Assembly: GCF_029024305.1 (NCBI RefSeq)
Contig: NZ_CP118974.1
Coordinates: 1,705,069 to 1,769,068 of the forward strand
DNA: 64,000 nucleotides
Source of the DNA: Mammaliicoccus vitulinus
GTDB lineage: Bacteria; Bacillota; Bacilli; Staphylococcales; Staphylococcaceae
Direction of reading: 5' to 3'
Shown here: in pieces, positions 1 to 64,000 of the stretch
How the letters are laid out: the number at the start of each line of letters is the position of its first letter
Numbering within the stretch: the first letter of the stretch is position 1
Translations under genes and position numbers: made by a program
The notes under the pieces: generated by a model
Database searches by the model: none
The model's input: the letters and a program-made list of their open reading frames with translations, nothing else
What the model was told of the DNA's origin: nothing

Positions 1-250
1 TGCCCTATGTACAGAAAAAGGCATTACCAGAAGCATGTCCCGTAAGGGAACGCCAGCTGATAATGCCCCAATAGAATGTTTTCATGCCTCTCTAAAGTGT
101 GAAACATTCTACTTAAACAGTGAGCTTAGAAGCTCTAATACCATTGTAATAGATATTGTCGAAAATTACATTGAAAACTATAATAAAGTTAGAATTCAAC
201 AAAAACTAGGCTACTTATCCCCTATAGAATATAGGAAATTAGCAGCCTAG
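1..250 (+). CDS. IS3-family transposase OrfB, C-terminal part (partial)
   Basis: C-terminal end of a DDE transposase that starts left of the window. It has the same sequence as the end of the complete OrfB at 10787-11629 except for one residue (Ile where the other copy has Met, just before the catalytic Glu in ECFHASLK). The visible part covers the last catalytic acidic residue and the end of the integrase-core domain. Nothing in the visible part is broken. Whether this copy is intact upstream cannot be judged. Confidence 0.9.
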   Translation, partial: ALCTEKGITRSMSRKGTPADNAPIECFHASLKCETFYLNSELRSSNTIVIDIVENYIENYNKVRIQQKLGYLSPIEYRKLAA

Positions 251-294
251 AAAATAGTGTTTTTATTGAGCTCCCTTAGTAAGGGTGCAGTGCC
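1..294 (+). mobile_element. IS150-type IS3-family element, right end only (cut by window edge)
   Basis: Bases 1-294 match bases 11380-11673 of the complete IS copy to the right, at a constant offset of 11379, with one substitution seen inside the transposase gene. Similarity ends at the same base in both copies, which fixes the right end of the element. The copy has the same orientation as the complete one, and its left part lies outside the window. The two copies flank the adhesin gene. Confidence 0.93.
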
Positions 295-358
295 AAATTT
301 TCTTATCAGTCCTTTTGTGTTTAAAAATGTTTATCTTTTAGTTAAGATTCTAACTATT
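295..358. other. Short spacer between left IS copy and adhesin stop codon
   Basis: AT-rich spacer. On the minus strand, just after the adhesin stop, there is a weak inverted repeat (AGTTA...TAACT) but no convincing rho-independent terminator. The adhesin gene therefore ends about 65 bases from the IS end. Confidence 0.5.
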
Positions 359-3300
359 TTACTTATCGGTCTTAGAATCTTTTTTCTTTCTTCTAAATGT
401 TAAAATTCCACCAAATAACGCAATAACAGATGCAAATAAAGTTAAGTTTTTATCCTGTTCACCTGTATCTGGCAATTCTTTAGAATCATTCCCATCATTT
501 GATGAATTGTTTCCATTATCTCCTGAGTTGTCGTTTCCACCGTTTGTTGAATCGTCTCCATTATCTCCTGAGTTGTCGTTTCCACCGTTTGTTGAATCGT
601 CTCCATTATCTCCTGAGTTGTCGTTTCCATCGTTTGATGAATCGTCTCCGTTATCTCCTGAGTTGTCGTCATCTTCATCATCGCCTGGATTGTTACCATC
701 ATTTGATGAATCATCTTTTACAATTATAACGAATTTTGTCGTTGTTTCATTGCCTTCACTATCTCTAGTTACAACTGTAACAGTGTATTCACCAGGTTTT
801 GTCGGTGTGCCTGAGATTGTATTTGTTTCTGGATTATATGTTACACCTTCTGGTAAGCCATTTACTTCATGTGTCACTGGTTGACCGCTATTATCTTTAC
901 CATTCAATGTTACATCTTTGATTGGTGTGTTCACTTCTGTTGTTTGATCTTCAATTGGATCTACCGTTGGTGGTAATGTATCTTCAACTGTTATCGTAAA
1001 TGTTGTTTCTGTTGTATTACCTGATTCATCTGTTGAAACTACTGTTACTTCATAACTACCTACCATTGTTGGTGTACCTGAAATAGTATTCGTTTCTGGG
1101 TCATACGTCACACCTTCTGGTAGCCCTGATACTTCATGAGTCACTGGTTTTCCACTATTATCTTTACCATTCAATGTTACATCTTTAATAGGTGTGTTTA
1201 CTTCTGTTGTTTGGTCTTCAACCGGATCCACATCAGGCGCTGTTGTATCTTCTACTGTTATTGTGAATGTTGTTTCTGTTGTATTACCTGATTCATCTGT
1301 TGAAACAACCGTTACATTGTAACTACCTACCATTGTTGGTGTACCTGAAATAGTATTCGTTTCTGGATCATACGTCACACCTTCTGGTAAGCCATTTACT
1401 CCATGTGTGACAGGCTTTCCACTATTATCTTGACCATTCAATGTTACATCTTTAATAGGTGTGTTCACTTCTGTTGTTTGATCTTCAATTGGATCTACCG
1501 TTGGTGGTAATGTATCTTCAACTGTTATCGTAAATGTTGTTTCTGTTGTATTACCTGATTCATCTGTTGAAACTACTGTTACTTCATAACTACCTACCAT
1601 TGTTGGTGTACCTGAAATAGTATTCGTTTCTGGGTCATACGTCACACCTTCTGGTAGCCCTGATACTTCATGAGTCACTGGTTTTCCACTATTATCTTTA
1701 CCATTCAATGTTACATCTTTAATAGGTGTGTTTACTTCTGTTGTTTGGTCTTCAACCGGATCCACATCAGGCGCTGTTGTATCTTCTACTGTTATTGTGA
1801 ATGACGTTTCTGTTGTATTACCTGATTCATCTGTTGAAACAACCGTTACATTGTAACTACCTACCATTGTTGGTGTACCTGAAATAGTATTCGTTTCTGG
1901 ATCATACGTCACACCTTCTGGTAGCCCTGATACTTCATGTGTCACTGGTTGACCGCTATTATCTTTACCATTCAATGTTACATCTTTAATAGGTGTGTTT
2001 ACTTCTGTTGTTTGGTCTTCAACTGGATCCACATCAGGTGCTGTTGTATCTTCTACTGTTATTGTGAATGACGTTTCTGTTGTATTACCAGACTCATCTG
2101 TTGAAATTACTGTTACGTCGTAACTTCCTACTGTTGTCGGTGTGCCTGAAATGGTATTTGTTTCTGGATTATATGTTACACCTTCTGGTAATCCTGACAC
2201 TTCATGAGTCACTGGTTTTCCACTATTATCTTTACCATTCAATGTTACATCTTTAATAGGTGTGTTTACTTCTGTTGTTTGGTCTTCAACCGGATCCACA
2301 TCAGGCGCTGTTGTATCTTCTACTGTTATTGTGAATGACGTTTCTGTTGTATTACCTGATTCATCTGTTGAAACAACCGTTACATTGTAACTACCTACCG
2401 TTGTTGGTGTACCTGAAATAGTATTCGTTTCTGGATCATACGTCACACCTTCTGGTAGCCCTGATACTTCATGTGTCACTGGTTGACCGCTATTATCTTT
2501 ACCATTCAATGTTACATCTTTGATTGGTGTATTTACTTCTGTTGTTTGGTCTTCTACTGGATCTACATCAGGTGCTGTTGTGTCTTCAACAGTGATTGTA
2601 AATGTTGTTTCTGTTGTATTACCAGACTCATCTGTTGAAATTACTGTTACGTCGTAACTTCCTACTGTTGTCGGTGTGCCTGAAATGGTATTCGTTTCTG
2701 GATCATACGTCACACCTTCTGGTAAGCCATTTACTTCATGTGTCACTGGTTGACCGCTATTATCTTGACCATTCAATGTTACATCTTTAATAGGTGTGTT
2801 TACTTCTGTTGTTTGGTCTTCAACCGGATCCACATCAGGCGCTGTCGTATCTTCTACTGTGATCGTAAATGTTGATTCTGTTTCGTTGCCTGCATCATCA
2901 CTCGTTATAACAATCACATTATAGTTTCCTGCTTTTGTTGGTGTACCTGAAATTGTATTCGTTTCTGGATCATACGTCACACCTTCTGGTAGCCCTGATA
3001 CTTCATGAGTCACTGGTTTTCCACTATTATCTTTACCATTCAACGTTACATCTTTAATAGGTGTATTTACTTCTGTTGTTTGGTCTTCTACTGGATCTAC
3101 ATCAGGTGCTGTTGTGTCTTCAACAGTGATTGTAAATGTTGTTTCTGTTGTATTACCAGACTCATCTGTTGAAATTACTGTTACGTCGTAACTTCCTACT
3201 GTTGTCGGTGTGCCTGAAATGGTATTCGTTTCTGGATCATACGTCACACCTTCTGGTAAGCCATTTACTTCATGTGTCACTGGTTGACCGCTATTATCTT

Positions 3301-6300
3301 GACCATTCAATGTTACATCTTTAATAGGTGTGTTTACTTCTGTTGTTTGGTCTTCAACCGGATCCACATCAGGCGCTGTCGTATCTTCTACTGTGATCGT
3401 AAATGTTGATTCTGTTTCGTTGCCTGCATCATCACTCGTTATAACAATCACATTATAGTTTCCTGCTTTTGTTGGTGTACCTGAAATTGTATTCGTTTCT
3501 GGATCATACGTCACACCTTCTGGTAGCCCTGATACTTCATGAGTCACTGGTTTTCCACTATTATCTTTACCATTCAACGTTACATCTTTAATAGGTGTAT
3601 TTACTTCTGTTGTTTGGTCTTCTACTGGATCTACATCAGGTGCTGTTGTGTCTTCAACAGTGATTGTAAATGTTGTTTCTGTTGTATTACCAGACTCATC
3701 TGTTGAAATTACTGTTACGTCGTAACTTCCTACTGTTGTCGGTGTGCCTGAAATGGTATTCGTTTCTGGATCATACGTCACACCTTCTGGTAAGCCATTT
3801 ACTTCATGTGTCACTGGTTGACCGCTATTATCTTGACCATTCAATGTTACATCTTTAATAGGTGTGTTTACTTCTGTTGTTTGGTCTTCAACCGGATCCA
3901 CATCAGGCGCTGTCGTATCTTCTACTGTGATCGTAAATGTTGATTCTGTTTCGTTGCCTGCATCATCACTCGTTATAACAATCACATTATAGTTTCCTGC
4001 TTTTGTTGGTGTACCTGAAATTGTATTCGTTTCTGGATCATACGTCACACCTTCTGGTAGCCCTGATACTTCATGAGTCACTGGTTTTCCACTATTATCT
4101 TTACCATTCAACGTTACATCTTTAATAGGTGTATTTACTTCTGTTGTTTGGTCTTCTACTGGATCTACATCAGGTGCTGTTGTGTCTTCAACAGTGATTG
4201 TAAATGTTGTTTCTGTTGTATTACCAGACTCATCTGTTGAAATTACTGTTACGTCGTAACTTCCTACTGTTGTCGGTGTGCCTGAAATGGTATTCGTTTC
4301 TGGATCATACGTCACACCTTCTGGTAAGCCATTTACTTCATGTGTCACTGGTTGACCGCTATTATCTTGACCATTCAATGTTACATCTTTAATAGGTGTG
4401 TTTACTTCTGTTGTTTGGTCTTCAACCGGATCCACATCAGGCGCTGTCGTATCTTCTACTGTGATCGTAAATGTTGATTCTGTTTCGTTGCCTGCATCAT
4501 CACTCGTTATAACAATCACATTATAGTTTCCTGCTTTTGTTGGTGTACCTGAAATTGTATTCGTTTCTGGATCATACGTCACACCTTCTGGTAGCCCTGA
4601 TACTTCATGAGTCACTGGTTTTCCACTATTATCTTTACCATTCAACGTTACATCTTTAATAGGTGTGTTCACTTCTGTTGTTTGATCTTCAATTGGATCT
4701 ACCGTTGGTGGTAATGTATCTTCAACTGTTATCGTGAATGTTGTTTCTGTTGTATTACCAGACTCATCTGTTGAAATTACTGTTACGTCGTAACTTCCTA
4801 CTGTTGTCGGTGTGCCTGAAATGGTATTCGTTTCTGGATCATACGTCACACCTTCTGGTAAGCCATTTACTTCATGTGTCACTGGTTGACCGCTATTATC
4901 TTGACCATTCAATGTTACATCTTTAATAGGTGTGTTTACTTCTGTTGTTTGGTCTTCAACCGGATCCACATCAGGCGCTGTTGTATCTTCTACTGTTATT
5001 GTGAATGACGTTTCTGTTGTATTACCTGATTCATCTGTTGAAACAACCGTTACATTGTAACTACCTACCATTGTTGGTGTACCTGAAATAGTATTCGTTT
5101 CTGGATCATACGTCACACCTTCTGGTAGCCCTGATACTTCATGTGTCACTGGTTGACCGCTATTATCTTTACCATTCAATGTTACATCTTTAATAGGTGT
5201 GTTTACTTCTGTTGTTTGGTCTTCAACTGGATCCACATCAGGTGCTGTTGTATCTTCTACTGTTATTGTGAATGACGTTTCTGTTGTATTACCAGACTCA
5301 TCTGTTGAAATTACTGTTACGTCGTAACTTCCTACTGTTGTCGGTGTGCCTGAAATGGTATTTGTTTCTGGATTATATGTTACACCTTCTGGTAATCCTG
5401 ACACTTCATGAGTCACTGGTTTTCCACTATTATCTTTACCATTCAATGTTACATCTTTAATAGGTGTGTTTACTTCTGTTGTTTGGTCTTCAACCGGATC
5501 CACATCAGGCGCTGTTGTATCTTCTACTGTTATTGTGAATGACGTTTCTGTTGTATTACCTGATTCATCTGTTGAAACAACCGTTACATTGTAACTACCT
5601 ACCATTGTTGGTGTACCTGAAATAGTATTCGTTTCTGGATCATACGTCACACCTTCTGGTAGCCCTGATACTTCATGTGTCACTGGTTGACCGCTATTAT
5701 CTTTACCATTCAATGTTACATCTTTAATAGGTGTGTTTACTTCTGTTGTTTGGTCTTCAACTGGATCCACATCAGGTGCTGTTGTATCTTCTACTGTTAT
5801 TGTGAATGACGTTTCTGTTGTATTACCAGACTCATCTGTTGAAATTACTGTTACGTCGTAACTTCCTACTGTTGTCGGTGTGCCTGAAATGGTATTTGTT
5901 TCTGGATTATATGTTACACCTTCTGGTAATCCTGACACTTCATGAGTCACTGGTTTTCCACTATTATCTTTACCATTCAATGTTACATCTTTAATAGGTG
6001 TGTTTACTTCTGTTGTTTGGTCTTCAACCGGATCCACATCAGGCGCTGTTGTATCTTCTACTGTTATTGTGAATGACGTTTCTGTTGTATTACCTGATTC
6101 ATCTGTTGAAACAACCGTTACATTGTAACTACCTACCGTTGTTGGTGTACCTGAAATGGTATTTGTTTCTGGATTATATGTTACACCTTCTGGTAGCCCT
6201 GATACTTCATGTGTCACTGGTTGACCGCTATTATCTTTACCATTCAATGTTACATCTTTAATAGGTGTGTTTACTTCTGTTGTTTGGTCTTCAACCGGAT

Positions 6301-9300
6301 CCACATCAGGCGCTGTCGTATCTTCTACTGTGATCGTAAATGTTGATTCTGTTTCGTTGCCTGCATCATCACTCGTTATAACAATCACATTATAGTTTCC
6401 TGCTTTTGTTGGTGTACCTGAAATTGTATTTGTTTCTGGATTATATGTTACACCTTCTGGTAATCCTGACACTTCATGAGTCACTGGTTTTCCACTATTA
6501 TCTTTACCATTCAATGTTACATCTTTGATTGGTGTATTTACTTCTGTTGTTTGGTCTTCTACTGGATCTACATCAGGTGCTGTTGTGTCTTCAACAGTGA
6601 TTGTAAATGTCGTTTCTGTTGTATTACCTGATTCATCTGTTGAAACTACTGTTACTTCATAACTACCTACCATTGTTGGTGTACCTGAAATAGTATTCGT
6701 TTCTGGATCATACGTCACACCTTCTGGTAGCCCTGATACTTCATGTGTCACTGGTTTTCCACTATTATCTTTACCATTCAACGTTACATCTTTAATAGGT
6801 GTGTTCACTTCTGTTGTTTGATCTTCAATTGGATCTACCGTTGGTGGTAATGTATCTTCAACTGTTATCGTGAATGTTGTTTCTGTTGTATTACCAGACT
6901 CATCTGTTGAAATTACTGTTACGTCGTAACTACCTATCATTGTTGGTGTACCTGAGATTGTATTCGTTTCTGGATCATACGTCACACCTTCTGGTAAGCC
7001 ATTTACTCCATGTGTGACAGGCTTTCCACTATTATCTTTACCATTCAATGTTACATCTTTGATTGGTGTATTTACTTCTGTTGTTTGGTCTTCTACTGGA
7101 TCTACATCAGGTGCTGTTGTGTCTTCAACAGTGATTGTAAATGTTGTTTCTGTTGTATTACCAGACTCATCTGTTGAAATTACTGTTACGTCGTAACTTC
7201 CTACTGTTGTCGGTGTGCCTGAAATGGTATTCGTTTCTGGATCATACGTCACACCTTCTGGTAAGCCATTTACTTCATGTGTCACTGGTTGACCGCTATT
7301 ATCTTGACCATTCAATGTTACATCTTTAATAGGTGTGTTTACTTCTGTTGTTTGGTCTTCAACCGGATCCACATCAGGCGCTGTCGTATCTTCTACTGTG
7401 ATCGTAAATGTTGATTCTGTTTCGTTGCCTGCATCATCACTCGTTATAACAATCACATTATAGTTTCCTGCTTTTGTTGGTGTACCTGAAATTGTATTTG
7501 TTTCTTCATTGTAAGTCACACCGTCTGGTAAACCAGTTACATTATGAGTCACTGCATCTCCACTGTTGTCTTTACCGTTTAAAGTAACATCAGTTATTGG
7601 TGTGTTCACCTCAGTTGTTTGATCTTCAATTGGATCTACCGTTGGTGCTGTTGTATCTTCTACTGTGATTGTAAATGTCGTTTCTATTTCGTTATATACT
7701 TTATCTGACGAAATAACAGTTACTTCATATGTTCCTGCTTTTGTTGGTGTACCTGAAATTGTATTCGTTTCAGAATTATATGTGACACCATCTGGTAGTC
7801 CGTATACGTCATTTCGAACTGTTTCACCACTATTATCATTCGCATTGATAACAATCGGATCTATTGCCGAATTTACCTCTGTTGTTTGATTATTAACTTT
7901 ATCAACAACTGGTGGAGTTGTGTCATCAACAATTACACCTGATGAGTTATTACTTGAAGGTTTGCTTTTTCCTATTTTAGATTGGCTACTTCCAGTGGCA
8001 GCATTGCTTGCACTTAATTGTATTGTACCTTCTATAAAAGTTTCAGGCACAAAAGGTTTACTTGTTTCAGAATTCACTACGATTAAGTATGTACTATTAG
8101 TATTTCCTAAATCTATACTAATAGTACCGTCACTATTAAAGATTATATTATGTGATGATGATACATCTACATAAGCGACATTCTTATCACTTCCACTTTG
8201 ATTCAATGTATTCCTATCAGTAACTTTCAAAATTTGAACTTTAGTAATATCTTTATTAAATTGGCTAATTACATCAGGATTCTTTTTAGTACCATTATAT
8301 GGAGTTATTTTAACCTTGGCATTATTTAAAGTTCTAGCTTTTCCGTTTACTGTATAAGTTGTGTTATATGGATTATGATCATCAACTTTTTCTTGAACAC
8401 TTGAATCTTGATATAAATCTAAATTTCGTGCATCAGTTGAATATTCAATTTTTCTTGTAGCATTATATTCTGAATCACCAATTTTTAAATTCAAGTTATA
8501 GTTATCTGTTTTAGTTGCTTCTTTAAAATTGATTAAACCTAGGAAATCAACATGTGCACTATTGTTTTTATATTTTTCTACATTATCTGTAAACTTGAAA
8601 GTAAATGAATTATCGGAGCGATTATAAGTACCTTTTGCATAAATACTATTTGCATCATTTCCTAATAGTATGCCATTATCTCTATCTGCTGATGTTGGAT
8701 TAATCTCTTTAGGTATATGTACAGTAAAATAGTCATTTCTTTTCACATCATTTGGAATGGAAATATCAAAACCTATTTCAAAAGCAGCACCCTTTTTCCA
8801 AGTACCATCTTGAAACTTAACATTACTAGATTTAATCTTGCTATTTACATCATCTCCACCCAATGGACTACCATCAGCTTTTGTTGCTTCTTTTTCCACT
8901 TTTGATGAAGATGCACTTAAAGCTTTTAAATTTTTATCAGTCTTACTTTTATTTTTTGATTTCTGGTCTATATCTTCTTTTTCTTTATCTGTTAATGGCT
9001 TAGTTGTTTTTAAGTCTGTAGCATCAACATTTGGGTCTATTTTGTTATCATTTTCAGAGTCACCTGTAGACAAACCATTGCCAACATTATCAGATTGATT
9101 ATTATTATTTAATGGTTCCCCTGTTGATGGTTCTTCTATTGTGTCTTCTTCAGTTGATTTCGGTTTTTCTGTTGTGTCTTTTTTATTTTCATTAGAATCT
9201 TCATTCGTTGAATTTTCATCAGTTTTTGCATCTTCTTTTGATGAGTTCTTGTCGTCAGCTTTTGGTTGTTCTTTTATTGAGTCTTTATCACTTTTTTGTT

Positions 9301-10189
9301 CTTCAGAAGGATTCTTCAATTGATCTGCGTCAGCTTCTTTTGAGTCTTCTGAAGATTTTTTGTCATCTGTTTTTGGTTCTTCTGTTGTATCTTCTTCAGT
9401 TGATTTTGGTTCCTCTGTTGTATCACTTTTATCTTCTTTAGGATCTTCACTTTTTGAATTTCCATCTGATTTTTGTTCATCTGATGTTGGCACTTCAGTC
9501 GTATCTTCTTCAGTTGATTTCGAGTCATCGTTTGTTTGTGGTTCCTCTGTTGATGGTTTTTCAGCTTCTTCTACATTAATGGTAAAAGTAGACTCTTTTT
9601 GAACGCCTGAATCATTTTTAGAAGTAACTGTGATCATATAGTTACCAGGAGTATTAGGGGTGCCTGAAATTGTATCAGTATTTGAATCATATGTAAGGCC
9701 ATCTGGTAATCCTCGGACTTCATTTGTATTATTCTCAGAACCTTCCACATTAATCCTTATTGGATTAATTGCGTCTTCTGAATTCACAGTTTGATTATCA
9801 ATTTGTTCAATAGTAAAATCACTTTGTTCTTTTGGTTCTGCTGTCGTATTATCTCCTGAAGCATTTGAATCTGATGTATTTTCTTCTGTTGTTGAATCTT
9901 CTGCTGTTTCTGTAGAATCATTTGTTTTCTCTTCAGTTGGCAAATTCTCAGTCGATTCTTCAGTTGGTATTTCAACTGAATTTGGTACTTCAGTTTCATT
10001 TGATGTTTCTATATTCTTATTTGAATCTGTATTTGTAGTCGTTTCTGTACTCTGACTTTCTTCTTTTAATGCATTTGATTCTTCTGCATTTACGATATTA
10101 GGTGTACTCAAATAAAGCATTGCACCAATGATTACTGACCCAGTTCCAACAGAAAATTTGCGAATAGAATATCTGTTATTTTTAAACAT
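359..10189 (-). CDS. Giant LPXTG cell-wall-anchored adhesin with YSIRK signal and 27 tandem Ig-like repeats
   Basis: A 3276-residue surface protein that should be secreted at the septum and joined to peptidoglycan by sortase A. Residues 1-35 are a YSIRK/GS-type signal peptide (YSIRK at 7-11, probable cleavage after NIVNA). Residues about 124-207 form one putative-Ig (He_PIG-like) domain, followed by a long acidic Ser/Thr/Lys-rich linker to about 440. Residues about 450-755 resemble the N2-N3 ligand-binding region of Clf/Sdr/Bbp-type MSCRAMMs (inferred from segment character, not an alignment). Residues 756-3158 are 27 modules of exactly 89 residues, each with GLPxGVTY and ETNTISGTP motifs. 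A DNSGD-rich wall-spanning stretch follows, then LPDTG at 3239-3243, a hydrophobic segment and a basic tail. The ATG at 10189 has a GAGAGGAAG ribosome site. The ligand is unknown. It lies between two IS copies, suggesting mobility. Confidence 0.95.
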   Translation of the reverse strand: MFKNNRYSIRKFSVGTGSVIIGAMLYLSTPNIVNAEESNALKEESQSTETTTNTDSNKNIETSNETEVPNSVEIPTEESTENLPTEEKTNDSTETAEDSTTEENTSDSNASGDNTTAEPKEQSDFTIEQIDNQTVNSEDAINPIRINVEGSENNTNEVRGLPDGLTYDSNTDTISGTPNTPGNYMITVTSKNDSGVQKESTFTINVEEAEKPSTEEPQTNDDSKSTEEDTTEVPTSDEQKSDGNSKSEDPKEDKSDTTEEPKSTEEDTTEEPKTDDKKSSEDSKEADADQLKNPSEEQKSDKDSIKEQPKADDKNSSKEDAKTDENSTNEDSNENKKDTTEKPKSTEEDTIEEPSTGEPLNNNNQSDNVGNGLSTGDSENDNKIDPNVDATDLKTTKPLTDKEKEDIDQKSKNKSKTDKNLKALSASSSKVEKEATKADGSPLGGDDVNSKIKSSNVKFQDGTWKKGAAFEIGFDISIPNDVKRNDYFTVHIPKEINPTSADRDNGILLGNDANSIYAKGTYNRSDNSFTFKFTDNVEKYKNNSAHVDFLGLINFKEATKTDNYNLNLKIGDSEYNATRKIEYSTDARNLDLYQDSSVQEKVDDHNPYNTTYTVNGKARTLNNAKVKITPYNGTKKNPDVISQFNKDITKVQILKVTDRNTLNQSGSDKNVAYVDVSSSHNIIFNSDGTISIDLGNTNSTYLIVVNSETSKPFVPETFIEGTIQLSASNAATGSSQSKIGKSKPSSNNSSGVIVDDTTPPVVDKVNNQTTEVNSAIDPIVINANDNSGETVRNDVYGLPDGVTYNSETNTISGTPTKAGTYEVTVISSDKVYNEIETTFTITVEDTTAPTVDPIEDQTTEVNTPITDVTLNGKDNSGDAVTHNVTGLPDGVTYNEETNTISGTPTKAGNYNVIVITSDDAGNETESTFTITVEDTTAPDVDPVEDQTTEVNTPIKDVTLNGQDNSGQPVTHEVNGLPEGVTYDPETNTISGTPTTVGSYDVTVISTDESGNTTETTFTITVEDTTAPDVDPVEDQTTEVNTPIKDVTLNGKDNSGKPVTHGVNGLPEGVTYDPETNTISGTPTMIGSYDVTVISTDESGNTTETTFTITVEDTLPPTVDPIEDQTTEVNTPIKDVTLNGKDNSGKPVTHEVSGLPEGVTYDPETNTISGTPTMVGSYEVTVVSTDESGNTTETTFTITVEDTTAPDVDPVEDQTTEVNTPIKDVTLNGKDNSGKPVTHEVSGLPEGVTYNPETNTISGTPTKAGNYNVIVITSDDAGNETESTFTITVEDTTAPDVDPVEDQTTEVNTPIKDVTLNGKDNSGQPVTHEVSGLPEGVTYNPETNTISGTPTTVGSYNVTVVSTDESGNTTETSFTITVEDTTAPDVDPVEDQTTEVNTPIKDVTLNGKDNSGKPVTHEVSGLPEGVTYNPETNTISGTPTTVGSYDVTVISTDESGNTTETSFTITVEDTTAPDVDPVEDQTTEVNTPIKDVTLNGKDNSGQPVTHEVSGLPEGVTYDPETNTISGTPTMVGSYNVTVVSTDESGNTTETSFTITVEDTTAPDVDPVEDQTTEVNTPIKDVTLNGKDNSGKPVTHEVSGLPEGVTYNPETNTISGTPTTVGSYDVTVISTDESGNTTETSFTITVEDTTAPDVDPVEDQTTEVNTPIKDVTLNGKDNSGQPVTHEVSGLPEGVTYDPETNTISGTPTMVGSYNVTVVSTDESGNTTETSFTITVEDTTAPDVDPVEDQTTEVNTPIKDVTLNGQDNSGQPVTHEVNGLPEGVTYDPETNTISGTPTTVGSYDVTVISTDESGNTTETTFTITVEDTLPPTVDPIEDQTTEVNTPIKDVTLNGKDNSGKPVTHEVSGLPEGVTYDPETNTISGTPTKAGNYNVIVITSDDAGNETESTFTITVEDTTAPDVDPVEDQTTEVNTPIKDVTLNGQDNSGQPVTHEVNGLPEGVTYDPETNTISGTPTTVGSYDVTVISTDESGNTTETTFTITVEDTTAPDVDPVEDQTTEVNTPIKDVTLNGKDNSGKPVTHEVSGLPEGVTYDPETNTISGTPTKAGNYNVIVITSDDAGNETESTFTITVEDTTAPDVDPVEDQTTEVNTPIKDVTLNGQDNSGQPVTHEVNGLPEGVTYDPETNTISGTPTTVGSYDVTVISTDESGNTTETTFTITVEDTTAPDVDPVEDQTTEVNTPIKDVTLNGKDNSGKPVTHEVSGLPEGVTYDPETNTISGTPTKAGNYNVIVITSDDAGNETESTFTITVEDTTAPDVDPVEDQTTEVNTPIKDVTLNGQDNSGQPVTHEVNGLPEGVTYDPETNTISGTPTTVGSYDVTVISTDESGNTTETTFTITVEDTTAPDVDPVEDQTTEVNTPIKDVTLNGKDNSGKPVTHEVSGLPEGVTYDPETNTISGTPTKAGNYNVIVITSDDAGNETESTFTITVEDTTAPDVDPVEDQTTEVNTPIKDVTLNGQDNSGQPVTHEVNGLPEGVTYDPETNTISGTPTTVGSYDVTVISTDESGNTTETTFTITVEDTTAPDVDPVEDQTTEVNTPIKDVTLNGKDNSGQPVTHEVSGLPEGVTYDPETNTISGTPTTVGSYNVTVVSTDESGNTTETSFTITVEDTTAPDVDPVEDQTTEVNTPIKDVTLNGKDNSGKPVTHEVSGLPEGVTYNPETNTISGTPTTVGSYDVTVISTDESGNTTETSFTITVEDTTAPDVDPVEDQTTEVNTPIKDVTLNGKDNSGQPVTHEVSGLPEGVTYDPETNTISGTPTMVGSYNVTVVSTDESGNTTETSFTITVEDTTAPDVDPVEDQTTEVNTPIKDVTLNGKDNSGKPVTHEVSGLPEGVTYDPETNTISGTPTMVGSYEVTVVSTDESGNTTETTFTITVEDTLPPTVDPIEDQTTEVNTPIKDVTLNGQDNSGKPVTHGVNGLPEGVTYDPETNTISGTPTMVGSYNVTVVSTDESGNTTETTFTITVEDTTAPDVDPVEDQTTEVNTPIKDVTLNGKDNSGKPVTHEVSGLPEGVTYDPETNTISGTPTMVGSYEVTVVSTDESGNTTETTFTITVEDTLPPTVDPIEDQTTEVNTPIKDVTLNGKDNSGQPVTHEVNGLPEGVTYNPETNTISGTPTKPGEYTVTVVTRDSEGNETTTKFVIIVKDDSSNDGNNPGDDEDDDNSGDNGDDSSNDGNDNSGDNGDDSTNGGNDNSGDNGDDSTNGGNDNSGDNGNNSSNDGNDSKELPDTGEQDKNLTLFASVIALFGGILTFRRKKKDSKTDK
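713..7924 (-). repeat. 27 tandem 267-bp coding repeats with 534-bp higher-order units
   Basis: The region is exactly 27 x 267 bp plus the first codon of the next segment and encodes the 89-residue modules of the adhesin. Most modules differ at only a few positions; the two at the protein N-terminal end (about 7391-7924) and the last one are more divergent. Two module types alternate (one with KAGNYNVIVITSDDAGN, one with TVGSYDVTVISTDESGN), which makes 534-bp double units that are nearly identical from about 2530 to 4680. A second family of near-identical units sits near 2068, 5272 and 5806. Confidence 0.97.
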
Positions 10190-10214
10190 TAAATACTTCC
10201 TCTCATATTTTGGA

Positions 10215-10243
10215 TATAATAATAATTAGCATAATAGTAACAA
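10215..10243 (-). promoter_or_regulatory. Possible sigma-A promoter of the adhesin gene
   Basis: On the minus strand a TTGTTA box (10243-10238) is followed after 17 bases by ATTATA (10220-10215), about 25 bases upstream of the adhesin start codon. The whole region 10190-10401 is very AT-rich, so chance matches are likely. Confidence 0.3.
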
Positions 10244-10487
10244 AAAAAATAAGATGTGAATATACTTTTTTTGTAAATTCGAAATTATTACATAGATAAC
10301 ATTTAAATATTAGCAATTTTAAAAACAAAAAAATTTTATTTATTAAACTTTTCATTAATCAAAATTTTATTCTTAAAATCAAAAAGCCAACGAACCCCTT
10401 TTGCGCTAACCCCATGATGTGGGAGTAAAATAAAAACACTTTCGTTGAATTCATATTAAAATGAATTTATACGGAGGTGTTTTTTCT

Positions 10488-10802
10488 ATGAAAAGAGTGG
10501 CATATTCAGTTGAAACAAAATATAAAGTAGTAGAAATGAAACTTAAAGGATATAGTACAAGAGAAATAATGGATGCTTTAAATATTAAAAATGAATCTCA
10601 AGTTAAAGTGTGGTGGAAATGGTATAGAAATGGGGAAACACATAGATTCAATCAACAAGTAGGTAAACAATATTCCTACGGAAAAGGAAATGAAGAATTG
10701 AGTACTGTTGAGACGCTAAAAATTGAATTAAAGCGCAAAGAAGTAGAAAATGAAATTTTAAAAAAGTACAAGGAATTGGAAAGGAAGTGGTCCCAGAGGT
10801 AG
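10488..10802 (+). CDS. IS3-family transposase OrfA (helix-turn-helix)
   Basis: DNA-binding subunit of the transposase, about 104 residues from the ATG at 10488, which has a GGAGGTG ribosome site 8 bases upstream; an in-frame ATG at 10461 has no such site. Residues about 5-45 look like the helix-turn-helix of IS150/IS3 OrfA proteins, followed by a Lys/Glu-rich heptad region that probably dimerises. Near its end the gene carries the heptamer A AAA AAG (10760-10766) in the right phase for a -1 shift, so part of the product should continue into OrfB as OrfAB. OrfA alone typically inhibits transposition in this family. Confidence 0.88.
   Translation: MKRVAYSVETKYKVVEMKLKGYSTREIMDALNIKNESQVKVWWKWYRNGETHRFNQQVGKQYSYGKGNEELSTVETLKIELKRKEVENEILKKYKELERKWSQR
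10760..10766 (+). promoter_or_regulatory. -1 ribosomal frameshift signal (A AAA AAG) for OrfAB
   Basis: The OrfA reading frame contains codons AAA and AAG at 10761-10766, preceded by A. Slipping back one base moves ribosomes into the OrfB frame, which is open from here through the GTG at 10787 and on to the OrfB stop. This is the usual way IS3 elements make the active fused transposase. Confidence 0.8.
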
Positions 10803-11629
10803 TTGTTGAATTAGTAAATGAATTGAAATCTAAATATACAGTGAAAGTCATTTTAGAAACTTTAGATATTCCAAAATCAAATTATTACAGATGGAAAAAC
10901 AAAGATTTCAGTATATCTGAGGATGAACGAGAAATTATAGAACTATGTAAGAAACATCGTTTTACATATGGTTATAGAAAAATAACTGCCTTGTTAAATA
11001 GAAAAAATAATAAACCAATTAATCACAAAAAAGTACAAAGGATTATGCAAAAACATAATTTAAATTGTAAAGTACGAATGAAAAAATCGAAAAGACCAGG
11101 GAATGCATATTATAAAACACATAATCTATTAAATAGAAACTTCAAAGCAGAGAAACCTTTAGAAGTACTTTTAACAGATATCACTTATTTACCCTTCGGG
11201 AATACAATGTTGTATCTTTCATCTATCATGGATGCTTACAATGGTGAAATTGTGGCATATAAAATCGGTAATAAACAAAATCAAGAATTAGTAAATGAGA
11301 CATTAAAACAACTTCAATTGGAACCAGGTACTATATTACATAGTGATCAAGGAAGTGTGTATACTTCTTATGAATACTATGCCCTATGTACAGAAAAAGG
11401 CATTACCAGAAGCATGTCCCGTAAGGGAACGCCAGCTGATAATGCCCCAATGGAATGTTTTCATGCCTCTCTAAAGTGTGAAACATTCTACTTAAACAGT
11501 GAGCTTAGAAGCTCTAATACCATTGTAATAGATATTGTCGAAAATTACATTGAAAACTATAATAAAGTTAGAATTCAACAAAAACTAGGCTACTTATCCC
11601 CTATAGAATATAGGAAATTAGCAGCCTAG
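10787..11629 (+). CDS. IS3-family transposase OrfB (DDE integrase core)
   Basis: Catalytic transposase of about 280 residues in the -1 frame relative to OrfA; the GTG at 10787 is the first possible start, but the main product is probably the frameshifted OrfAB. It has an HTH_21-like N-terminal part (TYGYRKITALLNR) and an rve integrase core with the DDE triad visible as LTDITYLP, LHSDQGS and ECFHASLK. The C-terminal end (NYNKVRIQQKLGYLSP) is typical of the family. No stop codon or frameshift breaks it, so the element may still move. Confidence 0.93.
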   Translation: MVPEVVVELVNELKSKYTVKVILETLDIPKSNYYRWKNKDFSISEDEREIIELCKKHRFTYGYRKITALLNRKNNKPINHKKVQRIMQKHNLNCKVRMKKSKRPGNAYYKTHNLLNRNFKAEKPLEVLLTDITYLPFGNTMLYLSSIMDAYNGEIVAYKIGNKQNQELVNETLKQLQLEPGTILHSDQGSVYTSYEYYALCTEKGITRSMSRKGTPADNAPMECFHASLKCETFYLNSELRSSNTIVIDIVENYIENYNKVRIQQKLGYLSPIEYRKLAA

Positions 11630-14600
11630 AAAATAGTGTTTTTATTGAGCTCCCTTAGTAAGGGTGCAGTGCCGAATTTACCTGCACGTTGTTTTGTTCT
11701 GTCATATTTGTCTATTACACCTTTTACTTGTTCTTCAAAAGGATACTTGCTTATGCTAGGCTCATAATCTTTACTTGCTATTTCTTGATTAGATTTAACC
11801 ATTTCAGCTAATAAAGCGATTTGTTGTTGTTGACCTTCAATCATTTTGAGTAATAAAGCTGTATCATCACTACCACTATTATTAGTCTTAGGTGTTTTCA
11901 ATTGGTTAGGTCGTTTGTTTTTACCTTTTTGAATATCTTGTCCTGCTAATGCTAATAATTTCATAGCATCAGTTCGACGTTTAGGGTCTGTAGGGATAAC
12001 ATATTCAGGGAAACCACCTTCAGCAAGATTGTACATACCTTTTTGGTTGATAAGTCCACCAGTAGCATATGCACGATCTGCTGAACGTTTGAAAGCACCG
12101 TTAAATCCGTAATGTGGTGTATATTTTTTGTTGATGTAATTCAATACAGCTGTAGCTTGGTCTACAGGATTTTTATAGTTACCATGTCCTTTAGTTTTGT
12201 AAGCATCAAATGTTGTTTTAATCATCTGGAACATACCACGTGATGGATTACCTGCCATTGCGTTACTATCCCAATTGTTGATTGAGTTGACGTCATAATT
12301 ACTTTCACGTTTTGCTAATCTCATCATTTGTTCTGTTACATAACCGGATTTAAACTTACCGCCCATGATATTTTGTGCGCTCTTAATAATACTTCGTGCT
12401 GCGCCACTGCCACTGCCGTGATTACCTCCACCACTTCCTTTTAGGAATTTAAGTGGGTCGATTGTATTACTATTAGAAATACTTGGCGTTGGCCCTTTCT
12501 CAACTTGGTAATGTACGTGTGGTCCCCATGTATAAGCGCCACTATTACCTGTTTCTGCGAACTTCTCACCTTTTTTAACAGGACCAGTTTTAAGAATTTT
12601 AGATAAGTGTAAGAAGTATTGTGCAAACTTACCGTTTACCAATCTTGCAACTAATCCACCACCATGGTCATGTTGTCTTGAAACCGTACCTTTTGTCGGT
12701 GCCTCTAATGGCGTTCCAATTGGTGTTGCATAGTCACGTCCCCAATGTCGTCCACCGTTGTATGGATATCCGGGTAATGGTTTGTTAGGACTGTAGCCAA
12801 CCGTTTCTTTAAATTTCATAAATGAACTTCCGTCGCCACCGCCGCTATCTTCTAACCAACCACCGAATAAATCAGATACGCCGCCTTGTAATTTCTTGTA
12901 TGCTGCTTTCATTAATCCGCCTAAAATATCACCTTTAGCAAAGTCGAAGTTAACTCCGAATTTAGACAATACTTTGTTTACTAATTTTCCGGGATTACTT
13001 GCCCAATCATATATATCTTTACCGAACGCGAAAGCCTCGCCTGCTTTATCGCCTGCGTAACTTAATGCCTCGCCCGTTTTCTTCTTGGCGTATTTTTTAC
13101 CACCGTCAATTGTTGCTTTCGCGCCTGCTTTAACTTCTTTCTTTTTCTGCTTGGCTTTTGCTTTTCCACTTTCAACACCTAAACCAATTTTAACTAATCC
13201 GTCTGTGACCGTACCAAGTTTAAAACGTGGCAATGTTCCTGTACTAAATCTAGGCATAGGCGCTTGTTGTGCTTGTAACGCATTATATGTTGCCGTACCG
13301 TTATGCACTCTTGCATTTTTAGGTAACATGACTTCCGTATCTTTGCTAGGTGTCATTGCAAATTTACCGTTAGGGTATTCAATCATTTCATTTCTGAAAC
13401 CACCTGGACCATTGCCACGACCTCTGTCGCCTACAATAGCGCGTGTTGGTTGTTTTAATCGTCCATCTGATGTTGTTTTAACTTGTCTGTTGATTGTTTG
13501 TGTATGTGTTGTACCTGTTGATAGTTTGAATTTCGGTAATTTATCCATACCAATTTTACCTGCTACCCAGTTAACACCTTCAATTAGTTTATTCAAACCT
13601 TTTTTAACAGAAGTAACCATACCGTTAATATGCGATTTAATTTTCCCTATAATACCTTTCAATCCGTCACGCATACCTCGGAAAGTTCCGCCAACTTTTT
13701 TCCAAATATTTGATGCAATGCCTGTTACGGAAGATGAAATTTCACGCCATTTATTGACCATACTATTTTTGACATTTGTGAATATCGTTCTAATTGATTT
13801 GTACATACCTGTGAATCTATTGCGTACATTATTCCACAAGTTTTGAGCCGTCTTAGTAATTGCGTTCTTTAAATTAGTCCAAAGATTACGAGCGAATTTA
13901 GATAAACTATTAAAAATAGATCGTGTAGATTTGTATAATCCATTAAATTTATTCTTGATATTTTTCCATAAATTACTCGCTGTTTTAGTAATCGCATTCT
14001 TTAAATTGTTCCAAACAGTTTTACTGAATTTAGATACATTGTTAAAAATAGATTTAACTGACTTATACAATCCGTTAAATTTAGATTTTACGTTCGTCCA
14101 AATACTTATTGCAAGTTTCACAATAGATTTTTTAATTGACGACCAAATAACCCGAATATATTTAGAAACACTACTAAATATTGCACGAATTGATCTATAC
14201 AATTGATTGAATTTTAATCTCACTTGTTTATAAATATAGTTTACAGATGCAAAGAATATTGATTTAACAGTCGCCCACATTTTTGAGAAGTAGCCTTTTA
14301 TGTTAGAACTAAACCCACGTATTAACGCTATTATTTGACCGACAAGTGACGTTCTAATAAATCCAACTACAATCTTAATTGCACCTCTGAAAATTTGCTT
14401 AATGCCCGACCACATTAATTTAAAATCTCCAGTGAATATAACTGAAAACACTTTAATAACACCGATAATAATATCGAGCGCACCAGAAATAATTTGTTTA
14501 ATCCCTTGCCAACTATTTTTTACAATTATTTTTAAAGCAGGCATTATCCAATTGATAAATTGATAAACTTTCGTGAACACAACTTTTATAACTGTATAAA

Positions 14601-17205
14601 TACTATTCACTACAGAAGTATTGTTGCCAACTGATTTTTTAAAACTGTTACTAATTTGAGCCCATGCTGTAGAAAGTTGGTTGGATACTTGAGTGCCAAA
14701 TGCTTTTAACGCATTAAACGCAATAAAAAAGTTAGTCTTAACTGCGTTAGCAAAATTAGTCAATCCTACAACAACGTTAGGTGGTAAAATTTTAGATAAT
14801 GTTATTACACCATCTTGACCATTTCCTTGAAATAATTGGAAGAAACCCTTCACAATAGTAGCGACATTACTAAATGTATTTTTAACGCTTTCTAAAGCCC
14901 TATTCACTGTATTTCTGAACGTTTCTGATTTCTTATACGCTAATACAAAACCTCCGACTAAGGCGGCGATTGCAAGACCCCACGGTCCTAATAGTAATCT
15001 AAAGGCACCGCGTAACACACCTAAAGCTTTACTCATAAAGCCTACTTTTCCACCAGAGGCTACTGCTGCACCTCCTAGTCCACCAAAAACAGTACGTGCT
15101 AAAGCGATTGGTGGTACTAATGCCATTAATCCACCTACAATTGCAGATAGAATACCAATGAACGCGCCTACTGCAGGGCTTGAGTTTACTATTTTAGAAA
15201 TAAATCCAGTGATCGATGTTGTTACTCTCAACATTATTGCACCGATAGGCGCCATACCTTGTACTAATCCTACTAATATAGAACCAATATTTTTTAGTAA
15301 TTGCCAAACTATCGGACCATTCGTATTTAAATAATCAATAAACGCTTTAAACTTATCAGAACTTGAAAGGCTTTGACCCCATTCTTTAAATGTTTTAGTA
15401 ACGTTCTGCATGCCAATTAAAACGGTATGTGAATGACCACTAAACGCTTTAATTAATCCAATAATCCCACCGAATATATTGCCGAATATCGCACCTACAA
15501 TAGGTAAATTCGTTTTCGTGTACTGTATGAATTTAGCAGTACTTGAATCTGTACTTGCACTGTTCGCCCATTTACTAAATTTAGTTGCTAAACTTTCAAT
15601 ACCTGTACCTACCCATGTAAATAACGGTGCGAACTGTACAAACATATGTGCTAGTCCGTCTGTTACTTTCATAATAGCGTTAACTAAATTTTGGAATATA
15701 GGTGGCGCAGTTGAATTAATAACAGTGAATACTTGATTAGCGTTCTTACTGTTTTGTACCCACTCAAACATTTTGAGTGTTGCTTTACTGATGATACCTG
15801 AAATACTATCTATCGCAGGTGTTAATCTTTGTAACGAAAGAATGGCTATTCTAATACCATTTGTTATCGTATTGAATATGTTTGCTTGGTTTCTGTCAGC
15901 TAATCCGTTCCATGTATTTTTAAGCGATTCTAAAGCACCTTGATACCTTGTAACTTCTCCAGTGATTTTAAGCGTTCCATCTTCTAAACGTTTCAATGAA
16001 GATGCAGCCATTCCAGCAAATATTGAAACACCACCGAGAGCCGTACCATATACGCCTGCTAGACCTATAGCGCCACCACCTGCAGCAACTGCAGCACCAC
16101 CAATACCGGCAACGGCACTTGTAGCAGCACCAGCAACCGGAATAATTGTAGATATATTCTGAATAAGAATGCCGTTAATAACACCTTGTGCGACATATCC
16201 GACATTTCTGAAGCTATCGCCGATTTTATTGATCTTAGCATTAACAGCTTGCCAACGTTCATCAAATGATTTTATACCAAGTGACATTTTACCGAAGAAT
16301 GTTTGTTGTCTATTCAATTCTTTTAATTCATCAGTTGTTTCATCAATACGATTTTGAAGTACGTTATAAGCAAGTGCTTGTTCGTATACTTCTTTTTCAG
16401 CTTTATCTAGTTTAGAAGGAAGTTCTCCTACTTCTCTATTTAGCTTTGCATAACTTCTTTCTGCACTGTCTGCTTGTTTCTTAGCTTCGGACATTGCAGT
16501 TTTAGCGCTTGCCATCGCTTCTTTATTCGCATTGCTGAAATTTTCTAACTCATTTTTTGCACTCGCAGTCGCTGCTTTAGATTCGTTTAAATCACGTGTT
16601 GCTCCATCTAGTGAAGTAGATAGCTTTTTATATTCTCTTTCTGCACGTCCTATTTCAAAAGTGAGGTCTGATATTTCTCCTGCATTTCCAGCAGTATCTT
16701 TTTCTAATTCTTTTAATTCATTACTTAAACTATCTAATGAACTTTTAGCATTTTTAGTTTTAGCACTTAATGCTGTTACCGTATTTTGCATTTGTTTTTG
16801 CGCATCTTGAGCAGACTTCACATTCGCTTTATGCTCTTTCAACACTTTGTTAATATCTTCATATTCATTAGTAAGACGTTCATGTTTCTGTTTCACTTTG
16901 TCTGCTTCAATACCTGCTTTTTTAAGCGATTCTGTCGTTTTATCTTGTGCGCCTTTTAACTTATCCAACTTTTCTTTTGATTTATCTACGGCTCTTGCTT
17001 GTTGTGTCATAGATTTATTCAAGCCATCTAATTGTGTCTCGAACTTATCAACTGATTTTTCAACTTTATTGAATGTAGATAAATTTGCTTTCATTTGTGC
17101 ATCAGCTGTTTTTAACTTACGTTGAAGATTAGCCATGCCTCTGTCAACATCGGATGTATCTATTCCGAGATCAATTGTAAAGCCATCAATATGTTCTCCT
17201 GCCAT
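11626..17205 (-). CDS. Phage tail tape measure protein with M23 peptidase and SLT domains, C-terminus replaced by IS sequence
   Basis: Tail length ruler of 1859 residues that also degrades the cell wall during DNA entry. Residues 1-310 are long coiled coils; hydrophobic stretches follow near 330-410 and 640-740; repeated Trp/Asn/Lys-rich helical segments lie near 900-1200. An M23 metallopeptidase lies near 1480-1575, with zinc ligands His1487, Asp1491 and the HVH at 1563-1565. A lysozyme-like SLT domain spans about 1610-1690 with catalytic Glu1634 in RESNY. Residues 1-1844 are phage; the last 15 and the stop come from the IS, so the natural end is lost. The ATG at 17205 has an AGGAGG site. 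Most of the protein is present, but function of the shortened form is uncertain. Confidence 0.93.
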   Translation of the reverse strand: MAGEHIDGFTIDLGIDTSDVDRGMANLQRKLKTADAQMKANLSTFNKVEKSVDKFETQLDGLNKSMTQQARAVDKSKEKLDKLKGAQDKTTESLKKAGIEADKVKQKHERLTNEYEDINKVLKEHKANVKSAQDAQKQMQNTVTALSAKTKNAKSSLDSLSNELKELEKDTAGNAGEISDLTFEIGRAEREYKKLSTSLDGATRDLNESKAATASAKNELENFSNANKEAMASAKTAMSEAKKQADSAERSYAKLNREVGELPSKLDKAEKEVYEQALAYNVLQNRIDETTDELKELNRQQTFFGKMSLGIKSFDERWQAVNAKINKIGDSFRNVGYVAQGVINGILIQNISTIIPVAGAATSAVAGIGGAAVAAGGGAIGLAGVYGTALGGVSIFAGMAASSLKRLEDGTLKITGEVTRYQGALESLKNTWNGLADRNQANIFNTITNGIRIAILSLQRLTPAIDSISGIISKATLKMFEWVQNSKNANQVFTVINSTAPPIFQNLVNAIMKVTDGLAHMFVQFAPLFTWVGTGIESLATKFSKWANSASTDSSTAKFIQYTKTNLPIVGAIFGNIFGGIIGLIKAFSGHSHTVLIGMQNVTKTFKEWGQSLSSSDKFKAFIDYLNTNGPIVWQLLKNIGSILVGLVQGMAPIGAIMLRVTTSITGFISKIVNSSPAVGAFIGILSAIVGGLMALVPPIALARTVFGGLGGAAVASGGKVGFMSKALGVLRGAFRLLLGPWGLAIAALVGGFVLAYKKSETFRNTVNRALESVKNTFSNVATIVKGFFQLFQGNGQDGVITLSKILPPNVVVGLTNFANAVKTNFFIAFNALKAFGTQVSNQLSTAWAQISNSFKKSVGNNTSVVNSIYTVIKVVFTKVYQFINWIMPALKIIVKNSWQGIKQIISGALDIIIGVIKVFSVIFTGDFKLMWSGIKQIFRGAIKIVVGFIRTSLVGQIIALIRGFSSNIKGYFSKMWATVKSIFFASVNYIYKQVRLKFNQLYRSIRAIFSSVSKYIRVIWSSIKKSIVKLAISIWTNVKSKFNGLYKSVKSIFNNVSKFSKTVWNNLKNAITKTASNLWKNIKNKFNGLYKSTRSIFNSLSKFARNLWTNLKNAITKTAQNLWNNVRNRFTGMYKSIRTIFTNVKNSMVNKWREISSSVTGIASNIWKKVGGTFRGMRDGLKGIIGKIKSHINGMVTSVKKGLNKLIEGVNWVAGKIGMDKLPKFKLSTGTTHTQTINRQVKTTSDGRLKQPTRAIVGDRGRGNGPGGFRNEMIEYPNGKFAMTPSKDTEVMLPKNARVHNGTATYNALQAQQAPMPRFSTGTLPRFKLGTVTDGLVKIGLGVESGKAKAKQKKKEVKAGAKATIDGGKKYAKKKTGEALSYAGDKAGEAFAFGKDIYDWASNPGKLVNKVLSKFGVNFDFAKGDILGGLMKAAYKKLQGGVSDLFGGWLEDSGGGDGSSFMKFKETVGYSPNKPLPGYPYNGGRHWGRDYATPIGTPLEAPTKGTVSRQHDHGGGLVARLVNGKFAQYFLHLSKILKTGPVKKGEKFAETGNSGAYTWGPHVHYQVEKGPTPSISNSNTIDPLKFLKGSGGGNHGSGSGAARSIIKSAQNIMGGKFKSGYVTEQMMRLAKRESNYDVNSINNWDSNAMAGNPSRGMFQMIKTTFDAYKTKGHGNYKNPVDQATAVLNYINKKYTPHYGFNGAFKRSADRAYATGGLINQKGMYNLAEGGFPEYVIPTDPKRRTDAMKLLALAGQDIQKGKNKRPNQLKTPKTNNSGSDDTALLLKMIEGQQQQIALLAEMVKSNQEIASKDYEPSISKYPFEEQVKGVIDKYDRTKQRAGKFGTAPLLRELNKNTIF

Positions 17206-17244
17206 GTAAATCCTCCTTTCTTAAATTTATTCAAATAAAAAAGT

Positions 17245-17496
17245 TTAACCAGTATTACGAGGGTCTGTACCTGTAATTGCACCAATTAAACTTTCGTTTG
17301 CTTTCACTGTTTTCACATTAGAATCTTTAGAAGGTGTTGAGTTCATGATTCTCAACAACTCATATATATCAGTATTATCTATATCAGGCATTTTCCAATC
17401 TGCTTCAAGTAAATTTTTATAAATTAAATCAATATATTCAGCTTGTTTTTCATATGTGAAATCTTCATCGGTTAAAGCAGAATCATCTATTTTTTC
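17245..17496 (-). CDS. Tail assembly chaperone T-part, reached by -1 frameshift (gpGT-like)
   Basis: An open frame of about 84 codons lies between the tail chaperone and the tape measure, the position of lambda gene T. It has no plausible start with a ribosome site of its own. It is in the -1 frame relative to the upstream gene, which carries the heptamer G GGA AAG just before its stop. Reading through gives a fusion of about 185 residues (17801 to 17245). The segment is acidic (for example DDSALTDEDFTYEKQAEYIDL) and ends TDPRNTG. In long-tailed phages such a fusion helps load the tape measure into the growing tail. Confidence 0.8.
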   Translation of the reverse strand, partial: EKIDDSALTDEDFTYEKQAEYIDLIYKNLLEADWKMPDIDNTDIYELLRIMNSTPSKDSNVKTVKANESLIGAITGTDPRNTG

Positions 17497-17801
17497 TTTC
17501 CCGATGTTTCATCAGTTCCAGCTACTTGTTCCATTAAGAACTCGACATATTTATCTCCGTCTACACCGTCTAGTAACTCGTCTTTAGTGAATTGTTTACC
17601 ATATAAATCATTAACGATAAATTCTTCACATTGATCGAGTAGGTCGTCAAATTTATCTATTTCATCAACTTTCATGTCATTCGCTAATGCTGATACTTTC
17701 ATTGTTAAATTAATACCTTTTCTTGCTTGACGACCTTTAATGTTTTCTCTATGGTATTTTTTCTCTTCGCCATTAATTTCTAAAGTAATTGATTTTGTCA
17801 T
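17487..17801 (-). CDS. Tail assembly chaperone (gpG-like)
   Basis: A protein of 104 residues between major tail protein and tape measure, where tail assembly chaperones are always found. It begins MTKSITLEINGEEKKYHR, with a beta-rich start followed by helices. It ends AGTDETSGKKK at a TAG just past a lambda-type slippery site, so a minority of ribosomes should extend it into the T-part. Expected to bind the tape measure before tail tube polymerisation and to be absent from virions. The ATG has an AAGAGG site. The assignment rests on position, size and frameshift rather than on recognised similarity. Confidence 0.82.
   Translation of the reverse strand: MTKSITLEINGEEKKYHRENIKGRQARKGINLTMKVSALANDMKVDEIDKFDDLLDQCEEFIVNDLYGKQFTKDELLDGVDGDKYVEFLMEQVAGTDETSGKKK
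17496..17502 (-). promoter_or_regulatory. -1 frameshift signal GGGAAAG, identical to lambda G/T
   Basis: In the frame of the upstream chaperone the codons read TCG GGA AAG AAA AAA TAG, so the heptamer is G GGA AAG in the correct phase, four codons before the stop. The same heptamer directs the lambda G-GT frameshift. After the slip the frame is open to the stop at 17245. Confidence 0.85.
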
Positions 17802-17877
17802 GTTTATTTACCTCTTTCGATTTGTAGTTTTTTTAAATATGCGCATAAATAAAAAGAGGGCTTTATGCCCTCATGTT

Positions 17878-18510
17878 TTAAGCTTCTGGTACTGTTGGTA
17901 CTACAGGCTCATCAATAATACCTGGATAAGGTTTACCGAAGATTGATTCGAACACTGTATCTCGTCCATCAGTTTCGCCCGCTTCATCATAAGTCATGAT
18001 AACCGCTTCTTTTTCGTCGAATCCGTCGATATAGCGTTCCATAAACTGACCTTCAATCTCATCTTGACCAAATTCGACGTCATTTTCTTTTGTTTGTCCT
18101 TCTTTGTTAGGTTTAGTGAATACACCTTTAGCAAATCCAAACCATTCTTTTGAGCCGTCTTCCATTGTTCTCGCAAATGCAAGTGCAACATAAACGATTT
18201 TCTTACTTCCGACCATACCGTACACTTTTTGATTTGTTGCATGTTTTGTTAAGCCTAGAATCTTTTCTTGTACTGATACAGGTAATTTGTGGAACGTTAA
18301 GTTTAACGTAGGTTCTCCACCAGATTTAGCAACCTCTGCCGTTTTGTTAGAACCATAACCACGCGTTAATTCTTCCCCAACTTCAAATGACATTTCTTTT
18401 AAGTAATCAATCATGTCGATATCACTTAGTGTTACCGCACTTCCTGATTCACTTTGTAATACCGAGTACCATACTTCACTTAACCCAGTGTTAGCATTAT
18501 ATTTTCCCAT
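17878..18510 (-). CDS. Major tail (tube) protein, phi13 family
   Basis: A protein of 210 residues that polymerises into the tail tube of the siphovirus. It follows the pattern of phi13-type major tail proteins: a start of the type NTGLSEVWYS, a central VGSKKIVYVALAFARTMEDG segment, and a FAKGVFTKPNKEGQT stretch. It has a short Pro/Ala-rich end. The ATG has an AGGAGG site. It lies upstream of the chaperone gene and downstream of the tail terminator gene on the same strand. Confidence 0.88.
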   Translation of the reverse strand: MGKYNANTGLSEVWYSVLQSESGSAVTLSDIDMIDYLKEMSFEVGEELTRGYGSNKTAEVAKSGGEPTLNLTFHKLPVSVQEKILGLTKHATNQKVYGMVGSKKIVYVALAFARTMEDGSKEWFGFAKGVFTKPNKEGQTKENDVEFGQDEIEGQFMERYIDGFDEKEAVIMTYDEAGETDGRDTVFESIFGKPYPGIIDEPVVPTVPEA

Positions 18511-18565
18511 TCTTTATTCCTCCTAATTTTTATATAAAAAATAGCCTTACGTTTCTCACGTAAAG

Positions 18566-18961
18566 CTACAAATTTTGTAAGCCCTCAATTGTGTAAGGCA
18601 TACCTAAATATCTTCTTGCATCTAAATATCTTTTTACTGTGTGATCATAATCATCTAGTCCACCACGTTGTTGCCTAAAGGCAATCGTGAACATTGTTTT
18701 TCTAATTTCTTCAGATAGCATTTTAGCTTGTTTTTCACTATCTGTACGAACGTCTATTTGATATAGGTATTCTGTTGTTAAGTTCTTATCGCTTGCGTAT
18801 GTTGTAGGTTGAGGTGGCATTAAAGGGCTAATTAGGATGTAAGGTCCTTTTGTATCAGAGGTTTCATCATAATGGTATGCTCTTATTCGACCTGTACAAT
18901 GCGTAGCAATTACTTCATTTTCTAATAAATGCGTCTTAATGATATTAATCATGTCTAACAT
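18566..18961 (-). CDS. Tail terminator / completion protein (DUF3168-like)
   Basis: A protein of 131 residues just before the major tail gene, the usual place of the tail terminator that caps the tube and joins it to the head. The sequence, with HCTGRIRAYHYDETSDTKGP and a MLSEEIRKTMF helix, looks like DUF3168-type minor tail proteins, but this is a family-level judgement. The start overlaps the preceding gene by one base and has a GAGGAG site. Confidence 0.7.
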   Translation of the reverse strand: MLDMINIIKTHLLENEVIATHCTGRIRAYHYDETSDTKGPYILISPLMPPQPTTYASDKNLTTEYLYQIDVRTDSEKQAKMLSEEIRKTMFTIAFRQQRGGLDDYDHTVKRYLDARRYLGMPYTIEGLQNL

Positions 18962-19356
18962 TACAAGTCTCCTCTCAAGCTTTCTCTGATAATATCTTTG
19001 TAAGGTTCTTCTGTCCTATACATCGTTCGAGCGATAGCCCCTCTACCTCTTGGATTGGTATTTTTGACACTTCCGTACTCATTAATATGAATAATAGATT
19101 GTCTACTTTTAGAACCGCTCCAATATACTTTTATGATACGAACTTGACCATGTATGAAGTAAGGTTCAGTTGTGGTCATTTCGTCAATTGTTGCCCCCGT
19201 ATCTCTGAAAACTTCAAATTCTTCTTTCATCACACTGGTAAAATATTGAGCACCACGTCTCAATGCTCTATCTTGAGCTTTCAACATTTTAGTTTCACCG
19301 TATTTAGCCCTTATCTTTTCAAGCATTGAGCGTGTGCCTTTTATTTCTGCACTCAT
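18961..19356 (-). CDS. HK97 gp10-like neck protein
   Basis: A protein of 131 residues, basic, with a helical start (MLEKIRAKYGETKMLKAQDRAL) and an INEYGS motif that is common in HK97 gp10-family proteins. Such proteins sit at the head-tail joint. Its start overlaps the stop of the upstream closure gene by four bases, so the two are translationally coupled. Confidence 0.72.
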   Translation of the reverse strand: MSAEIKGTRSMLEKIRAKYGETKMLKAQDRALRRGAQYFTSVMKEEFEVFRDTGATIDEMTTTEPYFIHGQVRIIKVYWSGSKSRQSIIHINEYGSVKNTNPRGRGAIARTMYRTEEPYKDIIRESLRGDL

Positions 19357-19703
19357 TCAGAATATTCTCCAATAATTTTTATATTTCTATGATTATCGGT
19401 ATCGTCTTCTAAAGTGTGAATGTTGAATAGTTTCCTTTTATAACGAGGTAAATCGATTTCGAATTTCATATCATCTGTTATCTCTAAACCTACTGGGTAG
19501 TATGTGACCATTGTGACGACTGCTTTGTTATCTGTCATGTTCATATCTTTTTGTGAAGGTGGATATACATTCGCAAAACATTGGTAATAGGTTTCACTGA
19601 CCGATTCACCAGGCATAAAATCGTCACTCGGTTTTACGACATAAAAAATAACAGGTGTTCTCATTTGACCGCCTGTTACAAATTTCCTATTATATTGTGC
19701 CAT
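19353..19703 (-). CDS. Head-tail closure (adaptor) protein
   Basis: A protein of 116 residues whose position between connector and gp10-like genes, and whose compact beta-rich make-up (VIFYVVKP, YQCFANVYPPSQKD, KLFNIHTLEDD), fit the SPP1 gp16 / HK97 gp7 head-closure group that seals the portal after DNA packaging. It overlaps the connector gene by 14 bases. Confidence 0.72.
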   Translation of the reverse strand: MAQYNRKFVTGGQMRTPVIFYVVKPSDDFMPGESVSETYYQCFANVYPPSQKDMNMTDNKAVVTMVTYYPVGLEITDDMKFEIDLPRYKRKLFNIHTLEDDTDNHRNIKIIGEYSE

Positions 19704-19974
19704 CTTCTATCACTTCCATATTCGTTAATTGGAATTGAACTATATCAGATAAAAAGTTGTCATAAAAGTCTTCTAAACAGTCATTAAATTCATATCTCGT
19801 ACGTTCATACACAAGTTCTCTACCTTTAAAGCTTTCGTTAATGTTAAACACTCCACACTTGTCTTGAATATCTTGATAAGAGAACTCGAGGTCTCTTTTT
19901 AACCTCGCGTCCTCCATATCATAAAATATTCTGTTACGTGATTTAAATTCTTGAACATGTTCTTGTTCTACCAT
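19690..19974 (-). CDS. Head-tail connector protein (gp6-like)
   Basis: A helical acidic protein of 94 residues between the capsid and closure genes. Size, charge and place fit the HK97 gp6 / SPP1 gp15 connector that binds below the portal. Its start overlaps the stop of the small upstream gene by seven bases. The role rests mainly on gene order. Confidence 0.68.
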   Translation of the reverse strand: MVEQEHVQEFKSRNRIFYDMEDARLKRDLEFSYQDIQDKCGVFNINESFKGRELVYERTRYEFNDCLEDFYDNFLSDIVQFQLTNMEVIEDGTI

Positions 19975-20153
19975 TTAGATAACTTCTTTTCTTTAGGTTC
20001 TTCAACACGTTCAACAAAAGGACCATCATGAGATTTTAAAGCTTCGTTGATTTCGTCAGCACGTTTTACTGTGATGTCGATTTCTTCTCCAGCTTTAACA
20101 ATCTTATTAAGTTTTTTATCTTTGTATTCTTTTAGAACTTTAAATTTAGCCAT
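19968..20153 (-). CDS. Small basic phage protein after the capsid gene
   Basis: A protein of 61 residues, rich in Lys and Glu (MAKFKVLKEYKDKKLNKIVKA at its start region), with a strong AAGGAGG site. Small proteins of this kind are common between capsid and connector genes in staphylococcal siphophages; some carry Rho-N-like or SH3-like folds. Function not known. Confidence 0.75.
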   Translation of the reverse strand: MAKFKVLKEYKDKKLNKIVKAGEEIDITVKRADEINEALKSHDGPFVERVEEPKEKKLSKW

Positions 20154-20168
20154 TTGAGTTCCTCCTTA

Positions 20169-21374
20169 TTATGCTTCTGGTGTAGATACAGGCGCACCAT
20201 GTGATGAGAAGTCTACATCATATACAAATGATGTTTTGTTATCATCAGGCTCTGCGTATAAGAACTGTTTCGCAGTATATAAATCCATATCTTCTAATGC
20301 TAACGTTTGGTCAAACGTACGTACGATAACCTCACTGCCTGCGTAGAAATTGTAACGTGATTTGTCATAAGCAACAGCTTTACCAGCAGGGACAAATTCA
20401 GATTGTTCGAATGTTACATTGAATGGAATTGGGCTTACAAATGCACCATTGTGTACTTGCATAAACGCAACGCCTGTATAGATATAATCTACTGGATTTA
20501 ATGCGATAACGACGTTGTTAATCACATTAGCACCTTTAGATGTTTTAACATTACCGTCTTTGTCGTAATACTCTTTAGTTGATAAGTTACTAATAATCTT
20601 ACCAATTTCTTTTATAGCCGTTTCAGGTGTTGCTAATGTTAAGTTACCTGCAACAACTTTATCAGCAACTGCACCATTTGTACGATTAATTTCTTTCATT
20701 AATCCAACAGGTTGATATTGTGCTTTACCTAAACCTTGTATAGCTGTTTTTTCAATTGCTACTGCAAACGCCTCTTTGATTTGTGCGCGTACAAAACGGT
20801 CAACCCATTGTACACCAGCATCTTTTAAGTCTTTAGGAACAACTACAAATGCTGTAGCTTTACCAAGTGAAATGTCTTGTTCGTAGAATGTTGCTTCTAA
20901 TTGTCCGCGAATTTCTCCGAAGATTTTTCCCCACACTACTTGACCTTCTGTATTCGAACGAATAACACGTGTTTTTAATCCAGAACGTTGAATGTTGATG
21001 TGTTTTAATAATGGGTGGTCTGCTTCAATATCTTCAAAGATACGGTCAACAACTGTTTCAGGTAATAACTCTCCATCTTTCCAGTTTGTATCTGTGTTAA
21101 CGTGGTCTTCAGAAACTAAAGCATTGTAGAATTTCTTTTCATCTGAAGTTAACGCGTTCACACTACGTTTATTCAATACTGCTACGTCACCTTGTTCTTG
21201 TCTGATTTCTTCTTTTAACGCTTTTGTTAAATCTTCTGTATAAGCACTCATGTATTTTGAGTACGCTTTTACAACGTCCTCTTGTTTTGCTTCTGGATTT
21301 AATTCAGCGAATTCTTTTAATAACTCCTGTGAGTTTTGAAACTTTTGTTTTTCTAATACATCGTTAATTGCCAT
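20169..21374 (-). CDS. Major capsid protein, HK97 fold
   Basis: A protein of 401 residues that builds the icosahedral head. The first about 110 residues are helical and charged (delta-domain scaffold, normally removed by the phage protease); the rest has the HK97-type layout with ETVVDRIFEDIEADHPLL, GEIRGQLEATFYEQDISLGK and a conserved end VRTFDQTLALEDMDLYTAKQ. It sits directly after the ClpP-like protease gene, which is expected to process it. Confidence 0.93.
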   Translation of the reverse strand: MAINDVLEKQKFQNSQELLKEFAELNPEAKQEDVVKAYSKYMSAYTEDLTKALKEEIRQEQGDVAVLNKRSVNALTSDEKKFYNALVSEDHVNTDTNWKDGELLPETVVDRIFEDIEADHPLLKHINIQRSGLKTRVIRSNTEGQVVWGKIFGEIRGQLEATFYEQDISLGKATAFVVVPKDLKDAGVQWVDRFVRAQIKEAFAVAIEKTAIQGLGKAQYQPVGLMKEINRTNGAVADKVVAGNLTLATPETAIKEIGKIISNLSTKEYYDKDGNVKTSKGANVINNVVIALNPVDYIYTGVAFMQVHNGAFVSPIPFNVTFEQSEFVPAGKAVAYDKSRYNFYAGSEVIVRTFDQTLALEDMDLYTAKQFLYAEPDDNKTSFVYDVDFSSHGAPVSTPEA

Positions 21375-21376
21375 AA

Positions 21377-22219
21377 TTATTTGTCATCCTCTCTTGATAA
21401 ATTAAAAAGCCTAGCAAAACTGTTAACAGGAACTTCCTGCGTTTTAGTTTCGTCAGACTTTTCTTCTTTTTCTTCTTTAGTTTTAGTGTTTTCTTTAATC
21501 TCTTTGACGTCTGACTGAATTGCTTTCAATATTGCCATAACATCGTCAACTGTTACTTCTTCGGTTTCTTTAGGTGTTTCAACCACATCATTATTTAATT
21601 CAGGCATATTTTTAAATTGAGCCTCCATTTCTTTTGAAATTTTTGCAGATGCTTTATTGGCATGCGTTACTTCATCAACTAATCCTAATTCAAGTGCTTC
21701 ATCACTACTCAACCATGTTTCTTTAGCCATCATATCTTTTAGAAGCGCATGCTCAATTTTAGGGTTCTTCTGTAAGTAGCTGTTAAACACCGTTTCATTA
21801 ATTTTTTCTAAGTCATCTGCAAACTTTCTCATTTCATTGTGTGACCCTACAAAAGGTGACCATACTTCATGTATCATCATCATTGAGTTCTTAGCCATTT
21901 TTACATGGTCTGCGGATATAGCAATCACTGATGCGATACTTGCTGCTACACCACTGATATTTACAGTAACTCTAGCTGAATGACTCGATATCTGATTCGC
22001 TATTGCGATACCACTAAATACCGAACCACCTGGAGAATTTAAGTTTATTTCAATTTCTTCTACATCTCCGAAACTGTTTAAAGCATCTCTAAATGAAATT
22101 GCGCTTGTTTGTGAGTTGGATATTTGGTCGTCAACTATCTCTCCGAAAATATCCATTTTAGCTTTTTTATCCGATTGTTTAGTGGCATTAAAAAAACCTT
22201 TACTGCGGTCTATCTTCAT
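21377..22219 (-). CDS. ClpP-like head maturation protease
   Basis: Serine protease of the S14 (ClpP) type that trims the capsid delta-domain. The core shows GDVEEIEINLNSPGGSVFSG, the catalytic Ser in VAASIASV and the catalytic His in MMMIHEVW. The C-terminal 90 residues are Glu/Lys-rich and probably act as scaffold or targeting tail. The ATG at 22219 (GGTGG site) is preferred to an in-frame upstream start at 22231. The gene overlaps the end of the portal gene. Confidence 0.92.
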   Translation of the reverse strand: MKIDRSKGFFNATKQSDKKAKMDIFGEIVDDQISNSQTSAISFRDALNSFGDVEEIEINLNSPGGSVFSGIAIANQISSHSARVTVNISGVAASIASVIAISADHVKMAKNSMMMIHEVWSPFVGSHNEMRKFADDLEKINETVFNSYLQKNPKIEHALLKDMMAKETWLSSDEALELGLVDEVTHANKASAKISKEMEAQFKNMPELNNDVVETPKETEEVTVDDVMAILKAIQSDVKEIKENTKTKEEKEEKSDETKTQEVPVNSFARLFNLSREDDK

Positions 22220-23390
22220 TATTCTCACCACCTTTCAATGAACTTTCACTCACTTCTTTTACAGATTGTAAGTTTTTAGTAATGACACGTTTATCCGCAT
22301 CCTCATCATCACTAGGTGGGTAGCCGAACATATCCAACACTTGATTTGCAGTGAATACTGAACTCGCTATTAATTTATCTATCGCTTCTGCTTTTTGAAT
22401 CGGATCATATGCATCTATAGATATAGCTTTAATTCGTTTACCTTCTCTATAGTCTTTTTCGCTGAAACATTTAGCGTTTAATTCGTCCACGATATTTTCT
22501 AAAATTGGCATAATACAGAACTTCATATAGTTATCAGTCATAGCTTCAATGTCTGCTACAGAACCATCTATGAGTGGGAATGGTATACCTAAGCTAGAAG
22601 CTACATATTTCAAAAGTTGGTTTGGTACTTTTGTTAAATCTTCAATCTGTGATGTGCTTTTACTTTGCGACTGCGTTGTATGTTCTTTATACTCGTATCC
22701 TTTTTGTACAGGTACAATTGCAATATCGTTTTGTTCAAACGCTTCATAAGATTTATTAATAAAATTTTGCATGTTTTGTTGTGTTTGAGCGTTTACATTA
22801 CCATCAAATGAAAGTGTCGCTCTTATTTGGTTACTCATTAAATTGTATTTAACAATTCTTGCAAATATATTTCCATAATCAGTAAACAATCCATCTAATA
22901 AACTTGAAATAGATTCATTTGAATACGTTATATAAATGACTTCACTCATTTTAAAATTGCGTTCAAACTCAAAATCTTTTACTTTCACATGTTTAAATAT
23001 ATCATCGTATAATGCGTATTCTTCTCTTTCAAAATCATCTGCAATGATTAAATCTTTTGTGTCTGTCACAACAATCAAAACCTCATTATCAAAAATAAGT
23101 TTTCTGATTGCACGTTGCCAAAATGTAGATGCTGATTCATCAGTGTTAGGTCTAACATTTAATTTGTAGTAAGTGACTGACGTCTCATCTTTCACACCTT
23201 TATCTATTACTTCAAACTTTGTTTGACTAATCGTTCTAGCAATATGATTTATACATGTGTTCAACGCCCATTTTTTTATGTACGCTTTATGAGAAGTGTC
23301 TCTTAACAAATCTAAATCATAGCTAAATTCGATTGCTTCATTTTTTCCCATGATTCTTTCAAAAATTGAAATTTTAATCACCTCTTTCAT
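22200..23390 (-). CDS. Portal protein, HK97 family
   Basis: A protein of up to 396 residues that forms the dodecameric ring through which DNA enters the head. Features include DLLRDTSHKAYIKKWALNTC near the start, a central beta/alpha core and SLGIPFPLIDGSVADIEAM. The start is unclear: the ATG at 23390 has no ribosome site, while a GAGGTG site lies upstream of codons ATT-TCA-ATT at 23372, so a rare ATT start (giving M-S-I-F-E-R-I-M-G-K, the usual portal start) or GTG 23381 is possible. It lies between TerL and protease genes. Confidence 0.9.
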   Translation of the reverse strand: MKEVIKISIFERIMGKNEAIEFSYDLDLLRDTSHKAYIKKWALNTCINHIARTISQTKFEVIDKGVKDETSVTYYKLNVRPNTDESASTFWQRAIRKLIFDNEVLIVVTDTKDLIIADDFEREEYALYDDIFKHVKVKDFEFERNFKMSEVIYITYSNESISSLLDGLFTDYGNIFARIVKYNLMSNQIRATLSFDGNVNAQTQQNMQNFINKSYEAFEQNDIAIVPVQKGYEYKEHTTQSQSKSTSQIEDLTKVPNQLLKYVASSLGIPFPLIDGSVADIEAMTDNYMKFCIMPILENIVDELNAKCFSEKDYREGKRIKAISIDAYDPIQKAEAIDKLIASSVFTANQVLDMFGYPPSDDEDADKRVITKNLQSVKEVSESSLKGGENNEDRPQ

Positions 23391-23392
23391 TA

Positions 23393-25045
23393 TTAAAATG
23401 CAATTTCGTTCATAATAAATGGTTGGTCATAATCTAATAACTCATCCGCACGATATAATGCATGTAGCATTGCGTGAAATCCATCTGTCTTTCTGTAGAT
23501 TTCATCTTTTTTGATATACTGTTTAGATCCGTCAGGCATCATCTTAACTGCTACGTTATTAGTGAACCATCTCATTAATGGATTATCGCCAAATATAATT
23601 TGTTTTTTAGCGAACATTGTATCTATTCTTGGTGCTAATAGTCCATGTAGTGCTTTTGGATTTCTTAATACCTCTAATTCAACACCCACCTCATCAAAAG
23701 CATGTCTTACAATATCAGTACGATAGTTATCTGCTATAACTTTAACTAAATTGTAGTCTTTTGACATTTCAATAAACCAATCAATGATGAACTTAATTTC
23801 TATAACTTCTGTATCTACAATTGTTAATAATCCGTCTTTTGCCCATTCTTCAATTGGTGGGTCCAAATTAGTAGTGTCTAAAAACCCTTTCCTAATAAAC
23901 GAATGTGTTTTCCATATATATTCTTCGCCATCTCTAAAAAGTAGTCCTACACTTGCAAAGTCTTTTACGAATGCGTAGTCTAAACCACCTATACACACTT
24001 TTTCTTTTAAATCCGGCATAGGTCTATTTGTTGCTTTGATTTCTTCATATGGTGCTACTACGCTTTCTGGGTCTTGTTCTGGTAGATTCATTCGTTTAGT
24101 TACAAATTCAGCTCTGTTAGATCTATTGAAAGGTAAGTCCTCATATTCTTCTCTTACTGTGCTTAATAATGTTTTTGCATAATCTGAAAGAGGTTTATGA
24201 AACATAGGATTAGCTTTTTCCCACATTGTTTCATCGTCCTTTTCTTTTAAATCATCCAATTTGCAGTAGAAAGGAAACATGCGACTGTTCTTATATTCTC
24301 CGGATAAAATAGCTTTAATTTTATCTTTCATCGAATCCATGTACCCTTCTCTCAAATGACCGTCTGTACTTATGTAAAATGTACGACGATTAAGTTTTTT
24401 ACCTAATCCACCACGCTTTACGTTAACCATACCGGGACCCTCAAAATAATGAATTTCATCAAAAATAACACACCCCTCACGCCCACCATCTTTGGTCTTT
24501 GTGTTTGATGTGTTGTATTTAATAATGGAACCTGTATCTCTATTTTGAATTTCTGTTTTACTCACAATGTATTGTCCGTTTGGCGTTTTAGCTGATTTGT
24601 TTCTTTTACTTTTTGTTATCGTTTTATAGATTTCATTGAATGATGTTTTAGCTTGTTCTTCACTGTTTGCAACAATAGATATATCGTAGTCTTCAACACC
24701 ATGCAAAGGTGTAGATAAAAAATCACTTATCGCGCTTATGAGTCCGTTTTTTCCTCCGCCTCGTCCCATAAAAATAACTATTTCAGTAAAGTAAGCTTGT
24801 TTCAGTTCTTTGTCTATCATAAAAACAAAAGCTATAATAAATCTTTGAAAAGGTTCAGTTGGAAAGTACCATCTTTCAATAAATTTAATACAGTTCTCGA
24901 TTGTCTTTTCATCGAAATAAACATCATCCCTTGTCAAAATATGGTTTTCAAGATAATGGATTAAATCAATTCTTTCTTGATTTAGTACAATTTCTCCTTT
25001 TCTCCACATCTCGATATATTCAGATACATACTTTTGATTGATCAT
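23393..25045 (-). CDS. Terminase large subunit
   Basis: DNA-packaging motor of 550 residues. The ATPase half has a Walker A-like MGRGGGKNG at about 93-101 and Walker B VIFDEIHYF near 190-200. The nuclease half begins GGLDYAFVKDFASVGLL with the first acidic metal ligand, followed by DNYRTDIV. Its start overlaps the small-subunit stop by four bases (ATGA). Similar to terminases of HK97/Sfi21-like cos phages. Confidence 0.94.
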   Translation of the reverse strand: MINQKYVSEYIEMWRKGEIVLNQERIDLIHYLENHILTRDDVYFDEKTIENCIKFIERWYFPTEPFQRFIIAFVFMIDKELKQAYFTEIVIFMGRGGGKNGLISAISDFLSTPLHGVEDYDISIVANSEEQAKTSFNEIYKTITKSKRNKSAKTPNGQYIVSKTEIQNRDTGSIIKYNTSNTKTKDGGREGCVIFDEIHYFEGPGMVNVKRGGLGKKLNRRTFYISTDGHLREGYMDSMKDKIKAILSGEYKNSRMFPFYCKLDDLKEKDDETMWEKANPMFHKPLSDYAKTLLSTVREEYEDLPFNRSNRAEFVTKRMNLPEQDPESVVAPYEEIKATNRPMPDLKEKVCIGGLDYAFVKDFASVGLLFRDGEEYIWKTHSFIRKGFLDTTNLDPPIEEWAKDGLLTIVDTEVIEIKFIIDWFIEMSKDYNLVKVIADNYRTDIVRHAFDEVGVELEVLRNPKALHGLLAPRIDTMFAKKQIIFGDNPLMRWFTNNVAVKMMPDGSKQYIKKDEIYRKTDGFHAMLHALYRADELLDYDQPFIMNEIAF

Positions 25046-25350
25046 ACATAATCATCGGAGGGTTTATCTAATTCTATTTCGTTTTTTCCAAATCCAAATG
25101 ATTTTTCTAGTGCAAGAAGTGAACCATTAATCTTATTCTTTTCTGCTACTGCCGGATTTGCTTTTAAAAATGTTTGAGTAGCATTTACGGTTTCAACCAT
25201 CGTGCCATGTTCTTTGATGTTTTCATCTAACTTGTAAAATATTAAAAGTAAATTGATGTACCGCTCCACTTTTTCAAGTTGAACTGGATTGTCTTTTTCT
25301 ATTTTTGTAAGTAAATATTCTTTTAGAACCCTAACATTCTTCATATTCAT
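25042..25350 (-). CDS. Terminase small subunit (P27-like)
   Basis: A 102-residue helical protein directly before TerL with a four-base overlap. It should bind the packaging site on phage DNA and recruit TerL. Residues MNMKNVRVLKEYLLTKIEKDN begin a helical DNA-binding part; VAEKNKINGSLLALEKSFGFG resembles the C-terminal end of P27-family small terminases. The assignment uses order plus this resemblance. Confidence 0.83.
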   Translation of the reverse strand: MNMKNVRVLKEYLLTKIEKDNPVQLEKVERYINLLLIFYKLDENIKEHGTMVETVNATQTFLKANPAVAEKNKINGSLLALEKSFGFGKNEIELDKPSDDYV

Positions 25351-25384
25351 ACCCCCTTAACGTATATTTTTTTGAATATTATTG

Positions 25385-25412
25385 TAGACTCGACCCCCTC
25401 GCCGTTCCCTTT
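25385..25412. other. Candidate cos (packaging) site
   Basis: A short GC-rich block (GACCCCCTCGCCGTTCCC) in very AT-rich surroundings between the HNH and small-terminase genes. In HNH-carrying cos phages the cohesive-end site lies here. No direct proof of cleavage is visible. Confidence 0.35.
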
Positions 25413-25449
25413 ATATCAAAATTTTAGTTGATTTGTTTTAGGGTGGGGG

Positions 25450-25770
25450 CTAGTCCCATCTTTCGTCAGTCCATCTTTTTTTATTTATTTTCTTTTGGTA
25501 TCTATTATGTTTCTTGTTATGACACCAAATGCATAATGTTTGTAAGTTGTCTAAGTCATATCTTAATTCTGGGTGTGTTTCAAGTTCTTTTATATGGTCA
25601 ACATCTAAGGTTTTATGTTTATCAAATCTATTCAAAGTGACCTTACCTTCTTTACGACAATTCACACACTCGTAATTATCCCTTTTCAATACTCTTAATC
25701 TTATCATTCTCCATTGTTTACTTTTATAAAAGGCTTTTCTGTTTTTAATATCGTTGTAATCAGTATTCAT
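25450..25770 (-). CDS. Phage HNH endonuclease
   Basis: A protein of 106 residues with the HNH nuclease core: zinc-binding CVNCRKEGK, the metal-site HIKELETHPELRYDLDNLQ with D-H (VDHIKEL) and N (DNLQTLC), and the second zinc pair CIWCHNKKH. HNH proteins next to the terminase help cut cos DNA in HK97-like and many Gram-positive phages. The ATG has a GGAGGCAA site. Confidence 0.92.
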   Translation of the reverse strand: MNTDYNDIKNRKAFYKSKQWRMIRLRVLKRDNYECVNCRKEGKVTLNRFDKHKTLDVDHIKELETHPELRYDLDNLQTLCIWCHNKKHNRYQKKINKKRWTDERWD

Positions 25771-26008
25771 TTAACCTGTTGCCTCCTGCATATCATAGAT
25801 ACATTACAACCATAATGGATCACATACCTCTCAGCTTGAGTAAGCAAAACAAAAGGACCATACTCTATTGAGTACAGTCCGTTGATTAATTATAGATATG
25901 AGATTAGTTGTCTATCGTAAAGGATGTGATTAATTGATATCTATAATCTTTCTACACTACCATAATAACACCTTGACACACCTCAAAAGTCTCATGATAG
26001 TCTCATTA
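25771..26008 (-). promoter_or_regulatory. Probable late promoter region (RinA target)
   Basis: Non-coding interval between the late activator gene and the first packaging gene. It holds the terminator above and a perfect 11-bp inverted repeat, ATTATAGATAT (25889-25899) and ATATCTATAAT (25937-25947). In S. aureus phages RinA acts just upstream of terS, so an activator site here is expected; the exact promoter cannot be picked. Confidence 0.5.
25846..25880 (-). terminator. Rho-independent terminator upstream of late operon
   Basis: Minus strand hairpin GGACTGTACTC-AATA-GAGTATGGTCC followed by TTTTGTTTT. It lies between the RinA-like gene and the HNH gene, so it would end early/middle transcripts and leave the packaging operon to its own promoter. 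Confidence 0.75.
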
Positions 26009-26422
26009 CTAATGTTCTATGCCTAACTCATCTGCTAACTTAATGATGATACCTTTCTTTATTCTAAAGAAGTGACTACGACTAATGTGTAACTTATCTA
26101 CAATTCCATCTACTGTTAATAGTCTAGGTTTCTTAAAGTAATATAGATTCATGAGTTGCTGTTCTAATAGATTCCCTTCTTCAAATACCTTCTCTATAGC
26201 TATTGTTACACGCTCGAGATGTTCTATACGTTTATCATTAACCAACCTTGTAGCGGTCATTTCTGTTGTACTTACATTACTATTACTTCGACCTCCACCA
26301 ATGTTCTCATCTTGAGGCTTCCAAGGAGTTCTAACCTCTTCCCTTAATTCTTTCATACGCTTACGTGTATGATCATAATTACATAACTCTTCTTCTAAGT
26401 ATTTAATCGTACTGTTTCGCAT
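26009..26422 (-). CDS. rinA: RinA-family late transcription activator
   Basis: A 137-residue DNA-binding protein that should switch on the packaging and structural operon. It shares the staphylococcal RinA pattern: an N-terminal LEEELCNYDHTRKRMKELR, then TPWKPQDENIGGG, SNSNVSTTEM, and a C-terminal sigma-factor-like helix-turn-helix (VDGIVDKLHISRSHFFRIKK). It is the last gene before the packaging operon, the normal place for RinA/ArpU proteins. Confidence 0.88.
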   Translation of the reverse strand: MRNSTIKYLEEELCNYDHTRKRMKELREEVRTPWKPQDENIGGGRSNSNVSTTEMTATRLVNDKRIEHLERVTIAIEKVFEEGNLLEQQLMNLYYFKKPRLLTVDGIVDKLHISRSHFFRIKKGIIIKLADELGIEH

Positions 26423-26428
26423 ATACTG

Positions 26429-26647
26429 TTAGTCCTCCTTGTTGTTATTGAACCATCTATTGACTAATTCTTTTTGTTTGTCTGTTAATGGTTTAATTGG
26501 TATCTTATATTCATTCTCTATTAAACTCCTCATTATATTCCTAGCTATCAGTTCGTCATTCGTTTGTGCTAAATCCTTATTTAATTTAAGTAGCCACATT
26601 GAGTTAATGGCTAATAAGATTGATATGATGACCCAGATTGTTGTCAT
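26429..26647 (-). CDS. Small phage membrane protein
   Basis: 72 residues from the ATG at 26647, which has an AAGGAG site; the GTG at 26656 has none. One N-terminal membrane segment (TIWVIISILLAINSMWLL) is followed by a charged helix. Small proteins of this build (DUF1514-like, RinB position) are common before rinA in staphylococcal phages. Function not known. Confidence 0.75.
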   Translation of the reverse strand: MTTIWVIISILLAINSMWLLKLNKDLAQTNDELIARNIMRSLIENEYKIPIKPLTDKQKELVNRWFNNNKED

Positions 26648-26652
26648 ACGAC

Positions 26653-27015
26653 TCACTCCTTTAACCTCTTATCTATGTTTACATCCCAATATATTCTATT
26701 GATATATTCAAACGCAGCAGGTATGCCACTAAAGTTATGACTTGTTTCTAAATGGATTTGGTTAAGTCGTTCAGCTTCGAACTTGTAATACCATAATTGA
26801 ACATGTACGAATTCAACATTATAATCATTATTTAATGGATACAACTCAATATCAACTTTATAATCTACAGTTAAAAACATCTCATCATTTCTATCTATTT
26901 TTATATTAACGCCAGACTCTCTAATCAACTCTTGCAACTTTATCCATTTATCTTTTGCGATTGTTTTTTCATAAGTTAGCGATTTTCTTATCAAACTTTT
27001 ATTGAATGTTTTCAT
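26653..27015 (-). CDS. Phage protein of unknown function
   Basis: 120 residues, no membrane segment. The N-terminal part is basic and helical (NKSLIRKSLTYEKTIAKDKW); the rest looks like a mixed alpha/beta domain with FVHVQLWYYKFEAERL. An AAGGAG site lies 14 bases upstream of the ATG. I do not recognise the family. It is the last gene before the repeat-rich spacer that separates replication from late-control genes. Confidence 0.65.
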   Translation of the reverse strand: MKTFNKSLIRKSLTYEKTIAKDKWIKLQELIRESGVNIKIDRNDEMFLTVDYKVDIELYPLNNDYNVEFVHVQLWYYKFEAERLNQIHLETSHNFSGIPAAFEYINRIYWDVNIDKRLKE

Positions 27016-27324
27016 TAATTAATTCGTCTCCTTTTTATTCTTGTAACACTTTTAACACTTTATAACACTTATTCAAAAAAAGCGTAACACCTTTCGTTCT
27101 TACTGCCCCAATGGATATACTACTTCTGTTACACTATTACACTTTTATTATTAAGTTAATATAAATAGTAAAGTAGTATATATATAAAGAAATTTCGTGA
27201 AAAAGTGTAGAAGTGTATCAAGATTCTTGTAACCTTATTGCCCCAACGGTTACAGCTGTAACACTTTTGTTTAAAAACTGTTAAAAAGTGTTACACAAAC
27301 TGTTACAACTGATTTTTTTAACTA
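27016..27324. repeat. Iteron-like spacer, possible phage replication origin
   Basis: A 309-base spacer without a gene. It holds many copies of GTAACACTT/AAGTGTTAC-type motifs on both strands (for example near 27043, 27053, 27063, 27083, 27129, 27138, 27202, 27258, 27283 and 27301) and two copies of TACTGCCCCAATGG / TATTGCCCCAACGG (about 27101 and 27236). It lies directly downstream of the replicative helicase gene. Such clustered repeats suggest an origin or a regulator-binding array. Confidence 0.55.
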
Positions 27325-28698
27325 TTAATATAAAGCTAAACCATGAAAATCATAGAATGTAATAGTACTTTCTTTAGCGTAAAACCTTGTAGTCTTGCCT
27401 TCGTTATCTGGTGAACGTTTAACTTTGGTTTCGTATCCTAACCTTCTCATTTCTTGCGTGAACTTCGTCTTACTGACTGTTGCGTGTTTGTTACGTTCAG
27501 ACCATTGTACATATATGTTAAATGCTTTTTCTGTTGGTCGTCCTTCTACTACTGGTATTTCTCTATATTTGTCATCCTGCGCTTCTTCAATGAATTGCAT
27601 GAATGGATCATTCTCATATTTATACTTCTCAACTAATTCTTTTGATACGTTTGGCATATGAATGTAAGTGTCATCTATGATTTGTTTGAGTCCAGTTAAT
27701 GCCTTGTTTAATAATGCTGATAAGTTCTTAGGTTGTTTCAATCTGTGTATAAGTGTTGGGTCAATCTTGTGGTGACCGTCACCGAATTTACGTAACATAG
27801 GTATGATAACCATACGTCTATAAAAACCGTCCGTTCTGTCGTTTGTTTGTGGTAATGCGTTACCTGCAAATAATAACTTAACGTATGGACTAAAGTTAAA
27901 GTCATCTTGACCTTTGCGTTCTGCGTTGATGTCATCACCTGTAACGATTGATTTATAGTTCCCTGTTTCTGTGATGTAGCTTGCATCAATATCATCTGCT
28001 ATATTAACTAATTGACCTTGTAGCGATGCTGGTTTGAATCGTGACTGAATATCTTTGAATGATAATGCTGTTGTGTTTTCACTACCATAAAAATGATGTA
28101 GTAGTTTAAATAGCGTTGACTTACCATTACCACCTGGTGAATAGAAGAAGAATGCTTTTTGTAAAAAGTTTTCTCTATATAATCCGTAACCAATAAGTTG
28201 AACAATTAATTTTTGTATATCCTTGTCATCATTCGATATGTTAGCGATAAAATTATCAACGTCATAACTCTTGATGTTTGGATCATAATCAACGTTTATA
28301 ATATTTGTGATGTGAATATCTGGACTAAATGGTTCTAATTGTCCTTTGAACAAATCGTATATACCATTTTTAACGCCAATATATTGTGGTGGTGCGTGTT
28401 GTACTATTTTTTGCGAACATAGTGCATATAATTTGTAGTACACTTCTTTATTCTGTGACTCTTTAAGCGATGGTATATATTTAAGTGTTAAGTTACGTAT
28501 GGTGTTAACGTCTAGTGGCTCGTACTTCTTACCTGTAAATATATGTGGTTTGCCATCTAACAGTACACCGTTGTGTTTTTCTTGTAGATATTGTGCAAAT
28601 TCAAAGTGTAAGAATACGCCTTTAGAACTAAAGAACATACTTTGATGTGGTGATTGATTTTCTTCTATAACTTTTTTGATGTCATCTGGTAATTCCAT
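27325..28698 (-). CDS. Phage replication helicase, P4-primase C-terminal (D5) type
   Basis: A superfamily 3-type helicase of 457 residues that opens phage DNA for replication. A D5_N-like region (residues about 60-160) precedes the ATPase with Walker A FYSPGGNGKSTLF (about 184-196), an acidic Walker B stretch VNIADDID, and a sensor region LFAGNALPQTNDRTDGFYRR. The C-terminal winged-helix-like part (TEKAFNIYVQWSERNKHATV) completes the P4 family pattern. It works with the adjacent primase-polymerase, 20 bases upstream; together they resemble a split bifunctional primase-helicase. Confidence 0.9.
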   Translation of the reverse strand: MELPDDIKKVIEENQSPHQSMFFSSKGVFLHFEFAQYLQEKHNGVLLDGKPHIFTGKKYEPLDVNTIRNLTLKYIPSLKESQNKEVYYKLYALCSQKIVQHAPPQYIGVKNGIYDLFKGQLEPFSPDIHITNIINVDYDPNIKSYDVDNFIANISNDDKDIQKLIVQLIGYGLYRENFLQKAFFFYSPGGNGKSTLFKLLHHFYGSENTTALSFKDIQSRFKPASLQGQLVNIADDIDASYITETGNYKSIVTGDDINAERKGQDDFNFSPYVKLLFAGNALPQTNDRTDGFYRRMVIIPMLRKFGDGHHKIDPTLIHRLKQPKNLSALLNKALTGLKQIIDDTYIHMPNVSKELVEKYKYENDPFMQFIEEAQDDKYREIPVVEGRPTEKAFNIYVQWSERNKHATVSKTKFTQEMRRLGYETKVKRSPDNEGKTTRFYAKESTITFYDFHGLALY

Positions 28699-28718
28699 AT
28701 TGACTTGTTCACTCCTTC

Positions 28719-29570
28719 CTATTTAGATCTATGATGTTTTTTAAATATTGATTGAAACGTTTTATCGAATGCTCCTTCGTCTTGCAATGGTGGTGTGTTT
28801 GAGTAGTCCCAATGTTTAAGTAGTCCATATATAACAGTTGGATTAACATTTTTAGATAGTAAGTGACCTAATAATTTTGTCATACCGTTATTTCTACCTG
28901 GTCCTTCTGATTGATTAAGTCCACTTAGTATGACTAACCAATCTTCATCTGATGTTGCTGCTTTGATTTCGTTATCTGTATCTCGTTTTTTAAAGTGTTC
29001 ACCCATTTTAACTGCCGACTCATAAGGTAATATAGGTGCATCTTGGTAATAGAACTCGAAATATTGTCCATCATCTGCAACTGTTGGTAATGCCATAGCT
29101 TGTGATGGTATTTCTGATTGTTCATCATATCCATGTAACTTCAAAGCGTACTGAAACGCTCGTACAACACCACCATATAATTCTGGAGTAATTGGTTGAC
29201 TGATTGGTATTAAGAGTCTGTAACGCTGATTATTTGGTGCATTATTATGTGATGAGTAAATACCATATGAGAACTTTACAACATCAGATACATGTTGGTT
29301 AAAATCTACATCAAGTGGCAGTTCGTCATAATCTATTGCGATGATAGAACGATCAATGACATTATCGTTTTTACGACGGTAGTTATCATTATTTTTTATT
29401 TGACCATACACACCAGTTCCTCTTGCATATTTCCTAGTGTGTAATGCTGGTTTAGATAATGCGTGTAATAGTTCAGACCATTTCAAGTTGTAAGTGTTGA
29501 TATAAGTTGTGGCATCTGGTGATTTATAAAGTGTCATAGATACTTGTGTATCGTGTTGCAAAGTAATCAT
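28719..29570 (-). CDS. Phage primase-polymerase with PriCT-like C-terminus
   Basis: A 283-residue archaeo-eukaryotic-type primase. Motif I-like acidic residues lie in SIIAIDYDELPLDVD, a conserved SSHN...NQRYRLLIPIS follows, and the C-terminal GPGRNNGMTKLLGHLL resembles PriCT_1 domains. It should make primers for phage DNA synthesis together with the helicase gene that follows. The ATG at 29570 is preceded by an AGGAGA site. Confidence 0.8.
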   Translation of the reverse strand: MITLQHDTQVSMTLYKSPDATTYINTYNLKWSELLHALSKPALHTRKYARGTGVYGQIKNNDNYRRKNDNVIDRSIIAIDYDELPLDVDFNQHVSDVVKFSYGIYSSHNNAPNNQRYRLLIPISQPITPELYGGVVRAFQYALKLHGYDEQSEIPSQAMALPTVADDGQYFEFYYQDAPILPYESAVKMGEHFKKRDTDNEIKAATSDEDWLVILSGLNQSEGPGRNNGMTKLLGHLLSKNVNPTVIYGLLKHWDYSNTPPLQDEGAFDKTFQSIFKKHHRSK

Positions 29571-29621
29571 TGTTATTAAACTCTCCTTTTAATTTATTGT
29601 GACGTGTTCCTTCTATAATAA

Positions 29622-29690
29622 TTATTCCTTAACTGCATTTATCACTAACGCAATGACTATAACTGCGAATAGTATTAATCCGAATGTCAA
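29622..29690 (-). CDS. Possible 22-residue membrane peptide
   Basis: A TTG-started frame of 22 codons that encodes a single hydrophobic helix (TFGLILFAVIVIALVINAV). A GGAG site lies about 10 bases upstream, and the start overlaps the stop of the preceding small gene (ATTGA). Very short, so it may not be translated. Confidence 0.35.
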   Translation of the reverse strand: MTFGLILFAVIVIALVINAVKE

Positions 29691-29854
29691 TGTCTACCAA
29701 CTCCGCTGAACCACGTTTCAGCTTCTTTATATTGATCTGATTCATAATCTATTGGTGCATCAACTGTGTCTTGCACAGTAGCGTATTTATATGAATGCTT
29801 AATGTATACGATTAATGTGAGCGTACTTAGTAATAGTGTGATTAATAGTTTCAT
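29687..29854 (-). CDS. Small phage membrane protein (55 aa)
   Basis: A 55-residue frame with a strong AAGGAGG site 7 bases before the ATG. An N-terminal membrane segment (KLLITLLLSTLTLIVYI) is followed by an acidic soluble tail (DTVDAPIDYESDQYKEAETW). It fits in the tight run of small early genes. Function not known. Confidence 0.72.
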   Translation of the reverse strand: MKLLITLLLSTLTLIVYIKHSYKYATVQDTVDAPIDYESDQYKEAETWFSGVGRH

Positions 29855-29856
29855 TG

Positions 29857-30093
29857 TTAGTCCTCCTTAAATAAAAACTCTATAACTTCTTGTTCGGTTT
29901 GAAAAGTTGTTATAGTTGGTGGTGTGAATGGTCTAGTTGATGGCATCGATATCTTATAGTCGCTATTTTTGATGATTTCTATTTCAGCTATATCACTCAA
30001 AGGGATTGTTATTGTCCCTTCTCCTTTTGTGTCGGACTCTATAGTAAAATGTATTTGTTTTTCCATTAATTTGCTAATTAGTGTTGGTTTCAT
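29857..30093 (-). CDS. Small phage early protein (78 aa)
   Basis: 78 residues, soluble, with an AAGGAGG site. The sequence includes EGTITIPLSDIAEIEIIKNS and a C-terminal FQTEQEVIEFLFKED helix. It overlaps the upstream gene by four bases. I do not recognise a family. Confidence 0.7.
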   Translation of the reverse strand: MKPTLISKLMEKQIHFTIESDTKGEGTITIPLSDIAEIEIIKNSDYKISMPSTRPFTPPTITTFQTEQEVIEFLFKED

Positions 30094-30287
30094 TGTGTAT
30101 CCTCCTTAAATGAAGAAAGTGGTATAGGACATCTATCGTTCATAATATCCTCAAGTAAATATTGCGCATCATGTTGGGTTATATATCCTTCATTGTGCAA
30201 ATCATATATACAGTCATGGATAACTCCGAAGTTAAAATTTTTGATATTATTATTTAATTTATTTACTATTTCTTCTAGTCTGTTCAT
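30090..30287 (-). CDS. Small phage early protein (65 aa)
   Basis: 65 residues, helical, with EEIVNKLNNNIKNFNFGVIH and YITQHDAQYLLEDIMND. It is coupled by a four-base overlap to the gene that follows and lies three bases after the YopX-like gene. Function not known. Confidence 0.7.
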   Translation of the reverse strand: MNRLEEIVNKLNNNIKNFNFGVIHDCIYDLHNEGYITQHDAQYLLEDIMNDRCPIPLSSFKEDTQ

Positions 30288-30290
30288 AAC

Positions 30291-30683
30291 TTATTCCTCC
30301 TCTAGTAAGTGTGGGTGTGTGAATTTGTTACCTATGATTTCAGCATCTCTAAGCGATAGTATTTGGTGTAATGAATAAAGTCCTCTATCATAACCATATC
30401 CATGCATATCATCTTCGATTCCAAACATTCCATTTTTGAAAATCACTTTAGCTATTGCCCCTTCATCACCTAAAACAAACACTTTTAATATATCCCCTTC
30501 AAATATCTCTGCACCGTTCTTGTCGAATAATCCTGTTGATTGTAGGAGTTCGAAATCTTCAATGCTAAACATCGTTCCTTTCGAAAAAATTCCAGTTACT
30601 TTACCATATTTATCTAATTCTAATACTTCAGGTGTAAACATATCTTCTGCGACTTTATCCCAAACTCTAAACTTCGGTAACAT
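30291..30683 (-). CDS. YopX-family phage protein
   Basis: 130 residues. The start FRVWDKVAEDMFTPE, the central STGLFDKNGAEIFEGDIL and the end AEIIGNKFTHPHLLEE are hallmarks of the YopX family, common in early regions of Gram-positive phages. The molecular role is not settled; the fold is a small beta-barrel. The ATG has an AGGAAG site. Confidence 0.9.
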   Translation of the reverse strand: MLPKFRVWDKVAEDMFTPEVLELDKYGKVTGIFSKGTMFSIEDFELLQSTGLFDKNGAEIFEGDILKVFVLGDEGAIAKVIFKNGMFGIEDDMHGYGYDRGLYSLHQILSLRDAEIIGNKFTHPHLLEEE

Positions 30684-30687
30684 CTAA

Positions 30688-30786
30688 TCACTTCCTATTC
30701 AATATTTCTCGTATCTTATCTAAAATATCTGGGTGACTTTCGCCACCCTTATCCTCATAGATCTTCGGTTTTGATGAACGTCCCAT
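30688..30786 (-). CDS. Possible 32-residue phage protein
   Basis: A short frame (MGRSSKPKIYEDKGGESHPD...) between the broken MazG-like gene and the YopX gene. It overlaps the MazG-like tail in another frame. An AGGAG motif lies 12 bases upstream, farther than ideal. Weakly supported. Confidence 0.35.
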   Translation of the reverse strand: MGRSSKPKIYEDKGGESHPDILDKIREILNRK

Positions 30787-31152
30787 CTTTACTCATAACT
30801 CCTGTTCTATCTTTGATTTCTCCGTACGCTTGTTCTAAGCACTCATATAATGTCATATCGTTTTGTTATGCCACAATATAACCAATGTAACGATAACGTC
30901 CCCTATACCGTCTCTAAGTTCGTCTATATCATTCCTACAAAGTGCTGCTGCAATTTCACCTTGTTCTTCAATCGTCTTAGTAAATTGTGTGAAACTATTA
31001 CCCTTATCTAACCCTTTATCTATTGACCATTGTTCTATTTGTTTGATTAAGTTGTTCATGTTACTTTTTTCTTCTTTTTTAATGTTATACATTAATGTAT
31101 TCACAAGTAATTTGTTATAAGTTTTTAAATCTATAGTTACAGTGTTAGTCAT
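30755..31152 (-). pseudogene. MazG-like nucleotide pyrophosphohydrolase with a one-base frameshift
   Basis: The frame from the ATG at 31152 encodes a MazG-like domain (QIEQWSIDKGLDKG, KTIEEQGEIAAALC, DGIGDVIVTLVIL with the usual acidic metal ligands) but stops at WHNKTI after 99 residues. The missing end of the family continues at once in the -1 frame: TLYECLEQAYGEIKDRTG, then GTFIKTEDL, to the stop at 30755. One extra A in the short A-run (T-run 30861-30864 on the plus strand) would restore HNKNDMTLYEC. So the gene is probably broken, or carries a sequencing error, or uses a frameshift. The stop and the ATG of the second part overlap, so re-initiation is also possible. Confidence 0.75.
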
Positions 31153-31368
31153 TTATTTTTCCTCCCTATTCATATCATCTAGTAAATTGCTAAATTCATG
31201 TGTGCCGTCTAGTTTATCCATTTTCTTACCGATTTCTTCTAGTTTCTGAGCAATGGCAAATTCATAACTACCTGCATAATATTTTTGAATGTTAACTGCA
31301 CCTGGATATTCTTTTAATATTTCTTCTTTTAGCGTCTGCCACGCATCTTTGTAATTCACTTTAGCCAT
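31153..31368 (-). CDS. Small phage early protein (71 aa)
   Basis: 71 residues from the ATG at 31368, which has a GGAGG site; the longer frame to 31410 lacks one. Helical, with AKVNYKDAWQTLKEEILKEY and LEEIGKKMDKLDG. It abuts the MazG-like gene. Function not known. Confidence 0.68.
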   Translation of the reverse strand: MAKVNYKDAWQTLKEEILKEYPGAVNIQKYYAGSYEFAIAQKLEEIGKKMDKLDGTHEFSNLLDDMNREEK

Positions 31369-31369
31369 T

Positions 31370-31678
31370 CTAATCAGCCTCCAATTCATCTGTATTAATG
31401 CCAATATCATCTAACATATGCTGATACGGAATATATCTATCGCTAGCATTGATATCTAATTTATTTTTGATTAATCTAGCGAATACTTTTAACACTCTGC
31501 GATAGTTTGATACATCTTTGATAAGCGAGTCACGCTCACGCTTATACTTAATACTTTCTGCGACTGCTTCTTTTAATCCAGCAGTTAATTTATGATGCGC
31601 TGTTTTGTATAGATCGAGTTGTTTCTCTAACTCTGCGATTGATTCTCGTGTGTGTTTGATTGTGACCATACTTAACAC
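31370..31678 (-). CDS. Coiled-coil phage protein (about 100 aa)
   Basis: About 100 residues. Start at GTG 31678 or, with a better-spaced AGAAG site, ATG 31669. The first half is a coiled coil (ESIAELEKQLDLYKTAHHKL); the second half is helical (LKVFARLIKNKLDINAS). Its start overlaps the end of the 57-residue gene before it. Function not known. Confidence 0.68.
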   Translation of the reverse strand: MLSMVTIKHTRESIAELEKQLDLYKTAHHKLTAGLKEAVAESIKYKRERDSLIKDVSNYRRVLKVFARLIKNKLDINASDRYIPYQHMLDDIGINTDELEAD

Positions 31679-31845
31679 TTCTTATATTCATCATCTAATT
31701 TTGCACCGTTCTCAATTTGTTTCATGACTTCTCTGAATATTTCTTTGCCGAATGAATCGGTCATATTATCTATATGCAAATCTCCAGTGTTATTCTTATT
31801 CAAGTTATGGTTAGCTACTTTTAATTCGTCTAAAATCGTACTCAT
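31672..31845 (-). CDS. Small phage early protein (57 aa)
   Basis: A 57-residue frame with an AAGGAG site before its ATG, filling what would otherwise be a gap in the early operon. It begins MSTILDELKVANHNLNKNNT and ends DDEYKKC. Soluble and helical. Function not known. Confidence 0.68.
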   Translation of the reverse strand: MSTILDELKVANHNLNKNNTGDLHIDNMTDSFGKEIFREVMKQIENGAKLDDEYKKC

Positions 31846-32082
31846 TCAATTAATCTCCTTTAAATCGAATAATGTTATCTGTCCATCTTCAATTGGTTCG
31901 TCATCATGTTCTACAACATAATCCTTATGTGTATATCCATGAAATACAATAATCTTATTGTTCTCGTCTGCTATATGGAATATATCGACTGTGTCTTTAC
32001 CAACTGACCACTCTGTAATGTAGCCAACATTTTTAACGCCTACTTCATATGTGTAGTAATTGTCATAAATTTTGGTTATCAT
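31846..32082 (-). CDS. Small phage early protein (78 aa)
   Basis: 78 residues from the ATG at 32082, which overlaps the stop of the upstream gene (ATGA). Beta-rich (KIYDNYYTYEVGVKNVGYI) with an acidic end (EDGQITLFDLKEIN). Function not known. Confidence 0.66.
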   Translation of the reverse strand: MITKIYDNYYTYEVGVKNVGYITEWSVGKDTVDIFHIADENNKIIVFHGYTHKDYVVEHDDEPIEDGQITLFDLKEIN

Positions 32083-32456
32083 TTCGCCCAACTTCCACAA
32101 CACTCGTTAAATAACCGTTGAGCATAATCACCAAATTCTGATGTTTGAGGGTACTTCTCTAACCATGGTTTTTGCTTTTTATAACGCACTCTATAACGAA
32201 CACGTCTTTGTTCTTCTTCGAAAACCATTACTTTTTCTAAAGTACCTAAATGATTTCCTGTATACTTTAAGTCATTACTTTTTAATTTATTTTTTTCGAG
32301 TTCCTCATTAGAAGGAAATGCATGTACTGCTTCATCAATAGTCCAACCACCTAATATTCTTGATCTATAAATAATCTTTGGTATGTTATTATTTTCTGCA
32401 ATAGTTATGTTATCTTCATGAAATGGTTGCTTATACTTAACAGTTAAATTCGTCAT
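32079..32456 (-). CDS. Phage protein, possibly PVL ORF50-like
   Basis: 125 residues. It starts TNLTVKYKQPFHEDNIT, has IYRSRILGGWTIDEAVHAFP, then a basic helical part and KPWLEKYPQTSEFGDYAQRLF. The GGWTIDEA block recalls the helix-turn-helix segment of PVL ORF50-type staphylococcal phage proteins; this is a tentative match from memory. Overlaps neighbours on both sides by four bases. Confidence 0.6.
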   Translation of the reverse strand: MTNLTVKYKQPFHEDNITIAENNNIPKIIYRSRILGGWTIDEAVHAFPSNEELEKNKLKSNDLKYTGNHLGTLEKVMVFEEEQRRVRYRVRYKKQKPWLEKYPQTSEFGDYAQRLFNECCGSWAK

Positions 32457-32641
32457 CTGATATCTATCTCCTCTAATTCATATTCGCCAATTTTATAATC
32501 TTGAGTATCTGTAAAATCTAATGGATTAGCTTTCATTCTTATATCTAATTGATTTCTTATATCTTCTTCGTCGTGTGCTTCAATATAATAAGTCTTTCTA
32601 TATGTCATAGGTGTTTCAGTCACAACTTTGTATGCTTTCAT
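32453..32641 (-). CDS. Small phage early protein (62 aa)
   Basis: 62 residues with an acidic C-terminal half (MKANPLDFTDTQDYKIGEYE). An AAGGAG site precedes the ATG. First gene of a tight run of overlapping early genes downstream of the hairpin at 32682-32709. Function not known. Confidence 0.68.
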   Translation of the reverse strand: MKAYKVVTETPMTYRKTYYIEAHDEEDIRNQLDIRMKANPLDFTDTQDYKIGEYELEEIDIR

Positions 32642-32681
32642 TGGATCACTCCTTAATTAACCTCATTTTTGATATAAAGAT

Positions 32682-32709
32682 AGCGCTAGACTTATAAATT
32701 GCTAGCGCT
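32682..32709 (-). terminator. Hairpin after the SSB-like gene
   Basis: Perfect 8-bp arms AGCGCTAG / CTAGCGCT around a 12-base loop just after the stop codon at 32720. On the minus strand it is followed by ATCTTTATATC, a weak U-tract, so it may only partly terminate transcription. Confidence 0.5.
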
Positions 32710-32719
32710 TGTATTAAAC

Positions 32720-33253
32720 TCAGAAAGGTAATTCGTTCGTATCTATATCAATTGGTCCATCAGCATTTGCGAACGGGTTACTGTTGTTACTTGACGAAGT
32801 GGCACCGCCTTGTTTTGCTTTTAATGCTTTTTCTTCATCACTTATTGCGTATTCTTCATCCCATTGGTCTGCTTTGCCTTTGTCGTATTTAGCAGTGTAT
32901 TTCAATTTATTTTTATACTTTTCGCTGTAATCGTTATACTCTCTTTGAATGTCAACAAATATTGGTTTACCTACTAGATCATTCGTATCAAATGTGAAAT
33001 TTTCTTTTTTAACTGGTAGACCAGCGTTTTTTGTAAAGTTATAAAACCAGTTCTTAACCCAATCTTGTTCAAAATCTGCTAATTGGTAATGTGTAAATTC
33101 TCTGCCATTCGCATCTACAAATGTGATAATTAATTGTGGGTGTCCGTTTTTTGTTTCTTTTGCTTCGATGTTTTTAATTTTTACTGTGTGCTTTCCTGCT
33201 GGTAAGAAGTTTCCTTGTTCTTTTGCGTTTGAGAAATCAATTGTCATTTTCAT
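32720..33253 (-). CDS. Single-strand DNA-binding-like protein (DUF669 type)
   Basis: 177 residues. The N-terminal 115 residues look like an OB-type beta domain (GNFLPAGKHTVKIKNIEA, PQLIITFVDANGREFTHYQL); a flexible Ser/Asn linker follows, ending in an acidic tip DIDTNELPF. This layout and tip resemble bacterial SSB tails (DDDLPF), the docking site for replication and repair proteins. It lies next to the Sak4-like recombinase, a common pairing in phages. Role inferred from layout and order. Confidence 0.78.
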   Translation of the reverse strand: MKMTIDFSNAKEQGNFLPAGKHTVKIKNIEAKETKNGHPQLIITFVDANGREFTHYQLADFEQDWVKNWFYNFTKNAGLPVKKENFTFDTNDLVGKPIFVDIQREYNDYSEKYKNKLKYTAKYDKGKADQWDEEYAISDEEKALKAKQGGATSSSNNSNPFANADGPIDIDTNELPF

Positions 33254-33298
33254 AATTTATATACCGTCCTTTTAATTTTTAGTTTTTTTGTGTAATGC

Positions 33299-34057
33299 TT
33301 AGTTTCCATTTCTAATTGCATCTACTAATGTGCTTAACGTTGCATTTTCAAATCTTTTATTTGTGATCGTCACGTTTGGTGAATGTCTAACTTTCGTTTC
33401 AAATAAGTCTGATGGTTCAACTGAAAAGATATATTTAAAATGTTTTTTGCCGTCCTTTTCTGCTACATCAATTACTGTTCTTGCTAGCACATCCGATTGG
33501 CTCACGACTGCTTTTTTAATTTGTTCCTGTGCTTCAATCGTTACAGTAGGATTAAGTATTGCACCTTCTGTATCTTTATCTTTATTCATCGCTTCATGAC
33601 CTGTTACGGCAAAGTGGAATTTATGTGCTTGTTGTAACTTACCAATCAATCTATACATGCCAACTATTCTTGTAGCTGCCTCGCCCCAGTCTGTAAATGT
33701 CGGTTTTTTAGATTTACCTTCCATAATGTCTTCCATTGTGATATCACGTAATTTTTGAAGCGTTTCGATGACCACTATATCTATTTGCTTACCTTGTTCA
33801 CGTAACGCTTCTAATATTTGCGGTAAACTCGTAATAACATATTCCAAGTGTTTGTAATTCTTAATCTCTACTACTGCTCCATCTTCTGTTACTGTCGTAC
33901 CATCTTCGTTTATATCTAATATTAGTGCGTTGTTTTCTCTCGTTAATGTTGTTGTCTTGCCAGTACCAAATCGACCATATACAACGAACTTGTAATACTT
34001 ATCACTGTTACGTTTCGATATATCTTGTATGCGTAACTTACTTAAAATGTCACTCAT
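33299..34057 (-). CDS. Sak4-like RecA-fold ATPase
   Basis: 252 residues from the ATG at 34057, which has a GAGGAGG site; the longer frame to 34078 is unlikely. Walker A is VYGRFGTGKTTTL near residues 24-36; IDIVVIETLQKL fits Walker B. This is the AAA_24/Sak4-type core, a shortened RecA-like protein that anneals DNA in phage recombination. Its partner is the SSB-like protein encoded next. Confidence 0.85.
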   Translation of the reverse strand: MSDILSKLRIQDISKRNSDKYYKFVVYGRFGTGKTTTLTRENNALILDINEDGTTVTEDGAVVEIKNYKHLEYVITSLPQILEALREQGKQIDIVVIETLQKLRDITMEDIMEGKSKKPTFTDWGEAATRIVGMYRLIGKLQQAHKFHFAVTGHEAMNKDKDTEGAILNPTVTIEAQEQIKKAVVSQSDVLARTVIDVAEKDGKKHFKYIFSVEPSDLFETKVRHSPNVTITNKRFENATLSTLVDAIRNGN

Positions 34058-34271
34058 GTGAAACCTCCTCATATTCAACTTGCTCTGTTACTGTTTTTCT
34101 GATTGCGATATGATCATTCATATCTATTTTTGAATTATCTAAACCATCAAACTCTCTTGCTCTACCAAAGTTAGTTGAGTAACTGATGTCTGGTGCATTT
34201 TCAGATGGCTTGTTAGTTACATATGCTTTCAATAATTTGTGTTTAATAATATAAGTGGTTATTTGTTTCAT
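34050..34271 (-). CDS. Small phage early protein (73 aa)
   Basis: 73 residues between helicase and Sak4-like genes, overlapping the latter by eight bases. Contains STNFGRAREFDGLDNSKIDM, a pattern seen in DUF2483-like staphylococcal phage proteins (tentative). Function not known. Confidence 0.65.
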   Translation of the reverse strand: MKQITTYIIKHKLLKAYVTNKPSENAPDISYSTNFGRAREFDGLDNSKIDMNDHIAIRKTVTEQVEYEEVSHE

Positions 34272-35519
34272 TTACTCCACCTCATTTACATACTCACTGA
34301 ACAATTCATCAGTGAAATCTTTTTTATTTTTTAGTGCTTGGTAAACTTTCATATCAACTGTGCCTTTAACTTTTAATTCATATACTGTCAAACGGTTTTT
34401 CATACCTACACGTTGCGCTCTACCTAGTGCTTGCGTGTAATCTTGATAACTGTACGTTGGTGTATATATGACACATAATGAGTTGTACTGTAATTCAATC
34501 CCTGCACCACCCGCTTGATACTGAACAATGGTTACACTGTTTTGTAACTTATCCCATTCATTTTTAGGAGCTAATACCTTTCGTTGACCACTTACTTCAT
34601 ATATGGTTTTGCATAACTTCTCTGCTAACTTAACCATTTCGTCTTTTTCTTTCGTGAAGTGGTAGAAAATCAGTACATTCTCTTTTGTGCCATCAAGTAA
34701 CATTTCAAGCCAACTTAACTTTGCTTGTTGGTTACCGTAGTATCTTAGTGCTGCTTGTAATTTAGGTTGCGTATCATATTGAATGATTGTTTGTGTATCT
34801 ATATCAATTAACGCTCTATCTTTTAATATCTTCTTGTATTCCGTTGACTTAGGTAACTTGATTTCCTCAAACTGTATTGCTGGTAGATCGTGAAAGTAAT
34901 CTGTGTCACGACTTACACTAAAAGAATCGAACCATTGTTTTAAAGTACGTTCATTGATGTAACCAGTAATCACTGGATATTGTTTGCCATCTTTTCGTTT
35001 CTTCATTTCTTTGATAGCAAAGTCACGTTCAAATTGCGTTTTGTTTTTAACGTAATCATTGATGATGAAGTAATTAATACAATCACCCCAACCATTACTT
35101 GCTGGTGTAGCTGATAACATGCACCAACCTGTACTTACATCAATTAACTTACGAGCAAATTTACCTTGATTGCTTGTGGGGTTTTTAATACCTTGACACT
35201 CGTCAAATATCACGTAATAGTCTTGATATTGTTTCCACACGTCTTTTTGTCTTAACTTGCCGTAACTTAACATTTCGTAAGGTATATCAATGTTGTATCT
35301 CGTATTCACAAAATCAATTTCATGTGACCAACCACCTTCTAATATTTTCGCTGGTGGTGCGACAATCAATAACTTTTCTCCTTCATTCCATTTCAAGAAA
35401 TGGTGCAGTGACATTAAGGTTTTGCCACTAGATGTCCCTAAAGCCATCAATGTGTTCTTGGGTGATTCTTTGAGTACTTCCACTTGCGTAGGCTTGAGGA
35501 TTAGGTTTGTAGATACCAT
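34272..35519 (-). CDS. SNF2/DEAH-type helicase
   Basis: Superfamily 2 helicase of about 415 residues. Motifs: I LGTSSGKT, II IFDECQG (DECQ instead of DEAH), III MLSATP, V VTIVQYQAGGAGIELQ, VI QALGRAQRVG. It probably remodels branched DNA during phage replication. Translation probably starts at ATG 35519 (AAGGA site 10 bases upstream); frames from 35546 or 35570 lack a site. It overlaps the end of the VRR-NUC gene by 92 bases. Confidence 0.9.
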   Translation of the reverse strand: MVSTNLILKPTQVEVLKESPKNTLMALGTSSGKTLMSLHHFLKWNEGEKLLIVAPPAKILEGGWSHEIDFVNTRYNIDIPYEMLSYGKLRQKDVWKQYQDYYVIFDECQGIKNPTSNQGKFARKLIDVSTGWCMLSATPASNGWGDCINYFIINDYVKNKTQFERDFAIKEMKKRKDGKQYPVITGYINERTLKQWFDSFSVSRDTDYFHDLPAIQFEEIKLPKSTEYKKILKDRALIDIDTQTIIQYDTQPKLQAALRYYGNQQAKLSWLEMLLDGTKENVLIFYHFTKEKDEMVKLAEKLCKTIYEVSGQRKVLAPKNEWDKLQNSVTIVQYQAGGAGIELQYNSLCVIYTPTYSYQDYTQALGRAQRVGMKNRLTVYELKVKGTVDMKVYQALKNKKDFTDELFSEYVNEVE

Positions 35520-35826
35520 GCTTACTAAGTCCTTGTTTAACTTCATCGAGTGACTTTGCGACAATCCCAACTCCTCCAGACATATTTATTTTTATTAAAT
35601 TGATAATTTGATTAGTGCTTAATTCACCTTGACCATCTGGTCGCTTAACTTCGATTGCTACGAAGTGACCAAAATAATTGCATAGGATATCTGGTATACC
35701 AGACTTCTGAAATTGACTACCACCATGTATCTTATAAACCACTGTGTGATAAGGTGGTCCATCTACTCCGTTGTACGACTCCAACCATTTGATGATTGAT
35801 TGTTCTACTTTCTTCTCTGGTCCCAT
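35428..35826 (-). CDS. VRR-NUC domain nuclease
   Basis: 132 residues. The VRR-NUC core is clear: EKKVEQSIIKWLESYNG, HGGSQFQKSGIPDILCNYFG with the PD motif, and HFVAIEVKRPDGQGELSTNQ with the ExK motif. Usually found beside a SNF2 helicase in phages, as here, likely acting on branched DNA. The last about 30 residues (after VKQGLSKHG) run in a different frame over the helicase start and look like a non-conserved extension. Confidence 0.9.
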   Translation of the reverse strand: MGPEKKVEQSIIKWLESYNGVDGPPYHTVVYKIHGGSQFQKSGIPDILCNYFGHFVAIEVKRPDGQGELSTNQIINLIKINMSGGVGIVAKSLDEVKQGLSKHGIYKPNPQAYASGSTQRITQEHIDGFRDI

Positions 35827-36101
35827 TAGAAAACAACTTTCATAGTTATTGGGTGAGTAAAACGTTCTGGTTCATTGAAAAATGCAATGTTCATTTTATT
35901 TTTCAATGTTTGTAATCCTTCTATATCGAGAATGACTTGTCCACGTTCAGTGCCTTGTGTGAAATCTATTGAGTACTTCAACGTCATATCACCGTAGTAG
36001 TTTTCAATTTTGTAATCGAAGGTATAACCATTCAAATGCAAGAACTGAAAAACTTCTTTGTTAATACGATTCAATATATTCAATGGATGTGTATTATGCA
36101 T
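35826..36101 (-). CDS. Phage protein of unknown function (91 aa)
   Basis: 91 residues from the ATG at 36101, which has an AAAGG site 9 bases upstream; the ATG at 36110 directly abuts that site. Beta-rich (YTFDYKIENYYGDMTLKYSI, RGQVILDIEG). The stop shares a base with the VRR-NUC start. Function not known. Confidence 0.66.
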   Translation of the reverse strand: MHNTHPLNILNRINKEVFQFLHLNGYTFDYKIENYYGDMTLKYSIDFTQGTERGQVILDIEGLQTLKNKMNIAFFNEPERFTHPITMKVVF

Positions 36102-36160
36102 ACTTGTCATCCTTTCAAATTTGTTGTATATTATTGGTATATAATATTTTTAATTTCATT

Positions 36161-36197
36161 ACTCCTTCTGTCTGCCAACAGTAGGAGTTTTTTATTC
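36161..36197 (+). terminator. Hairpin with T-run on plus strand
   Basis: ACTCCT..CTGT / ACAG.AGGAGT stem followed by TTTTTTATT on the plus strand, upstream of the plus-strand zinc-ribbon gene. No plus-strand gene precedes it, so it may stop antisense transcripts. Confidence 0.45.
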
Positions 36198-36270
36198 TGA
36201 TAAATCATATTCTCACTCCTTTTATTTGGTACAATTAAATTAATTTGTTATGAAAGTGTGGTGAGAAAAT

Positions 36271-36477
36271 ATGGTTAAAAATAAGGATATTAATAAATTT
36301 TTCAAAAACATTGAAAAAGATATGAAATCTCATGTGAATAAAGAATTATTAAATACCACTCACGAAATTGAATGTCCAGAATGCAAAAAGAAACGAAAAA
36401 TAAAATTTAAAAATGGTAAAGGGAAATGTAAATATTGTGGTTCAACTATTAACTTAGACTTAAACTTCAAGAAGTAA
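36271..36477 (+). CDS. Small zinc-ribbon protein on the opposite strand of the early region
   Basis: 68 residues. A basic helical N-terminus (NKDINKFFKNIEKDMKSHVN) is followed by a zinc ribbon with CPEC and CKYCG. It is coded against the surrounding early genes and has its own GGTGAG ribosome site and a possible promoter (TTGGTA, 17 bases, TATGAA, about 36228-36256). This arrangement suits a moron gene expressed in the lysogen. The molecular role is unknown. Confidence 0.78.
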   Translation: MVKNKDINKFFKNIEKDMKSHVNKELLNTTHEIECPECKKKRKIKFKNGKGKCKYCGSTINLDLNFKK

Positions 36478-36616
36478 GATAATCATTTACAATTTCTTTT
36501 AATTTATGTTCATCTAAATCCATTTTTATAAAATATTTTGGTTTTCTAACACTTCTAATCTCCTCCGCCAAGATGATGATTAGGAGTGTTATTTTTATAA
36601 GTTTTATTTTTTTCAT
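36467..36616 (-). CDS. Small phage protein (49 aa)
   Basis: 49 residues with a GGAGGGAG site. N-terminal hydrophobic helix (KLIKITLLIIILAEEI), then a charged tail. Its stop overlaps the end of the convergent zinc-ribbon gene by 11 bases. Start one base from the stop of the preceding gene, so the pair is coupled. Function not known. Confidence 0.65.
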   Translation of the reverse strand: MKKIKLIKITLLIIILAEEIRSVRKPKYFIKMDLDEHKLKEIVNDYLTS

Positions 36617-36796
36617 CTATTCTCCCTCCACTTCTTTCAAACTCTCGTCATACATTGCAAATGCTATTCCAGTCATTAACCACATCAGTAATGAGTGTTC
36701 AATTGGCGCTGTACTGAATGATGCTATGATGAAGAACTCAATCACGACTAACAATGTAAGCATTGGATACTTTAATACGTTCCAAGTTGCTGTCAT
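36617..36796 (-). CDS. Small phage membrane protein (59 aa)
   Basis: 59 residues with two hydrophobic segments (MLTLLVVIEFFIIASF and LLMWLMTGIAFAM) and an acidic end. A GGAGGAAG site precedes the ATG. It overlaps the DUF771-like gene by four bases. Function not known. Confidence 0.7.
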   Translation of the reverse strand: MTATWNVLKYPMLTLLVVIEFFIIASFSTAPIEHSLLMWLMTGIAFAMYDESLKEVEGE

Positions 36797-37023
36797 TTGA
36801 CTTCCTCCAATTCAAATATTTCTTTGAAATTATCTTCTAAGAACTTTCGCATTTCAGAACCTACGAAACGATATTGATCATTATTGTTTATTGGATAATG
36901 TGCAAAATTTTGAATTTCTTCTCTGAACCTAGGTACTTTTAAAACTCTTGCCTTCAACCAATTTCTATTACGTCCAGTTTCATTTTCTAAATCTTCCATG
37001 CTCCACCATGTTTTTGTGTACAT
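36793..37023 (-). CDS. DUF771-like phage protein
   Basis: 76 residues. The start YTKTWWSMEDLENETGRNRN and the end RKFLEDNFKEIFELEE match the DUF771 pattern of staphylococcal and lactococcal phages, a small winged-helix-like protein in the early operon. It may act as an excisionase or early regulator, but this is unproven. Confidence 0.8.
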   Translation of the reverse strand: MYTKTWWSMEDLENETGRNRNWLKARVLKVPRFREEIQNFAHYPINNNDQYRFVGSEMRKFLEDNFKEIFELEEVK

Positions 37024-37072
37024 TGTTTATCACTCCTTTCGTGTATAATATTTTTATAAGGTGGTGATAAAT

Positions 37073-37453
37073 ATGAAATTAAATCATGATTGCGTTAGAC
37101 ATTTGTTATTAGAAATCGAATCTAATAAAAAGTTAGGTGAGGCACTTTCTGAATATAATTTCAAAGATAATATTGTATTTGAAAAATATGATTTTGATAC
37201 TGTAATGTATACACTTCTAAAATTGAAAGAAGCCGGATACATCAATGTAAAACTTACTTGGTCTTCAGGAAAAATACATGCATGGATAATAAATGACATC
37301 ACTTGGTCAGGGCATGAATTTTTAGATAATATTAGAGATGATAAAACTTGGAAATACGTCAAAGATGTTGCTAAAAAGTCTTCCAGTATGTCGGTTAGTT
37401 TATTGGGTAAACTGGCATTTAAATATCTCTCTGATGAATTCAATCTAACTTAA
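37073..37453 (+). CDS. DUF2513-family protein on the plus strand
   Basis: 126 residues from the ATG at 37073 (GGTGGTG site). Features LNHDCVRHLLLEIE at the start, YTLLKLKEAGYINVKL, ITWSGHEFLDNIRDDKTW and a SVSLLGKLAFKYLSDEF end, the DUF2513 pattern. Likely a winged-helix-type protein. It is transcribed against the early operon, so it may be expressed from the prophage. Function unknown. Confidence 0.85.
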   Translation: MKLNHDCVRHLLLEIESNKKLGEALSEYNFKDNIVFEKYDFDTVMYTLLKLKEAGYINVKLTWSSGKIHAWIINDITWSGHEFLDNIRDDKTWKYVKDVAKKSSSMSVSLLGKLAFKYLSDEFNLT

Positions 37454-37634
37454 ATTCAATTCCATCAACTAATGCATAAAAGTTATTACGTAAATGAGGA
37501 TTTTCTTTTAAAAAACTATCGATAAAGTGACTTTCGACCATTAAGTCATAACCCTCATTTATCTGGACGTCTAACGGTCGTCTATTACCTGCTTTGTCAT
37601 AGTAGTAATGGATGACTTTTTTTACTTCTTTCAT
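37440..37634 (-). CDS. Small phage early protein (64 aa)
   Basis: 64 residues, charged, with KKVIHYYYDKAGNRRPLDVQ. Its 3' end overlaps the convergent DUF2513 gene by 14 bases. It follows Cro in the leftward operon. Function not known. Confidence 0.65.
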   Translation of the reverse strand: MKEVKKVIHYYYDKAGNRRPLDVQINEGYDLMVESHFIDSFLKENPHLRNNFYALVDGIEFKLD

Positions 37635-37673
37635 TCTGTCTCCTCCTTGTATTATTACTTAAAGTGATATTGG

Positions 37674-37874
37674 TCATAAAATTTTAACTTGAATATTGTC
37701 CACACTAACACCAAATAAGTATGCAAGTGCATATACCTCTAAATTCTTTAGTACCGCATCTTCACGTTCCCACTTGATGACTGTTGGTTTACTAACACCT
37801 AATCGATCAGCAACATCTTGTTGTGTCATTTTGGCATTAATACGCCATGTTTTTATAGTAAAAGTCTGTGGCAT
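37674..37874 (-). CDS. Cro-like repressor (XRE family)
   Basis: 66 residues, almost entirely one helix-turn-helix domain: MTQQDVADRLGVSKPTVIKW is the recognition unit. First gene of the leftward (lytic) operon and divergent from the CI-like gene, so it should act as Cro. An operator-like motif (ACTTAAAGTGATAT) lies both upstream and just downstream of the gene. Confidence 0.88.
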   Translation of the reverse strand: MPQTFTIKTWRINAKMTQQDVADRLGVSKPTVIKWEREDAVLKNLEVYALAYLFGVSVDNIQVKIL

Positions 37875-37902
37875 TTTTGTTCACCTCGCTTTCGGTAACT
37901 CA

Positions 37903-37932
37903 ATACTACTATGACTTAAAGTAATATTTCAA
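37903..37932 (-). promoter_or_regulatory. Leftward early promoter (PR-like)
   Basis: On the minus strand TTGAAA (37932-37927), 18 bases, then TAGTAT (37908-37903), about 30 bases upstream of the Cro start. An operator-like motif lies within the spacer. Confidence 0.6.
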
Positions 37933-38025
37933 CACTTAAAGTAATTAAAATTTCCTAAAAGTGATATTTCTTCTTGTAAAGTAAATTGATATGTGGTAAA
38001 TTAATATTACATTAAGTAATATTAA
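37910..38025. promoter_or_regulatory. CI/Cro operator array
   Basis: Repeated half-sites of the type ACTTAAAGTAATA: 37912-37926, 37934-37947, a variant CTAAAAGTGATAT near 37955-37967, and a perfect inverted repeat AATATTAC / GTAATATT with a 5-base spacer near 38002-38022. A further copy (ACTTAAAGTGATAT) lies after cro near 37658-37671. They overlap both divergent promoters. Confidence 0.65.
37974..38002 (+). promoter_or_regulatory. CI promoter (PRM-like)
   Basis: TTGTAA (37974-37979), 17 bases, TAAATT (37997-38002), followed by an AAGGAG site and the CI start at 38039. Confidence 0.5.
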
Positions 38026-38038
38026 AGGAGCAAAAACT

Positions 38039-38383
38039 ATGGAATATAAAAGCGCTAGAAAAATTTTATCAGAAAATCTACAAAGTCTTATGAATAGAAA
38101 AAATGTGACTCAAAAAGAATTATCTGAGGAATTAGGCGTAAGTCAGTCAACTATATCTAATTGGATACAAGAAACTAAATATCCTAGAATTGATAAAATA
38201 GAAATGTTAGCCCAGTATTTTAATGTTCCTAAATCTTCTATAACTGAACAGAAGAAAGAACCTACTTATCAACCTACTACAATTGCAGCTCATCTTGATG
38301 GAGAAGTTGCTGATCTAAACGAAGACGAAATGCAAAAAGTGTTAGAATATGTGAAGTTTTTGAAATCACAACAAGGGAAATAG
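38039..38383 (+). CDS. CI-like repressor without a peptidase domain
   Basis: 114 residues. An XRE helix-turn-helix covers residues about 10-65 (TQKELSEELGVSQSTISNW), followed by a short region (TIAAHLDGEVADLNEDEMQK) that may mediate oligomer formation. It is divergent from Cro and starts the lysogeny operon. It lacks the S24 autocleavage domain of typical SOS-induced repressors, and no ImmA-type protease gene is next to it, so induction must work differently or be weak. Confidence 0.87.
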   Translation: MEYKSARKILSENLQSLMNRKNVTQKELSEELGVSQSTISNWIQETKYPRIDKIEMLAQYFNVPKSSITEQKKEPTYQPTTIAAHLDGEVADLNEDEMQKVLEYVKFLKSQQGK

Positions 38384-38426
38384 CATCACTTCGGTGGTGC
38401 TTAATATAAATAAAGGAGAATGTGGA

Positions 38427-38999
38427 ATGAAAAAGTTATTGGTATTATTATTCGCAAGTTTATTAGTATTGGGTGCATGTGGTCAAAAAGAAGAAAGTTC
38501 ATCTAAAGATGATGCTAAGGAAACGAAAAAAGAAGTTAAGAAAGATAAAACAAAGGAAGAATCAGGCAAAGCTAAAACTAAAAAAGAAAAAGAGTCTGCT
38601 AAAAAGTCTGAACCTAAGACAGAAGAACAAACTACTGAAGAAGTAGCAACTAATGAACAACAGTCTACACAAGGAGAAGCTAACTCTACCGAAGAAGTTG
38701 TTCAAGAACAACAAACACAAGTGAATACTTCTAACATTTCTAATGAAACTCAGTTACAAAGTGTATTAAATGGAAATTTTAGTGAAGAACAGAAAATTCA
38801 AGCATATAATAGCGCAGTTGCAAATGGAGTAATACCTCAAGGAACTGTATCAGAAGGTTCAGCTCAAGCAGCATATGAAAGTTCTAAAGGTATTCAGAAT
38901 GGAGAATCAGAAAAAGATCAACTAGCGGAAAGATATCAATCATGGGTTGATGCCGGTTTGATGACTGAAGACGAGATGCAAGAAGAATTAGCAAAATAA
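38427..38999 (+). CDS. Prophage lipoprotein, candidate superinfection-exclusion factor
   Basis: 190 residues from the ATG at 38427 (AAGGAG site). A lipoprotein signal (KKLLVLLFASLLVLGACG) with the lipid-bearing Cys in LGAC is followed by a Lys/Glu-rich linker (to about residue 90) and a helical C-terminal part (SEEQKIQAYNSAVANG, WVDAGLMTEDEMQEELAK). Lipoproteins between repressor and integrase in Gram-positive prophages often block DNA entry of related phages (Ltp/Sie type). That role is inferred from position and build only. Confidence 0.85.
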   Translation: MKKLLVLLFASLLVLGACGQKEESSSKDDAKETKKEVKKDKTKEESGKAKTKKEKESAKKSEPKTEEQTTEEVATNEQQSTQGEANSTEEVVQEQQTQVNTSNISNETQLQSVLNGNFSEEQKIQAYNSAVANGVIPQGTVSEGSAQAAYESSKGIQNGESEKDQLAERYQSWVDAGLMTEDEMQEELAK

Positions 39000-39008
39000 C
39001 TAACATAC

Positions 39009-39036
39009 CTCACAAATCGTGGGGTTTTCTTATAAG
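39009..39036 (+). terminator. Terminator after the lipoprotein gene
   Basis: Stem CCTCAC / GTGGGG with a short loop followed by TTTTCTT, between the lipoprotein stop and the integrase ribosome site. Confidence 0.6.
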
Positions 39037-39047
39037 GAGCGATAAAT

Positions 39048-40079
39048 ATGACAGTAACAAAAAGGAAAGAGCGTGGCACATGGCAATACGCTTTTGGACA
39101 TGAAGGTAAGACTTATAGAAAAAGTGGATTTACAACTAAACGTGAAGCAGTAGAAGCAGAAACAAAAGCTAAGAATGATTTATTAGACGGGTTTCAGTTT
39201 GATAACAATATTACATTGTTCGATTATTTCAAAGAATGGTCAGAAACATATAAAAAACCTGTTGTAAGTGAAAAAACTTATGTGTCCTATACTACTATCA
39301 TGAATCATTTGGAAAAGGCATCTATCGGTAAGATAACACTAAAAGATATTACCAAAGTTAAATATCAAAAGTTTATAAATAAGTTTGCTAAAACTCACAC
39401 AGATGAGTCTGTAAGAAAATTAAACGGTAAAATAAGAAGTTCTATAGATGATGCTATATATGAAGGAATACTTAAAAAGAACTTCACATACAAAATAAAG
39501 TATGTTGGTAAAAATGAAGCACAGCAAGAAGATGATAAATATATCACATTAAAACAATATTCAGATCTAAAGAAAGAATTGAAAACAAAATATACCGATT
39601 CATCACTAGTTCTATTTGTTATGGTCGTTACGGGTTGTAGAATATCTGGTGCTATCAATTTGAAATATGAATATATAGATAGGTTTAAAAGAACGATTTA
39701 TATCAATGAGCAAAAAACAACCACTTCACCTAGAACAGTAGAAGTATCTAAAGAAGATATGGACCATATTTTAAAAGTATTGGAGCAAAGACCTGCTACA
39801 ATGGACGGTTTTGTATTTAGTAATGGTATAAGTACTAACGCAGTAAACAAGGCTTTAAAAGGTTATTGTGAACGATTAGGCATTAAACAAATTACAACGC
39901 ACGCCATCAGACATACTCATTGTTCTTATTTATTATCTAAAGATGTATCTATACATTATATTTCTAAGAGATTAGGTCACAAAAATATTAAAGTGACATT
40001 AGAGGTTTATTCACACTTACTAGAAGAAAGTTTTGAAGAAGAGAATAAGAAAGCAGTTGAAGCTTTGAAAGTTTTATAG
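39048..40079 (+). CDS. int: Tyrosine integrase
   Basis: 343 residues. An arm-binding domain (RGTWQYAFGHEGKTYRKSGF) and a SAM-like core-binding domain precede the catalytic domain with Arg in VVTGCRISGAINLKYEY, the HAIRHTHCSYLL box, LGHKNIKVTLEVYSHL and the nucleophile Tyr. It inserts phage DNA at the neighbouring tRNA-Arg gene and is transcribed toward it. It appears intact. Confidence 0.95.
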   Translation: MTVTKRKERGTWQYAFGHEGKTYRKSGFTTKREAVEAETKAKNDLLDGFQFDNNITLFDYFKEWSETYKKPVVSEKTYVSYTTIMNHLEKASIGKITLKDITKVKYQKFINKFAKTHTDESVRKLNGKIRSSIDDAIYEGILKKNFTYKIKYVGKNEAQQEDDKYITLKQYSDLKKELKTKYTDSSLVLFVMVVTGCRISGAINLKYEYIDRFKRTIYINEQKTTTSPRTVEVSKEDMDHILKVLEQRPATMDGFVFSNGISTNAVNKALKGYCERLGIKQITTHAIRHTHCSYLLSKDVSIHYISKRLGHKNIKVTLEVYSHLLEESFEEENKKAVEALKVL

Positions 40080-40080
40080 C

Positions 40081-40112
40081 TTGGTGTAGTTTTGGTGTAG
40101 TTTTGGTGTAGT
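40081..40112 (+). repeat. Three direct repeats TTGGTGTAGT after int, likely integrase arm sites
   Basis: The 10-base motif TTGGTGTAGT occurs at 40081, 40092 and 40103 with an 11-base period, between the int stop and the tRNA. Integrase arm-type binding sites are normally found here. Confidence 0.65.
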
Positions 40113-40148
40113 TACCGAATATAACGAGGTATATCTATATACAAAGAA

Positions 40149-40203
40149 ATCCCGTCATATCAAGGTTTTTAACCACGAGATACAACGGGATATTGGTAAT
40201 TTA
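40149..40203. other. Prophage-chromosome junction (att region)
   Basis: Sequence between integrase arm sites and the tRNA 3' end. It holds an inverted repeat ATCCCGT / ACGGGAT (40149-40155, 40185-40191) and a run AAGGTTTTTAACC. The att core probably overlaps the tRNA 3' part, but the other att copy is not in the window, so the exact core cannot be set. Confidence 0.5.
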
Positions 40204-40277
<74 letters not shown>

Positions 40278-40399
40278 ATCTTCAACACAAGAATAATTAT
40301 ATCTAATCGGCGCTGATTTATCAATACCTTTTAAAAAGAAAAAGGTTTATTAAATCGCTTTACAAGTATTATTACATGTTTGATATAAATGTTCTGCTT

Positions 40400-40615
40400 T
40401 TATTCTATGATTACGATGTCATTTACTTTAACTGCATTTGCTTTATCTGCTTTACATATCGATTGATCTTCAAATATTTCTAGTACACTAGCGTGAACAA
40501 GTCCTTGTGCAGTTAATACATATATATTTTCACTTTTATGCAAATCATTGTCTTCATTTTTATTAATACAAAATTTTTCTTGATTAATAACTGATGTTAC
40601 ATGTGTTCTATTCAT
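40400..40615 (-). CDS. Conserved-looking small protein, function unknown (71 aa)
   Basis: 71 residues with a strong GGGAGGG site before the ATG. Sequence with NIYVLTAQGLVHASVLEIFE and ending KVNDIVIIE suggests a small beta-rich domain. It stands alone between tRNA-Arg and the repeat element. I do not recognise it. Confidence 0.65.
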   Translation of the reverse strand: MNRTHVTSVINQEKFCINKNEDNDLHKSENIYVLTAQGLVHASVLEIFEDQSICKADKANAVKVNDIVIIE

Positions 40616-40734
40616 TTTAACACCCTCCCGATAACATTACAGCTCCTACTTATTTACATTAAATTAACGACATTAATAATTATAAAACAATTTGACTTTA
40701 ATTGAAAGTTATTCTAATTATTTATTAAAGAGGC

Positions 40735-40902
40735 TGAAAGATTAACATTTGAGGTTAATGCAAAATACTGACGCCCGGGGGAATAGTATGCGTGAGAGAC
40801 TACAGGCTCGAACCATAGCCCTAGGCAAGCATGACTTTCACAATCGTGAGATTTTAATAAAAAATTGTCTTCGCTAGGCTATAACCTAATGAAGAAACTT
40901 TT
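40735..40902 (-). repeat. Intergenic structured repeat element with terminator
   Basis: Gene-free stretch. On the minus strand it starts with a terminator hairpin (TTTCTTCATTAGG...CCTAGCGAAGACAA then T-run, about 40856-40900), followed by AAAATCTCACGATTGTGAA and a stretch with CTTGCCTAGGGCTATGG, TTCGAGCCTGTAGTCTC and CCCGGGCGTCAGTATT. The first part is also found at 63035-63110. GC-rich blocks in an AT-rich spacer and the second copy suggest a dispersed repeat. Confidence 0.6.
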
Positions 40903-41409
40903 TTATAATGCTAAAATTTGTTTATCTATTTCTTCATGATTTCTATTTAAAAATGTTAGACTAGCATTTTTAAGTTCACGATCAAATTCTATCATCGCAT
41001 ATGTTTCTTCCCATCGACCTCTCGTTTGAGAAATACTGCCTGGGTTTATGCAATACACGCCATCAATTAATTCACATAAAGCTACATGACTATGACCATA
41101 GAATGCGAATTTAGCACGTGCATTTTTAGCGTGCGCACTCAATACATTTCTAGAACCTTTAACTTCGTATCGATGTCCATGCGTAAAGAAGTATGGTACA
41201 TCTTGCATCTTACCTTGATCTTCTATTGGGAAACGTGGATCAAAATCACAATTTCCTTTTACTCTTTGATATAAGCTTAATTCAGTATCATCATAATCAA
41301 ATTCTGAATCTCCTATATGTAGAAATAAATCCGCTTCTCTATATTTATCATATATTTCATGTAGAACCCCTTGCTCTCCATGATTATCACTGACAACTAT
41401 CCATTTCAT
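40903..41409 (-). CDS. YfcE-type metallophosphoesterase
   Basis: 168 residues, calcineurin-like phosphoesterase of the YfcE/MJ0936 group. Metal-binding motifs: VSDNHG, HIGDSEFD, GNCDF, FFTHGHRY, YGHSHVA. Likely hydrolyses phosphodiesters in the cytosol; substrate not known. Its start overlaps the rdgB stop by four bases, as in other staphylococci where it follows murI-rdgB. Confidence 0.92.
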   Translation of the reverse strand: MKWIVVSDNHGEQGVLHEIYDKYREADLFLHIGDSEFDYDDTELSLYQRVKGNCDFDPRFPIEDQGKMQDVPYFFTHGHRYEVKGSRNVLSAHAKNARAKFAFYGHSHVALCELIDGVYCINPGSISQTRGRWEETYAMIEFDRELKNASLTFLNRNHEEIDKQILAL

Positions 41410-41990
41410 TGGAATCTCTCCCCTATATCTTCGTTCATTAATTTAATAGCATTTCCTCGATGGCTAATTGCACTTTTTTCTGCAGCTGTTAATTCTGCCA
41501 TCGTTCTATCTAATGATGGTACGAAGAAAATCGGATCATAACCAAATCCATTTTCACCTCGTTGTTCGTCTATTATTTCACCTTGTGCTTTACCGATATA
41601 AGTAAGGGTATCTTTACCTGGTTCACTAACAGCTATAGCACACACAAATTCTGCTTCTCTATCTTCTACGCCTTTTAAATTATTTAATAATTTATTAATA
41701 TTATCTTGATCATTTTTTTGTTCTCCAGCATATCGTGCTGAATATATGCCTGGTTCACCGTTTAAAGCTTTAACGGATAGTCCGCTATCATCTGCTATAA
41801 CGATTTTATTAAGCTGTTTTGACGCTGATTCTGCTTTTAAAACAGCATTTTCTTCAAATGTTGTGCCTGTTTCATCTACATCAAAATCTGGATCAATTTC
41901 AGAAATACCTATAACATTCGCTTTAGGAAAAATTGCTTTAAAGTCATTTATTTTACCTTTGTTGTTTGATGCGACAATGATTTCATTCAT
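41406..41990 (-). CDS. rdgB: dITP/XTP pyrophosphatase
   Basis: 194 residues of the HAM1/RdgB family, which removes non-canonical purine nucleotides (dITP, XTP) and so prevents mutation. Motifs: VASNNKGKINDFKAIF at the start, VIADDSGLSVKALNGEPGIY with catalytic Asp, ENGFGYDPIF and SAISHRGNAIK. Operon: marR-murI-rdgB-phosphoesterase on the minus strand with overlaps or short gaps. Confidence 0.96.
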   Translation of the reverse strand: MNEIIVASNNKGKINDFKAIFPKANVIGISEIDPDFDVDETGTTFEENAVLKAESASKQLNKIVIADDSGLSVKALNGEPGIYSARYAGEQKNDQDNINKLLNNLKGVEDREAEFVCAIAVSEPGKDTLTYIGKAQGEIIDEQRGENGFGYDPIFFVPSLDRTMAELTAAEKSAISHRGNAIKLMNEDIGERFQ

Positions 41991-42002
41991 GTTTATCTCT
42001 CC

Positions 42003-42800
42003 TTACAAAGTTATTCTTTCTACTTTAGCATCTTTTATATGTAACCATTCTTTAATTGTTCTCGTTATATGCTCTACATCACCATTTGCAAAAAATTTAT
42101 GCTTAGGATTTGGCGTATAATAAGAATGCTCATTACTAAATGTTAATAAAGCACTGACCTCTCTAGCAGTCTCCAAACCTGAAGATATAATGGTCTTCCC
42201 ATCATCAAAATATTGGTGAATCGCATCATATAATAATGGATAATGCGTGCAACCTAATATCACTGTATCTGAATCATCATAACGCCATTGTTTAAGTGTT
42301 TGATGTATAACAATACTTGTTATCGTTGGGTCTTTGTACCTCATTTGTTCTACTAATGGGACGAATCCTGGACATGCTATACCTTTAACTTCTACTTGTG
42401 GATTAATAGACTTTATACTTCTTCTATATGCTTCAGACTTGATTGTGCCTTCTGTTCCTAATACAAGCACACGATTATTATTCGTTGTCATAATGGCTGT
42501 TCTAGAACCTGGATCAATAACGCCTATAACAGGAATCGACAACATCTCCTGTAATGGCTTTAAAGCTACGGCAGTTGCAGTATTACAAGCAATTACAAGC
42601 ATTTTAATTTCCTTTTCAACTAAAAATTCAGCTAACTGAATTGTAAATGCTTTTACTTCTTCTTTTGATCTCGGACCATAAGGACATCTCCCTATATCAC
42701 CTAAATAAAAAATCGTTTCGTTAGGTAATTGTCGCATTATTTCTTTAGCTACAGTTAACCCACCGATACCTGAATCAATTACTCCTATTGGTTTATTCAT
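42003..42800 (-). CDS. murI: Glutamate racemase
   Basis: 265 residues. Converts L- to D-glutamate for peptidoglycan. Catalytic Cys in [10 protein letters not shown] and GCTHYPLL; substrate motifs [15 protein letters not shown] and [11 protein letters not shown]. Its ATG overlaps the stop of the MarR-like gene, so the two are co-translated. Full family length. Confidence 0.97.
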
Positions 42801-43231
42801 TTATCTTCACTTCTCATTCTTTTTAACATAATCTCTAAAGCTTCATTAAATTTATTTTTATCTTCATCGTCCATCACCGATAAAAGTTCTTCAGTATATA
42901 ATTGTCTTGCGTGAACGACTTCATCAATCAATGCTGTACCTTTTTCTAACAACTTAACATGGAATACTCTTTTATCTTCTTCAGATTGAATTCTTAAAAC
43001 TAATTCTTTTTGTTCAAGTTTATCAATGATATCGGTTGTCGTCGAATATGCTAAAAATAATCTTTTTGATAATTCACCTATCGTTAATTGTTTATGTTCA
43101 TTTAACCATTGTAATGCTATAAATTGTGGTGGTGAAATTTCATATACTTTTAACTGTCCTCTTGATCTTAATTTAGTTCTTTCTACAATATGTCGTAACG
43201 AATATTCAATCTGTTTAGTTATTTCTTCCAT
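42797..43231 (-). CDS. MarR-family transcription regulator
   Basis: 144 residues. A winged-helix domain with [20 protein letters not shown] (recognition helix) and a wing [14 protein letters not shown], flanked by dimer helices. It heads the murI-rdgB operon. MarR proteins usually bind palindromes in their own promoter and answer to small ligands; the ligand is not evident here. An XdrA- or redox-type role cannot be told apart. Confidence 0.92.
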
Positions 43232-43333
43232 TGTTGTTTGTACCTCTTTTCACTTAAAACTTATATTCTTTATAATAACACATACATATATTTGCAGTTA
43301 ATTAATTGGTCTATTTTCCCCTATTCAAAATAG

Positions 43334-43376
43334 CAAAAAACCTTTAAAACCAACTTTATAATTGGCTTTAAAGGTT
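43334..43376 (-). terminator. Terminator of the sdhCAB operon
   Basis: Minus-strand stem AACCTTTAAAGCCAA / TTGGTTTTAAAGGTT followed by TTTTGC, directly after the sdhB stop. Confidence 0.85.
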
Positions 43377-43391
43377 CTTGAGTTAAAATAT

Positions 43392-44201
43392 TTAGTTAAC
43401 TTCGTGATCTGATCCGAAGAATGATTTAAACATTTGGAATGTCGCTTCTCTGTTCATAGCTGCAATAGATGTTGTTAAAGGAATACCTTTTGGACAAGCA
43501 TTAACACAGTTTTGTGAACTACCACATTCTTGAATACCACCATCAGACATTAATGCTTTAATTCTCTCATCTTTAGTCATACTACCTGTTGGGTGTAAGT
43601 TGAAAAGACGAACTTGAGAAATTGCTTGAGCACCCATGAAATTATTATTCACATTAACGTTAGGGCATACTTCTAAACATACACCACAAGTCATACATTT
43701 AGATAACTCATAAGCAGTTTGACGCTTTTTCTCAGGCATACGTGGACCGGCACCTAAATCATAAGTACCATCAATCGGAACCCATGCTTTAACTTTTTTC
43801 AAGTTATCAAACATACGAGAACGATCGACTTGCAAGTCACGTATTATTGGAAATGTCTTCATTGGTTCTAGCTTAATCGGTTGTTCTAACTGATCAATAA
43901 TTGCTGAACATGATTGACGCGCTTTGCCATTGATAACCATAGAACAAGCACCACATACTTCTTCAAGACAGTTCATATCCCAAGTGACTGGTGTTGTTTT
44001 TTCACCATTTGAAGTAATTGGATTTCTTTGTATTTCCATCAAAGCTGCAATTACGTTCATATTTGGTCTATAAGGAATCTCAAATTTTTCTTCGTATGGT
44101 TGTGATTCGCCATTTTCTTGACGCTTTATAATAATTGAAATTGTTTTGTTTTCTTGTTTTTGACTTTGTTCATTTTGTTCAACTGTTTGAGTGTCTGCCA
44201 T
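43392..44201 (-). CDS. sdhB: Succinate dehydrogenase iron-sulfur subunit
   Basis: 269 residues. Carries electrons from SdhA to the membrane subunit through three Fe-S clusters. The plant-type ferredoxin motif is CLEEVCGACSMVINGKARQS followed by C; the other clusters use CMTCGVCLEVCP and CGSSQNCVNACPKG. It is two bases downstream of sdhA. Confidence 0.97.
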   Translation of the reverse strand: MADTQTVEQNEQSQKQENKTISIIIKRQENGESQPYEEKFEIPYRPNMNVIAALMEIQRNPITSNGEKTTPVTWDMNCLEEVCGACSMVINGKARQSCSAIIDQLEQPIKLEPMKTFPIIRDLQVDRSRMFDNLKKVKAWVPIDGTYDLGAGPRMPEKKRQTAYELSKCMTCGVCLEVCPNVNVNNNFMGAQAISQVRLFNLHPTGSMTKDERIKALMSDGGIQECGSSQNCVNACPKGIPLTTSIAAMNREATFQMFKSFFGSDHEVN

Positions 44202-44203
44202 TA

Positions 44204-45967
44204 TTATTTACTCCCTTCAGATTTCTTAGAGTAATCTCGTTTACGAGGTTTAATGTGACTAATATCCACTTCTTCATATGAAAACTCAGGTGCTTCTTCT
44301 GGTCCTCTGAACTGAGCAATAGTCGTTTTCAACCATTCTTCATCATTACGTTCAGGGAATTCTGGTTTATAGTGTGCCCCACGAGATTCATTACGATTGT
44401 ATGCACCAATTGTAATAACTCTTGCTAGAACTAACATATTCCATAATTGACGTGTGAAGAATACAGCTTGGTTACTCCATGTTGAAGTATCTTCCATATC
44501 AATATTTTGATATCTCTTCATTAATTCAACAATTTTCTTATCTGTTTCGAGCAGTTTATCATTATGACGAACAACAGTAACGTTTGCAGTCATTATTTCT
44601 CCTAATTCTTTGTGCAACTTATAAGCATTTTCAGTACCTTTAAGATTTAGAAGATGGTCAAACTTCTCTTGTTCTTCATCAATACGTTTTTGGAATATTT
44701 CTTCACCTAACTCAGTGTATGATGTTTCAATATTTTTAACGTATTCCATTGCGTTTGGTCCTGCAACCATACCGCCATATATTGCTGATAATAAAGAGTT
44801 AGCCCCTAATCTATTACCACCATGTTGAGAGTAGTCACATTCACCTGCTGCAAATAAACCTTTAATATTAGTCATTTGATCAAAGTCTACCCAAATTCCA
44901 CCCATTGAATAATGGACAGCTGGGAAAATTTTCATTGGGACTTTACGAGGGTCGTCACCAGTGAATTTTTCATATATTTCAATTATACCACCAAGCTTAA
45001 CATCTAATTCATGTGCGTCTTTATGTGATAAATCAAGATAAACCATGTTTTCACCGTTAATACCAAGTTTTTGGTTTACACACACATCAAATATTTCACG
45101 TGTTGCAATATCACGAGGTACTAAGTTTCCGTAATCCGGATATTTTTCTTCTAAGAAATACCAAGGTTTACCGTCTTTATAAGTCCAAATACGTCCACCT
45201 TCACCACGTGCAGATTCACTCATCAATCTTAACTTATCATCACCAGGTATAGCTGTTGGGTGGATTTGAATAAACTCACCATTTGCATATTTAGCACCTT
45301 GTTGATAAACGACAGAAGCTGCAGAACCAGTATTAATCATTGAGTTTGTAGACTTACCAAAGATAATACCAGGACCACCTGTTGCCATAATGACAGCATC
45401 TGATCCGAATGCTTCTATCTTAGAATCTGTTAAGTTTTGAGCTACAATACCACGAGCTGCATCTTCATCATCTTTAACGATTCCTAAGAATTCCCAGCCT
45501 TCATATTTTGTAACTAATCCTTTAACTTCATAACTTCTAACTTGTTCGTCTAATGCATATAGTAATTGTTGTCCAGTTGTTGCACCTGCAAATGCAGTTC
45601 TATGATATAAAGTACCACCGAATCTACGGAAATCTAATAGACCTTCTGGCGTACGGTTAAACATAACACCCATTCTGTCTAATAAATGTATGATACTAGG
45701 TGCTGCTGCAGTCATATTTTTTACTGGTGTTTGGTTAGCTAGAAAATCTCCACCATACACTGTGTCATCAAAGTGAATTAAAGTAGAGTCGCCTTCACCT
45801 TTTGTATTAACAGCTCCGTTAATACCACCTTGTGCACAAACAGAGTGTGAACGTTTAACAGGTACTAATGAGAATAAATCAACATGTGCACCTTTTTCTG
45901 CAGCTTTAATCGTTGCCATCAAACCTGCTAAACCACCACCGACAACAATGATTTTGTTGTTTGCCAT
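44204..45967 (-). CDS. sdhA: Succinate dehydrogenase flavoprotein subunit
   Basis: 587 residues from the ATG at 45967 (AGGGGAG site). Oxidises succinate to fumarate with covalent FAD. Dinucleotide fold IIVVGGGLAGLMA, FAD-linked His in HSVCAQGGINGA, active-site region PTAIPGDDKLRLMSESARGE and HYSMGGIWVDFD, then GGNRLGANSLL. Central gene of sdhCAB. Confidence 0.97.
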   Translation of the reverse strand: MANNKIIVVGGGLAGLMATIKAAEKGAHVDLFSLVPVKRSHSVCAQGGINGAVNTKGEGDSTLIHFDDTVYGGDFLANQTPVKNMTAAAPSIIHLLDRMGVMFNRTPEGLLDFRRFGGTLYHRTAFAGATTGQQLLYALDEQVRSYEVKGLVTKYEGWEFLGIVKDDEDAARGIVAQNLTDSKIEAFGSDAVIMATGGPGIIFGKSTNSMINTGSAASVVYQQGAKYANGEFIQIHPTAIPGDDKLRLMSESARGEGGRIWTYKDGKPWYFLEEKYPDYGNLVPRDIATREIFDVCVNQKLGINGENMVYLDLSHKDAHELDVKLGGIIEIYEKFTGDDPRKVPMKIFPAVHYSMGGIWVDFDQMTNIKGLFAAGECDYSQHGGNRLGANSLLSAIYGGMVAGPNAMEYVKNIETSYTELGEEIFQKRIDEEQEKFDHLLNLKGTENAYKLHKELGEIMTANVTVVRHNDKLLETDKKIVELMKRYQNIDMEDTSTWSNQAVFFTRQLWNMLVLARVITIGAYNRNESRGAHYKPEFPERNDEEWLKTTIAQFRGPEEAPEFSYEEVDISHIKPRKRDYSKKSEGSK

Positions 45968-45999
45968 AAAAATTGTCACTCCCCTAAAAAGTATAAATC

Positions 46000-46611
46000 C
46001 TATACGAATGCAAATATAGCTCTTAAGCCAATAATACTAATTACGATAAATACAAATAAAGTTACATATGTCATAACACGTTGTGATTTAGCTGATTGTG
46101 TAATTCCCCATGTGATGAAGAATGACCATAGACCATTTGAAAAATGGAATATAACACTTAATACACCCACAACGTAAAGCGTTACAGAAATAGGATTAGA
46201 TAAAATATCTGATACCATATCAAAATCAACATGATGACCTAATGCAGCTTGAATACGTGTTTGATACACATGTACAGCTATAAATATAAATGAAATTATG
46301 CCAGTTACACGTTGTAATAAAAACATCCAGTTTCTGAATAATGAATGTCTTCCTACATTTTCTTTAGCTGTAAACGCTATGTATAATCCATAAATAGCGT
46401 GGAATAGTATAGGAATATAAATAACTACAACCTCTAACACTATTTTAAATGGTAAATTCCACATAAAATCAGACGCTTTATTAAAAGCCTCTGGGCTAAT
46501 AGTTGCAAAGTGGTTAATTAATAAATGCTGAATTAAGAATATTCCTATAGGAATTACACCTAATAATGAATGAATACGACGTAAAATAAACTGTTTTTCG
46601 CTTGACGCCAA
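46000..46611 (-). CDS. sdhC: Succinate dehydrogenase cytochrome b558 subunit
   Basis: 203 residues with five membrane helices, the single-subunit (B. subtilis type) anchor that binds two hemes and reduces menaquinone. Helix His residues (SLLGVIPIGIFLIQHLLINH, IPILFHAIYGLY, FIFIAVHVYQTR, VIFHFSNGLW) fit heme ligands. It starts at TTG 46611 behind a GGGGGGAC site and heads the operon. Confidence 0.95.
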   Translation of the reverse strand: MASSEKQFILRRIHSLLGVIPIGIFLIQHLLINHFATISPEAFNKASDFMWNLPFKIVLEVVVIYIPILFHAIYGLYIAFTAKENVGRHSLFRNWMFLLQRVTGIISFIFIAVHVYQTRIQAALGHHVDFDMVSDILSNPISVTLYVVGVLSVIFHFSNGLWSFFITWGITQSAKSQRVMTYVTLFVFIVISIIGLRAIFAFV

Positions 46612-46652
46612 AAGAAGTCCCCCCTAACTTTATTCTATGGCTCTATCGTTAT

Positions 46653-46684
46653 ATTATAGATATCATAACCTGAAAACGATTACA
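46653..46684 (-). promoter_or_regulatory. sdhCAB promoter with CcpA (cre) site
   Basis: The plus strand reads TGAAAACGATTACA (46671-46684), a full match to the cre consensus TGNNARCGNWWWCA. A TATAAT -10 (46658-46653, minus) lies 17 bases from a -35 position inside the cre site. CcpA bound here should block sdh transcription when glucose is present. Confidence 0.78.
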
Positions 46685-46742
46685 TATATCCTAAAAAAAA
46701 TTCGATGAGCATTACATGTATATTGTAACATCATTAAGTAAG

Positions 46743-46780
46743 AATTTGGGCATGAGAATTATTCTCATGCCCAAATATAT
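46743..46780 (-). terminator. Terminator of uvrC
   Basis: Stem GGGCATGAGAAT / ATTCTCATGCCC (about 46748-46771) followed on the minus strand by AAATTCTTA. It lies between the uvrC stop and the sdhC promoter on the same strand, so it mainly serves uvrC. Confidence 0.75.
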
Positions 46781-46805
46781 TCATTTTTTATTGTAAATTT
46801 ACTCT

Positions 46806-48587
46806 TTAATTACTAAGCTTATTTACTAAGTTTTGGGCAACTTTTTCTGGAAGGCCAATTTTAATAAAATCTTCTATATTTGATTCACGCATTTTTTTAA
46901 TAGAACCAAAATGTTTCAACAATGATTGCTTTCGTTTCGGTCCTATTCCTTCTATTTCATCTAACGCAGATTTTAAAGTTGTCTTTTGTCTCGTCGATCT
47001 ATGAAAACTTATGGCAAATCTATGCACTTCATCTTGGATACGTTGAAGTAAATAAAATTCTTGTGAGTTTTTCTTTAGTGGTATAATTTCTGCTTGCGCA
47101 CCATAAAGTAATTCTGACGTTTGGTGTTTATCATTTTTACTTAATCCTGCTATTGGAATATCGAGTCCTAACTCATTCTCTAACACATTTCTAACTGAAG
47201 ACATATGTCCTTTACCACCATCAACAATGATCAAATCTGGTATTGGCAGGCCTTCTTTTAATACTCTCGTATACCTTCTTCTAACTGCTTCTTGCATAGA
47301 TTTATAATCGTCAGGTCCTTTGACAGATTTAATTTTGTATTTACGATAATCTTTTTTACTTGGCTTACCATCTACAAAGGCAATCATTACAGATACAGGG
47401 TCCACACCTTGTATATTAGAGTTATCGAAAGCTTCAATTCTTATAGGTGTCTGTATACCCATAGCTTCCCCTAAATTTTCTATAGCTTTAACAGTTCTAG
47501 ATTCGTCTTTAGCGATAAGTTCAAATTTATTTTTCAATGAAATATTCGCATTCTTAATTGCCAAATCCACCATTTCTTTTTTCTTACCTCTTTTAGGTTG
47601 AATAACCTTTGAATCAACTACTGACTCTACAGTTTTAATATCCACATTCATTGGTATGTGTATTTCTTTAGGCGTTAAATGTTGATTTAAAGTATAAAAC
47701 TGACCTATAAATGTATAAAATTCTTCTTCAGCAGTTTGTATGATTGGAACCATAGAAGCTTGTCTTTCTATTAATTTCCCTTGTCTAATAAAGAATACTT
47801 GAATACACATCCAGCCTTTATCTACTGAATAACCAAATATATCTCTCATTGTCATATCAGATGACATCATATTTTGTTTATAATTCAACATTTCTATATG
47901 TTGTATTAAATCTCTATATTCTTTAGCTTCTTCAAATTTCAACATTTCACTTGCTGCGTTCATTTTATCATTCAAGTCATTGACAATCGTTTTATCATCG
48001 CCATTTAAAAAGTCTGTAATTTCTTTAATCATCGCCTGATATTGAGCTTGCTCTACAGGATATACACATGGACCTAAACATTGTCCTATATGGTAATATA
48101 AACAAACTTTATTCGGCATCGTTACACATTTTCTTAAAGGATAAATTCTGTCTAGTAACTTTTTCGTTTCATGTGCTGCATAAGCATTTGGATATGGACC
48201 AAAGTATTTACCTGAATCTTTTTTCACCGTTCTCGTCACGATTAATCGTGGATGTTTTTCTTTCGTTATTTTAATAAATGGATAACTTTTATCATCTTTT
48301 AATAATATATTGTATCTAGGTTGATGCTTTTTTATAAGGTTCAACTCTAGTAATAATGATTCAATTTCACTAGATGTCACAATAAATTCGAAATCTCTTA
48401 TTTCTCCGATTAATCGAGTTGTCTTTTCATCATGTGCGCCTGTAAAATAGCTTCTCACTCTGTTTCTTAAACGCTTTGCTTTCCCAACATATATAACAGA
48501 TTGATGTCTATCTTTCATAATGTAACAGCCCGGATCAGTAGGCAGTACATCTAGTTTTTGTTTAATTCTTTTTTGGTAGTCTTCCAC
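46806..48587 (-). CDS. uvrC: Excinuclease ABC subunit C
   Basis: 593 residues from GTG 48587 ([10 protein letters not shown]), the same length as I recall for S. aureus UvrC; the frame also allows GTG 48596. It makes both cuts in nucleotide excision repair. GIY-YIG nuclease at the start ([19 protein letters not shown]), a UVR motif ([19 protein letters not shown]), the RNase H-like nuclease ([25 protein letters not shown]) and terminal helix-hairpin-helix ([18 protein letters not shown]). Confidence 0.97.
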
Positions 48588-48699
48588 CTTTTTCACCTAC
48601 CTTTTTATAGTAATTATATCAACAAAATTTAGTTTAACCAAAACATACGTTCTATACTATATTAGAAATAACCATAAGTTTTTACAATAGTTACGCAAA

Positions 48700-48738
48700 A
48701 AAAACTGTCTACAAAGTCTTTCACTTTGTAGACAGTCT
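48700..48738 (-). terminator. Terminator of trxA
   Basis: Perfect stem CTGTCTACAAAG / CTTTGTAGACAG with an 8-base T-run on the minus strand, between trxA and uvrC. Confidence 0.92.
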
Positions 48739-48761
48739 ATGGTTACCTTTACACGTTTATA

Positions 48762-49076
48762 TTAATAGTGTTTAGATAATACTTGTTCTAGTTGTTCTTT
48801 AGGTTGGAAACCTACTACTTTATCTACAGCTTCGCCATCTTTGAATACGATTAATGTTGGAATACTCATTACTTCGTATTTAGCAGCTGTTGCTTGATTT
48901 TCATCTACGTCTAATTTAACGATATTAGCTTTACCTTCAACGTCTTTAGCTAAATCTTCTAATACTGGCGCGATCATTTTACAAGGTCCACACCAAGGTG
49001 CCCAGAAGTCCACTAAACTTACGCCTTCTTTAATTTGTTCGTCAAAATTTGCATCTGTTGCTTTTACTAATGCCAT
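48762..49076 (-). CDS. trxA: Thioredoxin
   Basis: 104 residues from the ATG at 49076, which has a strong AAGGAGG site; the upstream in-frame extension has none. Cytosolic disulfide reductase with the redox pair in FWAPWCGPCKMIAP and the cis-Pro loop MSIPTLIVFKDG. Single gene flanked by uvrC and an enoyl-CoA hydratase. Confidence 0.98.
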   Translation of the reverse strand: MALVKATDANFDEQIKEGVSLVDFWAPWCGPCKMIAPVLEDLAKDVEGKANIVKLDVDENQATAAKYEVMSIPTLIVFKDGEAVDKVVGFQPKEQLEQVLSKHY

Positions 49077-49187
49077 TGGAAAAATCCTCCTTGTTAACTT
49101 ATGATAATGAGAGTATAGCACGCTTTATTTAGCAATGCATGTTGTTTGCTCAAACTGTATTGTAATAGATGTTGCACTTGGAATCAA

Positions 49188-49934
49188 TTACTTAAATTGC
49201 GGTTTTCTTTTAGTGATAAATGCATTTATGCCTTCTTCTGCATTTTCACTTTCAATAATATCGACAAAATGTCTTTCTTCTATTTGATCACTTTCTAATG
49301 ATAAATCTAAATTAGACATTTGTTTAATCACTTTAATAGAATTTAAAGACTTAGAAGCAATACTATAAGCTAACTTTTCAGTTGCTTTTTCTAGTTCTTC
49401 TTTATCTTCAACAATTTCATTGAACAAATGCTGAATGTCATCTAAATTGACATTCTCACCAGTTAAAGCAACTTGTAACGCTTTATGTTGACCGATCATA
49501 TAAGACAGTCTTCTGACGCCACCAAATCCAGGAAATATACCTAAATTAATTTCAGGTAATCCTACTTTCGTATCTTTCGTAATCAACCTCATATCGCATG
49601 CTAAAGCGAGTTCAAATCCGCCACCTAAACACACACCATGAATAGAACTTATAACTGGTTTATGACAAGTTTTGATTAATCTAAATAATTTAGCACTTGT
49701 TGATGCGAGATCTAGTCTTTCATGTTTAGTTAAATCTGGGAATGATTTAATATCTGCACCAGCAGAAAAACATTTTTCATTCCCTTTAATGACGATAACT
49801 TTTATATGATCATCAAATCCTTGAGTCTCTATTGCCTCAATAATATTTGTTAAAACTTCTTCATTCAAAGCATTAACAGGACCATGATTTAAATGAATAA
49901 AAAGAACTTGGTTCTCTACATGTGTTTTAATCAA
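49188..49934 (-). CDS. Enoyl-CoA hydratase/isomerase family protein
   Basis: About 248 residues (TTG 49934 with a GAGGTGG site 8 bases upstream; GTG 49946 also in frame). Crotonase fold: first oxyanion segment CFSAGADIKSF and second SSIHGVCLGGGFELALACDM; LPEINLGIFPGFGGVRRL is typical of enoyl-CoA hydratases with the catalytic Glu region. The CoA substrate cannot be told from sequence. It is not part of a visible fatty-acid operon here; its place between mutS2 and trxA may be lineage-specific. Confidence 0.88.
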   Translation of the reverse strand: MIKTHVENQVLFIHLNHGPVNALNEEVLTNIIEAIETQGFDDHIKVIVIKGNEKCFSAGADIKSFPDLTKHERLDLASTSAKLFRLIKTCHKPVISSIHGVCLGGGFELALACDMRLITKDTKVGLPEINLGIFPGFGGVRRLSYMIGQHKALQVALTGENVNLDDIQHLFNEIVEDKEELEKATEKLAYSIASKSLNSIKVIKQMSNLDLSLESDQIEERHFVDIIESENAEEGINAFITKRKPQFK

Positions 49935-49948
49935 TTTAATAACCACCT

Positions 49949-50044
49949 CTATAAGAATATTAAATAAGCAATACCTGCAATAAATGTTAAAGCAGAAATA
50001 ACGAGCAACACTTTTGCTAGTTTATACATATCAAAATTATCCAA
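49949..50044 (-). CDS. Small membrane protein (31 aa)
   Basis: A TTG-started frame with a GGAGGAAAC site 7 bases upstream. Encodes a single membrane helix (VLLVISALTFIAGIAYLIFL). It lies between mutS2 and the enoyl-CoA hydratase gene, very close to both. Function unknown. Confidence 0.6.
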   Translation of the reverse strand: MDNFDMYKLAKVLLVISALTFIAGIAYLIFL

Positions 50045-50056
50045 TATGTTTCCTCC

Positions 50057-52405
50057 TTATTTCAATGTCACAACTGTAACACCAAACCCACCTTCTGATG
50101 GCATGCCTGTTCTATAAGAATCTACTGAACGATGTCTTTTCAGATGGTCCGTTACACCTTTTTGTAATGCTCCAGTACCTTTACCATGAATAATGTTTAC
50201 AGTACTGTAATTTGAAAGAACAGCTTGGTCGATATATTGATCTAATTCTACCATAGCTTCATCATAACGATAGCCACGTAAATCTAAGTCCATTTTTATT
50301 GTTGAACGGTTTGTTCTTGGTACGACTTTACTTGGTTGTTGTTTCTTTTTATCAAGTTTTTCTAAATCTTTTACTTCGATTTTCATTTTTAATATACCCA
50401 TTTGAACGACTACTTCGTCATCATTTACAACATCAATCACTTCACCTTTTTGACCATAAGATAATACTTTAACGTCATCGCCTTTTTCAATTTTATCATG
50501 ACGCTCTTTTTTAACATTTTGTTTAATTGATTCAGCTGTATATTGATTGTCTAGTCGTTTTTTTCTTTCAATGAGTTCGTGTTCTTTAACATTAGCGGCT
50601 GAATTGTCTCGCATATCTCTCAATTCTTGTAAAATTGTTTCAGCTTCTTTTGTTTTCTGTTTTACTTCTTGATTTGCTTTATTTCTTGCTTCGTCCATTA
50701 ATTGTGTTTTGAAATTTTCGAAACGTTGTAATTCATGAGCTAATGATTGATGTAGTTCTGTTGATTCTTGTTTTAATTTCTCAACTTCAATTCTATCATT
50801 TTCTACAGACTTCGCATTTTTTTCTAGAGATTCAATCATCACATTAATTTCTTTTTCATCTTGACCAATTAAAGATTTTGCATGGTTAATTAATTCATTC
50901 TTTAATCCTAATTTTTTCGAAATTTCAAATGCATTAGATCGTCCTGGTATGCCCATTAATAATTTGTATGTTGGTCTTAACGTTTCCACATCAAACTCAA
51001 CACTCGCATTCATAACTTTATCACGATTATAACTATATGCTTTAAGTTCAGGATAATGTGTTGTAGCCATAATTAAAGCATCTCTTTCAATTGTGTAATC
51101 AAGTATGCTCATCGCTAAAGCTGCACCTTCACTCGGATCAGTACCTGCACCAAGTTCGTCAAATAAAATTAAAGAATCTTTATCAGCTTGATCTATAATA
51201 TTGACGATGTTTTTCATGTGAGATGAGAATGTTGAAAGCGACTGTTCTATAGACTGTTCATCACCAATGTCACAAAATACTTTTTTAAAAATCGTAATAA
51301 TTGCGCCATCTAATGTAGGAATCAACAATCCTGACTGAGCCATTAATGTAATCAAACCTACTGTTTTAAGTGTTACTGTTTTACCACCAGTATTTGGACC
51401 TGTAATAATAACAGCGTTTATATTTTCTTTAAATTCAATTGTATTACTAACTACTTCAGTTTTGTTAATTAATGGGTGTCTCGCTTTTGGTAAATAAATT
51501 GCTCTATCATCTGATAAAACAGGTTTTGTCGCTTTAATTGTTGCCCCAAATTTTGCTTTAGCTGTTATAAAGTCTAAATGTCCCATGACTTTCGTGCTCG
51601 ACAATAATTCGTAACCCACTTCGCTAACCAACTCAGTTAAGATATAAAGCAATCTATCTTTTTCTTCTTTCTCTTTAGCTTTAACTTGTGATATTTGATT
51701 GTGCATTTCTACTATTGCACTTGGTTCAATATATAAAGTTTGTCCTGATGCAGATTGGTCATGCACGATACCACTGAAATCATGGCGATATTCAGCTTTA
51801 ACCGGCAGTACGTATCTATCATTCCTAACCGTTAAAATAGAATCAGATAATTTCTTTTGATTGGCTGATGATTTTACCATTTGTTCTAATCTTGATTTAA
51901 TGCGATCATTCGTTTTTTTAATTTGATGTCTTAATTCTGCTAACTTCGGACTCGCAGTATCAAATAAATCGTGTTCATCACATTGTTCACTAATTTGATT
52001 GAGTAATTCACTCAACACAGGTAGTTGAGCAACATATCCATCAATGATTGGATAAAGAATATCTTCATCTTCGTCAACGATACTTGCATAGAACGTTTTA
52101 AATCTATTTTGAACTTGAATATTTCGTTTAATTTGATTCAGTTCTTCAACATTTAGTAAACTACCGATTTCAGCTCTTCTAACAAAAGATTTAATATCTT
52201 TTAACCCTGAATAACCTGGCACTCTATGTTTATTATATATTTGAGTCATTTCATCTGTTTCATTCAAACTATGTTGAACTGTTTCCATTTCATCACTTGG
52301 TTTAAGTTCATTAATGAGTCGCTCTGCAATATCACTTGTTGCATGAGCAGATAATTGTTGAATAATTAAGGGATACTCAAGAACTTTTAATGTTTTTTCA
52401 TTCAT
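50057..52405 (-). CDS. mutS2: MutS2 endonuclease/ATPase
   Basis: 782 residues. Walker [16 protein letters not shown], Walker [19 protein letters not shown], a long coiled-coil arm (about 510-640), a KOW-like segment ([19 protein letters not shown]) and a C-terminal Smr nuclease domain ([29 protein letters not shown]). MutS2 suppresses homologous recombination and, in B. subtilis, splits collided ribosomes. It follows polX with a 27-base gap. Confidence 0.97.
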
Positions 52406-52432
52406 ACTATCTTCCCTCTTCTTTGAATACTT

Positions 52433-54136
52433 TTATTTATTAGATTTAATCCATTGTTTAAATTCTTCACGTGTTTTAGCATTGATTACTTGTGATTGTT
52501 TTACCCAACCTTTTTGTGCTGTACCGACACCATATTTCATAAAATCAAAATGATCAATATGATGTGCATCAGTATTTATTGTAATCATTAAATCAGGATT
52601 GTTTTTCAACACTTCCGCATTTAAATCTAATCTTTGTGGATTAGCATTCAATTCTAATACTGTGTTTGTTTCCTTAGCCATTTTAACAAGTTGTTCAATA
52701 TTTACTTTGTATCCTTCTCTTCTCCCGATAATACGACCAGTTGGATGTGCAATATGTCTTACATATTTGTTTTCACATGCCACTTTCAGTCTATTCATAA
52801 TTTCTCCTTCAGTTTGATTAAAACTTTGGTGAATAGCTGCTATGACATAGTCTAATTCTTTCAAAACTTCATCAGGATAATCTAGCGTACCATCTGGCTT
52901 AATATCCATTTCTGTTCCGCTATAAATATCGATTTCTTTATACTTTTCATTTAACGCTTTAATTTTTTTGTTTTGTTCTAATAAACGTTCTATTGATAAA
53001 CCATTAGCGACCGCTAAACTTCTAGAATGATCTGTGATACAAATAAATTGATACCCACGTTCAATAGCCGCTTCAATCATTTCTTCTAATTTAAATGCAC
53101 CATCACTATATGTAGTGTGCATATGAATATCTCCATTGATATCTTCTAATTTAATAATATCTTGGATATTCTTATCAAACTCCGTCCCATCTTCTCTCAT
53201 AGTTGGAGGAATGTATGGAACATTGAAATGGTCATATATTTCTTTTTCACTTTGATAAGTAATAACGTTACCATTGCTTTCTTCTATACCATATTCACTC
53301 ACCTTTTCATTTCTTTGTTTGGCGAGTTGTCTAATTTTAATGTTATGGTCTTTTGATCCAGTGAAATGTTGTAAAGTGTGATAGAACGCTTCTGGTTTAA
53401 TGAGTCTAAAATCAACACCTATGACTTCATCTCCAATTAACAAATCTAATGAAACTTTCGTTTGTCCAACTGCAATTTGTTCTTTAATTTCTGGGAATTT
53501 TAACAATAGTTGTTGTACTTTCAACTCATCTTCTGTAGAAATAATATAATCTAAATCTTTGCTCGTTTCTCTCATTCTTCTAAAACTACCCGCTACTTGA
53601 TATTGAATAATTTCATCAATGTCGTCCAAAAATTGATTAATCACTTCGTGTGCTTTAATGATTGTATTAATTGGATATCTCTCAGGTCTTTGTCCTAAAA
53701 CTTTTGCTTCTTCTAAAAGTTTTTGTTCTGTTTTTTTAGCAAAGCCAGATAATGCAGAAACTTGATTATTTTCACACGCTTCAATTAAGTCTTCTTTATT
53801 TTTAATATTTAATTCTTTATATAGTTTAGCAATTTTTTTGCTACCTAATCCAGGTATTTTAAGCAATGGTATTAATCCTTCTGGAATTTCTTCTTTAAGT
53901 TCGTCTAAGTAACTTTGAGTGCCATGATTAATATATTCATTAATCACATCACCCACTCCTTTACCAATACCTTTTAAAGTTGTAACGTCTTCTATTTCAT
54001 TGATCGTTCTTTCATCTGTTTCTAAAGATTGACTTGCTTTTCGATAAGCAGAGACTTTGAAAGGATTTTCTCCTTTAATTTCCATATAAATTGCGATTGT
54101 TTCTAACATTTTTACGATATCTTTTTTAGTTAACAT
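52433..54136 (-). CDS. polX: Family X DNA polymerase with PHP exonuclease
   Basis: 567 residues. Helix-hairpin-helix repeats (LKGIGKGVGDVIN, IPGLGSKKIAKLY) lead into the polymerase palm (VAGSFRRMRETSKDLDYI with catalytic Asp residues) and a C-terminal PHP domain (DIHMHTTYSDGAF, CITDHSRSLAVANG, HIAHPTGRIIGRR, DAHHIDHF) that is a 3'-5' exonuclease. Works in base excision repair. Part of zapA-cvpA-polX-mutS2. Confidence 0.97.
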   Translation of the reverse strand: MLTKKDIVKMLETIAIYMEIKGENPFKVSAYRKASQSLETDERTINEIEDVTTLKGIGKGVGDVINEYINHGTQSYLDELKEEIPEGLIPLLKIPGLGSKKIAKLYKELNIKNKEDLIEACENNQVSALSGFAKKTEQKLLEEAKVLGQRPERYPINTIIKAHEVINQFLDDIDEIIQYQVAGSFRRMRETSKDLDYIISTEDELKVQQLLLKFPEIKEQIAVGQTKVSLDLLIGDEVIGVDFRLIKPEAFYHTLQHFTGSKDHNIKIRQLAKQRNEKVSEYGIEESNGNVITYQSEKEIYDHFNVPYIPPTMREDGTEFDKNIQDIIKLEDINGDIHMHTTYSDGAFKLEEMIEAAIERGYQFICITDHSRSLAVANGLSIERLLEQNKKIKALNEKYKEIDIYSGTEMDIKPDGTLDYPDEVLKELDYVIAAIHQSFNQTEGEIMNRLKVACENKYVRHIAHPTGRIIGRREGYKVNIEQLVKMAKETNTVLELNANPQRLDLNAEVLKNNPDLMITINTDAHHIDHFDFMKYGVGTAQKGWVKQSQVINAKTREEFKQWIKSNK

Positions 54137-54149
54137 ATCTATTCCTCCG

Positions 54150-54186
54150 TAAAAAAAGTCATAGGTTGTCCCATGACTTTTTTTAA
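54150..54186 (-). terminator. Hairpin between cvpA and polX
   Basis: AAAAAAGTCAT...ATGACTTTTTT stem with T-run in both directions, just after the cvpA stop. May attenuate read-through into polX. Confidence 0.75.
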
Positions 54187-54197
54187 TATAAATTCAT

Positions 54198-54725
54198 TTA
54201 ATTTGCAAGCCATTTTACTAATTGTTCAGATAAGAATGGTGTCTTCGATAATATCACATTCCCAATAGATGATTGGTGGAATGCATCTATAAATGATGGA
54301 ACTGGAATGACTGCAATTGCAGCTAACGTGATAATAACGACTAAGTACGCCTCTATAAAACCAAGTGCCATACCAAAGTATCTTGCATATTTGCCTCCAA
54401 AATCCATTTGGTGATAAAAATCAAACACTGTTGCTACAATTTGTAAAATCACTTTAGTAAAAACAAATAAAATGAGAATCGCCATAATATTATAAAATGC
54501 ATTCTCATTATTAATATTATTAAATATAGTATTTTTCCCTTCCGTAGACGCACTAGGGTAAGGCAAAATTAAATGCAGTTGTTTACTAAATGGTGCATAA
54601 CATATAGTGGCGATTACCAATGAACAAATAGTACCAATAGTGTGTAGTGACTGGAGTACTAAACTACGTCTATAGCCAATGATGACTCCTAATATTAAAC
54701 ATAAAATTATAAATAATGTAATCAT
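54198..54725 (-). CDS. cvpA: CvpA-family membrane protein
   Basis: 175 residues with four membrane segments (LFIILCLILGVIIGYRRSLV, ..SLVIATICYAPF, ..IMAILILFVFTKVILQ, ..LGFIEAYLVVIITLAAIAVI) in the CvpA pattern with a glycine-rich second half. Homologs are linked to colicin V export and envelope stress. Its ATG overlaps the zapA stop by four bases. Confidence 0.9.
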   Translation of the reverse strand: MITLFIILCLILGVIIGYRRSLVLQSLHTIGTICSLVIATICYAPFSKQLHLILPYPSASTEGKNTIFNNINNENAFYNIMAILILFVFTKVILQIVATVFDFYHQMDFGGKYARYFGMALGFIEAYLVVIITLAAIAVIPVPSFIDAFHQSSIGNVILSKTPFLSEQLVKWLAN

Positions 54726-54994
54726 TCTAAATATCCTTTATTTTTTAATTGTTTGATTTCTTCTTTTAACTTTTCATTTTCCTCTTCTAATTTAACATAT
54801 TCATGCATAACATTAACAGCCGTGAGTACAGATTTACGCGTAGTATCTAATCCAGCATTCAGCTGTCCTAACGCTTGAATCTTCTCATCGACTCTTCCAG
54901 CTACATATCGAATATGCGAAGGATCGTCTTCACCAATTATTGTATAATGTTGATCATTTATAACTACTGTCACTCTGTTTTTGTTTTCACTCAT
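54722..54994 (-). CDS. zapA: Cell division protein ZapA
   Basis: 90 residues from the ATG at 54994 (AGGGG site). A Z-ring stabiliser that cross-links FtsZ. Start NRVTVVINDQHYTIIGEDDP and IRYVAGRVDEKIQAL are typical; the C-terminal half is a coiled coil (EYVKLEEENEKLKEEIKQL). First gene of the zapA-cvpA unit. Confidence 0.95.
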   Translation of the reverse strand: MSENKNRVTVVINDQHYTIIGEDDPSHIRYVAGRVDEKIQALGQLNAGLDTTRKSVLTAVNVMHEYVKLEEENEKLKEEIKQLKNKGYLE

Positions 54995-55172
54995 TATACT
55001 ACCCCTGTTCAAATTATAAATGGAATTTCTATATATTTAATCATACTATATTATACATGACATATGTTCATTTGTGTATGGATATCCACTAAGTTCATCT
55101 GAGAATATTCGTTTATATCATAAATTTGTGCTACTCTATTTATAGAAAATATATTAAAGGCAGGACACAAAC

Positions 55173-56099
55173 TTGGCAAATATCGTAAAAAAGATTGATT
55201 CTCAAACAATCAATAAACTAATAAAACAATATAATATGGACACTGAAAACCTACCAACTGGTACTTTAGCGCGTAAAAAAATAAAAAGCACACAAGTACA
55301 AATATATCGTTCTCAAAAAATCATGTTTCAAGGCAAAGATGCTGAGCAAGTTGCAAGTTCAGTATTAGGAGAAAAAATTATGCCTTCTACTCCTAGTAAA
55401 TCTATTCCAAATAAAACACATACCTTCGACTTACACAATACAATTGGTAGTGATGAAGCAGGCAGTGGCGATTATTTTGGACCTTTAACCGTGTGTGCAG
55501 CATACGTTTCTAAAAAGAATGCTAAAATATTAAAAGAAATAGGTGTGATGGACTCTAAATCATTAACGGACATAAAAATAGTAGAACTAGCAGAACATAT
55601 TATTCAAATATGTCCACATTCATTAATCGTACTTGATAATCCCAACTATAATACGAAGCAATTAGAGGGATGGAGTCAAGTTAAAATGAAAGCCGTCTTA
55701 CACAATCAAGCGATCAAAAATGTCATAACGCGCGTAGAGGAATCTGAATTAGAACAAATTGTAATCGATCAATTTGTCCAAGCCAGTACATATGAAAAGA
55801 ATATTATAGGTTCAATGCCACGAAAAGATATTACATTTTTCGAAACAAAAGGTGAATCAAAATCTATCGCAATCGCTGCGGCAAGCATCATAGCAAGATA
55901 TGCATTTGTTAAACATATGGATAGATTAGCTCAAGAATTAAACGTCATCATACCAAAAGGCGCAAGTAATAAAGTAGACTTACAAGCAGCCAAAATCGTT
56001 CAAAAATATGATATTAATCAGCTTGATGCAATAACTAAAAAACATTTTAAAAATAGAGATAAAGTATTAGATCTCATAAAACGTAAAAGGAGAAATTAG
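55173..56099 (+). CDS. rnhC: Ribonuclease HIII
   Basis: 308 residues from TTG 55173. Degrades RNA in RNA-DNA hybrids. An N-terminal TBP-like domain (about 1-90) precedes the catalytic core with GSDEAGSGDYFGPL (Asp-Glu), VMDSKSLTD and VIDQFVQ. It is divergent from zapA, as in other staphylococci. Spacing of the AGG site to TTG is normal. Confidence 0.96.
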   Translation: MANIVKKIDSQTINKLIKQYNMDTENLPTGTLARKKIKSTQVQIYRSQKIMFQGKDAEQVASSVLGEKIMPSTPSKSIPNKTHTFDLHNTIGSDEAGSGDYFGPLTVCAAYVSKKNAKILKEIGVMDSKSLTDIKIVELAEHIIQICPHSLIVLDNPNYNTKQLEGWSQVKMKAVLHNQAIKNVITRVEESELEQIVIDQFVQASTYEKNIIGSMPRKDITFFETKGESKSIAIAAASIIARYAFVKHMDRLAQELNVIIPKGASNKVDLQAAKIVQKYDINQLDAITKKHFKNRDKVLDLIKRKRRN

Positions 56100-56100
56100 T

Positions 56101-56214
56101 ATGTTACTCATAACACTTAGTTGGCAAGTTATATTAGCCATTGTTATTATCTGCTACTTAATCTGGTTTATCGGCAAACAACTTATCAAAATCACAAATA
56201 AGAATAAAAAATAA
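56101..56214 (+). CDS. Small membrane protein (37 aa) after rnhC
   Basis: An ATG frame of 37 codons starting one base after the rnhC stop, with an AAAGGAG site. One membrane helix (WQVILAIVIICYLIWFIG) and a basic tail (KQLIKITNKNKK). Likely translated with rnhC. Function unknown. Confidence 0.7.
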   Translation: MLLITLSWQVILAIVIICYLIWFIGKQLIKITNKNKK

Positions 56215-56216
56215 GT

Positions 56217-56260
56217 AAAAACCACAGTAATCTGCAAAATATACAGATTACTGTGGTTTT
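56217..56260. terminator. Bidirectional terminator between rnhC and pheT
   Basis: Perfect 17-bp stem AAAACCACAGTAATCTG / CAGATTACTGTGGTTTT with a short loop and T-runs on both strands, between two converging genes. Confidence 0.93.
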
Positions 56261-56289
56261 ATTAAATATAAATTTGATATTCAAATTAA

Positions 56290-58695
56290 TTATGCTCTTA
56301 AAGTAGCACCTTGTTGTTCTAATGCTTCTAATATTTGATTATGAACTGATGAAACTTTTTCTTCTGTTAAAGTTTCAGTAACATCTAAATAATCAATTCG
56401 AATTGCTACTGACTTCTTACCTTCTTCCATATGTTCACCTTCATAAACATCAAATACTTCAGCATGGTTCAGTATATCAGCACCATTTTCATTAATTGTG
56501 CTAATTAATGTAGATGTCGTTACTTCAGTATTTACCACTAATGCTATATCTCTAGATACGCCAGGGAATCTAGGAATAGCTTCATATTCTATTTTACCGA
56601 CTGGTTGTTCTAACACTTTTGTAAAGTTTAACTCAAAAACATAAGTACGGTCTAAGTCATTTTCTTTTTCTACCTTAGGATGCAATTCTCCTATTAAACC
56701 TACTACTTCATCATTTAATTTCACGTACGCTGTTCTACCTGGGTGCAACAAGTCTAATTTCGCCGCTTCAAATGTGAATGAAACGTTTAATTGCTCTGCA
56801 ATACGTTCTACAATCCCTTTAACTAAAAAGAAGTCTACAGGTTCATCTTTTTGTTGCCATTTATTACCTGTATATTGACCCGTTAATATACCACTTAAAA
56901 ATTCAACTTCTGTAGGTAATTGATTTTCTCCATTACTATAGAAAACTCTGCCTAGCTCATATAATGCTACGTTTTTATTTTTTCTAGCTACGTTATAACG
57001 CGTTGCATCTATTAGTCTTGGTAATAAACTTTGACGCAATACGGCTTGATCTTCACTCATAGGCATCATAAGTTCTACAACTTCTTGTTCCTCAAGTGCG
57101 TAATCTTTAGCAACATCTTTATGAACTAATGAATACGTAATGGCTTGATCTAATCCAGCACCTTCAAGTATTTCTTTAACTTTACGTGTTTTAAGTTGAT
57201 TATCTGTTAAATATCCAGCTGTTGTACTTTCAAAGTTTGGTAAAGTTGATGGTAATTGATCGTATCCATAAATTCTTGCAACTTCTTCTATTAAGTCTGC
57301 TTTAATAGAAATATCATTTCTTCTTGAAGGAACGTTAACTTCAAATGAATCTTCTGACACGTTTGTCGCAAATCCTAAACGGTTAAAAATAACATTTATC
57401 TCTTCAGTTGAAAGTTCAAATCCTATTAATTGATTTACATCATGAGTAGAGATTTCAATTGTTTTAGATGTTTCAGGTAAAGTACCATCTGACACAACTT
57501 CACTGAGTACTGTGCCACCTGCAATATCTTGTAACAAGAATGCTGCTCTATTTAAAGCATCTATAACTCTTTCACTTGCGATGCCTTTTTCGAATCTACT
57601 TGATGCTTCACTTCTTAAACCTAATCTTCTTGAAGTTTGTCTTACATTTGTAGCATTAAATATCGCACTTTCTATAACGACATTTTGTGTTTTGTCTGTT
57701 ACTTCTGAGAAATCTCCACCCATAACACCAGCAATTGCAATCGGTTCTGAACCATTTGTAATGACAACATCAGAAGCAAGTAATTCTCTTTCAACACCAT
57801 CTAGTGTAGTGATTTTTTCATTTTCTTGTGCATAACGCGCAACAATTTGTTCTGATCCAATGTGATCTTGGTCAAACATATGTAGAGGTTGACCATGTTC
57901 TAATAGAATATAATTCGAAATATCAACTACATTATTTATTGGACGAATTCCAGCTTTCATTAATCTTGATTGTAACCAAGTTGGTGATGGTGCAATCGTA
58001 ACATTCTTAACTACTCTAGCTGCGTAATAAGGTATCGCTTCTTCATTTTGAACCGCAACACTAATCTCTTGAGTTGCTTTTTCTGGCGCTTCAGTTAAAT
58101 CTGTATTTGGATATTTTATTTCATTACCATACAGTGCACTCACTTCATGTGCTGCACCTAACATACTTAAACAATCTGCTCTGTTTGGTGTTAAATCAAA
58201 GTCCATCACTTCATCATTAAGCAATAAAGCTTCTAAAGCATCGCTACCAGGAGTCGGTTCATTAGAAAATACATAGATTCCGTCAGCATATTTTTTAGGC
58301 ATGACATTAGCATCTAAACCTATTTCTTGTAAAGAACAAATCATACCTTCAGAAACTTCGCCTCTTAATTTCGCTCTTTTAATTTTAACGCCACCAGGTA
58401 AACGTCCACCAACTCTAACTACAATTACATATTGGTCTACATCAACGTTAGGTGCACCACATACGATTTGTACGGGTTCTTCTTCCCCAACATCTACTTT
58501 ACATATATTTAGTTTATCAGCTTCAGGATGTTTTTCTTTTGATACAACATGTCCTACAACTAATTTTTTAATATCTTCACCGTATTTTTTAATGCTATCT
58601 ACTTCTATACCACTTCTTGTTATTTTCTCAGCTAATGCATCTATATCAGCATCTATTTTAATATATTCATTTAACCATTCTTTACTCACTAACAT
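56290..58695 (-). CDS. pheT: Phenylalanyl-tRNA synthetase beta subunit
   Basis: 801 residues. Forms the alpha2-beta2 enzyme that charges tRNA-Phe and edits Tyr. An N-terminal EMAP/tRNA-binding domain (VVGHVVSKEKHPEADKLNIC, VCGAPNVD), the B3/B4 editing domain (DLTPNRADCLSMLG), B5 (EVARIYGYDQLP) and the C-terminal anticodon-binding fold (RFPGVSRDIALVV). Overlaps pheS by one base (TAATG). Confidence 0.97.
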   Translation of the reverse strand: MLVSKEWLNEYIKIDADIDALAEKITRSGIEVDSIKKYGEDIKKLVVGHVVSKEKHPEADKLNICKVDVGEEEPVQIVCGAPNVDVDQYVIVVRVGGRLPGGVKIKRAKLRGEVSEGMICSLQEIGLDANVMPKKYADGIYVFSNEPTPGSDALEALLLNDEVMDFDLTPNRADCLSMLGAAHEVSALYGNEIKYPNTDLTEAPEKATQEISVAVQNEEAIPYYAARVVKNVTIAPSPTWLQSRLMKAGIRPINNVVDISNYILLEHGQPLHMFDQDHIGSEQIVARYAQENEKITTLDGVERELLASDVVITNGSEPIAIAGVMGGDFSEVTDKTQNVVIESAIFNATNVRQTSRRLGLRSEASSRFEKGIASERVIDALNRAAFLLQDIAGGTVLSEVVSDGTLPETSKTIEISTHDVNQLIGFELSTEEINVIFNRLGFATNVSEDSFEVNVPSRRNDISIKADLIEEVARIYGYDQLPSTLPNFESTTAGYLTDNQLKTRKVKEILEGAGLDQAITYSLVHKDVAKDYALEEQEVVELMMPMSEDQAVLRQSLLPRLIDATRYNVARKNKNVALYELGRVFYSNGENQLPTEVEFLSGILTGQYTGNKWQQKDEPVDFFLVKGIVERIAEQLNVSFTFEAAKLDLLHPGRTAYVKLNDEVVGLIGELHPKVEKENDLDRTYVFELNFTKVLEQPVGKIEYEAIPRFPGVSRDIALVVNTEVTTSTLISTINENGADILNHAEVFDVYEGEHMEEGKKSVAIRIDYLDVTETLTEEKVSSVHNQILEALEQQGATLRA

Positions 58696-59753
58696 TATGC
58701 TTCACCACCATCTTCTACAGGCTTAAATTGCTCTAAAAATCTCACGTCATTTGTATAGAAATGTCTAATGTCTTCAATTCCATATTTCAACATCGCCATT
58801 CTGTCTGGTCCTAAACCAAAGGCAAAGCCTGAATATTTACTTGAATCAAATCCTGCCATTTCTAATACGTTTGGATGTACCATACCTGATCCTAGTACTT
58901 CAATCCATCCAGTTTGTTTACATACATTACAACCATGACCTTTACATTTAAAACATGAAACATCCACTTCTACAGAAGGTTCTGTGAATGGGAAGAAACT
59001 TGGTCTTAGTCGAATTTCACGATCAGCACCAAATAGTTTACGTGCTAATAATTCTAACGTTCCTTTAAGATCACTCATTTTAATATTTTCAGCAACAACT
59101 AAACCTTCAATTTGCGTGAATTGGTGACTATGTGTCGCATCATCAGAGTCTCTACGATATACTTTACCCGGACAAATAATTTTAACTGGTCCAACGCCAT
59201 TACGCTTTTCTAAAGTTCTAGCTTGAACTGGAGAAGTATGTGTACGCATTAAAATTTCTTCTGAAATATAGAAAGTATCTTGCATGTCACGTGCTGGATG
59301 TGATTTTGGTAAGTTTAAAGCTTCGAAATTATAATAATCTGATTCTACTTCATAACCTTCAACGATTTCATAACCTAATCCTATGAATAAATCTTCTAAA
59401 TCTTCATTTATTTTAGTAAGAGGATGTTTCGCACCTAAAGTCACTTTTCTACCAGGCAATGTTACATCAATCGTTTCGTTTTCTAGTTGTGCATTTAAGG
59501 CTTCTTCTTCTAAAAGCACTTTTTTAGCTTCAATTTCTATTTCAACTGCTTTACGCACTTCATTAACGAATTGGCCAAATTCAGGTCTTTCTTCTTTAGG
59601 TAATGCTTTCATTTCTTTCATAAGACCTGTTATAACACCTTTTTTACCTAAATAATTCACTTTTACATCTTGTAACGCTCTTTCAGCTTTTGCCTCGTTA
59701 ATTCTTACAAGGGCTTCTTGTCGTAATTCAGATAATTTCTCTTGTAATGACAT
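58695..59753 (-). CDS. pheS: Phenylalanyl-tRNA synthetase alpha subunit
   Basis: 352 residues from the ATG at 59753 (AGGAGG site); the longer open frame to 59843 runs into the T-box and is not coding. Class II catalytic subunit with an N-terminal coiled coil, motif 2 [14 protein letters not shown] and [20 protein letters not shown], and motif 3 [18 protein letters not shown]. Confidence 0.97.
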
Positions 59754-59761
59754 ATATATCC

Positions 59762-60020
59762 TCCTATTTAGTCGAAAAAAAAGACTTCGCCCCCTCATAA
59801 TAGAGGGACGAAGTCTTCCGTGGTACCACCCAAATTTATACATACTTATGCATACACTTATATGTTGATAACGGATCTACATTCCGACTTAAATTTCTTT
59901 AAGTAGCTAAAAGGATGAAAAAAATTAAGTTACGACATAGGATCTCTCAGTCTAGAATCCTTTCCCTAATTATGCGTATCCATTAATTTACGTCCCTTTA
60001 TAAGCTCATATTGATTATGA
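59762..60020 (-). promoter_or_regulatory. T-box riboswitch leader of pheST
   Basis: Minus-strand leader of about 260 bases with the T-box sequence GGTGGTACCACGG (59830-59818) and a strong terminator (GACTTCG.CCCTC / GAGGGGGCGAAGTC plus eight T, 59776-59815). Upstream lies a Stem I region with a GAGAG loop motif. A TTC (Phe) triplet followed by A at 59919-59917 is a candidate specifier. Uncharged tRNA-Phe should stabilise the antiterminator and allow pheST transcription. Confidence 0.9.
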
Positions 60021-60049
60021 AATCATTATATTAAATATTATATCTTTGG

Positions 60050-60790
60050 TCAACCTTTCAAATGGTAAAGTAATATGCCACAAGATACAGCAACATTTAA
60101 ACTTTCAGCTTTTCCATAAAGAGGAATGTTGAGGTTTTCTGTAGTTTGGTTCAATAATTCTTCTTCAACTCCAGCACCTTCGTTACCCATGATTAAAGCG
60201 AAGTTTTCTTGGCTTTCAATTTCTTTATAGTGAACTGCATGATTCAAACTTGTGCCATAAGTGTTACCTTCAAATTTTTCGATAAATTCATAAATATCTT
60301 CTTCAACTACTGGTAAGTGAAATACACTACCTTGAGATGCGCGCAATACTTTATCTTGATAAGGATCTGCACTGCCTTTTGAATATACAACAGCGTCCAT
60401 TCCAGCAGCATCAGCATTACGAATCAATGCACCCATATTGCCAGGATCTTGCACTCTATCTAGCACAAGCACTTGTTTAAAATTGCTTATTTCATATGTT
60501 GGAAGTTCAACGACAGCAAAAATCCCTTGTGGTGTTGTTGTATCCGATAAAGATTCAGCCACTTTAAAGTTGATAACGTATGACTCATCCGCATATTGAA
60601 CAATTTGATCGTCAACTCTTGAATAATCAACAGCTAATAAAGAAACGATTTTAAGTTTGCTATTATAAGCTTCTTCAACCAGATGGAAACCTTCAATTAA
60701 AAATTGACCTTGTTTAACACGTTCTTTTTTCTTCTTTAGCTTATTCATTTGTTTAATTTTATTATTTTGTACTGAAGTAATCTCTTCCAT
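60050..60790 (-). CDS. TrmH/SpoU-family RNA 2'-O-methyltransferase
   Basis: 246 residues. An N-terminal L30e-like substrate-binding domain (residues 1-95) and a SPOUT knot domain with motif 1 LDRVQDPGNMGALIRNADAA, motif 2 ALIMGNEGAGVEEELL and motif 3 IPLYGKAESLNVAVSCGI. Methylates a ribose in rRNA or tRNA; the exact target cannot be inferred. Its place before pheST is conserved in staphylococci. Confidence 0.92.
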   Translation of the reverse strand: MEEITSVQNNKIKQMNKLKKKKERVKQGQFLIEGFHLVEEAYNSKLKIVSLLAVDYSRVDDQIVQYADESYVINFKVAESLSDTTTPQGIFAVVELPTYEISNFKQVLVLDRVQDPGNMGALIRNADAAGMDAVVYSKGSADPYQDKVLRASQGSVFHLPVVEEDIYEFIEKFEGNTYGTSLNHAVHYKEIESQENFALIMGNEGAGVEEELLNQTTENLNIPLYGKAESLNVAVSCGILLYHLKG

Positions 60791-60914
60791 AAAAACTCCT
60801 CATGTTCTATATAGACTTATATACCTAGTATATATGAAAAAAACCTAATTTAATAGAATATCTTTCATAATGCATACATACCACGATATTCACTATTGCC
60901 CTTTTAAAATTTCA

Positions 60915-60948
60915 TAAAAAAAGACTGCCGATAATATCGACAGTCTGA
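60915..60948 (-). terminator. Terminator of rpmF
   Basis: Minus-strand stem GACTGTCGATA / TATCGGCAGTC with a T7 run, 35 bases after the rpmF stop. Confidence 0.88.
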
Positions 60949-60982
60949 AACGTCCTTATTCAGGATATTTACATATAACTTA

Positions 60983-61156
60983 TTATTTAGAAACGACTTC
61001 TTTACCTTTGTATGATCCACAAGCTTTACATACACGGTGAGATAATTTCATTTCTCCACAGTTTGAACATTCTACCATACCTGGTACTGAGATTTTGAAA
61101 TGCGTACGACGTTTTCTCTTAGCTGATTTTGAAGTTCTTCTAGCTGGAACTGCCAT
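60983..61156 (-). CDS. rpmF: Ribosomal protein L32
   Basis: 57 residues, too short for a default ORF scan. Begins [20 protein letters not shown]; zinc ribbon CSNCG / CKACG, so it is the zinc-binding form. Starts with a strong AAGGAGG site 38 bases after yceD, the usual pair. Confidence 0.98.
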
Positions 61157-61194
61157 GTCTTATTCCTCCTTAAATTTTATAAACACTTGTCCGA

Positions 61195-61740
61195 TTATTT
61201 TTCGTCATCGAAGAATTGTTGTAATTTTTGAAGTCTTGGATCAACTGATTTTTCAGTTTCTTCCACTGAATCATCGGTTGACTCAAATTGATCTTCGCCA
61301 ATAACTTCCCAACCATTGCCTGCCATTGATATATTCTCACTTTCTTCAGAGAACACTTGTAATGGTTTCTCTAAAATGACAAGTTCTTCAATAATCGGTA
61401 ATAAATTAATCATGCCACCTTCGAGTTTATGCCTCAAATCGTCATCATCTTCATCATTACTTTCACTGAACTCGTCTAATTCAAATATTTCTACGGATGT
61501 AGTATCGAATGGTAGCTCTACTGGCTTTAAAGTACGGGCACATGGTAACGTCAATACACCACTAATGTCAAGATTGACAATTATCTCATGCATTCGCACT
61601 TGAGCGTCTCCTGTTACTTTTATTGGAGATATATCGATAAGTTCATCTACCCTATCGGTAAGATAATTCATATCGATTTCTTTATCAAAAGTAAATGGTT
61701 CGTTTTGGTTTTTTTTAAGTTGCGTTATTGACCACTTCAT
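61195..61740 (-). CDS. yceD: DUF177 protein YceD, large-ribosome-subunit associated
   Basis: 181 residues, acidic. DUF177 signature near the middle (LDISGVLTLPCARTLKPVEL) and the end VDPRLQKLQQFFDDEK. Almost always next to rpmF in bacteria and linked to 23S rRNA processing or assembly in plants and E. coli. The ATG at 61740 has an AGAGGTG site. Confidence 0.93.
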   Translation of the reverse strand: MKWSITQLKKNQNEPFTFDKEIDMNYLTDRVDELIDISPIKVTGDAQVRMHEIIVNLDISGVLTLPCARTLKPVELPFDTTSVEIFELDEFSESNDEDDDDLRHKLEGGMINLLPIIEELVILEKPLQVFSEESENISMAGNGWEVIGEDQFESTDDSVEETEKSVDPRLQKLQQFFDDEK

Positions 61741-61770
61741 CTGGGTTCACCTCTTACAAACACAAAAATT

Positions 61771-61799
61771 ATTGTAACCTTAACGACAATGTTTGTCAA
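61771..61799 (-). promoter_or_regulatory. Promoter of yceD-rpmF
   Basis: TTGACA (61799-61794), 17 bases, TACAAT (61776-61771) on the minus strand, about 30 bases before the yceD start. A near-consensus sigma-A promoter. Confidence 0.9.
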
Positions 61800-61865
61800 G
61801 ATTTTTTCTTAACATTCATTATCTGATACAATACTAATGATGAAGTGAAACGGGAGGAAATGCAA

Positions 61866-63023
61866 ATGAAAAGTGTTGCTTTAATTACTGAATACAATCC
61901 ATTTCATAATGGGCATGTTTATCATGCGGAGTCTTCTCGAAATAAAACGAATAGTGATGTGACAATTTCTATTATGAGCGGTTCTTTTACTATGCGGGGA
62001 GAACCTGCTATTTTAAATAAATTCAAACGTGCTGAAATGGCGATTCAATATGTAGATTTAGTCGTAGAATTACCACTTGTATATGCCATTTCTTCAGGTG
62101 ACTTGTTTGCAAAAGGTGGCGTCCAAATTGCAGAACAACTTCAATGTGATGCATTATCTTTTGGAAGTGAGTCAGGAAATATTGAAGATATAAAAAGTGC
62201 CATTCACCAAATTGAACAATTGACTAAAGATGACAGATATCAAAGCATGATTAAAGAAGGTAAATCCCATCCTAGAATTATTGCTGAATTAGTTCAAGAT
62301 ACGCACTTACTTAAAGGATCTAACAACCTTCTCGCTATAGAATATGTTAAGCACATTATGCAAAATAACCTATCCATTAAACCTGTTACGATACAAAGAA
62401 AAGATAATATGTATTTAGATCCAGACTTAAATAGAACGACGCATATTTCAAGTGCAACCTCTATCCGAAATGCTTATTTTAATCATGAAGAAAATTATAA
62501 ACTCAGTTTACCTCAAACAAGTTCTGAGATTTTAAGTCAATCTAATGGTCTCAATTGGGAGCATTTCTTCACTTTATTAAAATGGACTATTTTAAGATCA
62601 ACCCATGAAGAATTAAGAGAAATCTATATGATGACTGAAGGTTTAGAATATAAAATCAAAAAAGAAATTAAAGATAGCACCAATTTTGAAATGTTTGTCA
62701 AAAGGCTAAAATCAAAAAGGTATACTTGGACACGATTACAACGTCTGTTGACCGCTATATTATTAAATATTAAAACAGTCGACGTCATAAATTATGAACC
62801 ATCAGCAATTCGTGTACTCGCAATGTCTCAAAAAGGTCAGGCATATTTGAAATCCATTAAAGATCAATGTCCCCTTCCGATTATTACAAATGTGAATAAA
62901 CAATCCGCATCTTATTTCACAAATGAAATAAAAGCTACAGAGTTATACCAAATGATATCAGGTGACACCGCAACAGATTTCAACCAACCAGTATATATCA
63001 AAGATCTGGGACATAATTCCTAA
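61866..63023 (+). CDS. tmcAL: tRNA(Met) cytidine acetate ligase TmcAL (YlbM)
   Basis: 385 residues from the ATG at 61866, which has a GGGAGG site 8 bases upstream; GTG 61845 and ATG 61860 are poorer choices. It makes N4-acetylcytidine at the wobble base of elongator tRNA-Met from acetate and ATP. Nucleotidyltransferase motifs ITEYNPFHNGHVYH and THISSATSIRNAYF; the C-terminal half is helical. Divergent from yceD. Confidence 0.94.
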   Translation: MKSVALITEYNPFHNGHVYHAESSRNKTNSDVTISIMSGSFTMRGEPAILNKFKRAEMAIQYVDLVVELPLVYAISSGDLFAKGGVQIAEQLQCDALSFGSESGNIEDIKSAIHQIEQLTKDDRYQSMIKEGKSHPRIIAELVQDTHLLKGSNNLLAIEYVKHIMQNNLSIKPVTIQRKDNMYLDPDLNRTTHISSATSIRNAYFNHEENYKLSLPQTSSEILSQSNGLNWEHFFTLLKWTILRSTHEELREIYMMTEGLEYKIKKEIKDSTNFEMFVKRLKSKRYTWTRLQRLLTAILLNIKTVDVINYEPSAIRVLAMSQKGQAYLKSIKDQCPLPIITNVNKQSASYFTNEIKATELYQMISGDTATDFNQPVYIKDLGHNS

Positions 63024-63031
63024 CTCAAAAT

Positions 63032-63075
63032 AAAAGATTTCTTCATTAGTTAAGCCTAGTGAAGAGATCCTTTTA
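63032..63075 (+). terminator. Terminator after tmcAL, part of a repeat element
   Basis: Stem GATTTCTTCA / TGAAGAGATC with a TTAGTTAAGCCTAG loop and CTTTTAT tail. The same hairpin, in variant form, occurs at the repeat element at 40856-40900 on the other strand. Confidence 0.75.
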
Positions 63076-63194
63076 TATTTTAAAATCTTACGATTTTGAA
63101 TGAAACAAGCAAAAAAGACAAAAAACAAACCAAACGTTTGTCCACGTTTAGTTTGTCCACGATATGACGCATGATAAATATCATGCGTTTTTGA
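63076..63194. repeat. Intergenic repeats and second hairpin between tmcAL and coaD
   Basis: Holds AAAATCTTACGATTTTGAATG, shared in variant form with 40830-40850; a direct repeat GTTTGTCCACG twice (about 63137 and 63151); and a hairpin ACGCATGAT / ATCATGCGT followed by TTTTTG (63167-63191) that ends at the coaD stop and could end plus-strand transcripts. Confidence 0.6.

Positions 63195-64000
<806 letters not shown>

Follow-up and report, generated by a model that had tools for sequence, protein, structure and literature searches.

A giant surface adhesin gene of 9.8 kb is, in Mammaliicoccus vitulinus, the sole passenger of a 12,651-bp block bounded by two IS copies, and the block is in all likelihood (probability about 0.9, as judged from the sequence) a mobile unit built like a composite transposon, inserted in a resident prophage either in one step or by way of a circle. 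Direct observation covers the anatomy of the block, the duplication at its outer ends, the empty site restored by its removal and the occurrence of the unit in two further records. Composite transposons are already known, and IS-bounded transposons chiefly as carriers of drug resistance; a giant adhesin as the only passenger, found in three contexts, is unusual. The analyzed stretch, called the window, spans 64,000 nucleotides (NZ_CP118974.1, positions 1,705,069 to 1,769,068). Features are listed in Table 1.

Table 1. Features of the block and of the surrounding prophage (window positions, unless the contig is named)
Feature	Position	Strand	Evidence or remarks
Left IS, IS3 family	NZ_CP118974.1 1704091-1705362 (1272 bp); window part 1..294 (right part)	+	complete copy
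Passenger segment	295..10401		inner junctions GTGCC/AAATTTTC and CCCCTTT/TGCGC, both also in the M. sciuri and M. psychrotolerans records
Giant adhesin gene, 3276 aa	359..10189	-	YSIRK signal, ligand-binding region, 27 Ig-like repeats, LPDTG anchor
He_PIG repeat array, unit 267 bp (89 aa)	713..7954	-	267-bp spacing, PF05345, repeat motif
MSCRAMM-type, N2-N3-like ligand-binding region (predicted), ~aa 444-708	8066..8860	-	PF17961 Big_8, ClfB chains
Right IS, IS3 family	10402..11673 (1272 bp)	+	aligned copies, domain profiles
orfA, right IS	10461..10802	+	helix-turn-helix, PF13518
orfB, right IS	10787..11629	+	rve integrase core, PF00665; -1 frame relative to orfA
Phage tape-measure gene	11626..17205	-	last native codons displaced by the insertion; reading frame now stops inside the IS
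Right copy of target duplication GAAT	11674..11677		left copy at NZ_CP118974.1 1704087-1704090, outside the window
Prophage integrase	39048..40079	+	phrog_1
Right attachment repeat, imperfect	40138..40220		overlaps the 3' end of tRNA-Arg; partner at NZ_CP118974.1 1690492-1690575

IS copies and target duplication

The preliminary description had placed the same IS, in the same orientation, at each end of the adhesin gene. Both copies are full-length direct repeats, with a single mismatch between them over 1272 bp (A at window position 73, G at 11452); the left one is identical, with no mismatch, to three solo copies residing in the same genome. They belong to the IS3 family, orfA encoding a helix-turn-helix and the overlapping orfB a rve core (279.8 bits with NF033516, cut-off 160), with a -1 slip site, A_AAA_AAG, in the orfA frame at 10760 of the right copy; the earlier label, IS150-type, was examined at the level of the IS3 family only. 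OrfA and OrfB, joined by -1 frameshifting, would make up the transposase moving the unit.

The outer flanks of the IS pair are both GAAT, and the inner flanks, AAAT and CTTT, do not match. A duplication of 3-4 bases, equal to those found from 11674 onward, had been predicted at the far outer end, and a 4-bp one is indeed located there. A 4-bp flank match has a chance of ~0.6% for the given base composition; taken by itself, the GAAT match is weak evidence. Numbering of the IS starts at a T that stands before the conserved end in 21 of 21 solo copies and in the composite, and since this T is present in all copies the IS measures 1272 bp and the duplication 4 bp. An IS of 1271 bp with a 5-bp duplication was also considered, and dropped once more copies had been aligned.

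Solo copies were monitored as controls, namely 8 copies with 94% identity or more to this IS, found in four genomes, and 13 copies at ~75%. A 4-bp duplication of their own, in the same register, flanks 7 of the 8 near-identical and 7 of the 13 distant copies, and is absent in this register from the others (1/8 and 6/13, respectively). Terminator-like hairpins are the targets of six of the eight near-identical copies. The block is inserted where the tape-measure gene ends (3'), in a small hairpin of moderate quality as a site.

The landing site in the prophage

Beyond the left IS lie the missing 3' end of the tape-measure gene, as had been predicted, and then further genes of this prophage, for Dit, tail and endolysin; phage genes, instead of unrelated chromosome, thus adjoin the left copy, and together with the outer GAAT duplication they support the composite-transposon reading of the preliminary description. 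The statement that the right IS ends inside a phage gene is correct as to the overlap with the tape-measure gene, but the truncation is slight, the last four codons and the stop being displaced. Removal of the block leaves an intact sequence, in which tape measure passes into Dit through an ordinary junction (tape-measure ...AGKFRPAY-stop, GGAGG, Dit), a result in agreement with the proposed entry of the block into the prophage. Of 19 related prophage loci, 8 could be matched at both ends, and in all 8 the tape-measure and Dit genes are adjacent, the matched ends being spaced 27-136 nt apart. The other 11 loci feature no Dit match beside the tape measure, and hence are uninformative on the empty site. 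An exact search of viral contigs with the empty-site 22-mer yielded 0 matches, in a collection that may lack records close to the window's genome.

The adhesin lies within a prophage whose limits are marked by attachment repeats at tRNA-Arg, and this location is compatible with its being phage cargo (lysogenic conversion, as with the prophage gene sasX), with the IS copies landing on either side afterwards. Such an origin is highly improbable, as one duplication is common to the outer ends, the inner ends are unmatched, and two phage genes become whole again in the empty site. A moron would be expected at this site in related phages, but the adhesin is missing there in 8 of 8 assessable related prophages. 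Among 50,697 phage records the adhesin head has no close relative, the 2 matches being weak (25.9% identity), and none was confirmed in viral contigs; a moron origin was rejected on these grounds. The same unit is also present in a plasmid and in a circular record. IS elements often cause deletions and rearrangements, and two unrelated IS insertions followed by one such event might have joined phage and adhesin by chance, no mobile unit being involved. Neither the shared outer duplication nor the intact empty site is predicted by this sequence of events, nor is the recurrence of the same inner junctions in two further species; contradicted on these three points, it was rejected, and its probability is just as minimal as that of phage cargo.

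The adhesin gene

The adhesin has a YSIRK signal and a LPXTG anchor, as MSCRAMM proteins do, and the region at aa 444-708 probably corresponds to their N2-N3 ligand-binding region. This matches ClfB crystal chains with an E value of 1.8e-11, and SdrD and ClfB profile models match the adhesin below cut-off. Among the protein chains compared, those matched by the 305-aa ligand region were all of MSCRAMM adhesins (13 distinct sequences). The serine-aspartate stalk typical of the Sdr subfamily is missing, the stalk being formed by 27 He_PIG repeats. The repeat motif of the array occurs in 27 copies, and PF05345 matches 28 stretches, made up by the array and by one domain near the N terminus. The protein would be displayed on the cell wall through sortase, and its MSCRAMM-like head, carried by Ig-like repeats, would bind a host or matrix ligand. 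Adhesin DNA was found in only one of 108 genomes of the family, that of the window, and the gene is therefore accessory.

The unit in other records

A search for the adhesin elsewhere, proposed in the preliminary description, revealed two further records sharing the IS-to-adhesin junctions. The M. sciuri plasmid pNW26-2 (100 kb) has the same inner junctions and a truncated left IS, as a consequence of which the outer duplication is not assessable there. The same inner junctions are found in a circular record of 10,375 bp from Macrococcus psychrotolerans, formed by IS and adhesin only, without a replication gene; the whole deposited sequence is explained by the unit (one IS plus an extra 65-bp IS end). 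According to PMC12016501, a Trycycler long-read assembly followed by polishing stands behind this record. The circle could be a tandem array or a product of assembly.

The ends of the block are near-identical in the M. vitulinus, M. sciuri and M. psychrotolerans records. The number of repeats varies (27 in the window, 23 and 10 in the other two), as does the stretch holding the ligand-binding region. Over its final 1242 bp the passenger shows 3 differences with respect to each of the other records, and over the neighbouring 1200 bp 53-54. A uniform passenger divergence of 2.3% was rejected, most differences falling within one 1.2-kb stretch. Relatives of the adhesin lacking this IS are only 67-71% alike, over one third of the query. 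Searches of genome and viral contigs, from which entries close to the window's genome may be absent, confirmed no match to the N-terminal 745 aa of the adhesin and returned 0 matches to the exact 30-base left junction. In the literature, searched by titles and abstract openings, none of the matches listed describes an IS-bounded adhesin transposon like this one, which is no proof of absence from print.

Route of entry and significance

The unit may have entered the prophage in one step, both outermost IS ends being used in a single event, with insertion into the small hairpin and duplication of GAAT; we rate this route slightly better than an even chance. Somewhat short of even is the chance that a solo IS had settled at the tape-measure/Dit hairpin, and that a circle carrying one IS and the adhesin later recombined with it. 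A circle of such make-up is on record; hairpin loops, of which the site is a moderate example, often host the IS; and the left copy, as said, equals three solo chromosomal copies. Entry in two steps would leave the same end structure as composite transposition, and nothing contrary to it was found in the sequence, but two events are required in place of one.

By either route, the mobile unit would be a tangible example of an IS spreading attachment ability, the same junctions being found in three contexts (prophage, large plasmid and circular record) which span three species and two genera. The related alleles offer a means to study the changes in a repeat-rich adhesin from one hop to the next. 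The preference of the IS for hairpin loops is a possible reason for its flanking genes, and for its landing between members of an operon with little damage to coding sequences. More tentatively, and with odds rather against it, the adhesin may travel in an IS-bounded cassette that passes between plasmids, prophages and chromosomes in two or more genera, some of the time as a circle without a replicon, and that lands preferentially in terminator hairpins, its ligand-binding head and repeat number diversifying between stops. If so, it would represent a mobile, evolving module of surface adhesion, spread by IS and not by phage or island.

Comparison with known systems

The staphylococcal composite transposons Tn4001 (IS256) and Tn4003 (IS257) similarly carry one IS on each side of the passenger, in two copies, feature a duplication at the outer ends only, and move between plasmid and chromosome; their passenger is drug resistance, in contrast to the single 9.8-kb adhesin gene with IS3-family flanks found here. 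Translocatable units of the IS26/IS257 type are circles of one IS plus passenger, as the M. psychrotolerans record may be, yet they belong to the IS6 family, and the M. psychrotolerans record has an extra 65-bp IS end. In Staphylococcus aureus, bap resides on SaPIbov2 and sasX on a prophage, and both encode large LPXTG surface proteins on mobile elements; those genes are island or phage cargo, whereas here two IS copies would serve as vehicle, with the phage as landing site only. ClfB, SdrD, SdrE and SdrG share with the adhesin the YSIRK signal, the N2-N3-like region (predicted for the adhesin) and the LPXTG anchor, but carry SD repeats in place of the Ig-like He_PIG stalk. Insertion into potential hairpins is a trait in common with IS1397, ISKpn1 and ISPsy8, given in PMC1525189 as IS3-family elements targeting palindromes; their targets are REP sequences, those of the IS analyzed here terminator-like hairpins.

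The insertion site

The giant adhesin gene and the IS copies on either side of it make up a real IS-bounded mobile unit bearing the marks of a composite transposon, as the preliminary description had proposed. The unit measures 12,651 bp from the left through the right IS, and lies in a prophage encoding portal, terminase, capsid, tail, endolysin and integrase proteins. GAAT is found at both outer flanks, the inner flanks being AAAT and CTTT. Taken alone, the outer match is modest evidence, since chance would produce a 4-bp match in about 0.6% of cases. The empty site is stronger evidence for insertion. When it is rebuilt with one copy of the duplication, the tape-measure frame ends in AGKFRPAY-stop, and is followed by a GGAGG motif and by a Dit frame open to the end. 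Tape-measure end and Dit start were both matched in 8 of 19 related loci, and are adjacent in all eight, their matched ends being 27-136 nt apart. In the remaining 11 the tape measure was matched and Dit was unmatched in the short stretch examined; these loci, counted neither way, may have another tail module, or an insertion at this point.

Imperfect attachment repeats of the prophage, at tRNA-Arg, lie about 54.8 kb apart. The prophage minus the unit is therefore about 42 kb, near the 42.7 kb of the nearest phage record, Staphylococcus virus IME1354_01. Insertion left the tape measure nearly whole. Packaging of a phage carrying the unit would hardly be expected, as Dit is displaced by 12.7 kb and the prophage has gained about 30% in length.

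Coordinates of features in the window, its flank and other records
Record	Position	Feature
Window (contig 1 of the genome)	1705069-1769068	64,000 nt
Window	7960-9159	1200 bp adjoining the adhesin repeats; includes the ligand-binding region
Flank left of the window (L009)	~13970	Dit frame; no ATG, GTG or TTG near the ribosome-binding site, ATT start suggested
Same genome (L013)	G000:C1:2211667	Diverged IS copy, truncated on left, 97% identity
Macrococcus circle pMP8659_2 (L035)	2980-3044	65-bp IS left end, directly before full IS
S. casei plasmid (L070)	1741-7491	Related adhesin split in the annotation into two neighbouring genes; the copy may be broken
Staphylococcus pseudintermedius phage MK075004.1	2048-2839	Gene labelled 'antiadhesin'; distant match (25.9%) to adhesin head

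The IS and its targets

Aligned copies define an IS3-family IS of 1272 bp that begins with T and makes a 4-bp target duplication. The left copy is complete (294 bp in the window, the remainder in the flanking DNA), and differs from the right one, set in the same orientation, by one base. This private base sits in the right IS; three other copies in the genome (two contigs, 2.65 Mb), all solo, have exactly the sequence of the left IS. The diverged copy in the table points to a longer history of the IS in this genome. Contig 2 is a tet(K) plasmid of 4,440 bp. Plasmid record searches found identical plasmids both in Mammaliicoccus vitulinus and in some staphylococci; of 665 matching records, 138 reach 99% identity or more in their best-matching stretch. 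In the genome set, eight species share the genus and four further genera the family; together with the plasmid, this suggests a Mammaliicoccus host, probably M. vitulinus.

Empty sites were rebuilt for 21 solo copies and folded with RNA parameters. Among the eight copies at least 94% identical to the IS, an exact 4-bp duplication flanks seven. Six (L010, L011, L041, L042, L043 and L067) reside in loops of strong terminator-like hairpins, a marked target preference. These hairpins are of -20.9 kcal/mol or stronger, a value reached by none of 3000 random 44-base stretches, all drawn from the window's genome, although 18 of the 21 rebuilt sites come from other genomes. The exceptions are L012 (-6.3, 15% of random) and L068 (-2.4, no duplication). 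Of 13 copies about 75% identical, seven have the duplication; four, among them L054, which lacks it, have hairpins at least as strong as -17, as do at most 0.1% of random stretches, and nine are exceptions. The site of the composite itself folds at -11.2, reached by 2.2% of random stretches, and is thus a moderate case of hairpin siting.

The adhesin

The only recognised passenger gene, on the minus strand, encodes a 3,276-aa adhesin with a YSIRK signal, one He_PIG domain, a putative ligand-binding region, a repeat array and LPDTG. The ligand region matches Big_8 and, at a best E of 1.8e-11, crystal structures of ClfB, SdrE, SdrG and ClfA. Matches to the NCBIfam SdrD and ClfB models fall far below cut-offs, so that the protein, as judged from its sequence, is MSCRAMM-like, and neither SdrD nor ClfB.

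The unit in other genomes

Related DNA was found in five of 72,556 plasmid records, two of which contain the same IS and adhesin unit. In the 100-kb Mammaliicoccus sciuri plasmid pNW26-2 both inner junctions are the same as in the window, the right IS is full length except for a 1-bp indel, and the left IS is cut to 186 bp. The 10,375-bp pMP8659_2 of Macrococcus psychrotolerans CCM 8659 was deposited as circular, from a long-read assembly by Trycycler (PMC12016501; the word 'adhesin' is absent from the main text of that paper). It consists of the passenger, with an adhesin frame of 2,920 aa unbroken across the origin of the record, one 1272-bp IS, and 65 bp of the left end of a second IS, ending in GAAT. 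These parts sum to the entire record, so that a replication gene would have no space in it. The partial left end directly before the full copy suggests insertion of one IS into another, at the tetramer also used in the prophage.

Plasmid records from S. casei, S. equorum and S. condimenti contain adhesins that are 67-71% alike across one third of the query; no transposase is among the genes shown beside them in the PLSDB gene table, which is incomplete, and the S. condimenti adhesin has a recombinase gene about 2.3 kb away. Among 108 family genomes, adhesin DNA is confined to the window's own, and the IS or its relatives reside in 26 (E <= 1e-50). Copies at least 94% identical occur in four of eight genomes of the genus examined, and a near-identical copy (99.6%) is present on a Macrococcoides caseolyticum plasmid that lacks the adhesin.

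Differences between the three copies of the unit are clustered. The right outer 1242 bp of the passenger feature three differing positions against each of the other copies; its left end shows no difference in 420 bp against the circle, and none in the first 335 bp against M. sciuri. The 1200 bp adjoining the repeats hold 54 of 57 and 53 of 56 differences to the other two alleles, a clustering suggestive of allele replacement around the ligand-binding region. Changed codons, window versus M. sciuri, are 39 silent and 12 non-silent. Repeats number 27 in the window, and 23 and 10 in the two other copies, with a spacing of 89 aa in all. On sequence comparison, the simplest reading is that the unit spread recently, and that its middle may have been replaced through recombination.

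Discussion

The unit could have entered the prophage by one-step transposition, or a circle could have entered by recombination with a resident IS. The two routes yield the same product, and the latter stays fully alive because a circle is on record. IS3-family elements targeting palindromes have been described (PMC1525189), as has IS1272 of Staphylococcus aureus, which replaces inverted repeats (PMC5678879). IS-bounded mobile units are a known kind; what is unusual here is the passenger and the range of contexts in which the unit occurs.
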